Shown: one piece after another, positions 1-64,000 of the stretch | How the letters are laid out: each line of letters opens with the position of its first letter | How positions within the stretch are numbered: position 1 is the first letter of the stretch | Source of the DNA: Tubulanus polymorphus | Lineage: Eukaryota; Nemertea; Palaeonemertea; Tubulaniformes; Tubulanidae | NCBI RefSeq assembly: GCF_964204645.1 | Contig: NC_134028.1 | Coordinates: forward strand, 8,163,001 to 8,227,000 | Reading direction: 5' to 3' | DNA: 64,000 nt | Program-made: the position numbers and the translations under genes | Notes under the pieces: generated by a model | What the model saw: the letters and a program-made list of their open reading frames with translations, nothing else | Told to the model about the DNA's origin: nothing | Databases searched by the model: none

Positions 1-298
1 TTCTGGACAACCCGAAACCGACATATCCCGTCGTTTTAACCGTTACGCGAAACGTAATCGAACCGTTGTTGGACCCCGGCTGACCGCGGTTATATTTCCA
101 TTCCAGGAGATACTTTTTGTCCGGGTCGACGTAAACTCGCCGCGGGAAGCTCGCGTCAACGTGACTATGTATTTTTGTAGGCGTCGATTCAGACGATCCC
201 GCTTTACCGGAAGGTGATTTATCTTTTGGGATACTAGGTTTAGAAACTGTTTCTCCTTTTTTAGATACGGATGGTTGAGTTCTTTTGACGGTGACCTC
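1..298 (-). CDS. Partial DOMON exon of a second MOXD1-like module (continues off the left edge)
   Basis: Read on the minus strand this exon follows an acceptor (TTAATTGCAG, at 299-308). It opens with a Lys/Ser/Pro/Thr-rich linker of about 50 residues and then encodes the start of a DOMON domain, with FPRRVYVDPDKKYLLEWKY and TTGYVGFGLSR. The last 57 bases match the DOMON exon at 5507-5563 exactly, so the two modules are recent duplicates. The exon has no ATG or signal peptide, and I found no signal-peptide exon in 299-879. Its entry phase is 0, the same as the donor at 880, so it can join the upstream module in frame. It could instead be exon 2 of a separate tandem gene whose first exon I failed to see. 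DOMON domains bind haem or sugar, and in this family they precede the copper monooxygenase core. Confidence 0.7.
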
Positions 299-879
299 CT
301 GCAATTAAATCAATGAAAATTGTCTAAACACTGGTCGTTTTACAATTTGCTCTAAGATGATCTTAATATGGCCTTACATATGTAAGATAGAAAAAATCTT
401 AATCGGAATAATTCTTTACAATTCGCATTCACCGTTTTCATTTGAAATATGGATACTCACGTTATTTATATACCGTACCTTTTGACTACATGTATTTTTG
501 TTTTCGATCGGTTTATATTCTTTTTTCGGCTCGTACTTCCACGGCTTGTACGCCGACTAAAAATGTTAATATAACATTGTTATATTATCATTCAGTACAC
601 ATTAATATCAAACAATACACATGAAATAGATATCCTCTCTCCCGACTATAAATTGAAAACAAATCATCCCGAACGACACATACGCAGCCCCAGAGAGGTT
701 ACATGGCGAAAAAAAAATATTTTTCACCGCGTCACCTCCGGGGCTCCATGGACACAACATGAAATTACAAAATCTATATTCCTGTTTTCATTTTACCTTT
801 TCACGCTAAAATGTTCAAGCTTTCAAAAGTTTTAGTATACACAATAGAATATGTGGAACCCCTCCCAAAAGAGACTTAC

Positions 880-3800
880 AGATGGTTGTAAATCGGAGGT
901 GAAGCAGTTTTTTCTCTGCAACGGATCTGCTGCCAGAGTCAATTCCTGAAATCGTTTATTAGCGATTGGATCCTTCCAAGTTGACGGCGCTTCTAAAAAC
1001 TCGCGAACGTCCTTTCTGAAAACAAAATATATTGATATACAATGTTAGGCTATTCAATCGCCACAGCGAAATCATTTGCGTGAAGGTGCGTGTATTACCC
1101 CTTTGTATCCCAGATGAAATTCGTAACTTTCGGTGCGTCGAGCATTGTTGTGCAAAAACCGAATGGAACTTTCGGGTAGTAACTAATGAATGATAAACAC
1201 ATTTCCGACGTCGAAGCGTAGTCAGCCTGCAATATATAGACGTCATCAAATAACGGTTTTAATACAATTTTCAACGACGTCATAATATAATTAATGGAAA
1301 AATGTTTTACTAGAATTTTCAACTGAACCCCATGGATCCAGTATGAGGGTACCATGGCTTCTTGTGAATTGCAATTATTCACATCACATGATTAGATTTC
1401 CTTTTATTAACGTATTCTTTATTAAGTTTCTTTTTGCGAGATCACCGAAAACCCTTAAAAATCATAAGATCGTAAATATTTTCTTCGGACGCTTGCGAAA
1501 GGTCCTAGGCAAAACATTTCGATAAACTATGATAATAATGATTTATTTTTCATTAAACTAAATCACAAAATAAGGTTAATTTCTCAATTTGGAATTACTG
1601 AGATGTTAGTTTGACGATGATAGTGATCAGATCATAATATAAACCATGAGCAAAAAAGATGAAATTAATACTGACGAACGTAACATTAGATCTGTCGGTT
1701 GTGTTATACACGCAATCGATTGTCAGCCAATCTCCCTACAAACGAAAGAAGATATAATGTCAAAACATGTTTCCTGTGTCTGTCTTTCTCGACCATGAAT
1801 ACGCATATCGAAATTCATGTCAACTGGTCTGACTCATCCGAGGATATTAATTACCGATTTTACGGCGACCACTTTTTTGACCGGTCGAAATGTTTGAAAG
1901 TTGAAATCATACGTCTCGTCATTCATCACCCAAGGCAGTTCAACGCCGTTCCGGAAGTGACGTGTACGCATCGCCCGAGCTGCCAAATGTGCGTGGTGCA
2001 TCACGCTGAATAAATTCAGTTGCTTTTTTTCATCGCCTTTGATCGTGCTTATCATCTGTTATATACAATAATTTGGTAGATATTTTATTTCGAATGTCTT
2101 GGTTGTAACTTTCGCCATAACTTACATAAGGCTGAACAAATTGATATTTTGTTTCTCCTTTCTGCTAAGTATAAAAGTTGACCCGGCCGGCCGCCTATTT
2201 ATCATGTACATTTAAAAAAAGTCATGATCAAGCTAACCATGACAGACCCGGCAGCTATAGAAATGAACTGATTACAAATTTGATTGCAGTTTATAAAAGT
2301 GAAACAATGAACAATTAGGAGAAACAATGTATCATTTTATTCTAGCCGTACATGATATTTTGGTGTTTAGCTTACCAGTTACTCTTATTGCAGTAATAAA
2401 AGAAAACTGGGTAAGCCTGAATTTCAAAATTGTATTTATAAAAATCCTGGCTGGATTTTATTATGAACTTAAACATAGTCCATGATATTATGAACGAATA
2501 TCAACACATAATCTATTTGGTTCAGCTTGAACGAAAGATGAATCTATGAATTGAACCGTATGTACTTACTGCGTTAACACACTCCGGAGTGCAATGACCG
2601 CGGTATAAAAACCGGTCCTGGCGAGGTGGTATGACAATCGGAATGATATCCTTGTCATTGAACACAGTCTCCGCTCCAACCAACAATATACCAGCATCAT
2701 GAGGTCGTAGATTTGGCGTATGCGTCAATCGCAGATTATACTTGTTAACAACTGCCCAAAAAGGTAATAATGCATTATTGCTATGGACAGAATAAATAGG
2801 AATCCGACTTGCGGTTCTGATAGTTGTTGGTTACGAAACTATAGACAGGGTATAAGGTATTGGTATTTCAAAATGAAAATCAAACCGGTTCCAATGACCC
2901 GTCTCCCAGTCGGAGAATCTTAAGATTTGTCTTAACTTAGTTCGATTTAGGCTATGAGACCTAGGTGTAAAGTATCGTCTGATCTAAATCAATCGTACGT
3001 ACCGTGTTCGCTTTCATATTCAGGATTATCAAAGTGTAACTCAAGGAGATAATGACTGGTTCCAGAAATTGGCATTCCAACTTCTTTCGGGTAGACAGTT
3101 TCCTACAAAGAATCATATGGGTTTCATCATAAAAAAAGAACTTGATGTCGATTCATAATTAAAAGAAAGGTTTGTTTTTCGGTTGGACATACCGAAGATC
3201 CGACACCGATCGTTGCAACGGGCACCTGACAAAGTGACCGCGCTACGCCAAAAATGCCGCCACCTTTACAGTCGCCCTGTATTTGCAAGTATGCGTCGCT
3301 GTAGTTGTCCTTTTTACACTCGTAAAGAACTGTGTGGTGTAGAAATCGCCCGTCGACATCTATTCGTGCCTGAAACAGTACGGTACATCAATCAATCATT
3401 ACTGAATTATTCTTGTTCTCTGAAGATCCAAAAACACCAGAGCTAAGAAGATGTTAGGAAATACCCCTTCCGCCACAAAGTGGTGAAAAACTGGAACTCG
3501 CTTACGGATGAGATAGTGAATGCCCCAGGTCGAGAACTACTAATTTGGACTTCCCGAAATTCACGGAAATTGTTAAATTTTTCCCTTTACCAAAGTGCTG
3601 ACAATACCTGGCAACTTAAGTGAAACACCGAGGCAGTCAAATGATAGGCCAAAAGGCCTTCTTCAATGACTGCGATTACCATATTCAAACGGATTCTGAT
3701 GAGATATTTCAATATGCATTCCGAACGTACAACAGCGATTAACTGACAAATACACGTAGATACGATGATATCATTTATACCTTGATTATGTGGTTCTTTC

Positions 3801-5785
3801 CGGAAACCACGACTTTATGAAACGAACAATGATAAAATGTTCTCGTCTTTGGAATTTTAATCTGTAATTTAAAGAAAAAAACAATATTGGTCGATTATAA
3901 CTAACCGGTAATCCGTTTATCACATACAGTAGACTATCATTATTTTTCACACTTATCACACAACGGAATATATCATAAGATAGCGTTCATTAATTGGCAA
4001 AACCCACCGTTGATTAATTACTAATTCATTCTAGACGGACTGTTTCGGAGTTCGTCTAAACTCCATCATCAGAGGAACAAAACACATCTTAATTCCATTG
4101 ATGATGGAGTTTAGATAAACTCCGAAACAGTCAGACTAGAATAAGTAATGATAATAGTCATCAACTGTGCGTTTTGCTATTTAACTCTAAATACTGAGAT
4201 TAATATCGGTCTAACAGTCGTAGCTCACATTTTTTACTGTCAGATCCTTTGTCTTCATCGCTGGTTCAGGGATAAAGGAAGGCTGTTGGTCGTCGTCGAA
4301 GTAGACGATATTCGATCCTCGGTTGCGCGTTCCGTGATATAAAACACTTTTCACACCGCCGACCGGGTCTTTTTCGTTGTAAGAATATATGACCTTCATC
4401 GCTCCCGTCTATCCGCGCAGAAATAGAGGTGAACATTTCACTCGTTATACAGAAAGAAGATTTATTTGAGTTTTTACTGGCAGAAATCATTCGAAAATTA
4501 TTGGAGACAAAATTTCGAAATTCATAGTAATAATAGTCGGCGACGGCATAATAAACAAACACGTTTTTACAATTGTCAAAGAATGAAATTTTCGGTAAAA
4601 GAACTGACCGTTAACTTTGGAATAATATCAGTAATCTAAAAAATCTGGACAATTCAAAATAGTTTTGATGGATTATATAAAATAACAACTTATTCATGAC
4701 GTAATGTGTATCTTCTAATAAAACGGTTATCATAGTTAGATCAATCTGCAATAACGTTCATTACATAATTTAAAAATGTGCATATTGTGTACTGGAGGAT
4801 TTACTGGAGAGCGTGTTTGATCTTTATTTTTTCGTTCTTTGATTTTTCGTTTCTCTTTTCTGTTCTTCACTTTTTTATCACAAGCCCCTCCAAGTCTAAT
4901 TGTATTTTGTATTTTGCATCTGTTGTAGACTATATTTGAAAATCAAGTATTCAATTCAAATGTATGATGTAGAATAAAAAACGGGGCGGGTTCTATAGGC
5001 TGGGTACTACGATAACCCCATTATCTATAAAACCGGCACCAGGAGAACAGTAAACCACAATTCAATATACACTGACGTGGCATTGCACCTAGCCTGCGGG
5101 AGACCGGACCACTGCGATAAGCACGTACCTCGATTTTGATATCCTGATCGTCACAAGTGTCCAATTGGCGGTAGAAGGTGAGTTGCGTGAAACCATTTTC
5201 CTCCTTTCCTCCCTTCAGGATCCAGTTCGTTTTGTCGTCGAGAACAGGAATTTCATTGCCGACTCCGTGCATATCCTGAAGATAAGACCTTTGAAAGTTA
5301 GACACATGTTAGACACATTAATTCCTTTTATGTGCCCCGGTACTAGTATATACGAATTATACAAAATTGATTCGCAGATCAGATGTACTGAAACAAAAAC
5401 TAATCGATGACAAATGAAACGCAAATTTATGGGTACTTACGTGGAGATAGGCTCTCCCGTCGTGAACCCAACCGATCACGATATCCGCACCTTTCATGCC
5501 ACCATTTCTGGACAACCCGAAACCGACATATCCCGTCGTTTTAACCGTTACGCGAAACGTAACTTGACCGTTGTCATTTGCCGCGCCGTGTTCGTATTTC
5601 CATTCGAGCAGGTATCTCTTCTCCGGGTCCAGGAAATATCGTCTCGGGAACTCTGTCGACGGTCCATTCGTCTGCACCATAGGACTCCGATCCACAGCTA
5701 AGGTTTGCGAGTTTTTGGCATTTTCGGCCGCTCGCAGCGAAAATAGTAGAATTTCAAATAAAGTTAAACGGAATAGGTATTTCAT
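880..5785 (-). CDS. MOXD1-like: DBH-like monooxygenase (MOXD1-like), exons of the first module
   Basis: This is a copper type II ascorbate-dependent monooxygenase of the DBH/MOXD1 family, acting in the secretory pathway. Minus-strand exons, 5' to 3': 5441-5785, 5129-5275, 4229-4408, 3193-3369, 3003-3102, 2570-2751, 1855-2055, 1099-1226 and 880-1015. All are flanked by GT-AG with matching phases. The ATG at 5785 starts a hydrophobic signal peptide (MKYLFRLTLFEILLFSLRAA), followed by the DOMON domain. Copper ligands visible are the His-His pair in FLHHTVLYEC, the His-x-His in MHHAHLAARAMR, and the Met in SEMCLSF. Two expected pieces were not found: the YWC-type exon between 3370 and 4228, and the short Cys-containing exon between 1227 and 1854. 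They may be divergent or lost, so the gene could be partly decayed. A weak candidate for the second lies near 1330-1385. The 4408 acceptor is weak. The final donor at 879 is strong, so the protein does not end at this exon. Confidence 0.8.
2130..2347. mobile_element. MITE, family A (GGCTA...TAGCC ends)
   Basis: A 218-bp element with terminal inverted repeats. The right end, AAACAATGTATCATTTTATT followed by CTAGCC, mirrors a left end reading GGCTgaacaaaTTGATA and then TTTTGTTTCTCC. The same family recurs at 23245, 30398, 32977 and 36730, and truncated inside the PSAP2 repeat units. It has no coding capacity. It sits in an intron of the MOXD1-like gene. Confidence 0.7.
3450..3542 (+). pseudogene. 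Remnant of the C-terminus of a non-LTR retrotransposon ORF2
   Basis: The plus-strand frame from 3450 reads DVRKYPFRHKVVKNWNSLTD and then EIVNAPG. This resembles the conserved tail of CR1/L2/Jockey-type reverse transcriptase ORFs (an R-K-Y-F-F...V-W-N-L-P..V-V-A-P pattern, recalled from memory). The frame decays on both sides and no RT catalytic motif is present. It lies antisense in an intron of the MOXD1-like gene, beside the region where one expected exon was not found. Confidence 0.45.
4017..4149. repeat. Hairpin-forming inverted repeat (MITE-like)
   Basis: Two arms of roughly 40 bp face each other across a loop of about 30 bp. The left arm contains ACTGTTTCGGAGTT and the right arm AACTCCGAAACAGT. 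Each arm also carries a second inverted element (ACTCCATCATCA / TGATGATGGAGT). It lies in an intron of the MOXD1-like gene. Confidence 0.65.
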
Positions 5786-7113
5786 GATACGTGTTGCGTC
5801 GGTCTAATGACGCAGCTTAAACAACCGGTTCTAAAATCGAGTATTCCGCAACAGGACAGAGTTATAAAAGCTGGCGTTTTGTGAACCGCGGGAGTCCTAT
5901 TACTGCTTCTTCAACCAAGGAGCGCGTATCTGTTCGCGCGCCATTGTTCATTCGGTCGGTCAGCATCGCATCCCGCGTCATGGCGCTGTTTCGTTTACAT
6001 CGCGCATCATGCATTATGTTTGATTATGCGTGATCACGGACTGCATCGCGGTGAACTTTAAAAATTGAATATAAATGGTCAGCAGGGGACTCTGCACGCC
6101 CGTACTACTGGTCTATACCCCGATGTGCTAAATAGCGACTATGATCGAATCATCAAACTGCAAATTGTATTACATTGGTACATTTTCACGCAAATGCATA
6201 CATATGTAATATGACGGATGGATGGTTTGAAATCTGAACCAGCCGCCAACATAACACATGTTATATCTTTTAGAAAATTGTCACAACATCATTGTAATCA
6301 AAAATTCAACTAATCGCCCAAAACAAATCTGGCATTTTGCCCAAATCAGCCATAAAAATATGAATTTCGAATTGTTGAGTATCTCTATGTATATACTTGT
6401 TTCTAAATCTTTCCACAGTTGTTTACGCCTATGCAAATAATCTAATTAGACATCCTTTTTTTTGGCAGGCCTCCGATTCTTGTACTTCATGTTTAGAATC
6501 GAGGGAGCTGTTCAGAATGTGCCAGGAGGGAAATGTAAGTGGTGTGATAAGGACACCTGGTGCCCCCATGGGCGCGGGCAGCCGTTAGTATCGAAGCTCC
6601 ATTTTGAATTTTTGGACGGCGTCCGGCGTGTGTCTGTTGCCTTGAAACTGTTCTTCGTTGATCAGGGTTTGTCATCCCAGACGGAACCCACAATTGGTTG
6701 ACTGTACTAAGTATAAATGATGGCCGAGACTTTTGGCCTTTTTTGATTATAGAATTTGGATTGTCCCTGTTATTTATTTGGTTGGTAAATTTAGTTTGAT
6801 TTTTTGGTTAAGTGTCCCTTACAGACCCACCACACCTGCCGGGAGCGAAACAGGAGACATTTGGCCTTTAATGAGTATTTCTGTGGTCAGAGTTATCCTC
6901 TGTTGTTGGTTGAGAGCCAAGCAAGCCCTGGCAAGCGATGACATTGTTAGTTACTTAGTTTTTGTCGGTATTTAGGATTACTGCTCGAGCGTTATCAAAG
7001 TTCAAGGTCGCGTGGACCCAGAAGTCTAATTAAATGAAAACAACAAAATTTTTGAAAATTTTGCGGGATTTATTCGCGAGAAACTTTAATTTGTTCGACG
7101 ACAAAAATCTTTC
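5786..7113. promoter_or_regulatory. Intergenic spacer between divergent MOXD1-like and NCAPG2 starts
   Basis: This 1.3-kb spacer separates two genes transcribed away from each other, so it should contain both promoters. I see no convincing TATA box, RNA gene or coding exon. Short open frames at 6397-6701 and 6733-6975 lack recognisable similarity and are probably chance. A short GGCC-GGCC hairpin followed by a T-run lies near 6722-6746. Confidence 0.4.
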
Positions 7114-10100
7114 ATGACCATGGACGAACAGAGACAGCAGTTTTTACACTGTACTGAAGATCCCGACCCTGATGATTTTATTCATTACATACATCTTCAT
7201 GTAAGCTTTCGTTTTTCCTTCTCTTGACTTGGTTCTTTTGATTTTTGACTACTTTTTTGTTCGAAGTGGCTATATTTACGGCGATGTAAAGCGGTTGTAA
7301 ATTCAATATTTACGACGGTTTAAATTGAATTAGGATAATGGTCTAGAGGGGAGAGGAGTAGTGTCAAGAGGGTGAGAAGAGGGTCCAGAGCCAGAGGGTA
7401 ACAAGAAGGTTTAGGGTCCGTTGTTACCCTGGAGTCTGGACCCAGTTTCACAAAAAGGTTTAACTCTTAAATCAGTTTAATTTCTTCATTAATTCACTTT
7501 ATCTTAAATTGATTTAGGCTTTAATCCTTTTTGTGAAACCGGACCCTGGGCAGCCTGGGGATAGGATTAGGGTAAGGTGAGGCTATATGTAGTTAAAACA
7601 TTCAAATGGTTGGTAAAAGTGCAGATCCGCACCTCTCGTGATTGACGCAATCTACTGAATGACAGTATCCAGGCTAAATCTTTCTAGTGAAGATATATTA
7701 AGATTAACCAATGGCAATGTATGAATTGCTGATGACATTTTGAATATGAAACAATGATATTTAATGTAATTGATTGAACCGTTTACGCGGAGAGGTGCGG
7801 ATCTGCACTTTTACCGAATGGTTTTCAGCAAGCTCAGTGGTCTAGTGGTATGATGCTGCGCTAGTAATTTACTGGCCCAGGTTCGAGTCTCGCTCTATCC
7901 GCCTTATTTTCTCTATTCTCCACACTTGCCATGAAGTTTCTAAGTCGCGCACCCTAGTGCGCATGCGCCACGTGAATTAGCCAATCAGAATGAAACGTCG
8001 TTAATATAGCTAGTGTCATCCGTCTACGGTGTCGTAAAAATAGCCTGAGCGTTTTTTGTTTGTCTTGTTAATCTAATGTTGGCTTGTTGACATTGTTGTT
8101 GTTTGTCTTTATTTTTCTTTCACCCATGCACGGGCACCCTGCACGGATGAGGTAACTGATACTCACTCACTATTATGTCATGGGGTGCAATTTCAGAACA
8201 CAGGCATGTCTCTGGAGATAGCCGCCAGTGAATAATGTAATTTTGATAGCTGCGAAATGAAATCTTTTTAGTATGTCACCCATTATGCCTCTATTTGTTT
8301 CCAGTACTCCTACAGTACTCAAGCCAGCTTAATTTTATTCCCTTTGCCTCCCATTTCGCCTTGAAAATATCTATACTCAAAGTGATTGAAAAGGGCAGAT
8401 CATGAAACACAGTTTCCGTTACTGACCATTGTTTATTCTCGTTTAGCTCAACAGAAATGAACCGTTCAATGCAGTGGAAATACTACAGACCTTCGACCGC
8501 AAATCAGTTGAGCAGATGTGGAACGGATTACAAAATCTCGCGACAACTATGCTGTTTAGTTTCAACGAACATGAAGACTTAGACGATCAAAAACAAGTAA
8601 GAATTTTAGCGAATCGGTCGACATTGCTGTGTGTTTGATAAATGGGGGCAATCATCTAGGAGGCAGTTGTCCTAGGGGGCGATTGTAATAAAACCATTGC
8701 ATTCTCGTAGAAACGAACCAGCAAGAGGAGTATTTGGAAATTTTGGTCTGTTTAACGAAGATCTTGTGATGTTTGTATTCTTTGTAGCAAATAAAGAAGG
8801 CCTCGTTGACGATAGAAGGAGTTCTGATACTGGCTCAAGCAACGATAGAAAACAACGCTCACAATTCGATGCCCGACGGACTCTATCAAACTGCGATTAT
8901 TTTACACAGTACGTTTAGTTCTTTTTTACCGATTGTAAGAATCATGTGTAGCATAGATGTTGAATAGACGTATCCCTCCACTATAAGTCCAAATTGAAGA
9001 TTACCTCGTTAGCCAACATTTGTTAGCGAACTTGTAAGCCAACATTTTTATAAGCTCTTCTTATAGAACTTTTATTTTAAGCCATAGAGTTTCTAATGAA
9101 TCGATTTTAGGCTTCGGTAGATTATCATTTACATTATGATCATTTTATTTCAAGCCTCCTTAACCCTTTCATTGCGGTGTATGAAACTGTGATGGATTTT
9201 GCTAGTACACCGCACTGCGGTGTATTGATGTAATTAGTAATTAGTTTTTATCTCTATTGAAAGATCGATGGCAGCACCTGTCAAACAGTGAAATATTAGT
9301 AACTAATGATATACCGCGGTGTTTACGCACCATAGTGGTATTCCCGTTATTCAACACACGAGGGTGGATTTTTTCGACATATTCAAATTATCTTCAGCAC
9401 TATAGGGTATTGATTAGTCAGCCTTGAAAGGATTAACAAACATTTTTCAATCAAATAGGCTTGTAGAAAAATCATTCAGTTGAATTTAAGTTTAATTGTT
9501 ATGCTTATTAGGGCCTGTTGTTTTAAGGTAAAATCTAAGACTTGACAGCTGTTAAACCTGGATCCAGTACCGCAATATTCTGGTTAATTTGAATAGTGGA
9601 AAATTACCCTAGGGTAACTCCACGTAAGTTCGGAATACATTTATAGAAATGCGATTTTGATCGGTGGATTCCGTCAATTATTAGCAGTAATCGGCAATTA
9701 AGCTCCTATATGTATTTTTGTTTTTTGCCCAAATTATTGTCAAAATCATTTTTTTTGTGGGTTTGAATAGATAAACGCACTGATTTTTTAAGTTTTTTAT
9801 GCCGACGTAATTTCGGAAGCCGCGGTCACGTAAATTCGGAAACCTAACACGTAAGTTCGGAAATGCTCTGTACGCCGATTTAAACGCAGCTTGTATGCTA
9901 TTGAAAACGGGCGATACCATGTTGTTTATGGGGGATATGGGTTATACCAATTTGTTAGGGATGGTAGCATCACAAACCGCACAAATGGCCGTTGGAGGGA
10001 GTTTTTCGTCTAGGTAATTAAGACAAAACATAGATCGCATTTTGTTTAATATTTAATATATATTGCCTATTAGATGGCTTATAACATAAAAAATTCGAAT

Positions 10101-13100
10101 TTCCATGCGCGTTTCAGAAAAATCACGAGCCGGTTTTCATTTTCGATATTCCCTCGGCTTTACGCTACCCACCGTCCCCAATGCGACGAATAGATGTGCC
10201 CAGAAGTCAAACCCGGAAATGATTTGGAAGATTGCCAGATTACGGTGTTTCCACGTGGATTTTGATGGATTAGATAGATGATGTACCGTTATCTTTCACA
10301 CCTAAGCTTTAGATACCAAAACTGTATCTTAACTGTCATACAAACTACATGGTTGTCACGTTGGAAATCAAACGGTGGCCTAGACTGTAAGTGACGGGAG
10401 ATGACTGCTTAATCATGCAAACACGAAGAATGTTTGGCTTGGGAAATTGATCCTAAAATTCATCACACCTGAAAGGAGGACCGTTAGATAAGAAGGTAAT
10501 AAAATGGAAAACTGAGAATGTATGTAGGTCTATTAAAGGCAAAACACTAACAACAGCACATTTTTATTGCACAACTAAATAGGCCTACTGGTGCCGGTAG
10601 GCTAATAAATATTATAAAACATCTTACGACTGTAGAATAAAGAGATAATACATAATCGTAGCCAATAACAGAAATAACTTTAATGATTTAAATAATTTTT
10701 TCTTAACAACAAATACGTGCATATATTATCAACAGTAGGCCTACAGTAAAACATTTATGTACATATGCAAGCAAATAAATCGCAACTTTTCACAAATTCG
10801 GCAGCCCGGAAAACCATCTGAATCCTTGTGTTCACTACTTCTGGTGGTTCCAAGCTGTTTACAATATTTTCAACCGGATGATCTTCTATGAGCTCCACGT
10901 CCGGCCAAACGAACAGATTTTTATTGCAATATTGTTCCAAAAATTGCACCGACATTGTTTCTCCGTCATTCGATATTTCCAGAATCTGCAAATAGTTGAA
11001 TATATAACTATCCGTACATGAATTCTATTTCTCCTTTTTTTCAGTTAAAATTTAGCCGATGAAACATACCACTCCGAAGTAAAGGTGCTTTCTGCCTTTC
11101 TGGCCCTCTTGGTATAGGGCTACATATGAACCTTCACTACAATGATAATTACCCAGTAATGATAGATTATTCATCACTATTAACCAGGTAGGCCTATTAC
11201 ATGTTTTTAAGCTAAGCATGTAGTAATTTACCTTATATTGATCTCGTGAATCAAGTTCACGCCACTTGTTTCAGGCACACTCACAGGATCCTGAAATTCA
11301 GATACACATTGTAGCCCTTCTCAATTTTAAATTCCAAAAAACCTTATTTCATTAAATGTTTAATTTTCATAGGCCTACCTCAACTACACGATTTTCGTTT
11401 TTTTTTTCCTCGACAGGAGACTCCACTGGTCTTGAGGACGCCTGAAATATTTATAGACTAAGTACCTAGCAGGTCAAGAATCATCACCATGTACCGGGAA
11501 ATGAATGAACTCACAACTCGACCGGAGGTTGTCCCTGAAACTTACACTTGTTGCACATTTCTTATTTCTCTCTTGTCGTTCTAATTTCTTGTTTTCTTTC
11601 TCTTCTTTTTTCCGATTTTTCTCGAGAGCTTTCGCATAGGCATCATCTGCTGTGAGGATGAAATATCGTTTCGAATCTTCTGTGCGATTTTTCGAGCGAC
11701 GACTTTCCACAATCGGATATTTTAAAACATCCTTGTCCGAGTCAGCTTGAAAATGAGATTAGAAAGGTAATTTCACGTTCTAACAATTAGTTGAATCAAA
11801 CAGACCCATTTCATTTGAGTCTCACCTGGCGATGATGAATTGTTGAAAATGTTGGAATGAATGTTAATTTCGTTTGATTTCAGGGATTTCCATGCCTCAT
11901 ACAGGGAATCTCCCGCGACATCATATCCCTCATTGTATTGACGTTCAAATTGTATTTTCATTTCAGGTGAGATAACCGACTCCAACGTCTGTAGCGCAGT
12001 ACTATAAGAACGAGAATTGTTCACCGGTAGAGCCTGAAAAAAATATCAAACAGTATAAGTATCTTTCACTAATTTTCAAAAGTTAAAATAAAATATTTTG
12101 AATTGAATTCATTTCAGTTTCTTGCAAATTTATTCAGGTTTATTCAGGTTTTTAAAAGGATATCTTGCATGTAGCAGCTCTCCAAGGACAGAAAAATGCT
12201 GAAACACAGAAGTAATTCTAAAAGTTTGTTAAAGCAATCATAACGCTATCGTCAACTGTTATTAGTGTAACTATGGAACAAAATTCATCAAGAAAAACGT
12301 AAATTTTTCAAATTCTATTGCAAAATTGCATAATTGTAATATGTTACCTCGCTTGGTGGATTTTGATTCAATTCAAATGATTGTATTGGCAATAATGAAG
12401 CAGGATCTGATATCTGAATATAAATAAATGCTAGTCACTTATATATGAGGACATTTTAGCCGATACAATACATATATGAATGTATAACTCACTATATCGC
12501 GAACAGTTGTTGTAGACGGTAAGTACGCCTCGTTTGGTATGGCATACGGGTTGAAAGGAAATATTCCGCAAGACCTGAAACCATTGATAAGCATATCTGG
12601 TGAAATGCTCTGCCAAGCCTTGCGAAATATTTCGAAGAAGCAGCTTTTGTTTATCACTCTCCCCGGGTAATCATTGGAGAATTCTTGACATAAGCGGTTC
12701 CAGCTAGACTTTAAAGTCTTGAAACACGTTCTGTTTATGTAAAAATAAACCATTAATATTATTGCTAGAATATACTACAAAGAGTTAAGAAAAGGATTGT
12801 GGTGTTACCTATCTAGGGGTTGCAGCCAGTGTGATGTATGCTCTGGCAACTCAACTAGAGTGATTTCGTTCTGTCTGGCTAATTCGACTAGTTCTAGGAA
12901 GTTGTGACTATTATGGCCATCTGAAATTAATATTTGTGGACGTGTTTGTCCGATTGCCGGAAGGAAGCTTTCTCGAAACCAAAGTGTGGCAATACCCTAG
13001 AAAATTCAAAGATAAAATACATTTAATGGTTAGAATATGGTGGATTTCAAATAATTGTTTAATATTTTTGTTGTTTTAATAAATACCTGTTTAGTCCACC

Positions 13101-16100
13101 CTGTTTCTGAAACTGACAGAGTTGTTCCAGCCGGAGCATTTTTCGAATCCACCGATTGCAGCGAAGCGACAGTTTTTCCTTTGAATATGACGTGTGGTGC
13201 CAGCATTTGCCCTGAGGCATTACCACACGCCATAACAGTAATCGTCTCCCGGTTTCCGCTAATCCGTGACTGAACGTACTTGCTTCCTTTTCTGAAAAAA
13301 CCAAGTAGGCCTATTCATTAAGGTATCAGCAGAGAATTGTAAAATTAAACTCTGTTTCTAGATGATATATTAACAATAAGAATGTAGTTGTAATAAGATC
13401 AGTGTAATTGGCCAGTTCGTTACATCAAAAATCATCAATTTGCCCTACCTTGCTACGATTTTCCCTGGTACGTGGGTCAACTGAACCCCGGTTTCGTCAA
13501 GGTTCCAGATGTACATTGGCTGAATACCAGCCAATGCACTCTGGATGGCCTTGAAATAGCTGCCTACTTTTTTCACGTTCATGCACTGGTGCCTAACAGC
13601 AGCAGTGCCCTCTGGCTTTCGCAACGATACGCTTGGGTGTCTGGCTTTAAAGCCAGCCCAAAACTGGTCACTAGGAACAACCTACAGATATAAATACCGG
13701 TATATATATATAGGTTTTTTTAACTTATAGGCCTACATACCAAGCTGAGAATTAACAGATCACAAGTCAATAGACATACCTCCTGGAATGGTTTGCCGCG
13801 TTTGAGTGCCAAATCACCAGCATACCTCAGAAAATTACTTTTCGAAAACCCATACCCCAAATCAGCTCGGTTCTTTGCAAAGTCTGCAAGTTTTGTCTCA
13901 TCCACCATGCTGAGATGGGTCGGCCTGCCTAATTTTGCTGTTGCATGACAGATTTTTCCACTAACTCTATCATGCAGAGTTGATTTTGGTACAGAAAACT
14001 CACTGGCTGCTCTCAATATCGAAGAGCCAGATTTCACTGATTCAATCGCGTTGGTCATTTGGTCTTCTGACCATTTGCAATAAACCTTTGGCATCCTGGA
14101 AATAAAACCAAATTTTAAATTAATGCTTACAGAGAAAGGGCACTGTCCTCGGGCCGATAAAACAGCTTAGGGTTAAGACCTTCAATTTGTGGTAGTTTTT
14201 CAATTTGTTTTAATTTTATTAGGCTGCTACAGTCATTAGCCACAAGGTCCAACTAATTATAGGCCTAAGCTTAAATAAATTCAATTTTAATCTAAAAAAG
14301 TTGTTTGTTGTTTTGAATTAGAAATAGAATCGTTCATTTCTAGGAAAAACAGCTGTGTAAACATACGCAATAACAATTATACATTATTTCGGAACTTCCG
14401 AAATTACGTGGAGGAGCCGTGAAAGCTGGGTATGGGATTTCCGAAATTATGTGTAGGCGTTTGAGTTTTTGAAAATCGACGTTTATGTAACAATGAGCGT
14501 ATTCCGATAGTAAATGAATGTTTATAAACAAACTATCGGCTTCCTAGAACTTCGCGGCAGTGTTTACGTATCGGCTGCCACGAAATGCCGTAAAAGCGGG
14601 TCGAATCAATAGTGTACTTACGTGACCGACTTTAGCGATTTGCCGCGCTGATTTCGTGTGCCAGAAAGAAATGCGTACTACGTCATCAAAATGGCGCGGA
14701 TTCCCGTGGAATTCCCAGGAAATACCAACCTACTCCCCCTTTTTCAAATTTAAGCTAGTCCAAATAGGTATTCCCTCTCCGCGACCGCGGAGAGGCCGTA
14801 GAAGAAAACTTCCGAACTTATGTGGTCTTCCGAAATTACAGTGAGTTACCCTATTAGATTTAGCTCTTAAGAATCAAATTGAATCGGTAACTCGCGCAGG
14901 GATCAATTTTGAAGGACTTGTCACATTCCAAAGGGGTACTTAGATGTCCACAAATCAGTATTAGGCGCATATCTACACTGAAAATGCACCTACTATCTCT
15001 GATGACAAAATGCGAAAGCCAAAGGGCACTCAAAAAAAAAAATTTGATTTGATGGATTTGTACAAGTCTCATAAGTCTCCATGTGTGGAACTGGCCCCAT
15101 ATTATTATTTGCTTGTCCACCTTTTGAGAAGTAGCCCTTCGTACACATTTTTGCTCATTCTTACATTAGTCTGATCGATAATTAATTGTTGTTTTTTTAT
15201 TAATGAGCGTAAATTGGGACTGAACCGTATCGACTGTGTTTGTAGATATGATGAATCTTTTGCCGGAATCGATGGATCACACGAAAGATGGCATCGCAAA
15301 ACTATGCGAGCAGTGGTGGGCGTCGGAGATCGAAGGTCGCGAGGAACTGATCTCGCAAACGATGCTTTATCTATTGCAGAAAGGTTCCGATCCTAAAGTG
15401 AAGGTTGGTGCTGATATTAATCAAATTGAACATTTGGCATTGAAATGTGCTGACTCTAGCCTGACTTCTGCTAATAAATCCTGCATCAGCAATTGAAAAA
15501 TCCGTTGCGATTCTTACGATTTCAGATAGTTCATATCAAGCGTATATGGAATGTGCATATGGCTTTAGGGAAATTCAATTTTGAAAACAAAAGTTTTAAG
15601 CAAATGAAAGATTTGATTCTACGCTGTTGCATTCCAACGTTTGTCAAGTGTGAAGAAGTAAGTAAAAAAAGTACTTGAGACTCCTCAGCATCTAGTTCAC
15701 ACAACTAGAAATATTTACGTACATTGTATTTGTACTAACTACAAAGTTCCCTAAATCCGTTACTGACTACCTAATCAACTTCCTAGTCAACCGTATTTCT
15801 GTGATAGGCCTATCTACCTTACGTTCAGGATGGTAGTGCCACACACTCTAAAAATTTCACATTCACTAATACTGTATTACACTCAATATATTTCAGGGCC
15901 GAAAATTTTTGACTTTCGTGTTCAGTCTTAATTTGAATTTTATGGATGAACTACATGAAACGATCAAAAGTCAATTACCGTGTTGCCCGCGAACTTTCCT
16001 CGAATGTTACGCCAAAATCTATTTCAACGCGTGGAAGGCGGCTAGTTCTGACTCATTTCGAGAGGTCTGTTGCTATTCTTCTTCTCATTTTAAAGCTTTT

Positions 16101-19100
16101 TGATTTCGTTGCGGTAGGGGCATTTTTTATTATTATTATTCTTTATTCACGAATTAAATTACACTAGAAAATTACAACAAGATAATATAATAAAATAATG
16201 TAATTCAAGTCGATGGACACCAGGAGAAGTTACAAACTTATATCCATGAAACATGGCCCTGGTGCCCATAGAAATCAAACACACGCACGCACACACACAC
16301 ATGTACACAACCCTGCACCACAACACTCACGCATACGCATACGCACGCACGCACGCACGCACGCATGCACGCACACACATCCATAATGACAAGTTAAGTT
16401 CAGATCGACCTATAAACGCATATTAAACAAATGTTAAATTTCTATTGACCCGTTAACAGATGCTGTTTGAAATTCTTTTTAAATACATAAACATTCTTCG
16501 ACTGCTTTAAAGTTGAATCGAGTGAATTCCAAAGTTTTGGACCAGAAACCTTTACCGAAAATTTATTTCTTCGAGTTTGAAATCGAGGGATTTCCATATT
16601 GTTTTGGCTACGAGTTTGATAATTGTGGATTTCATGTCGAAATTGAAAATAGTTATTAAAAGAATCAGGTAGCATGGATTTGTTATAATTAAACATGAAG
16701 CATCCTAACTGTAATTTGTTCATTTCTTTAATTCTCAGTATTTTCAGTCTTTTAAAGAGTGAATCAGTATGTTCTAAATAATATGAATTTGTTATTATTC
16801 GAACCGCACGTTTTTGAAGTAGTAATAATGAATCTAAATAGACATTAAAATTTTGAGCCCAAACTATGTTACAATAACTTAAATACGGTTCCACTAAACT
16901 AAAATACAATTGAATAAGAGTTTTCTCAGGTAAAAATCGTTTTAATCTATTTAACATACTGATACTCTTCGATACCTTGCGTTGAACATTATTGATATGA
17001 TCAATCCATGAAAGTTTATCGTCAATATTTATACCCAAAAAATTTGTGCTATGAACTTGATCAATATTAATTCCGCTGATTTGAATCAAAATGTTAAGTG
17101 GTAGTTGTGAGCCAAATACCATGCAATGAGTTTTTGGCAAGTTTAAAGATAATTTATTAGCGTAAAACCACGTGGCTAGTTTATCAAGTTCACTAGACAC
17201 GGTCAATGCAAGGTGATGAATATCGGAACCGCTCGCAAAGACATTAGTGTCATCTGCAAAAAGCGTAAATTTCAAAATGTTGCTGACATTAACGCAGTCA
17301 TTTATGTATGTTAAAAAAAGTAACGGTCCCAAAATGGAACCTTGAGGCACACCAGTAGATATATTCAAAAGTTGAGACTTACAATTTTCAATTTGAACAG
17401 TTTGTTGTCGGTTTTCCAAATAATTTCTAAACCAGCAAAGTGCGCGACCTTTAATTCCATAAAAATCTAATTTTGACAATAATATTTCATGGTTGACTGT
17501 ATCAAAGGCTTTAGATAAGTCCAAATAAACACCGATAGTGGGATTTTTATTTTCAAGATTATATGAAATTTCATCAATAATTTTGATGACTGCCATGGCA
17601 GAGGAGTGATTCTTTCTAAAACCGAATTGATTTGAATTTATGATAGAAAATTTATCACAATAAGACATTAGTCTGTTGTACACGACTTTTTCAAGAATCT
17701 TTGAAAAGCAAGGCAAAATTGAGATAGGCCGGTAATTATTAAAGTTATCTTTGTCACCACTTTTGTATAAAGGTCGAATTCTAGCGATTTTTAATTTGTC
17801 CGGAACAATTCCAGTCTGTAGACTCATGTTAAAAACATGGCAGAGAGGATCTTTAATTAAGTCAAAAATTTTTTTTGTTACTTTCATGCTAATCTCATCG
17901 GTACCCAAACCTTTATTGGAGTCAAAATTTTTTACTATATTCATCAGTTCGACTGGTGTTGTTGGGAACAAAAAGAAGTTTTCATTTGGGCTGTTATGCA
18001 GGAAATCCTTAAAATTTATATTTGTGCTAGGGATCTTTTCGGCAAGCTTATTACCGATGTTTACAAAGTACTCATTAAATTTATTAGCAATGTTAGCTTT
18101 TCCATTTATAGGTGTCCCATTAAGTTTGAATACGTCAGGTAATTCTTCCGAGTTTGATGACTTACCAAGAATATTGTTAATAATTTTCCATGTTTGTTTC
18201 ATATCATTAGAAGCCGAAAATAATTGCACACTGTAATAGGATTTTTCTGCACATTTTAACAAATTACCAAGAATATTTTTATATCTTGAATATTTATGCT
18301 TACGCGCTTCCGTAGGATTTCTTATGAATATTTTGTATAAACAATTTTTACGTCTAATTGATTTTAAAAGACCAAGTGACACCCAGGGTTTATTACTATT
18401 TACTTTATTAGTTTTAGAATTTATTAATGGGAAAGATTCGTCATAAAGTGATTTAAACATAGCAAGAAAAAGATCATAGGACTCATTGGCATCTAAACTA
18501 TTTGATACTGTCGACCAGTCTACTGACTGCAGTTTCCGAATGAAAAAATCGATATTGCGCTCACAAAAATTCCTTGTCTTGATATTGTTCACTGGAGTAG
18601 TGGGTTCTTTATCACCACATACAACAAAAATTGGGAAATGATCCGAGATATCGGTACATAAAATACCGGACTTAAAACTCCCGTCAAGGTTATTACAAAA
18701 AATATTATCTATTAATGTGGCTGACTCAGTAGTTACTCTAGTCGGTTTATCAATCAAAGGACAAAAGGAATTTGCAATCAAAGTATTTATAAAAACATCA
18801 GTTGGATGATGCACATCAGACATGAGTAAGTTGATATTGAAATCTCCAAAAAGATAGCAATTTTTGTTTTCACGATTTAATTTGTCCAGAAGTGTATTAA
18901 ATTCATCTTGAAAACCTTGAATTTTTAATCCAGGTGGTCTGTATATAATTCCAACTATAGTGTTTTTATGCTTCTTAGAGTTAATTTCTACAAATAAAGA
19001 CTCAAACGTCGACTCATCTTTACTTAAATCAGAACGTAGATTAAAAACTAAATTATGTTTGAGATACAAAGACACCCCACCCCCTCTTATCCCATTTTCC

Positions 19101-22100
19101 CTACATCTAAAAATACTTTTGTAACCGTTCAGGTGGTACATGTTGCTGTTGTTGTTAATTTGGCTAGCCCAAGTTTCAGAAAGACCAATGACCGAAAATT
19201 CAAGTTTTAAAATATCCAGATAATGAGCTAGAGCGTCAAAATTTTTATCCTCCTCCAAAAGGGGGACTGCGCTTAACTGTCTGTTTGTGCACCTGTCAGT
19301 ACATTACTGGCGGCTAACATCCTTGTGTACGAGATACTGATTGAACCAGTGGATGGAATCTTAAGCGTTATGAAATATTGTCGGATTATTTCAGGAAGAA
19401 CCCTATCGAGTTAAGAGGTTCCACCTTTTAAGATGGCTGACTGAGAGCCATCTTAGTTCCGTGAAATAGATACTTTGCATATATACTTGTGTACAAGATG
19501 CTAACTGAACCAGTTGATGGAGTATTTTCACCAGGGGCATTGAATATTAGAAATATCAGATTTTCAAGCATTTCATGTCAGCATAGTGTCCCTTAGGGAC
19601 ACTATTTCATGTCAGCATAAAGTCCCTCAGGGACACTATGCTGACATGAAATGCTTGAAAATCTGGGTCCAAGGCCTGGACCCTTAGCTTATATCGATGC
19701 CATAACGGGAACACTAAGTGTTTTGCTTGTTGATATTCATTTGTACGGTTTTCAATTTGCAGAAAGTTGAGAAATCTTGCATTCAAGATCTGATCTTCCG
19801 TGCGGTTCATGCGATGCGTTTGCCAGCAAAGAATATGGCCCTGATTATTCGCACGGTAAAGTTGTTAATTCATCATAGGATATTCGTTTAAATTCCCCCT
19901 TTCACACCATCAGTTCCACTCATTATCCCAAGAGTGAAATTTGATTTCAATCCCGGAGTTTAAAACATTTCCAATACCGTAGAACTCGCATAATTCAGAT
20001 CACCTAAGACTGGAAAATTTTGTTTCTAACAAAATCGGAAATTATGCGCTCTCATTTGAATAAAAATAACCTATAGAGGGGACTGTAATTTTTGTCCGAA
20101 ATAAGTGAAAATCCGTAAAGTACTGTATCTCAACAAATTTGGAATCCGGTTTCCAGTCCTCAACAATCGAAAAAATTGTGTTTGTAGGTTTTGGGATGTT
20201 TCACTAAACAAAAGAAACAGGTCGGAGTTGAAGAGATGTTGCTGCGACTGTGTTCACCAATCATTTGGCGCTCACTTCAGGTCAGCTTTATTTGATTATT
20301 TACAATAATGGGTTTCTTCCATTGTTCCAAAATCTTTTGAAATTATAATAATGATAATGATAATAATAATCATGATTTGTTTGTTTTATATAGCGCTATA
20401 CTATGAGATAAACATAGCGCTTAATTATTTCCGATGTGCATACATTTGCCAGTGGAATCTTTGTATGTTGACTTAGAAAATTGATTGTTTTTCTCGACAG
20501 GTAGTCAATGCCAATGTGCGTGCAAATGCTGCTTCGCTTTTGATCGAAGTTTTTCCATTGAGAGATTCTGATGTTAAACAGAACGAGGTCCTCTTACAAA
20601 GACAACTTGATGCATTGCAGGTAATGTACAAAATCTTAAAAAAATTATAATTTCGTGCGCAGGAGATTTGAAAAGCATTGTGGCTAGGTGATTTAGACCA
20701 TTGGGCCCAGTATCATTGACAGGTATTTACCTCAACCCGGGAGTTAACTCAATTTATTTTCAATTAAGTCAACCCCGGGTTAATACCAGTCTACGTATAA
20801 AAACAGTCCCTGGTCTTTGAGTCGGGTCTTGTCAATTCTAGGTTCTTTCGGCTCAAATCCTACAAAAATTTGGAAATCTGAATTTACTATATATTTGAAA
20901 TCAATTATTAAAGGTACTGTGGTGTAGACGCACTAGAAAAGCAGTATGTCCGTTATTCAACACACTGGGGTGGAATTCTTTAGAAGTTATCTTGAGTACT
21001 TTCTTAGGTTATGAAAGGGTTACGGGGCTATTGAGAGATTGGATGAAAATGAATGCCTTAGATTTTGTATTTGATCGTTTTTCAGAATCTTCTCGTCGAT
21101 ACTTGTGCAGACGTTAGAACTGTCGCTGTATATGGAGTTTGTAAGGTCTGTTGCGTATATTGGGAACTGGTTCCCGCTGAGATAGTCAAACAATATCTGA
21201 CCAGTCTTACGCAACATTTAGTTTATGACGGAACCAGCGCGGATGTCCGAGTAGCCGTATTCCGGGTAAGTCATAATTCGAAAGTCCGACGGACATTAAA
21301 AAAAGAAGAGACTAATCCATGGTGGCATAATTGATCGTTTTGTTATAGGGTTTTACTCATTTGTTGGACAATTACCTTAGTCATCCGGTGTTGAAGCAGT
21401 TGTTGCCGCGCTTGCAGGATTTCATTCACGACCCTTCGGAGAAAGTTCGCATTGCGGTCGTCGAAATGTTGCTGAAAATTCATCCGATTCGAGGAATAAA
21501 GGTATCGTATTCATTTGGATAAAGTTATAGAAGATTCTAGATTGATTCAAAATAATAGATTAATAATAATGACATAAAATTGTAATTAAATGTCTTCTTT
21601 TAAAACCAGTTTTTACAAAATTTGATGAGAGTACTTTGAAGCTATGTTGATGGCTGTATAATAATATGTAGTTAGTGTTTTAATGTCAAATCTAACTGAA
21701 AGTTCAATGAAAATACCTTTCTTTACAGTGTTAAATTGGTAATAACGCTCTACATTTTTTTCTAGTCCAAATTGTGGCATTTAATCTTTTGAAAATAAAA
21801 ATAAATTTAATATTTTTGACATATTTCTAAAATTTGATTTGATATTTAGTGCACACTGATAATTTCATGCGCTGTCTGTGAGCTCAAAGGACTAAATAAT
21901 TCACGATAGTGTATCCCTGGTTAAATCTAATTGTAGGTTTGGTCGGTCGTACCGATGACTCATCTGCTCACGCGTTTAGAGCTCGATTCCGCGGCTGTGA
22001 TTCGTCGAATCGTGCGTCTGATCTTCCCGAGTTTTGTCCCCATCGACAAGTCGAACGACACTTTGCTCAAACGTTGTTTAGCGTTGCTGCAAACGAATCC

Positions 22101-25100
22101 GCGCGCCGCTCGAGTCTTCTTTCAGTACTCGCTGAAACATATGTCCGTGAAAAGTGTCGGTACGTAAGTCATGCCAGGATGATTTATTACGTATATGCGT
22201 GAAACCTTGATTTTTTAACCCCCTTGTATGCAAGCATTTTAAAGTTTGTTGCGTACATGCTGTCTGCATACTGAGGCTTTTTTAATCCTCAAGAGCATAG
22301 ATTTTTAAAGAAAAAATGGAAATGCAAAGGGAGAACAAAGAAAAATGAAAGTAAAAATTCATTACAGACGATATGAAATGATAGGGAACAGGAAGTGAAA
22401 TAAAAACGTGAATATTTTCGAGTATTTTCCACATAAAATCTAGATAAAATAAAAAAGGAGTGAAAATTGTGAATTCTGATGATGGGAGAAATGAAGAAAA
22501 ATAACTCTTTGCAAATCATGTGATTGAAATTTAAAACAGACGTCGTGATGAAATCGTGATGAAAACACTGCAGAGAGCTAGGAAAATTCTAATTGATGTT
22601 TTTTGTTTAATTCTCACAAGGCGAATCTTATACTCCCAGTATTAAAGGCTTTCAATTACGAAAACATGTTGCGTGAAATATTCTTTTCTCTCGTTTTTTA
22701 GAAAAATATCTACTGGTGCTCACCTCGTGTGTAATGTCCTGCGTCAAGAAAGAGCTCGCCAAAGAAAATCCAGATCTAAGTCAAGATCTAAATGATCAGG
22801 TTTGAATTTTTTCATCCATTTCCATAAAGCATAATAATAATGATTCATTTTTCATTTAACTACATTAGAAAGTAGGGTTATTTTCACAATTTGGAATAAC
22901 GAGGTGTTAGTGATAAAGTGATTACATGATTGATCCAAATATAGGACTAGTTGATTCGTTACATTTAGAAATGGTGCGACTAGTTCGAAACTGTTACATT
23001 TGTTTGTCTTCAAGAACTAATCATTCACTTTCCATTCACTATAATTCAGCCGGAAGATGACGATAATGATTTATCGGTCGATGATGCGGATATTTTATGC
23101 GGTTTGGTTGAATCTATGACGATCCTTTACGCTGGGATTGTTCCAGAACTCGGTAAACCGATCAACGCGTCCTCTAAGACGCTCCTCGAGGATAAATTTG
23201 CCCAGGCTCTGCCAGAATTCTTCCGTGTTTTTAAGGTGAGCTAAGCTAAAGAAAACTGGTACCTTGTTTCTCCTTTATGCATAGCTTAAAAGTTGACCCG
23301 GCTGGCTGCTTATCTACCCTGTACATAACATTTAAAAAAATCATGATCAATTTTACCGTAACACCCGGCAGCTATAGAAATGAACTGATTACAAATTTCA
23401 TTGCTGTTTACAAAATGACCCGACCGATTAGGAGAACCAAGATATCATTTTTGTTTAGCCTTAGTTTCCTAAGTTGCACGATTCTGACCTAAGAACTAGT
23501 AAACGTTAAGACAAATAGGACTTTGAAGGTTAACTTGATTTAATTTAAAGTGCGGCTCCTCCACAAACCTAAGAACTATATTCTATTCAAGCTTAGATGA
23601 TGGACACCTTTTTAACATTACTTTTAAGGATGCGAAGATATTATCTCCACTCTGTCTGCTGGCTGGTTTTATGCCACCAAACGCTGTTCCTTTGTACAGG
23701 TATGTATATGTTGCTTATAGGTGGTACATGTTTATTCAATTTTTCCTATATTAAGGACAGGCGAACCTTGACCAAATTTGCAATTAATGATATATTCATT
23801 AATTGTTCGCAGCAACTTGGCCAATACTAAGGTTCATAGCAGTCCTTAAAAGTAATGAAATTAGAATGGGTCAATTCAAGGCCTTGAGTATCATGGATCG
23901 GGCTCTAAAATGCTTAAAACATTATGGTCCTTGAATGGCCTCAGTCATTAGTTATCATCTGCAAATCCAAGATACAAGTCACTTTTACAGCTCTTGAAAT
24001 CTACTGATTTTGACAATATAAGGTTCAATGAGTAGGGGTTATAAAGATAGACAGCTTATATTGACCGATTATCCCAATTATTCTCATATTGGCTGACTTA
24101 TGGATTCAATTGTCTTTTTTTCAAGTTATGCCGATGCAGTTGATAATTGTCAAGAATGTGTATATCTTTCTAGTCGAAGTTGTTTAGCGAAACTGCGTAA
24201 CTTCGATCAAAGCGCCACCCCGACGGAATACGGCCCCCTACTGGAAGCGATGTGTAATTGGGGCAAGGCAGGAGATGTCATAGAGTTATTCACGGATTGG
24301 TTAAAGCTTACGTTTACACCCGTTCAGAAGGTTGATATGATTTTGAATTCTAAATTCTGTACGCTTGTCAAATGATACAGTAGACTCAGAGTACATGTAG
24401 ATTTGTAGATTTAGAGTACATGTAGTACGATTTTAAACATTTTAAGCCCACTTGGGACTTAAGAACATGCGGGTTATTCTTTGGGACACTTTCAACCGGC
24501 CATCACCTTAGTGGCGAGCTTAGTTTACTGTAAATAAAATTCATGTATATTTCCTATAGGTTTCTAAGAAGGCGAAAAAGAAAGGAGTTTCATTCAGTAA
24601 AGAAGCGATGGTTGCGAAACCGGTTTTAGGATTGAACTTACTCGGATACTTGCTGAGTCAGTTGTTGTGTCAACAGAGGATTTTAGAAGGAAATGGCGAT
24701 GAAATGAATGCGTTGAAAAACGTTCTCAAAGACACGATGGTGAGAATGCCAAAAATGTTCCATTCACTGACTTGAATTTTTCTTGAACTACCACCGTGGA
24801 AGATACAGTTGAACTTTGTTATGTCCTAAGGAATAACGATTCATTGGATACTGGGGTCAGTTGCTCATAAGTTGGCTAAAGATAACCGGCGAACAAATAC
24901 CATACGAACTTTCAATTGTCACCATGTCAATGATCCACTGGTTAATAATCAACTTCTAACCAACTTCGGAGCAACTGGCCCCTGAATTTTTACCCAAAAA
25001 ACTTAGACCATTGCCGACTGTTGATCCATCGCATCAGTAGTTTCAGATTCATACTGAATATATAATAGTTTCAGATTCATACTAATAACTAGCTGATAAT

Positions 25101-28100
25101 CATTGAATGACCAGACATGGCCAAACTTCAGGCAGGACTGTACCTGCTGTATGAAAGTCTCAAAAGTACCTACTGGATATAATGAACTAATTTTCTCATC
25201 CCTTTAAACAAAATGCTACTGTTAGTACTGGATAAAATGAAACTTCAAGTTGTATAATGAACAAATTCTCATTCCCCTGGGGTAAATTCAAGGCTTTTCT
25301 GTCATTCCATACTACTATGGTAGATATAGAATAACTAGACTTTTGCTCCACTTACACTTTGTTGGTATATATGGCATAATCTGATAGGCCTATGAATCAA
25401 TACCATATTGAATGAGTTTCATGTACGTCATGTATATAGTTTTAACATGTTTTTTAGGTTCACATCGAGCAATACATCACAAAACCAACTGATGATAAAA
25501 ATTCACTAATTACACCCGAGTTTCTGCAACAAGCTTTCGATCTCTACTGCAAAATGATCGTTCTCATGCACCAACAGGTTCGCTATAGTTTATAAGCTTT
25601 GAATTGTGGGTATGTTTTAGTTAACTTTATGATAAACTAAATTTGTTTTGTTTTTCAACAGAAGGAAGGAGAACTTAACAACTACGTCATTGAGTCCTTC
25701 GAATATATTTTGACGTGGGTTGATCGAGAATTGTTGCCGACACTCGAACGCGAGAAACAGTCAACTCAGCGCAAACGAAAACGAACTTCAAATGCAGCCG
25801 CTAGTCACGAAGCTGAAGTGAACAAACTGTCCAAAAATATCATAAAGGTTTGTTCACACGGCATTATACAGTCCTTCAGTCCTTACGAAGAAGGTTCTTC
25901 TTAAACTTTAGCCAGTTGTTGTGGCTTAGATTTAAGATCAGCGTAAAAAAATCTTAGTTTCATCTACTTACGACCGGTCTAAAGATTTAGGAGCACTTTT
26001 TGACTTTTCAGTCATGACAAGTGGCTGATCGAACATGATTGTAATTGATGATGAACTGAATTGTGGAGCATTTAAATTTTCAGCGGAAAATATGATAAAA
26101 ACCCACTATGTACAGATTTCAAAGTTCTAAAACCAAGGAAAGTTGATGGTGGCAGAAAATCGAATCATGGGTGTTGACTGTAGATATTTCATCTTACAGG
26201 TGCTGTTAGATATTTGCAATGATTTGTTGCTGGTAGGCTTGGGTACATCAGACTTCACCATTCTTCTCTCTGACGTGATAGTTAAAATCGCACAGACAGG
26301 TACGAACAGCTTGACTGAAAAATGTCTTTCATCTTTTCAAAACCTTTTAGATTTATGAATACGGATGATTGAAATATCCATACAAACTCTCATGCTTAAG
26401 AAGTCTCAAAGTATCTCCGATCAGATAAATTTGGCTCGAAAATCTTTTGTTTGTATTACTGAAACCCAATTAATCAAATGATTTGTTTCTGATAGATGTA
26501 GTGGCTGAATTTATTGCTGTTCTGGTAAGGACCTTATATCAAATCACAGAAGCGAATATCAACCACGACTGGAATCTCGCTACGACAATCCTGCCGAATC
26601 TTTTTACCGAGGTTACAACTGCAATCCTAAATGTAACAATTTCTAATCCGGATACTTCGCTTGAGGTAGGAATGACTTCTGGCATAATTTCTATTTTTGA
26701 GTGAAATATCCGAATCCATCTGTCGGCTAACACGGGCGACACGTTGGACACACGGGACTAGTTAAGCAGGACATCTAACATTTGTGCTATTTCCAGATAA
26801 ATCTGGGGGACTGGGTTTACGGGAATTTTGAAAAAAAAATTTCGAGATTTATTTGGAAATGAGCCTTCGAATCAAATTACATGCCCGTTCAATTTCTATT
26901 CAGGTGGTCGCGTCTGTAAGGCCAGCTTTTACCGAAGCCATGAACGCCTACTTCGTCCATCATCGCTCCGTGAAATCGACGAATAACGATGTCATGGCGA
27001 CTATTATGATTACGACGATGAACGAGTCGACTTATCGAGTCAAGTCTGAGAACGAGGTCATCGTCGATTCGTTACCACCGGTAACGGCGATGTTGGTGAA
27101 CGTCGTCAAGCAGAACGCGTACATGTTAGGATTGTATTTGGAAGAGATTTACAGCTACGCGCGTTCAGAGGCCTTGGAAGGATTGAAATCTTTGGCTAGT
27201 TTAGTGCAGATTTTACAGGCTGTACAGAAAAGTAAGGCCTGAAGTGCTTAACACTATTTTTGTCTGTGGCACAAAAAAATTGATAACCTCGCTAAAATGC
27301 TTGAACCTCTCCCAATAGTTGTGAATTATGAAAAGTTTACTAAATATGAAAAAGCTTGATAAGTTAAATGCATTAAGTTCACTTGTCTGTGACGGCCACT
27401 ATTCATCATTTGAATTTTACTACAGTAAACTCAACCATATCTGATAGCATCATAAGGGCCAGTCGCTTAAAAGTTGTTCAGAGTTAACCAGTGGATAGTT
27501 GACGTAGTGACAATTAAATGTTCATTGTTACTTCGTTATGCGTCCGTCTGTAACCTTTAACCAACTTCTGAGCAACTGGCCACTGACTGTTTATATTTCC
27601 GAGAGTTAACAAGTTGAAAATCAAGTAAATTTAAGATACAGTAGACTCCGATTGGATCCGATCAACTCGGATTTTCGATGAAATATCTTTGGGACACTAG
27701 CAGTATTTATTCAATACATAACATCCGTCTCACTCAAGTCAGACACACTTATACAGTCGGAAAACGTCTGAATTGAGTGGAGTCTAACAATCTATTGTCT
27801 TAAATGCTTAAACTTTTTCAAGATCGGTAACTGGTAACTTTTAAATTGTTCGTTTAACTCATTACAATCGATTAAGGAAACGTATTTTTATTTTAGGTAA
27901 AGCGAATGCGTCAGGATTGAAGGATTGTTTCAGTGCTGTACAGATTCGGCTTGATAAAATTGAACAACCAAAAGCCGAAGATGCCGTAACAATGTAAGAT
28001 TATGTGATTTCTCTACAAATGAAGACAGCTATGCAAGATTTGAAAAATATTTCGAAGTTCATTCGAATATTTTCTTTTATGGTTTGAAGTAATTTCTTCT

Positions 28101-28176
28101 GTTTTTCAGGGAGATGTACGCAGTGACGAAGTCAATGTTGAAACAATGTTGCGGCGTTGTTGGTATGGTAAACTAA
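7114..28176 (+). CDS. NCAPG2: Condensin-2 complex subunit G2 (NCAPG2), 24 exons
   Basis: A HEAT-repeat, kleisin-binding subunit of condensin II, which acts in nuclear chromosome compaction. Exons: 7114-7200, 8447-8596, 8788-8908, 15246-15403, 15526-15657, 15897-16064, 19763-19855, 20188-20280, 20501-20620, 21086-21265, 21349-21501, 21937-22159, 22702-22799, 23050-23235, 23629-23699, 24174-24330, 24560-24739, 25458-25577, 25662-25847, 26200-26299, 26496-26665, 26904-27231, 27897-27993, 28110-28176. All phases join, giving 1145 codons plus TAA, against about 1143 in human. Diagnostic segments are [78 protein letters not shown] and DLLLVGLG. The ATG at 7120 has a better start context (ACCATGG) than that at 7114. 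Donors at 24331 and 15404 are weak but keep the frame. Introns 3 and 6 are inflated by transposons. Confidence 0.95.
7438..7546. repeat. MITE-like inverted repeat (CCCAGTTTCACAAAAAGG ends)
   Basis: The left end is CCCAGTTTCACAAAAAGG. The right end, CCTTTTTGTGAAACCGG, is its approximate inverse. A related, longer element lies at 42500-42716. It sits in NCAPG2 intron 1. Confidence 0.6.
7612..7815. mobile_element. MITE with perfect 26-bp terminal inverted repeats
   Basis: A 204-bp element in NCAPG2 intron 1. Its first 26 bases (starting GGTAAAAGTGCAGATCC) are exactly inverted at its end (GGATCTGCACTTTTACC). AATGGTT occurs just outside both ends, one base offset on the right, and may be a target-site duplication. 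There is no coding capacity. Confidence 0.8.
7831..7903 (+). repeat. tRNA-like sequence, probably the head of a SINE
   Basis: An A-box-like stretch (TGGTCTAGTGG) and a B-box-like stretch (GGTTCGAGTCT) are spaced as in tRNA genes and resemble tRNA-Pro. The T-arm and acceptor stem do not pair properly. I therefore read it as a tRNA-derived SINE promoter rather than a functional tRNA. Confidence 0.4.
9160..9436. mobile_element. piggyBac-type MITE copy 1 (TTAA-flanked)
   Basis: A 277-bp element bounded by TTAA, with ends TTAACCCTTTCATTGCGG and CTTGAAAGGATTAA. It is clearly homologous along its length to 38897-39175, and a partial copy lies at 20917-21022. TTAA targets and CCCTTT ends are typical of piggyBac-derived non-autonomous elements. 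It sits in NCAPG2 intron 3, just upstream of the large pogo-like element. Confidence 0.7.
9612..14851 (-). mobile_element. Complete pogo/Tigger-like DNA transposon, 5.24 kb
   Basis: The ends are inverted repeats. The left starts GGGTAACTCCACGTAAGTTC and the inverted right end reads GGGTAACTCACTGTAATTTC. A TA dinucleotide flanks both sides (9610-9611 and 14852-14853), the target duplication expected of the Tc1/mariner superfamily. Subterminal copies of an ACGTAAnTTCGGAA motif occur near 9804, 9827 and 9848, and inverted near 14396, 14439, 14809 and 14828. These are plausible transposase-binding sites. The element carries one intact multi-exon transposase on the minus strand and inserts in intron 3 of NCAPG2, antisense to it. 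Confidence 0.85.
10755..14094 (-). CDS. pogo/Tigger-like transposase (HTH_psq + DDE), 12 exons, apparently intact
   Basis: Minus-strand exons, 5' to 3': 13780-14094, 13449-13681, 13087-13291, 12809-12996, 12493-12730, 12348-12413, 11826-12033, 11546-11745, 11379-11441, 11232-11290, 11070-11136 and 10755-10985. Phases join throughout, giving 690 codons plus stop with no frameshift. Exon 1 holds a psq-type helix-turn-helix ([19 protein letters not shown]). The catalytic acidic residues appear in order: [18 protein letters not shown], and the Asp of HWLQPLD, as in pogo-type DDD enzymes. Exon 8 is Lys/Glu-rich and probably coiled-coil. The C-terminal exons ([20 protein letters not shown], then [13 protein letters not shown]) resemble domains seen in other invertebrate pogo-like proteins. 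The protein should act in the nucleus by cut-and-paste. The many introns are unusual for a transposon and could point to domestication, but the terminal repeats are still present. Confidence 0.85.
16275..16380. repeat. (CA)n/(CGCA)n microsatellite in the retrotransposon 3' UTR
   Basis: An interrupted tract of CACACA and ACGCACGC repeats. It lies between the retrotransposon stop codon and its poly(A)-like tail. Confidence 0.85.
16442..19258 (-). CDS. Endonuclease/reverse transcriptase ORF2 of a non-LTR retrotransposon
   Basis: A continuous 938-codon frame. Parts of the APE-type endonuclease are recognisable: GLSETWA near residue 25, GDFNINLL near residue 135, and SDHFPIF near residue 205. The amino end of the domain, which normally carries the first catalytic Asn, is missing. 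The reverse transcriptase follows, with [39 protein letters not shown] and the catalytic FADD motif near residue 665. A C-terminal tail with [18 protein letters not shown] is typical of Jockey/CR1-type ORF2 proteins. The absence of any stop suggests a young insertion, but the endonuclease truncation means this copy is probably immobile by itself. Confidence 0.9.
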   Translation of the reverse strand: MEEDKNFDALAHYLDILKLEFSVIGLSETWASQINNNSNMYHLNGYKSIFRCRENGIRGGGVSLYLKHNLVFNLRSDLSKDESTFESLFVEINSKKHKNTIVGIIYRPPGLKIQGFQDEFNTLLDKLNRENKNCYLFGDFNINLLMSDVHHPTDVFINTLIANSFCPLIDKPTRVTTESATLIDNIFCNNLDGSFKSGILCTDISDHFPIFVVCGDKEPTTPVNNIKTRNFCERNIDFFIRKLQSVDWSTVSNSLDANESYDLFLAMFKSLYDESFPLINSKTNKVNSNKPWVSLGLLKSIRRKNCLYKIFIRNPTEARKHKYSRYKNILGNLLKCAEKSYYSVQLFSASNDMKQTWKIINNILGKSSNSEELPDVFKLNGTPINGKANIANKFNEYFVNIGNKLAEKIPSTNINFKDFLHNSPNENFFLFPTTPVELMNIVKNFDSNKGLGTDEISMKVTKKIFDLIKDPLCHVFNMSLQTGIVPDKLKIARIRPLYKSGDKDNFNNYRPISILPCFSKILEKVVYNRLMSYCDKFSIINSNQFGFRKNHSSAMAVIKIIDEISYNLENKNPTIGVYLDLSKAFDTVNHEILLSKLDFYGIKGRALCWFRNYLENRQQTVQIENCKSQLLNISTGVPQGSILGPLLFLTYINDCVNVSNILKFTLFADDTNVFASGSDIHHLALTVSSELDKLATWFYANKLSLNLPKTHCMVFGSQLPLNILIQISGINIDQVHSTNFLGINIDDKLSWIDHINNVQRKVSKSISMLNRLKRFLPEKTLIQLYFSLVEPYLSYCNIVWAQNFNVYLDSLLLLQKRAVRIITNSYYLEHTDSLFKRLKILRIKEMNKLQLGCFMFNYNKSMLPDSFNNYFQFRHEIHNYQTRSQNNMEIPRFQTRRNKFSVKVSGPKLWNSLDSTLKQSKNVYVFKKNFKQHLLTGQ
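19557..19665. repeat. Perfect 37-bp inverted repeat (hairpin)
   Basis: The arm at 19557-19593 (starting CAGATTTTCAAGCATTTC) is exactly inverted at 19629-19665 across a 35-bp loop. The loop contains further shorter copies of the same words. It lies in NCAPG2 intron 6, between the retrotransposon and exon 7. Two diverged direct repeats (CTTGTGTAC...CTGAACCAGT) lie just upstream near 19325 and 19490, so the block may be a decayed foldback element. Confidence 0.75.
20917..21022. mobile_element. Fragment of the piggyBac-type MITE
   Basis: The segment GGTGTAGACGCACTA through TATGAAAGGGTTA aligns with the right half of the elements at 9160-9436 and 38897-39175. The left half is missing. It lies in NCAPG2 intron 9. 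Confidence 0.55.
23245..23460. mobile_element. MITE, family A
   Basis: The left end GGTACCTTGTTTCTCC is mirrored by GGAGAACCAAGATATCATTT before TAGCC. It starts only about 10 bp after the donor of NCAPG2 exon 14 (23235). Confidence 0.65.
24853..24982. mobile_element. MITE, family C copy 1
   Basis: The left end GGGGTCAGTTGCTCATAAGT is inverted at the right end (ACTTCGGAGCAACTGGCCCC). Related copies lie at 27456-27582 and 39473-39588. It is in NCAPG2 intron 17. Confidence 0.6.
27456..27582. mobile_element. MITE, family C copy 2
   Basis: The left end GGGCCAGTCGCTTAAAAGTT is inverted as AACTTCTGAGCAACTGGCC. The element shares the internal CACTGG/CCAGTG words with copy 1. It is in NCAPG2 intron 22. 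Confidence 0.55.
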
Positions 28177-28730
28177 ATTGCGCGCTCTGGAATTTGAATT
28201 CGAAAAAAGTGTGGCGACACGCTTTCCTGCCCTGTTGAACCAGTTGTATACATGTAATTAGTAAATGTGATTGTTATTTTTGTAAATAAATGCTTATCTT
28301 AGATGAAAATAGCTTCCTTGAAATTTTTATTCTGTGAAAATAATGCTTTATTAGAGACTGATGTGCGATCCCACCAAGTACATAATGTAATTTTATTGGG
28401 GTGGGAGTTCAGATGTTTACTTTTTCCTAAATCAGAGCAAACTCTGTGCAGTCTCCAGGGTCCATACCCTGAATTTCTTTTACCCGGTTTATTGACCTGT
28501 ACAACGCGCGCCGGTTAATAATTAGTCCGTGACCGTATTATAGTGTCCTGCCTTAATCCGTGATTTAGTTTATACCCCTCTCGACCAATCATAATCGAGT
28601 AAACAGTGGTGACCCGGAAGTAAGTTGTCTTGTGATTTTCATCCGGAATTTGGTCATAAGTGCGTTGTAATTAGTCACTGGAACGGCGATAACCGAGCAG
28701 TAACAGTGTCAGTGAGACGTTTCTGACGAT
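28177..28730. promoter_or_regulatory. NCAPG2 3' end and PSAP1 promoter/5' UTR
   Basis: This 554-bp spacer lies between two plus-strand genes. It holds the NCAPG2 poly(A) signal (28285-28290), a CCAAT word at 28585-28589, and a 5' UTR tail that resembles the one before PSAP2: AGTGAGACG and GATATG just before each start codon, at 28710-28731 and 42188-42209. I see no TATA box. The shared leader supports PSAP1 and PSAP2 being duplicates that include their promoters. Confidence 0.45.
28285..28290 (+). terminator. AATAAA poly(A) signal of NCAPG2
   Basis: The canonical hexamer lies 109 bp after the NCAPG2 stop codon, in an AT-rich stretch. Confidence 0.7.
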
Positions 28731-30555
28731 ATGATGAAGATTTTGATTATTTTTGCCGTACTGACGGCGTCCGGTAGGTGTATTGTTTTTCATAAGTCGT
28801 CAGTTTTTTTCGTCATGATTATTGATTTGTTCGACAACAAAACTAAAACTAAAAGGAAATTTTATTTCGGCTTTGCCTTTTGTTCTATTACGCAAAAAGT
28901 TTGTGTCTTTGTGCTGTTGTTGAGAAAACTGACATTTTTCGTAACTCTATGGTCCTCGCCTGGTCTAACTGCAGTTTAGGTCACCTTTCCACTGTGTCTG
29001 AGTGTGGCGTTAGTGTTATTACTATTAGGCCTAAGGACCCTTGGAATACTGAATAGCATTTGGTAAGGTAACCATTAGGAACACTTTAAGTGCAGTCACT
29101 CCACCATCATCAGCATTGCCCTGGTGGCTGAATTATAGGCCTAATGGTTACTGACCAGGTTTTGGGATTCACATATTTAAACTGTGTTCTTCATTAACAA
29201 TCTATTTCCAGCCAGTGCATCACCATTACTGGGTACCGATCGATGTACGTGGGGACCGTCGTACTGGTGCAGTCACATCAGCCATGCTTCTGAATGTCGC
29301 GCCGTAAATCACTGTATCGACACTGTTTGGAGTAAGCAACAACTGCCCACTGAACAGGTATGGTCTATCTATTTGAAAAATAGGCCTATTTTGGCCAAAT
29401 TCAATATTCGCAATGTTTCATTTCGTTAAATACCTATGCAACCTTTTCGAATGGTGTAAAAGTTCCTTCATGCGGATAATCTAAACCCGATGAAGTATCA
29501 TACCTTCTTCCATACATTTGGATACCTTACAAATGTTATCGGATATCCATCAGCCTTGATTAGATGTCAAAAATCAATGTTCCAATAATGGTAGATTGGG
29601 TAGGACTAATCGAGATCAATAAAATTCTGGATTAGGCCCATAAACTGGTATCCGCAATAAGTAGGTTTTGCGTAAGTTCATTTCTTATTTGTAAATATTT
29701 TTTCTACATGCAATTTCTAGAATAATGGTGAAATTTGCACGTTATGCGAAGGCGTCATTGCGCAAGTCAAACAAATGCTGCTTGATCCAAATGCTGATGT
29801 AAGTAATGTAATTAAGGATAGGTAGCTCATACCGCCTACACACTTGTTCTTCTTTAAAAAAAGAAATCGTTCATGGTTATAACTCCCTTGCTCATGCTTC
29901 AATTTGTTGGGAATTAAGACAAATGAGATACATCTATTTTGATTCACAGTTGAATTAGCCAAGACTACATAAGGCCCCAGTTAGATATAGGCCTAGGACA
30001 GCAGGGGCCTTATGATTTTACCGAAAATCCATAAAGTTTGAATATCGATGATAAATAATTTTGTTTTTATTCAGGCTCAAGTCAAATCATTCCTGGATAA
30101 AAGCTGTACTCTTTTGCCCGCTGTTCAGTCGCAAAGACAGGTTCGTGTTGAGCTAGATATTTTCTAAAAACGCAGATCGTGTGTGTGAAATAAAGTGATT
30201 GCTAAAGAAATTGAGTGCAATTACTTCAAATTAATTGGTAATTAAAAGTAAATTATAATGTAAGAAGTTTGTTTGAGGAAAATTTCATTGAATATTTGAA
30301 TAAGAATTTTAGGAAGGTTGTTATGCTGTATTGAAAACAAGAACAGCATTTATATAATTTTATAATATTATTTCCAGTGTCAAAAATATACTGATTAGGT
30401 TAGAATAAAATGATATTTTGTTTCTCCATATCGGCTGGGTTATTTCGTAAACTGCAATGAAATTTGTAACCAGTTCATTTCTATAACATCCGGGTCTGTA
30501 ATGGCTACTAGCTTGATCATGATTTTGAAAAAAAGGAATGTGCATGGTTGATAGG

Positions 30556-30637
<82 letters not shown>

Positions 30638-33600
30638 TCTGGGTCAACTTTTAAGCTCAGCAGAAATGGGAAACAATGTATAAATTTTTTTTGCCGTATG
30701 CGTTTGGCCTCACTGATGGATTATTTATTTGATTGATTGCACTGAGACAGTTAACGATACAATTGTTAGAAATAAGAATCCTTGAAAAATATGAAATTGC
30801 AAATGTTTTAGTAGTTTCAGGACGGTTGAAACATTAAGATTAGAGTTGATTTCAATGTTTCGTCGAATGAATACTTTCAGTGTAAACAAATAGTCGATAC
30901 ATATTACAACGAAGTGATTCAGATGATCAAGAGTAAATTGTTACCGCATCAAATCTGCGCCGCCCTGAAATTGTGCCCGGCAGTAGCTGCGGGTAAGACG
31001 ACACCGAAACGCGAGAGCAGTCTGAAGTTCACATCTCTGAAAGCGCCCACTGCAAAGGTATGTCGTGTATATCGTGTGAAATAGCGTGAAAAATCCTTCT
31101 TAGTTCTTGGTAAAATAGTACTCGGAAACTCTCGGTTATCCTAGAAAATTCTTCGAAAACAGGCGAGAATTATCTGATTACGAAAAGATATTTCTTTGGA
31201 AATTATTTTGTTCATACGTTATTAGATAGATTTTATTTCGATGAGATTTTGTGTTCGAGCTAGGGTACAATAGCTCTAAGATCTAGGATCTAAGATAGCT
31301 CTAAGATCTAGATCTATATCGCGACTAACGGCTTATTTGATTTGGTAAACAAAATTGAGCATTAGCATTGTATAAAGTATAAAATTGAGCATTAGCATTG
31401 TATAAAGGCTCATTATTTTTCGTGCTATGTACTTGCTACTGATTCATCGGAGAACTTCTGTGTCAAGTTGTGAAGCTACTACTATTGAGGGGTACACGCT
31501 GGTTTAACCACAATCAGCTGATAAACCGCATGTCGGCTGACTGTCATTAAGCAATCATTAACATGGCTAAAATGTAAATAGACTCATAACCATTGTGATT
31601 CATGTAGGCCCCAGCTGGCATTGCTATAAATTTGAGAAAATCATTCTTTCGCCTCAAATTAGTCCATTCTAATTTCTTTCTCGGCAAAAGCATAGGCCTA
31701 CGCCTACCAATGTTTTTGTTATTTGGTGGTACCTCACAGACCACGCTAATCTGTAAAGAATAATATAAAAGTAAATTCGAACGGTTTATCTTGATTCCAC
31801 TATCGTCATGACTAAATTCACAATCTTTCTAAGTACCGGTTTACGAAAACGTGAACAAATGCAAAATCATGACTACCTGATTTTATGAACGCGACGCACT
31901 GATAAAGTTCAGAATGATCTTGATTCCACTAGTCGACCTTTAACATTGATTAAGTGAACATAAGTGAACGACACAAGTGGACAACACAAATAGATAATAT
32001 TGATAATTATCGTGTGAATGTCATATGATGAGCTCGAGATAAGCTTTATTGAATTTCGGGGAAGATTTTCTTCTCGCCGGCTCGAAAAATAGTTAGCGTT
32101 ATTAAAATCGGCGCATAAAGATGTCTCTAAAGCCTTAGGCAGGTTTCGATTGATCTCTACTGATTCAGAGAGTTACTAATCCAGACCTGAACATTCAATC
32201 GAAACCTGACTCAGTCGTATTATTTTGAATATATTTGTTTTCTAATATGATGACTTTCGTCTCTTATTCTGGCCTTGTCCACTCATCCGACCTCGTCCAA
32301 TTTTCTACCACTCTGATTTTTATCTTTCGCACATCAATCCACTTGTCCAACGTCAATTCTTTTTTCCACTAATTATAATACCTCGTCCAACTCTACTCTC
32401 ACTCACCACTCAACCTTTCGTCTCTCCTTGTCCACTTATCTTGCAACCTCATCTAATTACCTACCCATATCCTTTCGTTCTTGCCCTTTCACTCTTTTAC
32501 CGTTTTCTTCACGCCTCTCTCGTGCTCCCTGCCCCTTGTTTAGGTCAACGTACCGTTACAGTGTACCATCTGCAAAGCCATTCTGACCGTCGCCAAAGAT
32601 TTCGTTAGCAATAATGCAACCGAGGTAAATAATTCAAAAACTCTTCCATTACGTTGTACATATGAAACGTTTACTATATTTTCAGTGCGAAATGTGCAAA
32701 ATTGCAATTCAAAAGGCTAAAGCTATGTTTGATACTAAGAAGTCTCAGGTAGACCCGATATCTATGTGCTAGGCATGACTTGTTTAAAAATGGGCTTGAA
32801 TAATTATCATCTTTCGCATTTCTACTGTGTTTTTAACGTTTGGCTTTGTGTCTTTATTTTTTACTCACTCTCTTGATAATGCACAATCATCGGTTGAGCG
32901 GTTAGCGGAGACACATGCAAAATATCATCTAAATGATACCTGTGACTTGTCGTTTTGATGTGCCTCCGGAGACTTAGGCTAGAATAAAATGATACCTTGT
33001 TTCTCCTAATTGGCCGGGTCATTTTGTAAACTGCAATAAAATATGTTCATTTCTATAACTGCCGGGTTTGTTATGGTTGACTTGATCGTGATTTAAAAAA
33101 TAATGTACAGTGTAGATAGGCGGCCGGCCGGCCGGATCAACTTTTAAGCTTGGCAGAAATGAGAAACAATGTATCAATTTTTTAGCCTTTCATTATCTTC
33201 ATTATCATTAGATTAATATTAGATTGACTTACTTAGTTCTTTTAATGTGTTTTCATTTTTCAAATTTGATTTATTTGGTGGTGTTGGTTGAATTTTGATC
33301 GAATTTATGAGGAACTAACATATACAAGAATGACAAATCTATAAGTGGCATTAAAAAAGCATTGAAGTATAGTAGCTTTCCCTAGAATGAGGACCCGGCG
33401 CTGTAGACTATCCCACAAGATGGCTGTGACAGTGAGGTTCATTTTGAATGAACTTCTAATTAAAATTTCAGCTTCTGCAAACAAATCTTGCACCTAGATA
33501 AATCATCTTCTTGGATATTGGTTGTTTGTTTATTCATCATTCATTTAATTTCAATAGAATTATGGATGGATTTTATTTTATTAATCCTCGCTTGCCATTA

Positions 33601-36600
33601 GTGGAATCCTCAACTGCCGAATTGCAGAGGCCTCCGCTCATTGCGAGTTTTGGTTTCCTATGTCAATTTCATATTCTGATCAAAGTTCAACTGACTGAAA
33701 AAAGATTCTAATACAGCTGGAAAAACTCATTTGCAACATATCTAATACTGTGTTTGTTTATTTGAAATTAGGCGGAAATCACTGCTTTCATCAAAAATGA
33801 ATTGTGCACAAGACTGGGACCTGAGCAACAAGCTGTAAGTTAACTGTAGAAATCTGATGATGTTTTTATACCCAAAAATTTATTACTACAAGGACTCATT
33901 TCAGTAGTTCATATGTTCATGATGAATATTCAGAAGAAAGCATTTTGTTCAAATGAGGCCAGTACTTATCAATATGTGTACATAAGTCTGCATAGAACTG
34001 GTCACAGATCTGCAATTTATAGAATAGGTTGAAATCAATAATAACTACGTGCTGGAATTTAGTTAGTACCGATATAATCAATTTATTTTCATATTTTTCA
34101 GTGCGATTCATTAGTTGATCAGTATGGCAATCTGATATTCCAACTTCTCGCCAATGAAATAGTGAGTATTTCATAATGACTTTAATTCTTCCATTACCAA
34201 CTGTAAAGGGGGCGATAATGGCCGCCTCGTTACCAACATCTGGTGCACATTCTTCACATATTTCAAACTTAAATATTGGCTTTACCGTAAGAAGATACAC
34301 TGATATGGCCTTAGAACTGTTTTCTAAGTTTCTATTGATACCAATATTTGTATTGTATCGCTACTTACTGATATTTATCCACAAATGATTCCACGAGTGT
34401 TCTGTTCAATGTCTGAGCTAGTGTTGGACTGCAAAGTAAAAAATAATGCCGAAAATGGCAAGTTTCCGAATTTGATCGGCGTGTATACATTTGAGCGGTT
34501 CCGCATGATGTTTCGGAACGTCAATTCAACCAATATGAGTCAATTAAATCAAGAACATCGACTATTGATAATGTTTGGTTGAGAAAAAATGTGAGAAGAG
34601 CTTTGCAATAACGTCCACTCATCTTACGATCTTGTAAGATAAAGTTGATGAGAAGTCCAATCCTCAATGAGTGATGGCCCTATTGCGACTATACTTGTAT
34701 TGGCAACTGAAAAATAATGGCCTGAAATTTTCTTTTGTATTCATTTTAGAAACAGATTTCAACTCAGGATCCACTTCCACAGTTGTGAGTTAAGATTTGA
34801 CTCGGAGTTTGCTCACTGAAAACCTCAATGATGTAATCGTAAACTCAGAGTTAACTCTAACTCGCCACTGTGGAGCCAGGTTTTATAGTTCAGGAATTTA
34901 CGCGTGTAATCTCATGGTTTTGCTAATTCGACGTTTATTTCAGGACCCGGAACAGATTTGCCACGCGATCGGTTTGTGCACCACCGCGACGAAATCGTCA
35001 TCGAACACGGTCATGGCGCAACTGCCTCCGAAAACGCCGGCTCAATCGCCGAAAAAACCGAAAGCGGTGAAAACTTCAGCCGAATGCGTCATGTGCGAAT
35101 TCATGGTCGGAGAACTCGAAAAATTGCTCGGCGACAAACGCAGCGAAGCGGCGATCGCCGAGGCTTTGGACAAAGTGTGCGGTCTTTTACCGGCCACGGT
35201 GACCGACGAGTGTAAACAGTTGGTACAGATCTACACGCCGATGATTATACAGTATTTACTGAAAGGCATGACCCCCGATCAGTTGTGCGTCGAGATGCGC
35301 CTGTGCACGGCGGCGGCGTCGCTGCTGAAGGTCAACGTCCAGCGGATACCGGGCGTTAAACAAACGGCTCAGTGCGTCGCCTGCGAATTCGTGATCAAAA
35401 CCCTCGACGGCATGTTGACTAAAAATGCGACTGAGGTAATGATAATTATGTATATATATTTTACTGATTCTTTGTTTCAGTCGATTAATTATGTTGAGTA
35501 TATAAGTTTATATATTCTGCTGATTCTTCGTCGTTTGAATGTTGAATATTATATTTGATTTCATAGTTTGAAATTTTATGTGTATAGTACGGATGATAGC
35601 ACGGAAACACCATCTTTAAATCGCCTTCAGTATCGGGCATAACTCAAATGGGCTTGCGAAGTGCCGAAACATCTGTGAACGCAACTCGCTCTGTTAAGCG
35701 CAGTATTCTGACAAATTTGGCACCGCACAAGTACGGTACTTCGTAACCCAGAATCCTGAGTGAACGTGGCTAATATGCTTGTCAAAGAGGTATCTCTTAT
35801 ATTCTGATTAGAAGGAGTCCGGCCGTAATATACATATAGTAAATTGCGTTTTGCTACCCAAGTCATTTGAAACTTGTTAGCCCTGAGAAAAACATGGTAT
35901 TTTGCGAGAGCGCTAATATTGTTGTTGAGTTCAAGTAAGATTTGTTATGGTAGAACAGAGTCTCTAGAAAGGTGCTTACAAAACGAGCTTATGATATGAA
36001 AGTGATGCAGACGCTTCCCAGAAATTTGAAATTTTCTCCTTTTAAACTCCTTGAAAACTCTTTATATCCAGGAATGACTGATTTTTAGGGACCCCGCATA
36101 TGAACATGCTAACCAATCACAATTAAGTTAAGATTTGATGTTTGTTATTTCAGCAACAAATTGTACGTGCTTTAGATAGAGTGTGTACGTTAATGCCGAA
36201 GACAGTGAGAGCTGAGTGTCAATCGTACGTCAACGCGTACGCCCCGGCTCTGATTCAGCTGCTCGCATCAGACATCGACCCGCAACAGATTTGCACGTTC
36301 CTCGGAGTTTGCAGCCCGGCGGTGAAAAAACATCAACCGACTAGGCAACAAACACCTGTGAAGGCTGGGCCGACGTGCGTCCTCTGCGAATTCGTCATGA
36401 AAGAACTCGATGGACTTCTTTTGAAAAATGCGACCGAGGTAAGATGAAATACGTTTCGGTTTTGGCAATAAACCTTCAGTTCTGATTATATATTTGATTG
36501 TTTATCTGATTATATATTCATTTTCAGCAAGATATCATTGCAGCTTTAGACAAAGTTTGCAGTCTGCTACCGTCTACTATTAGTGGTCAATGTGAAAGTT

Positions 36601-39600
36601 TTGTAAATCAGTACGCACCATTAATTATCAAACTGTTGATTAATGATTTTGCTCCGGGAGTCATTTGCAAACAACTAGGCCTCTGCACTGCTGTTCGTAA
36701 GTATTCTATAGAAATCTCATGCTCAATGAGGCTAGAAAAAATTGATACGTTGTTTCACCTTTCTGCTGAGCTTAAAAAAGCTGTCCCAAGCAGCCACCTA
36801 TCTCTACCTTCCTTGTACATTACTTTTTTGCTAAATCATTATCAAGCTAATCATGAATTGATTGAAATTTATTGTGGTTTCCAAAAGTGCCCTGGCTGAT
36901 TAGGAGAAACAAGGTATCGTTTTTCTTTAGCCTTATTATTGTGTGTGTACAGTGTTGGTGAATTCGTAAACCCCAGGACCTGGTTCCACAGTTGTGAGTT
37001 TTAAGATTTGACTCTTGAAAATCCCCGCCGCCCCCCTCCCCCCCGCTTGCACACGGATTAGTCCAAAAATGGTCTCAAATTTAAGGTTATAGACTAAGAC
37101 TGGCTATAGAACTAAGTTCGTCTTAAGCCGGGCATAGGTCATCCTTGTGACAGCTTGCGACCGCCAGCGACAATCGCGTCGCAACAATTCACCGACCTAC
37201 GCTACCTTGCGACGGGTTGCGACTGGCAGCGATGCCAGTCGCAATGAGTCGCACATGTTCTACTTTCTGCAACGCGACGCGACCGTCGCAACTGACCAAC
37301 GCGCTCTTGCGACTGGGAGCATCTAGACGCAGACAGTCGCTGGAAATCACATCGCAACCGACTTACGCCCCCACTTGTGACGCAACGTGACGATTGCGTC
37401 GCGAGGTCGACCTACACCCGGCTTTAGACTGGTCTTTTCTTGAATCCATCTAAGCTATCACTGTGAAACCAGCTATCACTAGATATATGGTCCTCGCTTG
37501 AAACTTGGCACTATCCCTCACAAAATGCTTATCGTCGTTGGCTCTGTAGCAAACGCAGATGTTACTTCCCTGGTCAAACCAAGTTTGATACTTGTGCTTA
37601 TGATCGGAAGTGTCACTGGTCACATTCATCGTCGATTGGCACTTAAAGTAATTGTTATTACTGTGTCCATTCAATGCTGTTGCTTTGATATGAAGTTATA
37701 ATGACTGGCAAAATTTCAATACTTCAAGCGATAGATATTTATTGATGTTTTTATACTGTCTACATGTACCGGAAATTGTTTCGTTACAGAGACCCAAGTC
37801 CGAGCGAGTGGTGAGGTTTGTCAGTTGTGCAAAACGGTTATGTCGTATTTGGCTATGCTCTTGAAGGAACAGTCGACCGTACAAACGATCGACCACGCAG
37901 TCGAACGAGTTTGCAACTTCTTACCAGCTGCGATGAAAAAACCGGTACGTACTGAACTCTATTGGTGGGATCCAACATCGATCACTGGAAATATTTTGTC
38001 AGCCATTCCTAATTTTATACAGACACAGACCAGACCATTATCGTCAGTTTTACTTCATCAAAGTTAGTTTTTTTTCGATCATCTATAAACTGGATTTTTT
38101 TCTTGAATCCATATGTTATCAAAAGAGTGCCGGTAATTAGGTACATAATTACAAGAGTAACTTTTCAACTCAGTGTTTGGTATAGTTTTCACTGGTAATT
38201 GACGAGAAAAATGCCACAAATTCCTTCTATTTTGAGAAAGAGGAAATTAGAAATTTTTGAAGTCATACAGTAAATAGACTACGCCTAAATTTGTACAGTT
38301 AGTACCAGAATTTGTTACCCAATTAGGCCAAATTAGTAAGGGTAGGAATTTGCTTACAAAACCACCGGACTGACAATTTTTGCGAGATAAACAGTACAAA
38401 TTTAGAGGGTGCCTACTATAGCAGGGATATGAAAGTGATGCAGACGCCTTAAAATTCCTTCTATCCCGGAATGGCTGATTTGTAGGGACCCTGTAGTCGC
38501 CTTGCTTATCCCAAGGTGATCAAAGCTATTGACCATCACCTCTGATATTAATAGGGAAGGGTCACTGACAGTGCAGTAAATTTTCAATCAATAACTGTCT
38601 CTGAATTCTTCACTGCACTTGTTGAGAAGAAAACCTTCGGAATTGTTTATTTCATGTACGTTATATTTTTCAGTGTGACGATATGATAGAACAATACGGA
38701 CCGTTTATCATTCAAAAATTGGACCAGCAGCTCATAAACCCTGCCGATGTTTGTGCCGTAAGTGTTCGACTGCAACTATTATATTCTTCAATACAACAGT
38801 ACGAATGGCACTGATTTATTCTAATAATTTTAGAAAACAGGGAAAAAACAGAGAACTAATTTCTCTAAGGGAAAACACATGGAATTCGATATACCATTAA
38901 CCCTTTCAGTGCGGTGTAAGAATCAGTGATGGATTTTGCTAGTACACCGCATTGTGGTGTATTGATTTAATTAGTAATTACTAATTATCTCTCTTGAAAG
39001 ATGGCAGCACCTGTCAAACATAGTGAAATATTATAACTAACGATATACCGCGCCAGGGTGTAGACGCACTATAGTGCTATTCCCGTTATTCAACACACTA
39101 GGGTGGAATTTTTCAGAATTTTCAAATTATCTTCAGCACTATAGGATATTAACTAGCCAGCACTGAAAGGGTTAACTTTGAAAAACAGAGAAAATGCAAC
39201 TGAATTGTTCCTAATTTTATTTTCATGATCTGTTGTAGGAGATTCGTCTGTGCACGGCGGCTAAAAAACCGACTATCGGCCTCGTTCATTTGCTCGGCGG
39301 TGAGAAATGTACGTACGGCCCGGCGTACTGGTGCGCAAGTGTTCAGAATGCTAAAAGATGTCAGGTGAATATGGTTCCAATGAGCTTTACTGGTTCTGAC
39401 GAATTTGAACTACAGTGCAATAGAATTAACTTAGTTAAGGCTAGAAAAATATGCAATGGTTTTGTGGCATCTGGGGCTCAAAAGTTGGTCATAGTTGACT
39501 GGTGAACAAATACATAGACTTGTCGCTCAATTGTCACTATGGCATTTGTCCACTGGTTAGCTCTAACCTAGTTTAGAGCACAGGCCCCTATATGTGAAAT

Positions 39601-40206
39601 TATATCGGAAATATGGATCAGATATATCCATTCATTATAACCAATAGGCTGACGAAACTAACAAATCGAACTTTCTCATTTCGGTCGAAATGTATGATTT
39701 CTTACAGCCAATGAATTGTCTATTGAAAATAGTCCACGGGAACATTTTGAAATTTGTCAGTTATAACCATGGTTTCTCATTGTTACTATTTTTGGTGGTT
39801 GTTACCCCGATTTAGGAGTTGCCCCTAGGGATAACTTCGATACCAGTCTATAAATCCGGCACCTGGTGTTTTGTGGGGTTTTACTGTATAAGTGATTAAA
39901 GGATGGTGGATACATCATACATATTTTACCAGTTAACGTAACACCAAAGTTCACGTGAATTTAAAACCCACTATATACAGAATTTGAGAGATTATAAACG
40001 AATCTGACACCTGATGATGATCTCTAGTGAAAGTTCGAAATGTTGTGTATTTTGATCTTTTAAATTCAGTATATAGTGAGTTTTAAACTTATTATCTTTT
40101 CTCCGAGTGTTGCTATTCTACTGAAGTACAGGTTATTCGAATGTTTCTTTTCGTATATTTTCAGGCTATGGAACATTGTCAGACTCACGTTTGGACTCGA
40201 GATTAA
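28731..40206 (+). CDS. PSAP: Prosaposin-like protein 1 (SapA, six SapB, SapA), 16 exons, complete
   Basis: A secreted/lysosomal saposin precursor whose SapB units bind and present lipids to hydrolases. Exons: 28731-28773, 29212-29357, 29721-29798, 30075-30140, 30881-31057, 32544-32624, 32686-32748, 33772-33834, 34102-34161, 34944-35435, 36154-36438, 36528-36696, 37790-37944, 38674-38757, 39239-39364, 40165-40206. They give 709 codons. A signal peptide (MMKILIIFAVLTASG) is followed by SapA (CTWGPSYWC...C..AVNHC), SapB1 (exons 3-5), SapB2 (exons 7-10), SapB3 (wholly inside exon 10), SapB4 (10-11), SapB5 (11-12), SapB6 (13-15) and a C-terminal SapA (CTYGPAYWC). Each SapB has six Cys and usually an N-A-T glycosylation site after helix 1. 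Exon 6 is an extra helix-1 half-domain (QCTICKAIL...NNATE), so it may be alternative to exon 7. Human prosaposin has four SapB domains. Confidence 0.93.
30398..30695. mobile_element. MITE, family A, expanded by a (GGCT)n tract
   Basis: The left end reads TAGAATAAAATGATATTTTG and the right end GGGAAACAATGTATAAATTT. The central GGC-rich spot seen in other copies has grown here to about 20 GGCT units (30556-30637). It lies in PSAP1 intron 4. Confidence 0.7.
32977..33187. mobile_element. MITE, family A, clearest copy
   Basis: The ends GGCTAGAATAAAATGATACC and GAGAAACAATGTATCAATTT (then TTTTAGCC) are near-perfect inverses. The centre contains GGCGGCCGGCCGGCCGG, the apparent seed of the GGCT expansion at 30556. 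It lies in PSAP1 intron 7. Confidence 0.75.
34767..34880. mobile_element. Short inverted-repeat element shared with PSAP2
   Basis: It starts GGATCCACTTCCACAGTTGT and ends in the approximate inverse, CCACTGTGGAGCCAGG. Related elements occupy the same intron (before exon 10) in each PSAP2 unit, for example 49347-49462. The insertion therefore predates the PSAP1/PSAP2 split. A further relative sits after exon 12 in both genes (36970 and 61746-61855). Confidence 0.6.
36730..36932. mobile_element. MITE, family A
   Basis: It begins GGCTAGAAAAAATTGATACG and ends GGAGAAACAAGGTATCG then TTTAGCC. It lies in PSAP1 intron 12 and is absent from the matching PSAP2 intron, so it inserted after the gene duplication. 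Confidence 0.65.
37134..37426. mobile_element. GC-rich MITE with repeated GTCGCAA words
   Basis: The ends TAAGCCGGGCATAGGTC and GACCTACACCCGGCTTTA are inverted repeats. The roughly 290-bp interior is much richer in G+C than its surroundings and is packed with TGCGAC/GTCGCA words on both strands. It is in PSAP1 intron 12 and absent from the same place in PSAP2. Confidence 0.65.
38897..39175. mobile_element. piggyBac-type MITE copy 2 (TTAA-flanked)
   Basis: A 279-bp element with ends TTAACCCTTTCAGTGCGG and CACTGAAAGGGTTAA, better preserved than the copy at 9160. It lies in PSAP1 intron 14. The matching PSAP2 intron, as far as it is visible, lacks it. Confidence 0.75.
39473..39588. mobile_element. 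MITE, family C copy 3
   Basis: The left end GGGGCTCAAAAGTTGG and right end GTTTAGAGCACAGGCCCC are inverse and related to the elements at 24853 and 27456. It is in PSAP1 intron 15. Confidence 0.5.
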
Positions 40207-40239
40207 GATTATAGAGAGCGCGCATTTTTTTTTTCAAAC

Positions 40240-40380
40240 AGTACGGGCGGATCTTGGTGACCAAGATCCCTTTATATTGAGTTTTTTAGAAAAAAAAATA
40301 AAGCGAAATCGCGTCGTTTTCATTCCTTAAATTTGATTTGTCCTTTTTCGTTAAGACCCTTGCCTAGATCCGCCCGTGCT
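40240..40380. repeat. Inverted-repeat element in the PSAP1 3' UTR
   Basis: The first 15 bases (AGTACGGGCGGATCT) are inverted at the end (AGATCCGCCCGTGCT) with one mismatch. The element starts 34 bp after the stop codon and contains the nearest AATAAA hexamer. Confidence 0.6.
40297..40302 (+). terminator. AATAAA poly(A) signal, probable PSAP1
   Basis: The hexamer lies 91 bp after the PSAP1 stop and inside the inverted-repeat element. It sits in an A-run, so a chance match is possible. Confidence 0.5.
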
Positions 40381-41371
40381 GCCCTCTCGGTCAACAATGA
40401 TTTCATATATTGATCTCGCGTCGTAATTCTGAACAGTACTTCGGGATGTTTACAAAACCTTTCACCCGCTATACAAGTTGGAATTTTGAAGAGCAAATCT
40501 GAAATTCTTTTTTTTATATAGATTAGCGGTAATTAGTCTGTAATTATTATATATGTGTTTTTATTTCCAATTCAAATTATTAATATATATATATCATATT
40601 TCGTATACCTAGCTTAATTTGGGCGTGATTTTTATTTGTCGCCTAATATAATAATAATCCAAAGCATTGAGGTGTTATTTTCTCTGAGGTGAAATTTTGG
40701 ATGTAGATATTTTCGGTAATGCATATGTTTAATTGTACGTGGATATTGAATGATAGAAATAATAGTGATTTTTTTTCTTTTCTATTTCTGGTAGCTAGAA
40801 ATAGGCTATATGATATGTTGACTGTGAATTGAATACACCATCTTTTATATCGAAAATTGGGGGTTGAAGTTAAATGCGGTAATATTTTGTGAAAATCAGT
40901 TTGGCAGGTGTGAATCTGCTGTCCCTCAGACGTTGGACACCTCATGGCCTAGCATACAATTTTTGATCGTCCAGTTGACTACTTGGGGTATTTTGAACTA
41001 GCTTATACGCCCAAAAATGTTGCCAGCACACTTTCATGAGGCGATTGTCCATACTTCACAATTCAATTGATCTTGGAGTAATCATTGTCAAATGATTAAT
41101 CTTGATCTTGGAGTAATCATTTGACAATGATTACTTCAAGAATTGATAGAGTGTTTTGTTAGAATGTAATTACTCGCATTATACTAAGGTTCATCTCACT
41201 GTTTAATTTAACGTTAAAGATTTATTAGTAATCTGGTATGACTAATGTAACTTTGGAAGTCATTCGGTGAAATGCGGTCCTTTTTTCTAAGCTTTGATAT
41301 ATATGTTATCACTCATTCTACGATACTAATGTATTTTGATTATGATGCTTGTAAGTTGTATATCGGTTGTA

Positions 41372-41547
41372 CAGTGGAACCTCGTTAATACGATTCTGTT
41401 TAAGACAAAACCTGTTCATTGCGATGATTTCCAGCATGTCCCGGCTAAGATATTTATATTATTCCTGATTTGGATAATACAAAATCTGTTTAATACGACA
41501 ATTTCGTCACTTTCGCCCACGAGATTCATATTAACGAGGTTCCACTG
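41372..41547. mobile_element. MITE with CAGTGGAACCTCGTTAA ends
   Basis: A 176-bp element whose ends CAGTGGAACCTCGTTAA and TTAACGAGGTTCCACTG are perfect inverses. Ends of this kind are common on pogo/Tigger-type non-autonomous elements. It lies between PSAP1 and PSAP2. Confidence 0.7.
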
Positions 41548-42092
41548 AATTATCTGGTAAAATCGCACATTCTTGAATCATCGCTGGTGCCGACTACGTC
41601 CTTCTCAATGGAAACAATGGTGAGAATTGATTTCACCGCGTGATTCAAGGAATTATTTTGGGAATAGTTGGATATTCTGTGATAAAATGTTAAATATTTG
41701 AAACTGTAAGGGAACATTGTTCTAATTATCAATCACTAAAATGATTTGTAATAAAAACACGATCTATCATGAACAATAATCTTGTCTTTATGGTTGACTT
41801 TGACTTCCTTATGGACGATTAATGAGAGTTCTTGATGAATACACTTATGAATATTGAAGATTTAGTATTTTTCTTATGATACGGCAGTTAAAGGATGCAG
41901 GCTTTAAGTGACATCCTGATGCCGGAGATCCCACCCAGCAGGCCTACCCCTTGTACACTCAATTCTGAGACTAAGAGGTGTGTCCAGACGCCTGTCGTTA
42001 TGTCAGCATTTTAACCCAGTTTTCGGGAATAGAAACCGGTATTCAAAACTTCAATCGTCCGATTTAAAAATGGATTTAGATATACCAATTGT

Positions 42093-42121
42093 ATACAACC
42101 ACTGTAATAGAGTGGTTGTAT
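42093..42121. repeat. Perfect 11-bp hairpin upstream of PSAP2
   Basis: ATACAACCACT and AGTGGTTGTAT pair across a 7-base loop, 88 bp before the PSAP2 start codon. I see no equivalent before PSAP1. Confidence 0.5.
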
Positions 42122-42208
42122 AACGTGCCATATTTGATTCAGCTTTGAAACCGAACTTCACATCAGGACTGGGTGAACAGTGTCAGTCAGTGAGACGCTT
42201 CTGGCGAT

Positions 42209-45200
42209 ATGGTGAAGATTCTTATTATATTTGCCGTACTGGCGGCGTCCGGTAAGTGTTGTATCGTCGTCAGATAACGATTTTTTCGACTTGATTTGAT
42301 AATCAAATTTTTAAAAACAAAACAAGGCCAAATTTTGCATTTTTTTCTGAAAAAATTGACAACTTTTTTCATATATATGGCCCTCTAGCTGCTGGTCCTG
42401 GGCCAGTGCCTCGGGCTCAGTTGACAATTATATTTGTTCCCATACTCCTTCCGGTTGCTATAGCCTAGGCTTAAGCGACTACAGTAGTCCTTTATTGCTG
42501 GCCCAGTTTCACGAAAAAGTTTAAGCCTAAATGGCTAAGTTTGAATCGTTGTCCTATTTGAATACATCTACATGAAGAAATCAATGGCAATTACACCAAA
42601 AATTTGAGTTAAACTTTTTTGTGAAACAAAAAGGTTTAAGGCCTTAAATCGATCTAATTTCTTCATTAGTTCAATTCATCTTAAATCGATTTAATCCTTT
42701 CTGTGAAACTGGGCCCCAGGTAGAGAAAAAAATGTAGGTATAAAGCCAAGTGAAGTTCTTTTTATATATTTGAGCAACGTTTCAGCTTGAGCCACCGGCG
42801 TATTTTGTTCTCGAGAACCTCTTTACATCATTCTGAATTACCGTGGGATTTTTGTAATATGGCACTAAGCTATGGTGGCTGATAAGGGCCATAGCAAAAA
42901 ATTTCTGGTATGCAATTCAGGGCGCCAGAACGCCAAAACTATGGTGGCTGATAAGGGCCATAGCGTAAAATTCCTGGTATGTAAATGAGGGCGCCAGAAC
43001 GCCAGAACGCCAAAACGAAAAAAAACGTCCAATTTTCTCTGAAAGTTCGTTTTGGCGCGCCAAAACAAAGAAAATTCCGTTTTGGCGCCCCCGCCAAAAC
43101 GAACTTTCATTTTGGCGCCCCCGCCAAAACGAACTTTCGTTTTGGCGCCCCCGCCAAAACAACGAAAAACGTCGAAATTTCTCTAAAAGTTCGTTTTGGC
43201 GCGCCAAAACGGAGAATATTCCGTTTTGGCGCCCCCGCCAAAACGAACTTTCATTTTGGCGCCCCCGCCAAAACGAACTTTCGTTTTGGCGCCCCCGCCA
43301 AAACAACGAAAAACGTCGAAATTTCTCTGAAAGTTCGTTTTGGCGCGCCAAAACAAAGAAAAGTTCGTTTTGGCGCGGTTATTTTCGTTTTGGCGCCCCC
43401 GCCAAAACAAGCATTCAACCACAGTAAAATTATTTTTCAAATTGGCGCGTTGATCTTGTGTGTAATTTGCATAAATTTGCATAAATGAAAATATTTTACG
43501 TATATATAGAATTATTTTACGTGGTTTAAAGTTCGTATTGGCGGGGGCGCCAAAACGAAAGTTCGTTTTGGCGGGGGCGCCAAAACGGAATATTCGTTGT
43601 TTTGGCGCGCCAAAACGAACTTTCAGAGAAAATTGGACGTTTTTCGTTGTTTTGGCGGGGGCGCCAAAACCAAAGTTCGTTTTGGCGGGGGCGCCAAAAT
43701 GAAAGTTCGTTTTGGCGGGGGCGCCAAAACGGAATTTTTTTCCGTTTTGGCGCGCCAAAACGAACTTTCAGAGAAATTTCGACGTTTTTCGTTGTTTTGG
43801 CGGGGGCGCCAAAACCAAAGTTCGTTTTGGCGGGGGCGCCAAAATGAAAGTTCGTTTTGGCGGGGGCGCCAAAACGGAATTTTTTTCCGTTTTGGCGCGC
43901 CAAAACGAACTTTCAGAGAAATTTCGACGTTTTTCGTTGTTTTGGCGGGGGCGCCAAAACCAAAGTTCGTTTTGGCGGGGGCGCCAAAATGAAAGTTCGT
44001 TTTGGCGGGGGCGCCAAAACGGAATTTTCTTTGTTTTGGCGCGCCAAAACGAACTTTTAGAGAAAATTGGACGTTTTTCGTTGTTTTGGCGGGGGCGCCA
44101 AAATGAAAGTTCGTTTTGGCGGGGGCGCCAAAACGGAATATTCTCCGTTTTGGCGCGCCAAAACGAACTTTTAGAGAAAATTGGACGTTTTTTTTCGTTT
44201 TGGCGTTCTGGCGTTCTGGCGCCCTCATTTACATACCAGGAATTTTACGCTATGGCCCTTATCAGCCACCATACAAAACAAAAAAAAGTCCAATTTTCTC
44301 TGAAAGTTCGTTATGGCGCGCCAAAACAAAGAGAATTCCGTTTTGGCGCCCCACCCAAAACGAACTTTCATTTTCGCGCCCCCGCCAAAACAACGAAAAA
44401 CGTCCAATTTTCTCTGAAAGTTTGTTTTGGCGCGCCAAAACAAAGATTATTTCGTTTTGGCGCGGTTATTTCCGTTTTGGCGCCCCCACCAAAACAAGCA
44501 TTCAACCACAGTAAAATTATTTTTCAATTTGGCGCGTTGATCCTGTGTGTAATTTGCATAAATTTGCATTTATAGAATTATTTTTCGTGGTTGAAAGTTC
44601 GTTTTGGCGGGGGCGCCAAAACGGAATATTCTTTGATTTGGCGCGCCAAAACGAACTTTTAGAGAAATTTCGACGTTTTTCGTTGTTTTGGCGGGGGCGC
44701 CAAAACGGAATTTTCTTTGTTTTGGGATCTGATGTGAAAAATCTATTTCCAGCGAGTGCATCACCATTACTGGGTACCGATCGATGTACGTGGGGACCGT
44801 CGTTCTGGTGCAGTCACATCAGCCATGCTTCTGAATGTCGCGCCGTAAATCACTGTATCGACACTGTTTGGAGTAAACAAAAACTCCCCACTGAACCGGT
44901 ACGGTCTATCTATTCGAAAAATAGGTCTATTAGGGCCAAATTCAATATTCGCAATGTTTCATTTCGTTAAATACGTATGAAAACATTTGGATACCTTAAA
45001 AATGATGACTCCACTGTGGTCAAACCTCGGTACGTTATCTGCCTCCATCGCATATCCATAAGCCTTGATTATTCGTCAAAAAGTCATCAAAGTCCAAATA
45101 ATGACAGATTGGATAGGACTAATCGAGATCAATAAAATTCTGGATTAGGCCTATAAACTAAAATCGGCGCATTAAGACGGTTTTATGCAAGTTCATTTCT

Positions 45201-48200
45201 TATTCATAAATATTTTTTTCTACACGCAATTTCTAGAAAAATGGGGAAATTTGTACATTATGCGAAGGCGTCATTGCGCAAGTCAAACAAATGTTGCTTG
45301 ATCCAAATGCTAATGTAAGTAATGTAATTAGGTATATGTAGCTCATACCGCCTACAGATTTATTCTTTCTTTTGAAAAAAACTTCTGGGGTATTGTTTGT
45401 ATTTGTTGGGAATAAAGAACCCTGGGGATGTAATTGTGCAGAAAAATGATACACGTATATTTCAATTTCCGGAAAAATAAGCCAAGACTGAATAAGGCCC
45501 CAGTTAGATATAGCCTGCCTGGGATGGCAGTGGCCTAAGGATTTTACCAAAAATCCATACAGTTTGAATATTGATGAATTCGTAATTATGTTTTTATTCA
45601 GGCTCAAGTGAAATCCTTCCTGGATAAAAGCTGTACTCTTTTGCCTGAAGTTGAGTCGCAAAGACAGGTTTGTATTAGGCTGAGTTTTACTGGACACGCA
45701 GATACGACCCATGATCGTAAAACTATCTGCTCTGTGGCCTGGATCGTGTGAAATGAAATGATTGCTAAAGAAATTTAGTGAAATTGCTTCAAATGAATAG
45801 GGAGTTAAAAGTAAATTTCAACGTAAGAAGCTTGTTTAGGAAAATGTCAATACGAGTTTTGGGAAGGTTGAAATGCTGTATTGAAAATAAAAACAGGATT
45901 CACATAATGTTCAAATAATTCTTTCCAGGGTTGAAAAATAAACTGAATAGGCTAGAATAAAATGATATCTTGTTTCTCCGAATCGACCGGGTTATTTTGT
46001 AAACTGCAATGAAATTTTTAACCAGTTCGTTTCTAAAACATCCGGGTCTGTTATGATTAGCTTGATCATGATTTTGAAAAAAGTAATGCACAGGGCCGGG
46101 TAGATAGGTGTTCTACTATTATTAGATATTAGAGGGAAGTTTCCAGTTATCAGGCGCCATTTTGAGGCGGACCCACAGATCCCGCATTGTTGGACAGATT
46201 TTAACATTTTTAAACTATAGCACCTTTAGCGCGATTCAATGTAGTCCATCCCACTTTTGCCTCAAAAATCAAAGTCATGCATCGTTAGAAAGGTGACAAT
46301 TTCTATTTTCTGATGTCAATGTAGAATTTTGACAGAAAATCGACAGTCGACCACTCGCGCGCGCTTTGCGCTTAACTTAACAGGTGACCACGCGCGTTTC
46401 TATGAAGATATTTTTACGTATATTTTTAAACTGTAATGGTATCCGATTGTTGCAGCCGATAAAAATGAAATAAACACCATCAGAAAATAGAGATTGTCAC
46501 CTTTCTAACAATGCATGACTTTAATTTTTTTGCCAAGAGGGGTATAGACTACAATTAATCGCGCTTAAGGTTTTAATGTAAAAAATGTTAAAATCTGTCC
46601 AACAATACGGGACCTGTGGGACCGCCTCAAAATGGCGCCTGGTAAGTGAAAACTTCCCTATCCTGGTAAAGAAATTTAGCTAAGTTATAGTAGTTTGGGG
46701 ATGGTTGAGATGTTAAGATTAAGATTGATTTGACTGTTTTGTCGATTGAATATTTTCAGTGTACGCAAATAGTGAACACGTACAACAATGAAGTGATTCA
46801 GATGATCAAAAGTAAATTGTTACCGTGTCAAATCTGCGCCGCCCTGAAATTGTGCCCGGTAGCAGCTGCTGATGGAAAAACGACACCGAACCGTGAGAGC
46901 AGTCTGAAGTTCACACCTCTGAAAGCGCCCAGTGCTCGGGTATGTCAATTATGAGAAATAGTGTTACTAAGGTTTCATTTATAAGAATTAGCAATCTTTG
47001 CGGACAAGGTTTCCCAGTAAGTCATTGATCCTTGGTAAAATAGTACTCGGGAAATCTCGGTTTTCGAAAACAGGTATGATGGGTTTCTAATGGCACCAAG
47101 AATTATTGATTACAAAAAAATATTTGTTTGAAAATTTTTTTGTTCATACTTTATTAAATAGATTTTATTTCGATGTAATTTTGTTTTCGAGCTAGGGTAC
47201 GATAGCTCTGAGATCTAGGATCTAAGATAGCTCTAAGATCTAGATCGAACCTAGGACTAACCACTTAAATTTAATAAACAGGTGCATTAGCATCATTGTA
47301 TAAAAAGGCTCATTCCCTCGTACTACGTACTTGCTGTTGATTCACGCGAGAAATTCTGAGAGTTTCAAATACAGAATTCGTAGAATATGTAGAATTATAG
47401 AGAGTACGGTATGTAATACGTTCAATCGAAACCTGCCTCAGTCGTATTATTTCGAATATATTTGTTTTCTAATGTGATGACTTTCATCTCTTATTCTGAC
47501 CACTCTTGTCGACCTAGTCATATTTTCTACCACTCTGATTTTTATCTTTCGCACATCAATCCACTCTCCAATGTCAATTTTTTTTTTCCAATAATTATTA
47601 TACCTCATCCAACTCTTCTCTCACTCACTTGACCAGCACTCAACCTCTCGTCTCTCCTTGTCCACTTATTTTGCAACCTCATATAATTACCTACCTTTAT
47701 CCTTTCATTCTCACCCTCTACATTTTCTACCGTTTTCCTCAATACCCCTTGTTTAGGTCAGCCGTCTGTAAAGCCATTCTGAACGTGGCTATAGATTTCG
47801 TCAGCGACAATGCGACCAAGGTAAACAATTCAAAAACTTCCTTCATGTTGTAAATATTAAATGTTTATTATATTTTCAGTGCGACCTGTGCAAAGTTGCA
47901 TTTCAAGTGGCTAAAGTTATGTTCGATGATAAGAAGTCTCAGGTAGACCCGATATCTATGTGCTTGGCATGACTTGTTTCAAAATCGGCTTAAATATTTA
48001 TCTTCTATCGCATTTCTATCGTCTTTTTAACATTTGGCTTTGTGTTTATTTTTAACTAACTTTACTGAACTTCTAATTTGAATTCCTGCATATATCAATA
48101 AATCTTGCACGTAAATCATCTTCTAGGATATTGGTTGTTTGTTTGTTTGTTTGTTTATTCATCATTCATTTAATTTGAAAACTCATTTATGGATTTTATT

Positions 48201-49686
48201 TTTCTTCACTTGCCACTGGTGGAATCCTCAATTGCTGCATTGCCACGTCTTCATTGCGAGATATGTTTTCTATGTCAATTACATATTTCAACAAAATTTA
48301 ACTGACTTTGAAAAAAGATTCTAATACAGCTTGAAAAACTTATTTGCTATATATCTAATACTGTGTTCATTTATTTGAAATAAGGCGGAAATCACTGCTT
48401 TCCTCAAAAAGGAATTGTGCGCAAAACTGGGACCTGAGCAACAAGCGGTAAGTTAAGTGTAGGAATATGATGATGTTTTGTACCCTAAAATTGTTTACGA
48501 TGAGGACTCTTCAGAAGAAAGCATTTTTGCCATTTTCAAACAAAGCCAGTACTTACCAATGCGTGTACATACATCTGCATAGGTCAAAGATCTGCAACTT
48601 ATAAAATAGATTGAAATCGATAACAACTATGGGCTGGAATTTACTCAGTACCGGCATAATCAATTTATTTTCATATTTTTCAGTGCAATTCATTGGTTGA
48701 TAAGAACGGCAATCTGATAATGCAACTTCTCGCCAACAATGTGGTGAGTATTTCGTAATGACTTTAATTCTTTCAGCATCAACTCTTATGGGCGACAATG
48801 GCCGCAGCGTTACCAATATCGGGGTGCACATTTTTCACATATTTCAAACTTAAATATTGGCTTTACCGTAAGGAGATATACTGATATGGCCTGGAATTGG
48901 TTAAGAACTCTTTTCTAAGTTTGATACCAATATTTGTATTGCATTGCTAACGTATGTTTATCCACAAATGATTCCACGAGTGTTTTGTTCAATCACCGAG
49001 CTAGTTTTGGACCGCAAAGTAGAAAATAATGCCATGAAAAATGGCAAGTTTCCAAATTCGATCGGCGTGTTTACGTTTGAGCGGTTCCGCATGATGTTTC
49101 GGAACGTCAATTCAACCAATATGAGTCAATTAAATCAAGAACATATACGATAATGTTTGGTTTTGAAAAAAATGCGAGAATGGCTTGGTAACAACAGATC
49201 ACTCATCTTATGATCATGCAAGATAGACATCGATAGAGTTGATGAAGACCGATCCTCAACGACTGATGGCCATATTGCAAAATACTTTTCTATCTATTTC
49301 AGCATCAGTTTTCAGCACTTTTCAGATAAACCTTTTAATGCATAGGATCCAGTTTCGCAGTTCCGAGTTAAGATTCGAATCAGGAGTTAACTCATCGATA
49401 ATGAACTTATTCTAACTCAGAGTTATAACTCTAACTCACAGCTGCTATGGACTTGGATCCAGGTTCAGGAATTTAAACTCGTAATATGATCTCATGGTTT
49501 TGCTAATTTGACAATTCGACGTTTATTTCAGGATCCGGAACAGATTTGCAAAGCGATCGGTTTTTGCCCCTTCGCGTCGCAGACGGTCATGTCGCAACGA
49601 TCTGCTCAGTGCGTCACCTGCGAATTCGTGACCAAAACCCTCATCGGCATGTTGACGAAAAATGCGTCTGAGGTAATGATAATTAT

Positions 49687-49731
<45 letters not shown>

Positions 49732-52700
49732 CTTCGGGGTTTGGATATTGGATATTGTATTTGATAGATTGAAATTATATGTGTATAGTTCGGATAAGAG
49801 CCCAGGCATTCATAATGAGAATGGCGTTGACTTTATTTATTACCTGAACAACCTACTTGGTTTTTACTCCCTTACGATCTGAGGTCCGTTTCTCACAAAG
49901 TCGTTAAGTTTGCCCCCGAGTTGCGCAGTGCTGACCACAAATGCCGTAGTTTTGGATCCTTGAGGAAGGTCATACATCTGATTTCTGCGTAGTCTGCGTA
50001 ACTGGACCGGGATTTTACCAAATTACGCGGTTACCGAATTAGAAATCGAGCTTAGGAGGTATATACGATAACAAGGTGCTTATAAAAACCACCAAGTTAA
50101 TGGTTTACTTAGATATACAGAGGCGATTTAGAGTCTAAAGTAATTAGGCCTATACGATACATTAGTGATTAGTCATACGGACGCTTCCCGGAAATTGAAA
50201 TTTTCTCCTTTAAAACTCCATATCCAGGAATGACTGATCTGCGGGGACCCTGCATATGAACTTGCTAACTAATCACAGTTAAGTCTAGATTTGATGTTTG
50301 TTTTTTCAGCAACAAATTGTACGCGCTTTGGGTAGCGTGTGTACGTTAATGCCGAAGACAGTGAGAGCTAAGTGTCAATCGTACGTCACCACGTACGCCC
50401 CCGCTCTGATTCAGCTGCTCGCATCGGACAACGACCCGCAACAGATTTGCACGTTCCTCGGAGTTTGCAGCCCGGCGGTGAAAAAACATCAACCGACTAG
50501 GCAACAAACACCCGTGGCTCAGCCGACATGCAACGTTTGCGAACAGGTCATGAAAGAACTCGAAAGCCTTCTACCGACAAATGCAACCGAGGTAAGATGA
50601 AATCTGACCTTTTTTTTAGAAACTTTCGAAATTCAATCGATTTGAATCGGATTTTCTATGGGACTCCATTGAAATCCGTCTTTCAATCTTCATTGAAATC
50701 CACCACGTTATCATATTTATGTGTGTATATACCACTCCAATGTATGTTTATCAACGAAAATTTGCATATAACAACATTCAGCTCTACCCCTTTCTTCAGT
50801 GGGCACTTGATTTTCCAAAAATCCATACAGTTTGAATATTGATGAATTCGTAATTATGTTTTTATTCAGGCTCAAGTGAAATCCTTCCTGGATAAAAGCT
50901 GTACTCTTTTGCCTGAAGTTGAGTCGCAAAGACAGGTTTGTATTAGGCTGAGTTTTACTGGACACGCAGATACGACCCATGATCGTAAAACTATCTGCTC
51001 TGTGGCCTGGATCGTGTGAAATGAAATGATTGCTAAAGAAATTTAGTGAAATTGCTTCAAATGAATAGGGAGTTAAAAGTAAATTTCAACGTAAGAAGCT
51101 TGTTGAGGAAAATGTCAATACGAGTTTTGGGAAAGTTGAAATGCTGTATTGAAAATAAAAACAGGATTCACATAATGTTCAAATAATTCTTTCCAGGGTT
51201 GAAAAATAAACTGAATAGGCTAGAATAAAATGATATCTTGTTTCTCCGAATCGACCGGGTTATTTTGTAAACTGCAATGAAATTTTTAACCAGTTCGTTT
51301 CTAAAACATCCGGGTCTGTTATGATTAGCTTGATCATGATTTTGAAAAAAGTAATGCACAGGGCCGGGTAGATAGGTGTTCTACTATTATTAGATATTAG
51401 AGGGAAGTTTCCAGTTATCAGGCGCCATTTTGAGGCGGACCCACAGATCCCGCATTGTTGGACAGATTTTAACATTTTTAAACTATAGCACCTTTAGCGC
51501 GATTCAATGTAGTCCATCCCACTTTTGCCTCAAAAATCAAAGTCATGCATCGTTAGAAAGGTGACAATTTCTATTTTCTGATGTCAATGTAGAATTTTGA
51601 CAGAAAATCGACAGTCGACCACTCGCGCGCGCTTTGCGCTTAACTTAACAGGTGACCACGCGCGTTTCTATGAAGATATTTTTACGTATATTTTTAAACT
51701 GTAATGGTATCCGATTGTTGCAGCCGATAAAAATGAAATAAACACCATCAGAAAATAGAGATTGTCACCTTTCTAACGATGCATGACTTTAATTTTTTTG
51801 CCAAGAGGGGTATAGACTACAATTAATCGCGCTTAAGGTTTTAATGTAAAAAATGTTAAAATCTGTCCAACAATACGGGACCTGTGGGACCGCCTCAAAA
51901 TGGCGCCTGGTAAGTGAAAACTTCCCTATCCTGGTAAAGAAATTTAGCTAAGTTATAGTAGTTTGGGGATGGTTGAGATGTTAAGATTAAGATTGATTTG
52001 ACTGTTTTGTCGATTGAATATTTTCAGTGTACGCAAATAGTGAACACGTACAACAATGAAGTGATTCAGATGATCAAAAGTAAATTGTTACCGCGTCAAA
52101 TCTGCACCGCCCTGAAATTGTGCCCGGTAGCAGCTGCTGATGGAAAAACGACACCGAACCGTGAGAGCAGTCTGAAGTTCACACCTCTGAAAGCGCCCAG
52201 TGCTCGGGTACGTCAATTATGAGAAATAGTGTTACTAAGGTTTCATTTATAAGAATTAGCAATCTTTGCGGACAAGGTTTCCCAGTAAATCATTGATCCT
52301 TGGTAAAATAGTACTCGGGAAATCTCGGTTTTCGAAAACAGGTATGATGGGTTTCTAAAGGCACCAAGAATTATTGATTACAAAAAAATATTTGTTTGAA
52401 AATTTTTTTGTTCATACTTTATTAAATAGATTTTATTTCGATGTAATTTTGTTTTCGAGCTAGGGTACGATAGCTCTGAGATCTAGGATCTAAGATAGCT
52501 CTAAGATCTAGATCGAACCTAGGACTAACCACTTAAATTTAATAAACAGGTGCATTAGCATCATTGTATAAAGGCTCATTCCCTCGTACTACGTACTTGC
52601 TGTTGATTCACGCGAGAAATTCTGAGAGTTTCTAATACAGAATTCGTAGAATATGTAGAATTATAGAGAGTACGGTATGTAATACGTTCAATCGAAACCT

Positions 52701-54950
52701 GCCTCAGTCGTATTATTTCGAATATATTTGTTTTCTAATGTGATGACTTTCATCTCTTATTCTGACCACTTGTCGACCTAGTCATATTTTCTACCACTCT
52801 GATTTTTATCTTTCGCACATCAATCCACTCTCCAATGTCAATTTTTTTTTTCCAATAATTATTATACCTCATCCAACTCTTCTCTCACTCACTTGACCAG
52901 CACTCAACCTCTCGTCTCTCCTTGTCCACTTATTTTGCAACCTCATATAATTACCTACCTTTATCCTTTCATTCTCACCCTCTACATTTTCTACCGTTTT
53001 CCTCAATACCCCTTGTTTAGGTCAGCCGTCTGTAAAGCCATTCTGAACGTGGCTATAGATTTCGTCAGCGACAATGCGACCAAGGTAAACAATTCAAAAA
53101 CTTCCTTCATGTTGTAAATATTAAATGTTTATTATATTTTCAGTGCGACCTGTGCAAAGTTGCATTTCAAGTGGCTAAAGTTATGTTCGATGATAAGAAG
53201 TCTCAGGTAGACCCGATATCTATGTGCTTGGCATGACTTGTTTCAAAATCGGCTTAAATATTTATCTTCTATCGCATTTCTATCGTCTTTTTAACATTTG
53301 GCTTTGTGTTTATTTTTTACTAACTTTACTGAACTTCTAATTTGAATTCCTGCATATATCAATAAATCTTGCACGTAAATCATCTTCTAGGATATTGGTT
53401 GTTTGTTTGTTTGTTTGTTTATTCATCATTCATTTAATTTGAAAACTCATTTATGGATTTTATTTTTCTTCACTTGCCACTGGTGGAATCCTCAATTGCT
53501 GCATTGCCACGTCTTCATTGCGAGATATGTTTTCTATGTCAATTACATATTTCAACAAAATTTAACTGACTTTGAAAAAAGATTCTAATACAGCTTGAAA
53601 AACTTATTTGCTATATATCTAATACTGTGTTCATTTATTTGAAATAAGGCGGAAATCACTGCTTTCCTCAAAAAGGAATTGTGCGCAAAACTGGGACCTG
53701 AGCAACAAGCGGTAAGTTAAGTGTAGGAATATGATGATGTTTTGTACCCTAAAATTGTTTACGATGAGGACTCTTCAGAAGAAAGCATTTTTGCCATTTT
53801 CAAACAAAGCCAGTACTTACCAATGCGTGTACATACATCTGCATAGGTCAAAGATCTGCAACTTATAAAATAGATTGAAATCGATAACAACTATGGGCTG
53901 GAATTTACTCAGTACCGGCATAATCAATTTATTTTCATATTTTTCAGTGCAATTCATTGGTTGATAAGAACGGCAATCTGATAATGCAACTTCTCGCCAA
54001 CAATGTGGTGAGTATTTCGTAATGACTTTAATTCTTTCAGCGTCAACTCTTATGGGCGACAATGGCCGCAGCGTTACCAATATCGGGGTGCACATTTTTC
54101 ACATATTTCAAACTTAAATATTGGCTTTACCGTAAGGAGATATACTGATATGGCCTGGAATTGGTTAAGAACTCTTTTCTAAGTTTGATACCAATATTTG
54201 TATTGCATTGCTAACGTATGTTTATCCACAAATGATTCCACGAGTGTTTTGTTCAATCACCGAGCTAGTTTTGGACCGCAAAGTAGAAAATAATGCCATG
54301 AAAAATGGCAAGTTTCCAAATTCGATCGGCGTGTTTACGTTTGAGCGGTTCCGCATGATGTTTCGGAACGTCAATTCAACCAATATGAGTCAATTAAATC
54401 AAGAACATATACGATAATGTTTGGTTTTGAAAAAAATGCGAGAATGGCTTGGTAACAACAGATCACTCATCTTATGATCATGCAAGATAGACATCGATAG
54501 AGTTGATGAAGACCGATCCTCAACGACTGATGGCCATATTGCAAAATACTTTTCTATCTATTTCAGCATCAGTTTTCAGCACTTTTCAGATAAACCTTTT
54601 AATGCATAGGATCCAGTTTCGCAGTTCCGAGTTAAGATTCGAATCAGGAGTTAACTCATCGATAATGAACTTATTCTAACTCAGAGTTATAACTCTAACT
54701 CACAGCTGCTATGGACTTGGATCCAGGTTCAGGAATTTAAACTCGTAATATGATCTCATGGTTTTGCTAATTTGACAATTCGACGTTTATTTCAGGATCC
54801 GGAACAGATTTGCAAAGCGATCGGTTTTTGCCCCTTCGCGTCGCAGACGGTCATGTCGCAACGATCTGCTCAGTGCGTCACCTGCGAATTCGTGACCAAA
54901 ACCCTCATCGGCATGTTGACGAAAAATGCGTCTGAGGTAATGATAATTAT

Positions 54951-54983
<33 letters not shown>

Positions 54984-57900
54984 CTTCGGGGTTTGGATAT
55001 TGGATATTGTATTTGATAGATTGAAATTATATGTGTATAGTTCGGATAAGAGCCCAGGCATTCATAATGAGAATGGCGTTGACTTTATTTATTACCTGAA
55101 CAACCTACTTGGTTTTTACTCCCTTACGATCTGAGGTCCGTTTCTCACAAAGTCGTTAAGTTTGCCCCCGAGTTGCGCAGTGCTGACCACAAATGCCGTA
55201 GTTTTGGATCCTTGAGGAAGGTCATACATCTGATTTCTGCGTAGTCTGCGTAACTGGACCGGGATTTTACCAAATTACGCGGTTACCGAATTAGAAATCG
55301 AGCTTAGGAGGTATATACGATAACAAGGTGCTTATAAAAACCACCAAGTTAATGGTTTACTTAGATATACAGAGGCGATTTAGAGTCTAAAGTAATTAGG
55401 CCTATACGATACATTAGTGATTAGTCATACGGACGCTTCCCGGAAATTGAAATTTTCTCCTTTAAAACTCCATATCCAGGAATGACTGATCTGCGGGGAC
55501 CCTGCATATGAACTTGCTAACTAATCACAGTTAAGTCTAGATTTGATGTTTGTTTTTTCAGCAACAAATTGTACGCGCTTTAGGTAGCGTGTGTACGTTA
55601 ATGCCGAAGACAGTGAGAGCTGAGTGTCAATCGTACGTCACCACGTACGCCCCCGCTCTGATTCAGCTGCTCGCATCGGACAACGACCCGCAACAGATTT
55701 GCACGTTCCTCGGAGTTTGCAGCCCGGCGGTGAAAAAACATCAACCGACTAGGCAACAAACACCCGTGGCTCAGCCGACATGCAACGTTTGCGAACAGGT
55801 CATGAAAGAACTCGAAAGCCTTCTACCGACAAATGCAACCGAGGTAAGATGAAATCTGACCTTTTTTTTAGAAACTTTCGAAATTCAATCGATTTGAATC
55901 GGATTTTCTATGGGACTCCATTGAAATCCGTCTTTCAATCTTCATTGAAATCCACCACGTTATCATATTTATGTGTGTATATACCACTCCAATGTATGTT
56001 TATCAACGAAAATTTGCATATAACAACATTCAGCTCTACCCCTTTCTTCAGTAGGCACTTGATTTTCCAAAAATCCATACAGTTTGAATATTGATGAATT
56101 CGTAATTATGTTTTTATTCAGGCTCAAGTGAAATCCTTCCTGGATAAAAGCTGTACTCTTTTGCCTGAAGTTGAGTCGCAAAGACAGGTTTGTATTAGGC
56201 TGAGTTTTACTGGACACGCAGATACGACCCATGATCGTAAAACTATCTGCTCTGTGGCCTGGATCGTGTGAAATGAAATGATTGCTAAAGAAATTTAGTG
56301 AAATTGCTTCAAATGAATAGGGAGTTAAAAGTAAATTTCAACGTAAGAAGCTTGTTGAGGAAAATGTCAATACGAGTTTTGGGAAGGTTGAAATGCTGTA
56401 TTGAAAATAAAAACAGGATTCACATAATGTTCAAATAATTCTTTCCAGGGTTGAAAAATAAACTGAATAGGCTAGAATAAAATGATATCTTGTTTCTCCG
56501 AATCGACCGGGTTATTTTGTAAACTGCAATGAAATTTTTAACCAGTTCGTTTCTAAAACATCCGGGTCTGTTATGATTAGCTTGATCATGATTTTGAAAA
56601 AAGTAATGCACAGGGCCGGGTAGATAGGTGTTCTACTATTATTAGATATTAGAGGGAAGTTTCCAGTTATCAGGCGCCATTTTGAGGCGGACCCACAGAT
56701 CCCGCATTGTTGGACAGATTTTAACATTTTTAAACTATAGCACCTTTAGCGCGATTCAATGTAGTCCATCCCACTTTTGCCTCAAAAATCAAAGTCATGC
56801 ATCGTTAGAAAGGTGACAATTTCTATTTTCTGATGTCAATGTAGAATTTTGACAGAAAATCGACAGTCGACCACTCGCGCGCGCTTTGCGCTTAACTTAA
56901 CAGGTGACCACGCGCGTTTCTATGAAGATATTTTTACGTATATTTTTAAACTGTAATGGTATCCGATTGTTGCAGCCGATAAAAATGAAATAAACACCAT
57001 CAGAAAATAGAGATTGTCACCTTTCTAACGATGCATGACTTTAATTTTTTTGCCAAGAGGGGTATAGACTACAATTAATCGCGCTTAAGGTTTTAATGTA
57101 AAAAATGTTAAAATCTGTCCAACAATACGGGACCTGTGGGACCGCCTCAAAATGGCGCCTGGTAAGTGAAAACTTCCCTATCCTGGTAAAGAAATTTAGC
57201 TAAGTTATAGTAGTTTGGGGATGGTTGAGATGTTAAGATTAAGATTGATTTGACTGTTTTGTCGATTGAATATTTTCAGTGTACGCAAATAGTGAACACG
57301 TACAACAATGAAGTGATTCAGATGATCAAAAGTAAATTGTTACCGCGTCAAATCTGCGCCGCCCTGAAATTGTGCCCGGTAGCAGCTGCTGATGGAAAAA
57401 CGACACCGAACCGTGAGAGCAGTCTGAAGTTCACACCTCTGAAAGCGCCCAGTGCTCGGGTATGTCAATTATGAGAAATAGTGTTACTAAGGTTTCATTT
57501 ATAAGAATTAGCAATCTTTGCGGACAAGGTTTCCCAGTAAATCATTGATCCTTGGTAAAATAGTACTCGGGAAATCTCGGTTTTCGAAAACAGGTATGAT
57601 GGGTTTCTAAAGGCACCAAGAATTATTGATTACAAAAAAATATTTGTTTGAAAATTTTTTTGTTCATACTTTATTAAATAGATTTTATTTCGATGTAATT
57701 TTGTTTTCGAGCTAGGGTACGATAGCTCTGAGATCTAGGATCTAAGATAGCTCTAAGATCTAGATCGAACCTAGGACTAACCACTTAAATTTAATAAACA
57801 GGTGCATTAGCATCATTGTATAAAGGCTCATTCCCTCGTACTACGTACTTGCTGTTGATTCACGCGAGAAATTCTGAGAGTTTCTAATACGGAATTCGTA

Positions 57901-60200
57901 GAATATGTAGAATTATAGAGAGTACGGTATGTAATACGTTCAATCGAAACCTGCCTCAGTCGTATTATTTCGAATATATTTGTTTTCTAATGTGATGACT
58001 TTCATCTCTTATTCTGACCACTTGTCGACCTAGTCATATTTTCTACCACTCTGATTTTTATCTTTCGCACATCAATCCACTCTCCAATGTCAATTTTTTT
58101 TTCCAATAATTATTATACCTCATCCAACTCTTCTCTCACTCACTTGACCAGCACTCAACCTCTCGTCTCTCCTTGTCCACTTAATTTGCAACCTCATATA
58201 ATTACCTACCTTTATCCTTTCATTCTCACCCTCTACATTTTCTACCGTTTTCCTCAATACCCCTTGTTTAGGTCAGCCGTCTGTAAAGCCATTCTGAACG
58301 TGGCTATAGATTTCGTCAGCGACAATGCGACCAAGGTAAACAATTCAAAAACTTCCTTCATGTTGTAAATATTAAATGTTTATTATATTTTCAGTGCGAC
58401 CTGTGCAAATTTGCATTTCAAGTGGCTAAAGTTATGTTCGATAATAAGAAGTCTCAGGTAGACCCGATATCTATGTGCTTGGCATGACTTGTTTCAAAAT
58501 CGGCTTAAATATTTATCTTTTATCGCATTTCTATCGTCTTTTTAACATTTGGCTTTGTGTTTATTTTTTACTAACTTTACTGAACTTCTAATTTGAATTC
58601 CTGCATATATCAATAAATCTTGCACGTAAATCATCGTCTAGGATATTGGTTGTTTGTTTGTTTGTTTGTTTATTCATCATTCATTTAATTTGAAAACTCA
58701 TTTATGGATTTTATTTTTCTTCACTTGCCACTGGTGGAATCCTCAATTGCTGCATTGCCACGTCTTCATTGCGAGATATGTTTTCTATGTCAATTACATA
58801 TTTCAACAAAATTTAACTGACTTTGAAAAAAGATTCTAATACAGCTTGAAAAACTTGTTTGCTATATATCTAATACTGTGTTCATTTATTTGAAATAAGG
58901 CGGAAATCACTGCTTTCCTAAAAAAGGAATTGTGCGCAAAACTGGGACCTGAGCAACAAGCGGTAAGTTAAGTGTAGGAATATGATGATGTTTTGTACCC
59001 TAAAATTGTTTACGATGAGGACTCTTCAGAAGAAAGCATTTTTGCCATTTTCAAACAAAGCCAGTACTTACCAATGCGTGTACATACATCTGCATAGGTC
59101 AAAGATCTGCAACTTATAAAATAGATTGAAATCGATAACAACTATGGGCTGGAATTTACTCAGTACCGGCATAATCAATTTATTTTCATATTTTTCAGTG
59201 CAATTCATTGGTTGATAAGAACGGCAATCTGATAATGCAACTTCTCGCCAATAATGTGGTGAGTATTTCGTAATGACTTTAATTCTTTCAGCATCAACTC
59301 TTATGGGCGACAATGGCCGCAGCGTTACCAATATCGGGGTGCACATTTTTCACATATTTCAAACTTAAATATTGGCTTTACCGTAAGGAGATATACTGAT
59401 ATGGCCTGGAATTGGTTAAGAACTCTTTTCTAAGTTTGATACCAATATTTGTATTGCATTGCTAACGTATGTTTATCCACAAATGATTCCACGAGTGTTT
59501 TGTTCAATCACCGAGCTAGTTTTGGACCGCAAAGTAGAAAATAATGCCATGAAAAATGGCAAGTTTCCAAATTCGATCGGCGTGTTTACGTTTGAGCGGT
59601 TCCGCATGATGTTTCGGAACGTCAATTCAACCAATATGAGTCAATTAAATCAAGAACATATACGATAATGTTTGGTTTTGAAAAAAATGCGAGAATGGCT
59701 TGGTAACAACAGATCACTCATCTTATGATCATGCAAGATAGACATCGATAGAGTTGATGAAGACCGATCCTCAACGACTGATGGCCATATTGCAAAATCT
59801 ATCTATTTCAGCATCAGTTTTCAGCACTTTTCAGATAAACCTTTTAATGCATAGGATCCAGTTTCGCAGTTCCGAGTTAAGATTCGAATCAGGAGTTAAC
59901 TCATCGATAATGAACTTATTCTAACTCAGAGTTATAACTCTAACTCACAGCTGCTATGGACTTGGATCCAGGTTCAGGAATTTAAACTCGTAATATGATC
60001 TCATGGTTTTGCTAATTTGACAATTCGACGTTTATTTCAGGATCCGGAACAGATTTGCAAAGCGATCGGTTTTTGCCCCTTCGCGACGAAACCGTCGCAG
60101 ACGGTCATGTCGCAACGATCTGCTCAGTGCGTCACCTGCGAATTCGTGACCAAAACCCTCATCGGCATGTTGACGAAAAATGCGTCTGAGGTAATGATAA

Positions 60201-60257
<57 letters not shown>

Positions 60258-63200
60258 CTTCGGGGTTTGGATATTGGATATTGTATTTGATAGATTGAAA
60301 TTATATGTGTATAGTTCGGATAAGAGCCCAGGCATTCATAATGAGAATGGCGTTGACTTTATTTATTACCTGAACAACCTACTTGGTTTTTACTCCCTTA
60401 CGATCTGAGGTCCGTTTCTCACAAAGTCGTTAAGTTTGCCCCCGAGTTGCGCAGTGCTGACCACAAATGCCGTAGTTTTGGATCCTTGAGGAAGGTCATA
60501 CATCTGATTTCTGCGTAGTCTGCGTAACTGGACCGGGATTTTACCAAATTACGCGGTTACCGAATTAGAAATCGAGCTTAGGAGGTATATACGATAACAA
60601 GGTGCTTATAAAAACCACCAAGTTAATGGTTTACTTAGATATACAGAGGCGATTTAGAGTCTATAGTAATTAGGCCTATACGATACATTAGTGATTAGTC
60701 ATACAGACGCTTCCCGGAAATTGAAATTTTCTCCTTTAAAACTCCATATCCAGGAATGACTGATCTGCGGGGACCCTGCATATGAACATGCTAACTAATC
60801 ACAGTTAAGTCTAGATTTGATGTTTGTTTTTTCAGCAACAAATTGTACGCGCTTTAGGTAGCGTGTGTACGTTAATGCCGAAGACAGTGAGAGCTGAGTG
60901 TCAATCGTACGTCACCACGTACGCCCCCGCTCTGATTCAGCTGCTCGCATCGGACAACGAGCCGCAACAGATTTGCACGTTCCTCGGAGTTTGCAGCCCG
61001 GCGGTGAAAAAACATCAACCGACTAGGCAACAAACACCCGTGGCTCAGCCGACATGCAACGTTTGCGAACAGGTCATGAAAGAACTCGAAAGCCTTCTAC
61101 CGACAAATGCAACCGAGGTAAGATGAAATCTGACCTATTTTTTAGAAACTTTCGAAATTCAATCGATTTGAATCGGATTTTCTATGGGACTCCATTGAAA
61201 TCCGTCTTTCAATCTTCATTGAAATCCACCACGTTATCATATTTATGTGTGTATATACCACTCCAATGTATGTTTATCAACGAAAATTTGCATATAACAA
61301 CATTCAGCTCTACCCCTTTCTTCAGTGGGCACTTGATTTTGGCGTCGGCTGAAAATTTCCATCATTAAAACCTCTGACGAATCTTCCATCATGTTCGTTA
61401 AATATCTGGTCAACTGGTCAACTATGTTAGGCGGTTGGGACAAAGAAGCTTTAATTCTGATCATATATATGATTGTATATCTGATTATATATTCATTTTC
61501 AGACAGATATCGTTGCAGCGTTTAACAGAGTTTGCGCTCTGCAACCAATGACTATTAGCGCTGAATGTACAGATTTTGTAAATCAGTACGGGACGTTAGT
61601 TATCCAACTATTGGTCGATGGTTTTGCTCCGGTAGTTGTTTGCAAAGAACTAGGCCTCTGCCCTACTGTTCGTAAGTATTCGATAGAAATTCCATGTTCA
61701 GTTATCATTGTGGAGTATAGAGTTTTGGTGAATTCCTAAACTCGCGGACCGGGTTCTACAGTTGTGAGTTTAAGATTTGACTAGAGAGTTACTTCGTTGT
61801 AAATCTACTAATTTTAACTCTGAGTAAACCCGAACTCACAACTGTGAAACTGACCTTCCAGTACGACTGTCACGACATTAGTCCACAAAATCAAATCTCA
61901 ACATTGGTTTAAGGTTATAAAATTTGCTATCGAACTAAGTTTGTTGTAGACTGGTCTTAAACGTAAGCCATGGCTGCACAGATGGCCACTCAGGTCGGCA
62001 CTTATATCCCTGGCTAGATTATTATCATCATTGGGAACCGAGGTTACTGTTGATTACTGATTAAAATGAACATTTCAACGAAATGTTGCCGAAAAGTTTC
62101 AATTTGTTACTAATAGCACTTTTAGAGGTTGGCAGCCGTTACCATTTATAGCCGCTATTGCTTTGATATGAAGCGATGACAGGCAAAATTTCAATATTTC
62201 AAGCGATAGATATTTATCGATGTTTTTATACCGTATGCGTGTACCGGTAATTGTTTCGTTACAGAGACCAAAGTCCGAGCGAGTGGTGAGGTTTGTCGGT
62301 TGTGCAAAATGGTTATGTCGTATTTGGCTATGCTCTTGAGGGAACAGTCGACCGCGCAAACAATCGACCACGCAGTCGAACGAGTTTGCAACTTCTTACC
62401 AGCTGCGATGAAAAAACCTGTACGTATATTGAATTCTATTTGTGAGATCAATACAACCAACATCGATCACTGGAAATACTTTGACCTAATGTTGTAGCAG
62501 TACCAAACTATATAGTCGGTTTAAATTCAAGATTAGTTAATTTTCGATCAACTTTAAACTGGATTTTTACAGGCTCTTGAATCCATATTTCCAAAATAGT
62601 ACTGGTAATCAGATGAATACACAATTGATTTTTGTACTCGGCGTTTGGTATAGTTTTCATTGGTAATTGGAAGTAGATTTTAATTGGTTACCGTTCGAAG
62701 AAATTGAAGCGTAGTAACAGAGTAACTACTACTAGCGAACCTAGCTGGAAATCTAGCTGAAGTGCTCCAGTCAGGCATTCTGAAGTGTTGGGCATATTCA
62801 CCACACAAGTAGGCCTACATATTTGTTAGACAAATAGCTGCAAAGTTGGAAACAAATAGCAAAGAGTCTCTACAACTCCTTGTTTCATATTCGGTTCAGG
62901 ATCCCTACGACTCATTGATCCCTTTAAAGCTCCTTCTCAATGAAAAGCGGTGTTTGAAACTACATTAATGCCAGAAGCTCCTTCAATTTTGAAAGATAGG
63001 AAATCAGAAGTTGTGGCACAGTAAAAAGACTACGCCTAAATCGATGCAGTCAGGATTTTTTACCAATTCGGTGGTTACCAAATTTGAAAGGATCAGAATT
63101 TGCCACCGAATTTACCGTTTTGCCGAGGTAGACAGTACAGATTTATGAGGAGTCTACTGTATTTGAGATATGAAAGTCATGCAGAAGCTTCATCAAAATT

Positions 63201-63537
63201 TGAAATTTTCTCCTTTAACAATTTCTTGAAAACTCCTTGTATCCAGGAATGGCTGATTTGTTGGGTCACCCTGTAGTCACCTTACTTATCCCCAAGATGA
63301 TCAAAGCTATCGACCATCACCTCTGATATTAATAGGGAAGGGTGACTGACTGTGGCGCAGTAACTTAGCAATCAATAACTGTCCCTGAATTCTTCACTGC
63401 ACTTGTTGAGAGGAAAACCTACGGAATTGTTTATTCCATGTAATATTTTTCAGTGTGATGATATGATAGAACAATACGGACCGTTTATCATTCAAAAGTT
63501 GGACCAGCAGCTCGTAAACCCTGCCGATGTTTGTGCC
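42209..63537 (+). CDS. PSAP-like: Prosaposin-like protein 2 with internally triplicated exons 4-11 (3' end beyond window)
   Basis: Paralogue of PSAP1 in the same orientation. Exons 1-3: 42209-42251, 44753-44898, 45237-45314. Unit 1 exons 4, 5, 7-11: 45602-45667, 46760-46939, 47880-47942, 48385-48447, 48684-48743, 49532-49672, 50310-50591. Unit 2: 50870-50935, 52028-52207, 53144-53206, 53649-53711, 53948-54007, 54796-54936, 55562-55843. Unit 3: 56122-56187, 57280-57459, 58395-58457, 58900-58962, 59199-59258, 60041-60190, 60836-61117. Then exons 12-14: 61503-61671, 62265-62419, 63454-63537. Skipping the broken exon 6, the phases join through 1083 codons: signal peptide (MVKILIIFAVLAAS), SapA and 11 SapB domains. 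The expected exons 15-16 (end of the last SapB and C-terminal SapA) lie past the window. Exon 10 lacks the extra SapB domain present in PSAP1. An assembly artefact must be excluded, but small differences between the units argue for real copies. Confidence 0.85.
42500..42716. repeat. Nested inverted-repeat element (GGCCCAGTTTCAC ends)
   Basis: It starts GGCCCAGTTTCACGAAAAAG and ends CTTTCTGTGAAACTGGGCC. An internal inverted copy (AACTTTTTTGTGAAAC, then AAAAAGGTTTAAGG) near 42615-42645 suggests two elements side by side. It is related to 7438-7546 and sits in PSAP2 intron 1. Confidence 0.6.
42871..44273. mobile_element. Foldback element built of TTTTGGCG palindromes
   Basis: The outer inverted repeats exceed 100 bp: TATGGTGGCTGATAAGGGCC at 42940 (a first direct copy lies at 42871) is inverted as GGCCCTTATCAGCCACCATA ending at 44273. 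Inside, a block in one orientation (about 43020-43410) faces a block in the other (about 43540-44200). Both blocks are made of a module in which the palindrome TTTTGGCGCGCCAAAA alternates with two or three TTTTGGCGGGGGCGCCAAAA near-palindromes. The long open frames on both strands here come from the repeat lacking stops and are not genes. It sits in PSAP2 intron 1. Confidence 0.8.
44274..44726. repeat. Extra partial copy of the TTTTGGCG foldback array
   Basis: The same modules continue right of the element's inverted end, again in one orientation (about 44290-44490) and then the other (about 44590-44726). They are separated by an AT-rich spacer (GTAATTTGCATAAATTTGCA) that also occurs at about 43450. 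The array stops 26 bp before PSAP2 exon 2 (44753). Confidence 0.75.
46133..46659. mobile_element. Foldback/MITE in unit 1 with long inverted repeats
   Basis: A 527-bp element with inverted arms of about 190 bp: AGGGAAGTTTCCAGTTATCA at the left, and TAAGTGAAAACTTCCCT at the right. The arms meet at internal words GACAATTTCTATTTTCTGAT and ATCAGAAAATAGAGATTGTC. Identical-position copies lie at 51401-51927 and 56653-57179. PSAP1 intron 4 lacks it, so it inserted after the PSAP1/PSAP2 split and before the units multiplied. Confidence 0.75.
47757..47820 (+). pseudogene. Broken exon 6, unit 1
   Basis: This corresponds to PSAP1 exon 6 (32544-32624, 81 nt) but is only 64 nt long. The loss near its start removes one of the two helix-1 cysteines and shifts the frame. 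Read in phase 0 it meets TAA at its fifth codon. Acceptor (GTTTAG) and donor (GTAAAC) remain, so inclusion would truncate the protein. Skipping it keeps the frame. Confidence 0.8.
49688..49732. repeat. (GATT)n microsatellite next to the exon 10 donor, unit 1
   Basis: About 11 GATT units start 16 bp after exon 10. The matching tract has about 8 units at 54952-54983 and about 13 at 60206-60258. It is the most variable site among the three units. Confidence 0.85.
51401..51927. mobile_element. Foldback/MITE in unit 2
   Basis: Same element, same place and same 527-bp length as 46133-46659. It was copied with the unit rather than inserted independently. Confidence 0.75.
53021..53084 (+). pseudogene. 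Broken exon 6, unit 2
   Basis: A 64-nt copy with the same deletion and in-frame TAA as the unit 1 relic at 47757-47820. The damage therefore predates the unit duplication. Confidence 0.8.
56653..57179. mobile_element. Foldback/MITE in unit 3
   Basis: Third copy of the 527-bp element at the same intronic position as in units 1 and 2. Confidence 0.75.
58272..58335 (+). pseudogene. Broken exon 6, unit 3
   Basis: Identical in length and defect to the relics in units 1 and 2. The intron to exon 7 is 59 bp in all three units. Confidence 0.8.
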
Positions 63538-64000
63538 GTAAGTGTTCAAATGCAATTACCGGTAGGCCTATTATATTCTTAAATACAACAGTAAGAATGA
63601 TATATTCTAATATTGAGCCTTTCACCTTAACAATAATTTTCCCATAGGAATTCTATATTCAAGTCTTGTTTTTGACAAACCATAATTTTAGAAAACACGG
63701 AAAACACCGGGAAATGATTTCTCTCGGGGAAAACGCATGGAAAACAGAGAAATGGAATTTATTTTGCTTGTGCGGGTTCCTCCCCAATTGTGTTTAATGG
63801 ACTGCATGCCCGTTATCAGAACATTTACAACAACTTTACTACCTTCGCTTCATTTGGTGAATTTTTGAATTCCTATAAAATTTAAATTACCAGGTAACTG
63901 AAATATTTACTAGGCTAGTTTACTACTTACATCTGTCAAGATATGAATTCTCCGGTCTGTACTACTGCCGTTCATCGGAACACAGGAAAAGTCCTTAATT

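Follow-up and report, generated by a model that had tools for sequence, protein, structure and literature searches.

This locus raises the question of how one gene comes to hold several near-identical runs of its own exons, and of what such a gene could encode. Prosaposin genes give rise to small lipid-handling proteins, and prosaposins are thought to have grown through internal tandem duplication. The window, the whole stretch of 64,000 nucleotides analysed here from Tubulanus polymorphus, holds the gene PSAP1 and, next to it, PSAP2, a single gene in which exons 4-11 stand in three head-to-tail copies that are 99% alike. The reading to which we give a slightly better than even chance is that PSAP2 is a PSAP1 duplicate whose block was doubled by end joining and tripled by unequal crossing-over, with the potential to encode a precursor of a leader, one SapA and 11 SapB domains.

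PSAP1 and its duplicate

In hand-made models, PSAP1 has the same exon order as PSAP2 with a single block, as the earlier note had stated; its Pfam architecture is SapA - 6 SapB - SapA, with six SapB_1 and six SapB_2 stretches and, by pattern, six cysteines in all six SapB domains. The single exons 1-3 and 12-14 likewise flank the block, but PSAP1 has two further 3' exons, one of which PSAP2 lacks.

28731..40203, + strand: PSAP1, intact prosaposin gene, 16 predicted exons, one block copy (hand-made models, Pfam)
39239-39364, + strand: PSAP1 exon 15, C-terminal SapA (SapA search); counterpart absent from PSAP2
42209..42251, + strand: PSAP2 exon 1, with the start codon and encoding a hydrophobic leader (PSAP1 exon 1 matches at 89%)
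44753..44898, + strand: PSAP2 exon 2, N-terminal SapA (SapA match)
45237..45314, + strand: PSAP2 exon 3, first half of SapB 1, phase-0 end (hand-made model)
61503..61671, + strand: PSAP2 exon 12, phase-0 start (hand-made model)
62265..62419, + strand: PSAP2 exon 13 (hand-made model)
63454..63537, + strand: PSAP2 exon 14 (hand-made model)
L001:108-125, past the window end: PSAP2 exon 16 (E16), last exon, with stop (sequence comparison with PSAP1)

A SapB_2 profile search of the assembly (E up to 1) returned 28 places, 21 of them inside the window; the other seven, on C1, C6, C11 and C64, score 20.9-25.2 bits, near the cut-off of 21. Judged by sequence, PSAP2 is a tandem duplicate of PSAP1, the only other prosaposin gene found in the assembly, these seven cut-off-level places aside. 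Upstream of PSAP2 exon 1 the match to PSAP1 spans only 74 bp, so that the PSAP2 promoter is putative.

Three exon blocks in one gene

The copies measure 5268, 5252 and 5274 bp and start at 45547, 50815 and 56067. Self-comparison aligns 45540-56066 with 50809-61340 at 99.2% and 45540-50814 with 56061-61340 at 99.0%; when 4 kb of the block was searched against the assembly, the full-length matches among the 40 of 1,123 candidates scored were three, all at PSAP2, followed by partial matches in PSAP1 (72-86%) and by short dispersed repeats. Both comparisons bear out the three near-identical direct copies first proposed.

45541..45552, + strand: outer left border of the array, GATTTTACC
45547..50814, + strand: block copy A (self-comparison, hand-made models)
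Copy A exons, + strand: E4 45602-45667, E5 46760-46939, broken E6 47757-47820, E7 47880-47942
Copy A exons, + strand: E8 48385-48447, E9 48684-48743, E10 49532-49672, E11 50310-50591
50815..56066, + strand: block copy B, a hybrid, C-like on the left and A-like on the right (hand-made models, site comparison)
Copy B exons, + strand: E4 50870-50935, E5 52028-52207, broken E6 53021-53084, E7 53144-53206
Copy B exons, + strand: E8 53649-53711, E9 53948-54007, E10 54796-54936, E11 55562-55843
56067..61340, + strand: block copy C (hand-made models)
Copy C exons, + strand: E4 56122-56187, E5 57280-57459, broken E6 58272-58335, E7 58395-58457
Copy C exons, + strand: E8 58900-58962, E9 59199-59258, E10 60041-60190, E11 60836-61117

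In the hand-made models AG/GT sites border all eight exons in every copy; the splice sites are thus as intact as had been claimed, but the frame of exon 6 is broken in all three copies by a 17-nt deletion relative to PSAP1. Its inclusion would bring a stop after four codons, and exon 6 was therefore rejected as a coding exon of PSAP2. With exon 6 skipped, the junctions E3/E4, E11/E4 and E11/E12 are all in phase 0, in agreement with the phase-0 block borders first described. PSAP2 thus carries, within a single gene, direct tandem copies of several exons together with their introns, as intragenic exon-block arrays do, and on the same splicing choice these copies, having borders of one phase, add in frame.

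The predicted precursor

Spliced in silico, PSAP2 yields 1,088 residues with no inner stop, in a model whose triple skipping of exon 6 and joining of E14 to E16 were both chosen to keep the frame open. Pfam finds 11 SapB_1, 11 SapB_2 and one SapA; by pattern all 11 SapB domains have six cysteines, and the first saposin has a seventh. The models of PSAP1 and PSAP2 alike start with a hydrophobic stretch and carry the N-terminal SapA at residues 23-55. The C-terminal SapA of the standard prosaposin architecture is present in PSAP1 and missing from PSAP2, which is therefore classed as a paralogue lacking the standard prosaposin end.

Both block borders fall mid-saposin and in phase 0, and each added copy thus contributes two whole saposins and, at the junction, a chimeric one, the first part of which would come from exon 11 and the remainder from exons 4 and 5; at this rate the locus can encode one SapA and 11 SapB behind a leader. 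The chimera scores 51.4 bits against SapB_1, the native first saposin 33.5, and it matches solved saposins A and C across residues 3-77 of its 77. The rise from about 5 to at least 11 SapB put forward in the earlier note stands for PSAP2, where a one-block version would have 5; PSAP1 has 6. By analogy with other prosaposins, the precursor would presumably be cut to single saposins.

At the 3' end, a SapA search of the assembly (E up to 1) recovered no C-terminal SapA exon of PSAP2; its four places are both N-terminal exons, the C-terminal exon of PSAP1 and a sub-threshold place on C11. A search with PSAP1 exon 15 matched only PSAP1 and both N-terminal exons, and no exon 15 of PSAP2. The stop in the last exon is a CAG to TAG change. 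Joining E14 to E16 would supply the sixth cysteine of the last SapB, at the normal C-x5-C spacing, whereas read-through after exon 14 would leave this domain without it; on account of this spacing E14-E16 splicing is the preferred model. Pfam scores, however, barely tell the two versions apart and place both above the cut-offs (read-through versus E14-E16: SapB_2 33.4 versus 34.0 bits, Saposin 28.6 versus 34.4).

Origin of the triplication

The origin of the array looks two-step. In the first step, a recent end-joining event that used little or no homology would have doubled the exon 4-11 block: the ends of the first duplication share just GATTTT, with one base lost, and both inter-copy junctions are alike, with GATTTT at the borders. 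Long homology between the outer borders was rejected as the cause, an inverted 13-base match at 92% (E 0.59) being the best found. In the second, two copies would have become three by unequal crossing-over between them, since copy B is the C-like/A-like hybrid that this predicts: to the left of about 47370 there are seven A-only and no C-only sites, to the right four A-only and 17 C-only, a pattern equalled or exceeded in 121 of 100,000 permutations. The unequal exchange suggested in the earlier note thus accounts for the step from two copies to three, but not for the first duplication. PSAP2 would also have lost the C-terminal SapA exon and the frame of exon 6, the place of the SapA loss in this order being conjectural.

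Selection on PSAP2

In the retained exons of PSAP2 every gap is in frame and no inner stop occurs, without stop or frameshift in any of the three copies, and all 33 aligned cysteines are kept, against introns in which 111 of 148 gap events between the genes are not multiples of three. These open frames, kept cysteines and in-frame indels argue for selection on PSAP2 during much of its history. In neutral simulations, run on the aligned codons alone, without the saposin absent from PSAP2 and leaving aside the three real losses (E6, E15 and E16), half the intron divergence gives P 0.007 for no stop and P 0.0015 for no lost cysteine, with 15 frameshifting indels expected; a quarter of the divergence gives the weaker values of 0.08 and 0.04. 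The dN/dS between PSAP1 and PSAP2 is 0.54, a constraint that could stem from PSAP1 alone. The changes after triplication give no sign either way of continuing selection: replacement and silent changes between block copies stand at 3:1, 5:3 and 4:2, which looks neutral, and the exons carry nine of the 29 inter-copy substitutions in 855 of 5268 bp, above their share (P 0.04).

Alternative readings

An assembler that walked a repeat loop too often, where the real block number is one or two, would also leave a hybrid middle copy, and the inter-copy difference (0.5%) is about what two alleles might show. However, copy B has six substitutions of its own, one of them adjoining the GATT repeat, and a private number of GATT units (about 11, 8 and 14 in A, B and C); nor was a near-identical fragment of the block found outside the array in 77 contigs, among the 40 of 1,123 candidates scored. 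We regard such an error as very unlikely. If the array is real, transcripts might still mostly skip blocks, so that the protein made would have about 5 or 8 SapB and the extra copies would be passengers: every block border is in phase 0, so that skipping a whole block remains in frame, and nebulin offers a precedent, in that excerpts of PMC12402328 describe one patient with four extra blocks of which only two were found in mRNA. The sequence of PSAP2 offers nothing for such skipping, the copy borders being nearly identical save for the E5 donor of copy B (gtatgt changed to gtacgt), and we think it unlikely.

That a long-functional PSAP2 is now dying, its triplication a neutral accident, is a somewhat improbable reading. 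It would count the missing exon 15, the exon 16 stop and the broken frame of exon 6 as decay, and it fits the neutral-looking inter-copy changes, the excess of exon substitutions and the seventh cysteine of the first saposin; against it, the other exons are free of stops and frameshifts in all three copies, and every loss leaves an in-frame bypass, with E14-E16 retaining C-x5-C in the last saposin. Were PSAP2 dying, it would exemplify exon-block arrays that arise and fade unused. At the other extreme, PSAP2 may work, as a recent array of variable copy number that sets the saposins per precursor, with chimeric saposins carrying a glycosylation site absent from the native first, the C-terminal SapA shed for another routing (e.g. 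secretion) and its leftover cysteine reused to complete the last saposin; taken jointly, this is doubtful.

Relation to known systems

Intragenic exon-block arrays are already known, and to the duplicated and tripled PSAP2 block of our preferred reading falls the part of a further member, not of a new kind. Human NEB exons 82-105, the nebulin triplicate region, as described in passages of PMC9109913 and PMC12402328, are eight exons present three times in one gene, 99% alike and in frame, with one block gained or lost per allele counted benign; PSAP2 likewise has an eight-exon block three times, 99% alike and, with exon 6 skipped, in frame. Nebulin differs in being a muscle scaffold with 10-kb units that is not cut to small proteins, and its copy-number variation and transcripts are documented, whereas PSAP2 is known from one assembly and has one block exon broken. 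The LPA kringle IV type 2 repeat (KIV-2; part of PMC11462820) is similar in unit size (5.6 kb) and likewise intragenic and protein-coding, but highly variable, with 1-40 units per allele against the three of PSAP2 in one assembly. In the titin segmental duplication region (part of PMC9142044) an exon block is also duplicated within the gene, and copy-number variation recurs, but titin, unlike PSAP2, is a muscle structural gene.

Among the best literature matches, judged on titles and abstract openings and with most subscription journals outside their scope, none reports a prosaposin gene with a triplicated exon block. PSAP2 shares the leader, the SapA and the serial six-cysteine SapB with invertebrate prosaposins; parts of a 2010 survey of few species, which invokes internal tandem duplication and notes variants without a SapA, give 6 to 9 SapB for the species listed there (PMC2928233); Drosophila Sap-r has eight (part of PMC5319729). 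PSAP2 differs from these prosaposins in its 11 SapB, three near-identical intron-containing blocks, chimeric junction saposins and missing C-terminal SapA. Since the introns of its copies still agree at 99%, the duplication step is open to direct study in its mechanism (probable end joining followed by unequal exchange), its geometry (borders in phase 0 within a domain, which make chimeric domains) and its fate. If copy number varies, PSAP2 would be a natural dosage series for saposins.

The exon block and its three copies

PSAP2, the neighbouring duplicate of the intact prosaposin gene PSAP1, contains its block of exons 4-11 (E4-E11) in three direct copies, A, B and C, starting at 45547, 50815 and 56067. 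In the self-comparison of the window, 45540-56066 matches 50809-61340 at 99.2% identity and 45540-50814 matches 56061-61340 at 99.0%; a repeat finder returns three copies at the same spacings, and the unit lengths given in the earlier note (5268, 5252 and 5274 bp) are those measured from start to start. Alignment of the three units shows 35 differing sites or indels, of which 29 are single substitutions. Intron 10 carries a GATT microsatellite (49688-49731, 54952-54983 and 60203-60257 in A, B and C) of about 11, 8 and 14 repeats, respectively, a number that serves as a marker distinguishing the copies. When a 4-kb piece of the unit was searched against the 268-Mb assembly (40 of 1,123 candidates scored), the three full-length places all lay at the array, followed by pieces of PSAP1 (72-86%) and then by short dispersed repeats.

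Exon positions were set manually, using reading frames, the PSAP1-PSAP2 match and AG/GT borders, and every model is a prediction:

28731-40203: PSAP1, 16 predicted exons
42209-42251: PSAP2 E1, hand-made model
44753-44898: PSAP2 E2, hand-made model
45237-45314: PSAP2 E3, hand-made model
Between E3 and E12: PSAP2 E4-E11 block, present three times, hand-made model
61503-61671: PSAP2 E12, hand-made model
62265-62419: PSAP2 E13, hand-made model
63454-63537: PSAP2 E14, hand-made model
L001:108-125, just past the window end: last PSAP2 exon, called E16 after PSAP1, hand-made model
47757-47820 (A), 53021-53084 (B), 58272-58335 (C): broken PSAP2 exon 6, AG/GT intact in all three

In the PSAP2 models the end of E3, the start of E4, the end of E11 and the start of E12 are all in phase 0; because of these borders, the frame is kept with any number of blocks. 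Upstream of exon 2, the two genes match solely over 74 bp around exon 1 (28708-28781 and 42186-42259, 89%), and their promoters therefore seem unrelated. At 43008-44730, in intron 1 of PSAP2, a GGCGCGCCAAAACG-like unit forms arrays and also inverted repeats, with inverted arms of up to 296 nt at 84% and tandem periods of 30, 69, 114, 144 and 145.

Origin of the array

At the outer left border the sequence is GATTTTA-CCAAAAATCC and at the outer right border GATTTT-GGCGTCGG, while both inner junctions have GATTTT-CCAAAAATCC, with one A missing that PSAP1 has. As the borders share just GATTTT, and their comparison found no longer homology, the first duplication would have occurred by end joining, with a microhomology of at most six bases; the third copy, since both inner junctions are alike, would derive from an already existing pair. 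Left of about 47370, seven sites single out A and none C; right of it, four single out A and 17 single out C (best cut; 121 of 100,000 permutations are as extreme). An unequal crossing-over between two copies would produce such a middle copy, C-like on its left and A-like on its right, and gene conversion could yield the same hybrid. The unequal exchange proposed in the earlier note thus fits the step from two copies to three, but not the first duplication. Exon 10 of C has a 9-bp stretch missing in A and B; since PSAP1 has its counterpart, A and B have a deletion in common. Between the founding copies there are at most about 20 substitutions in 5.25 kb (0.4%, compared with 14% for PSAP1-PSAP2 introns), which would make these copies roughly 1/37 as old as the gene pair, if nothing homogenised them.

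A hybrid middle copy would also be left by an assembler that walked a two-copy loop one time too many, making the array an assembly error. Copy B, however, has six private substitutions (in A coordinates 45866, 46838, 46943, 48778, 49699, which adjoins the GATT repeat, and 50801) and a GATT repeat number of its own, and the search with the 4-kb piece, in which 40 of 1,123 candidates were scored, gave no near-identical fragment at any other place in the assembly. We consider it very likely that the triplicated block is present in the DNA, the small remainder falling to an artefact; that PSAP2 is an expanded functional gene is plausible, and unproven.

Exon 6

In PSAP1, exon 6 has 81 nt, is in phase 0 on both sides, and encodes a first saposin half; in A, B and C it has 64 nt, owing to a 17-nt deletion, and its inclusion leads to a stop after four codons. 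Being present in all three copies, the deletion most likely predates the triplication. If the broken exon is still spliced in sometimes, productive transcripts would make up a share that declines with the cube of the skipping rate.

PSAP1 exons 6 (32544-32624) and 7 (32686-32748) are both bounded by phase 0 at either end and encode, each by itself, the first half of a saposin; the intron between them is the shortest of the gene (61 nt). Either alone gives a complete SapB domain, and of the two only exon 6 carries a glycosylation sequon; they are a candidate mutually exclusive pair. The domain with both exons passes Pfam too, and joint inclusion is possible.

Predicted product

Without E6 and with E14 joined to E16, the PSAP2 model has 1,088 residues and a stop at its end; Pfam finds 11 SapB_1, 11 SapB_2 and one SapA in it, compared with six, six and two in the PSAP1 model with E7, and the six-cysteine pattern likewise gives 11 and six domains. 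PSAP1 has six SapB and a one-block PSAP2 would have five, in agreement with the earlier estimate of about five, because PSAP1 exon 10 (492 nt, against 141 or 150 in PSAP2) carries one extra whole saposin. Each block adds two whole saposins and a chimeric one spanning the junction, in which exon 11 supplies the first part and exons 4 and 5 the remainder. For the A-B chimera the score is 51.4 bits with SapB_1 and 37.6 with SapB_2 (native first saposin of copy A: 33.5 and 27.2). Residues 3-77 of its 77 align with solved saposins A and C (E about 2e-11), and between its cysteines 2 and 3 lies an N-glycosylation sequon that is absent from the native first saposin. Eight unrelated families in the PSAP2 Pfam table, of which BART-binding and huntingtin HEAT exceed the whole-protein cut-off, are read as summed noise of a repetitive protein; no single stretch passes alone.

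At the C-terminal end, no counterpart of PSAP1 39239-39364, the exon encoding the larger part of the C-terminal SapA, was found in PSAP2. E14 joined in frame to E16 reads PADVCAAMEHC and then stops, with TAG directly after AMEHC where PSAP1 has CAG; its C-x5-C spacing is that of the last PSAP1 saposin (PADVCAEIRLC), while reading through after E14 leaves this saposin without its sixth cysteine. The last saposin scores 34.0 bits for SapB_2 with the E14-E16 ending, 33.4 with read-through and 40.3 in PSAP1, and 34.4, 28.6 and 31.9 for the Saposin model; since both endings pass the Pfam cut-offs, the choice between them is made by cysteine spacing only. As the C-terminus of mammalian prosaposin binds sortilin for lysosomal transport, according to a review (PMC12345702), a PSAP2 precursor without this end may, by analogy, be routed differently. 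The PSAP1 intron preceding the SapA exon that PSAP2 lacks contains a repeat (38897-39176) shared with 9160-9437 at 86%.

Selection

In the aligned pieces of introns and flanks, 797 of 5632 sites (14.2%) are different between PSAP1 and PSAP2, and of 148 gap events 111 are not a multiple of three; in exons 183 of 1614 sites are different and there are three gaps, one of 17 in exon 6 and two of 3, and in exon 10 the differences are in whole codons. In the retained exons 512 codons were aligned (copy A, with copy C supplying exon 10); 82% of their residues are identical, and all 33 PSAP1 cysteines are kept. When neutral evolution is simulated with half the intron divergence assigned to the PSAP2 branch, a mean of 4.8 stops arises (P = 0.007 for none) and a mean of 6.0 cysteines is lost (P = 0.0015 for none), with 15 frameshifting indels expected; with a quarter, the probabilities are 0.08 for no stop and 0.04 for no lost cysteine, and the expected number of frameshifting indels is 7.6 (P = 0.0005 for none), all in tests that omit E6, E15 and E16, which are all broken, and are thus biased towards an intact frame. 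We take PSAP2 to have been functional during much of its existence.

The overall dN/dS of 0.54 (56.5 silent changes in 335 sites, 113.5 replacements in 1186) could reflect either mildly constrained evolution of both genes or a strong constraint confined to PSAP1. The ratio is 2.03 in exon 7 and 1.15 in exon 8, with a single silent change in each, and 1.09 in exon 12 (36528-36696 and 61503-61671), which has the highest replacement distance (dN 0.27). Comparison among A, B and C, which has little power, gives no sign of constraint since the triplication: exons hold 9 of 29 substitutions in 855 of 5268 bp, above their share (binomial P = 0.04), with replacement to silent ratios of 3:1 (A-B), 5:3 (A-C) and 4:2 (B-C) against about 3.5:1 for sites. 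In copy A, the first saposin carries a seventh cysteine at a position that is arginine in B and C and histidine in PSAP1.

Related genes and known systems

SapB_1 (E up to 0.001) has three places in the assembly, all in the window, and SapB_2 (E up to 1) 28, of which 21 are in the window and seven are weak (20.9-25.2 bits, cut-off 21), on the contigs C1, C6, C11 and C64; SapA has four, three in the window and the fourth under the cut-off. Apart from the seven weak SapB_2 places, these searches showed no prosaposin gene besides PSAP1 and PSAP2.

By anatomy, the nearest known case is the triplicate region of nebulin, described as three 10-kb copies of eight exons, 99% alike, in which alleles that have gained or lost one block are rated benign (PMC9109913, PMC12402328); LPA KIV-2 is reported with 1-40 units of 5.6 kb per allele (PMC11462820). 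Invertebrate prosaposins have six to nine SapB in the species of PMC2928233, whose authors propose internal tandem duplication and mention variants without a SapA, and Drosophila Sap-r has eight (PMC5319729). PSAP2 differs from these in combining a recent block array, 11 SapB and loss of the C-terminal SapA; such an array in a prosaposin duplicate adds a case to the intragenic arrays already known.

Other features of the window

On the minus strand, 16442-19303 is an open frame of 953 residues that resembles a LINE element's endonuclease and reverse transcriptase, and 5357-5803 is an open frame that resembles a DOMON or monooxygenase (MOXD) exon.
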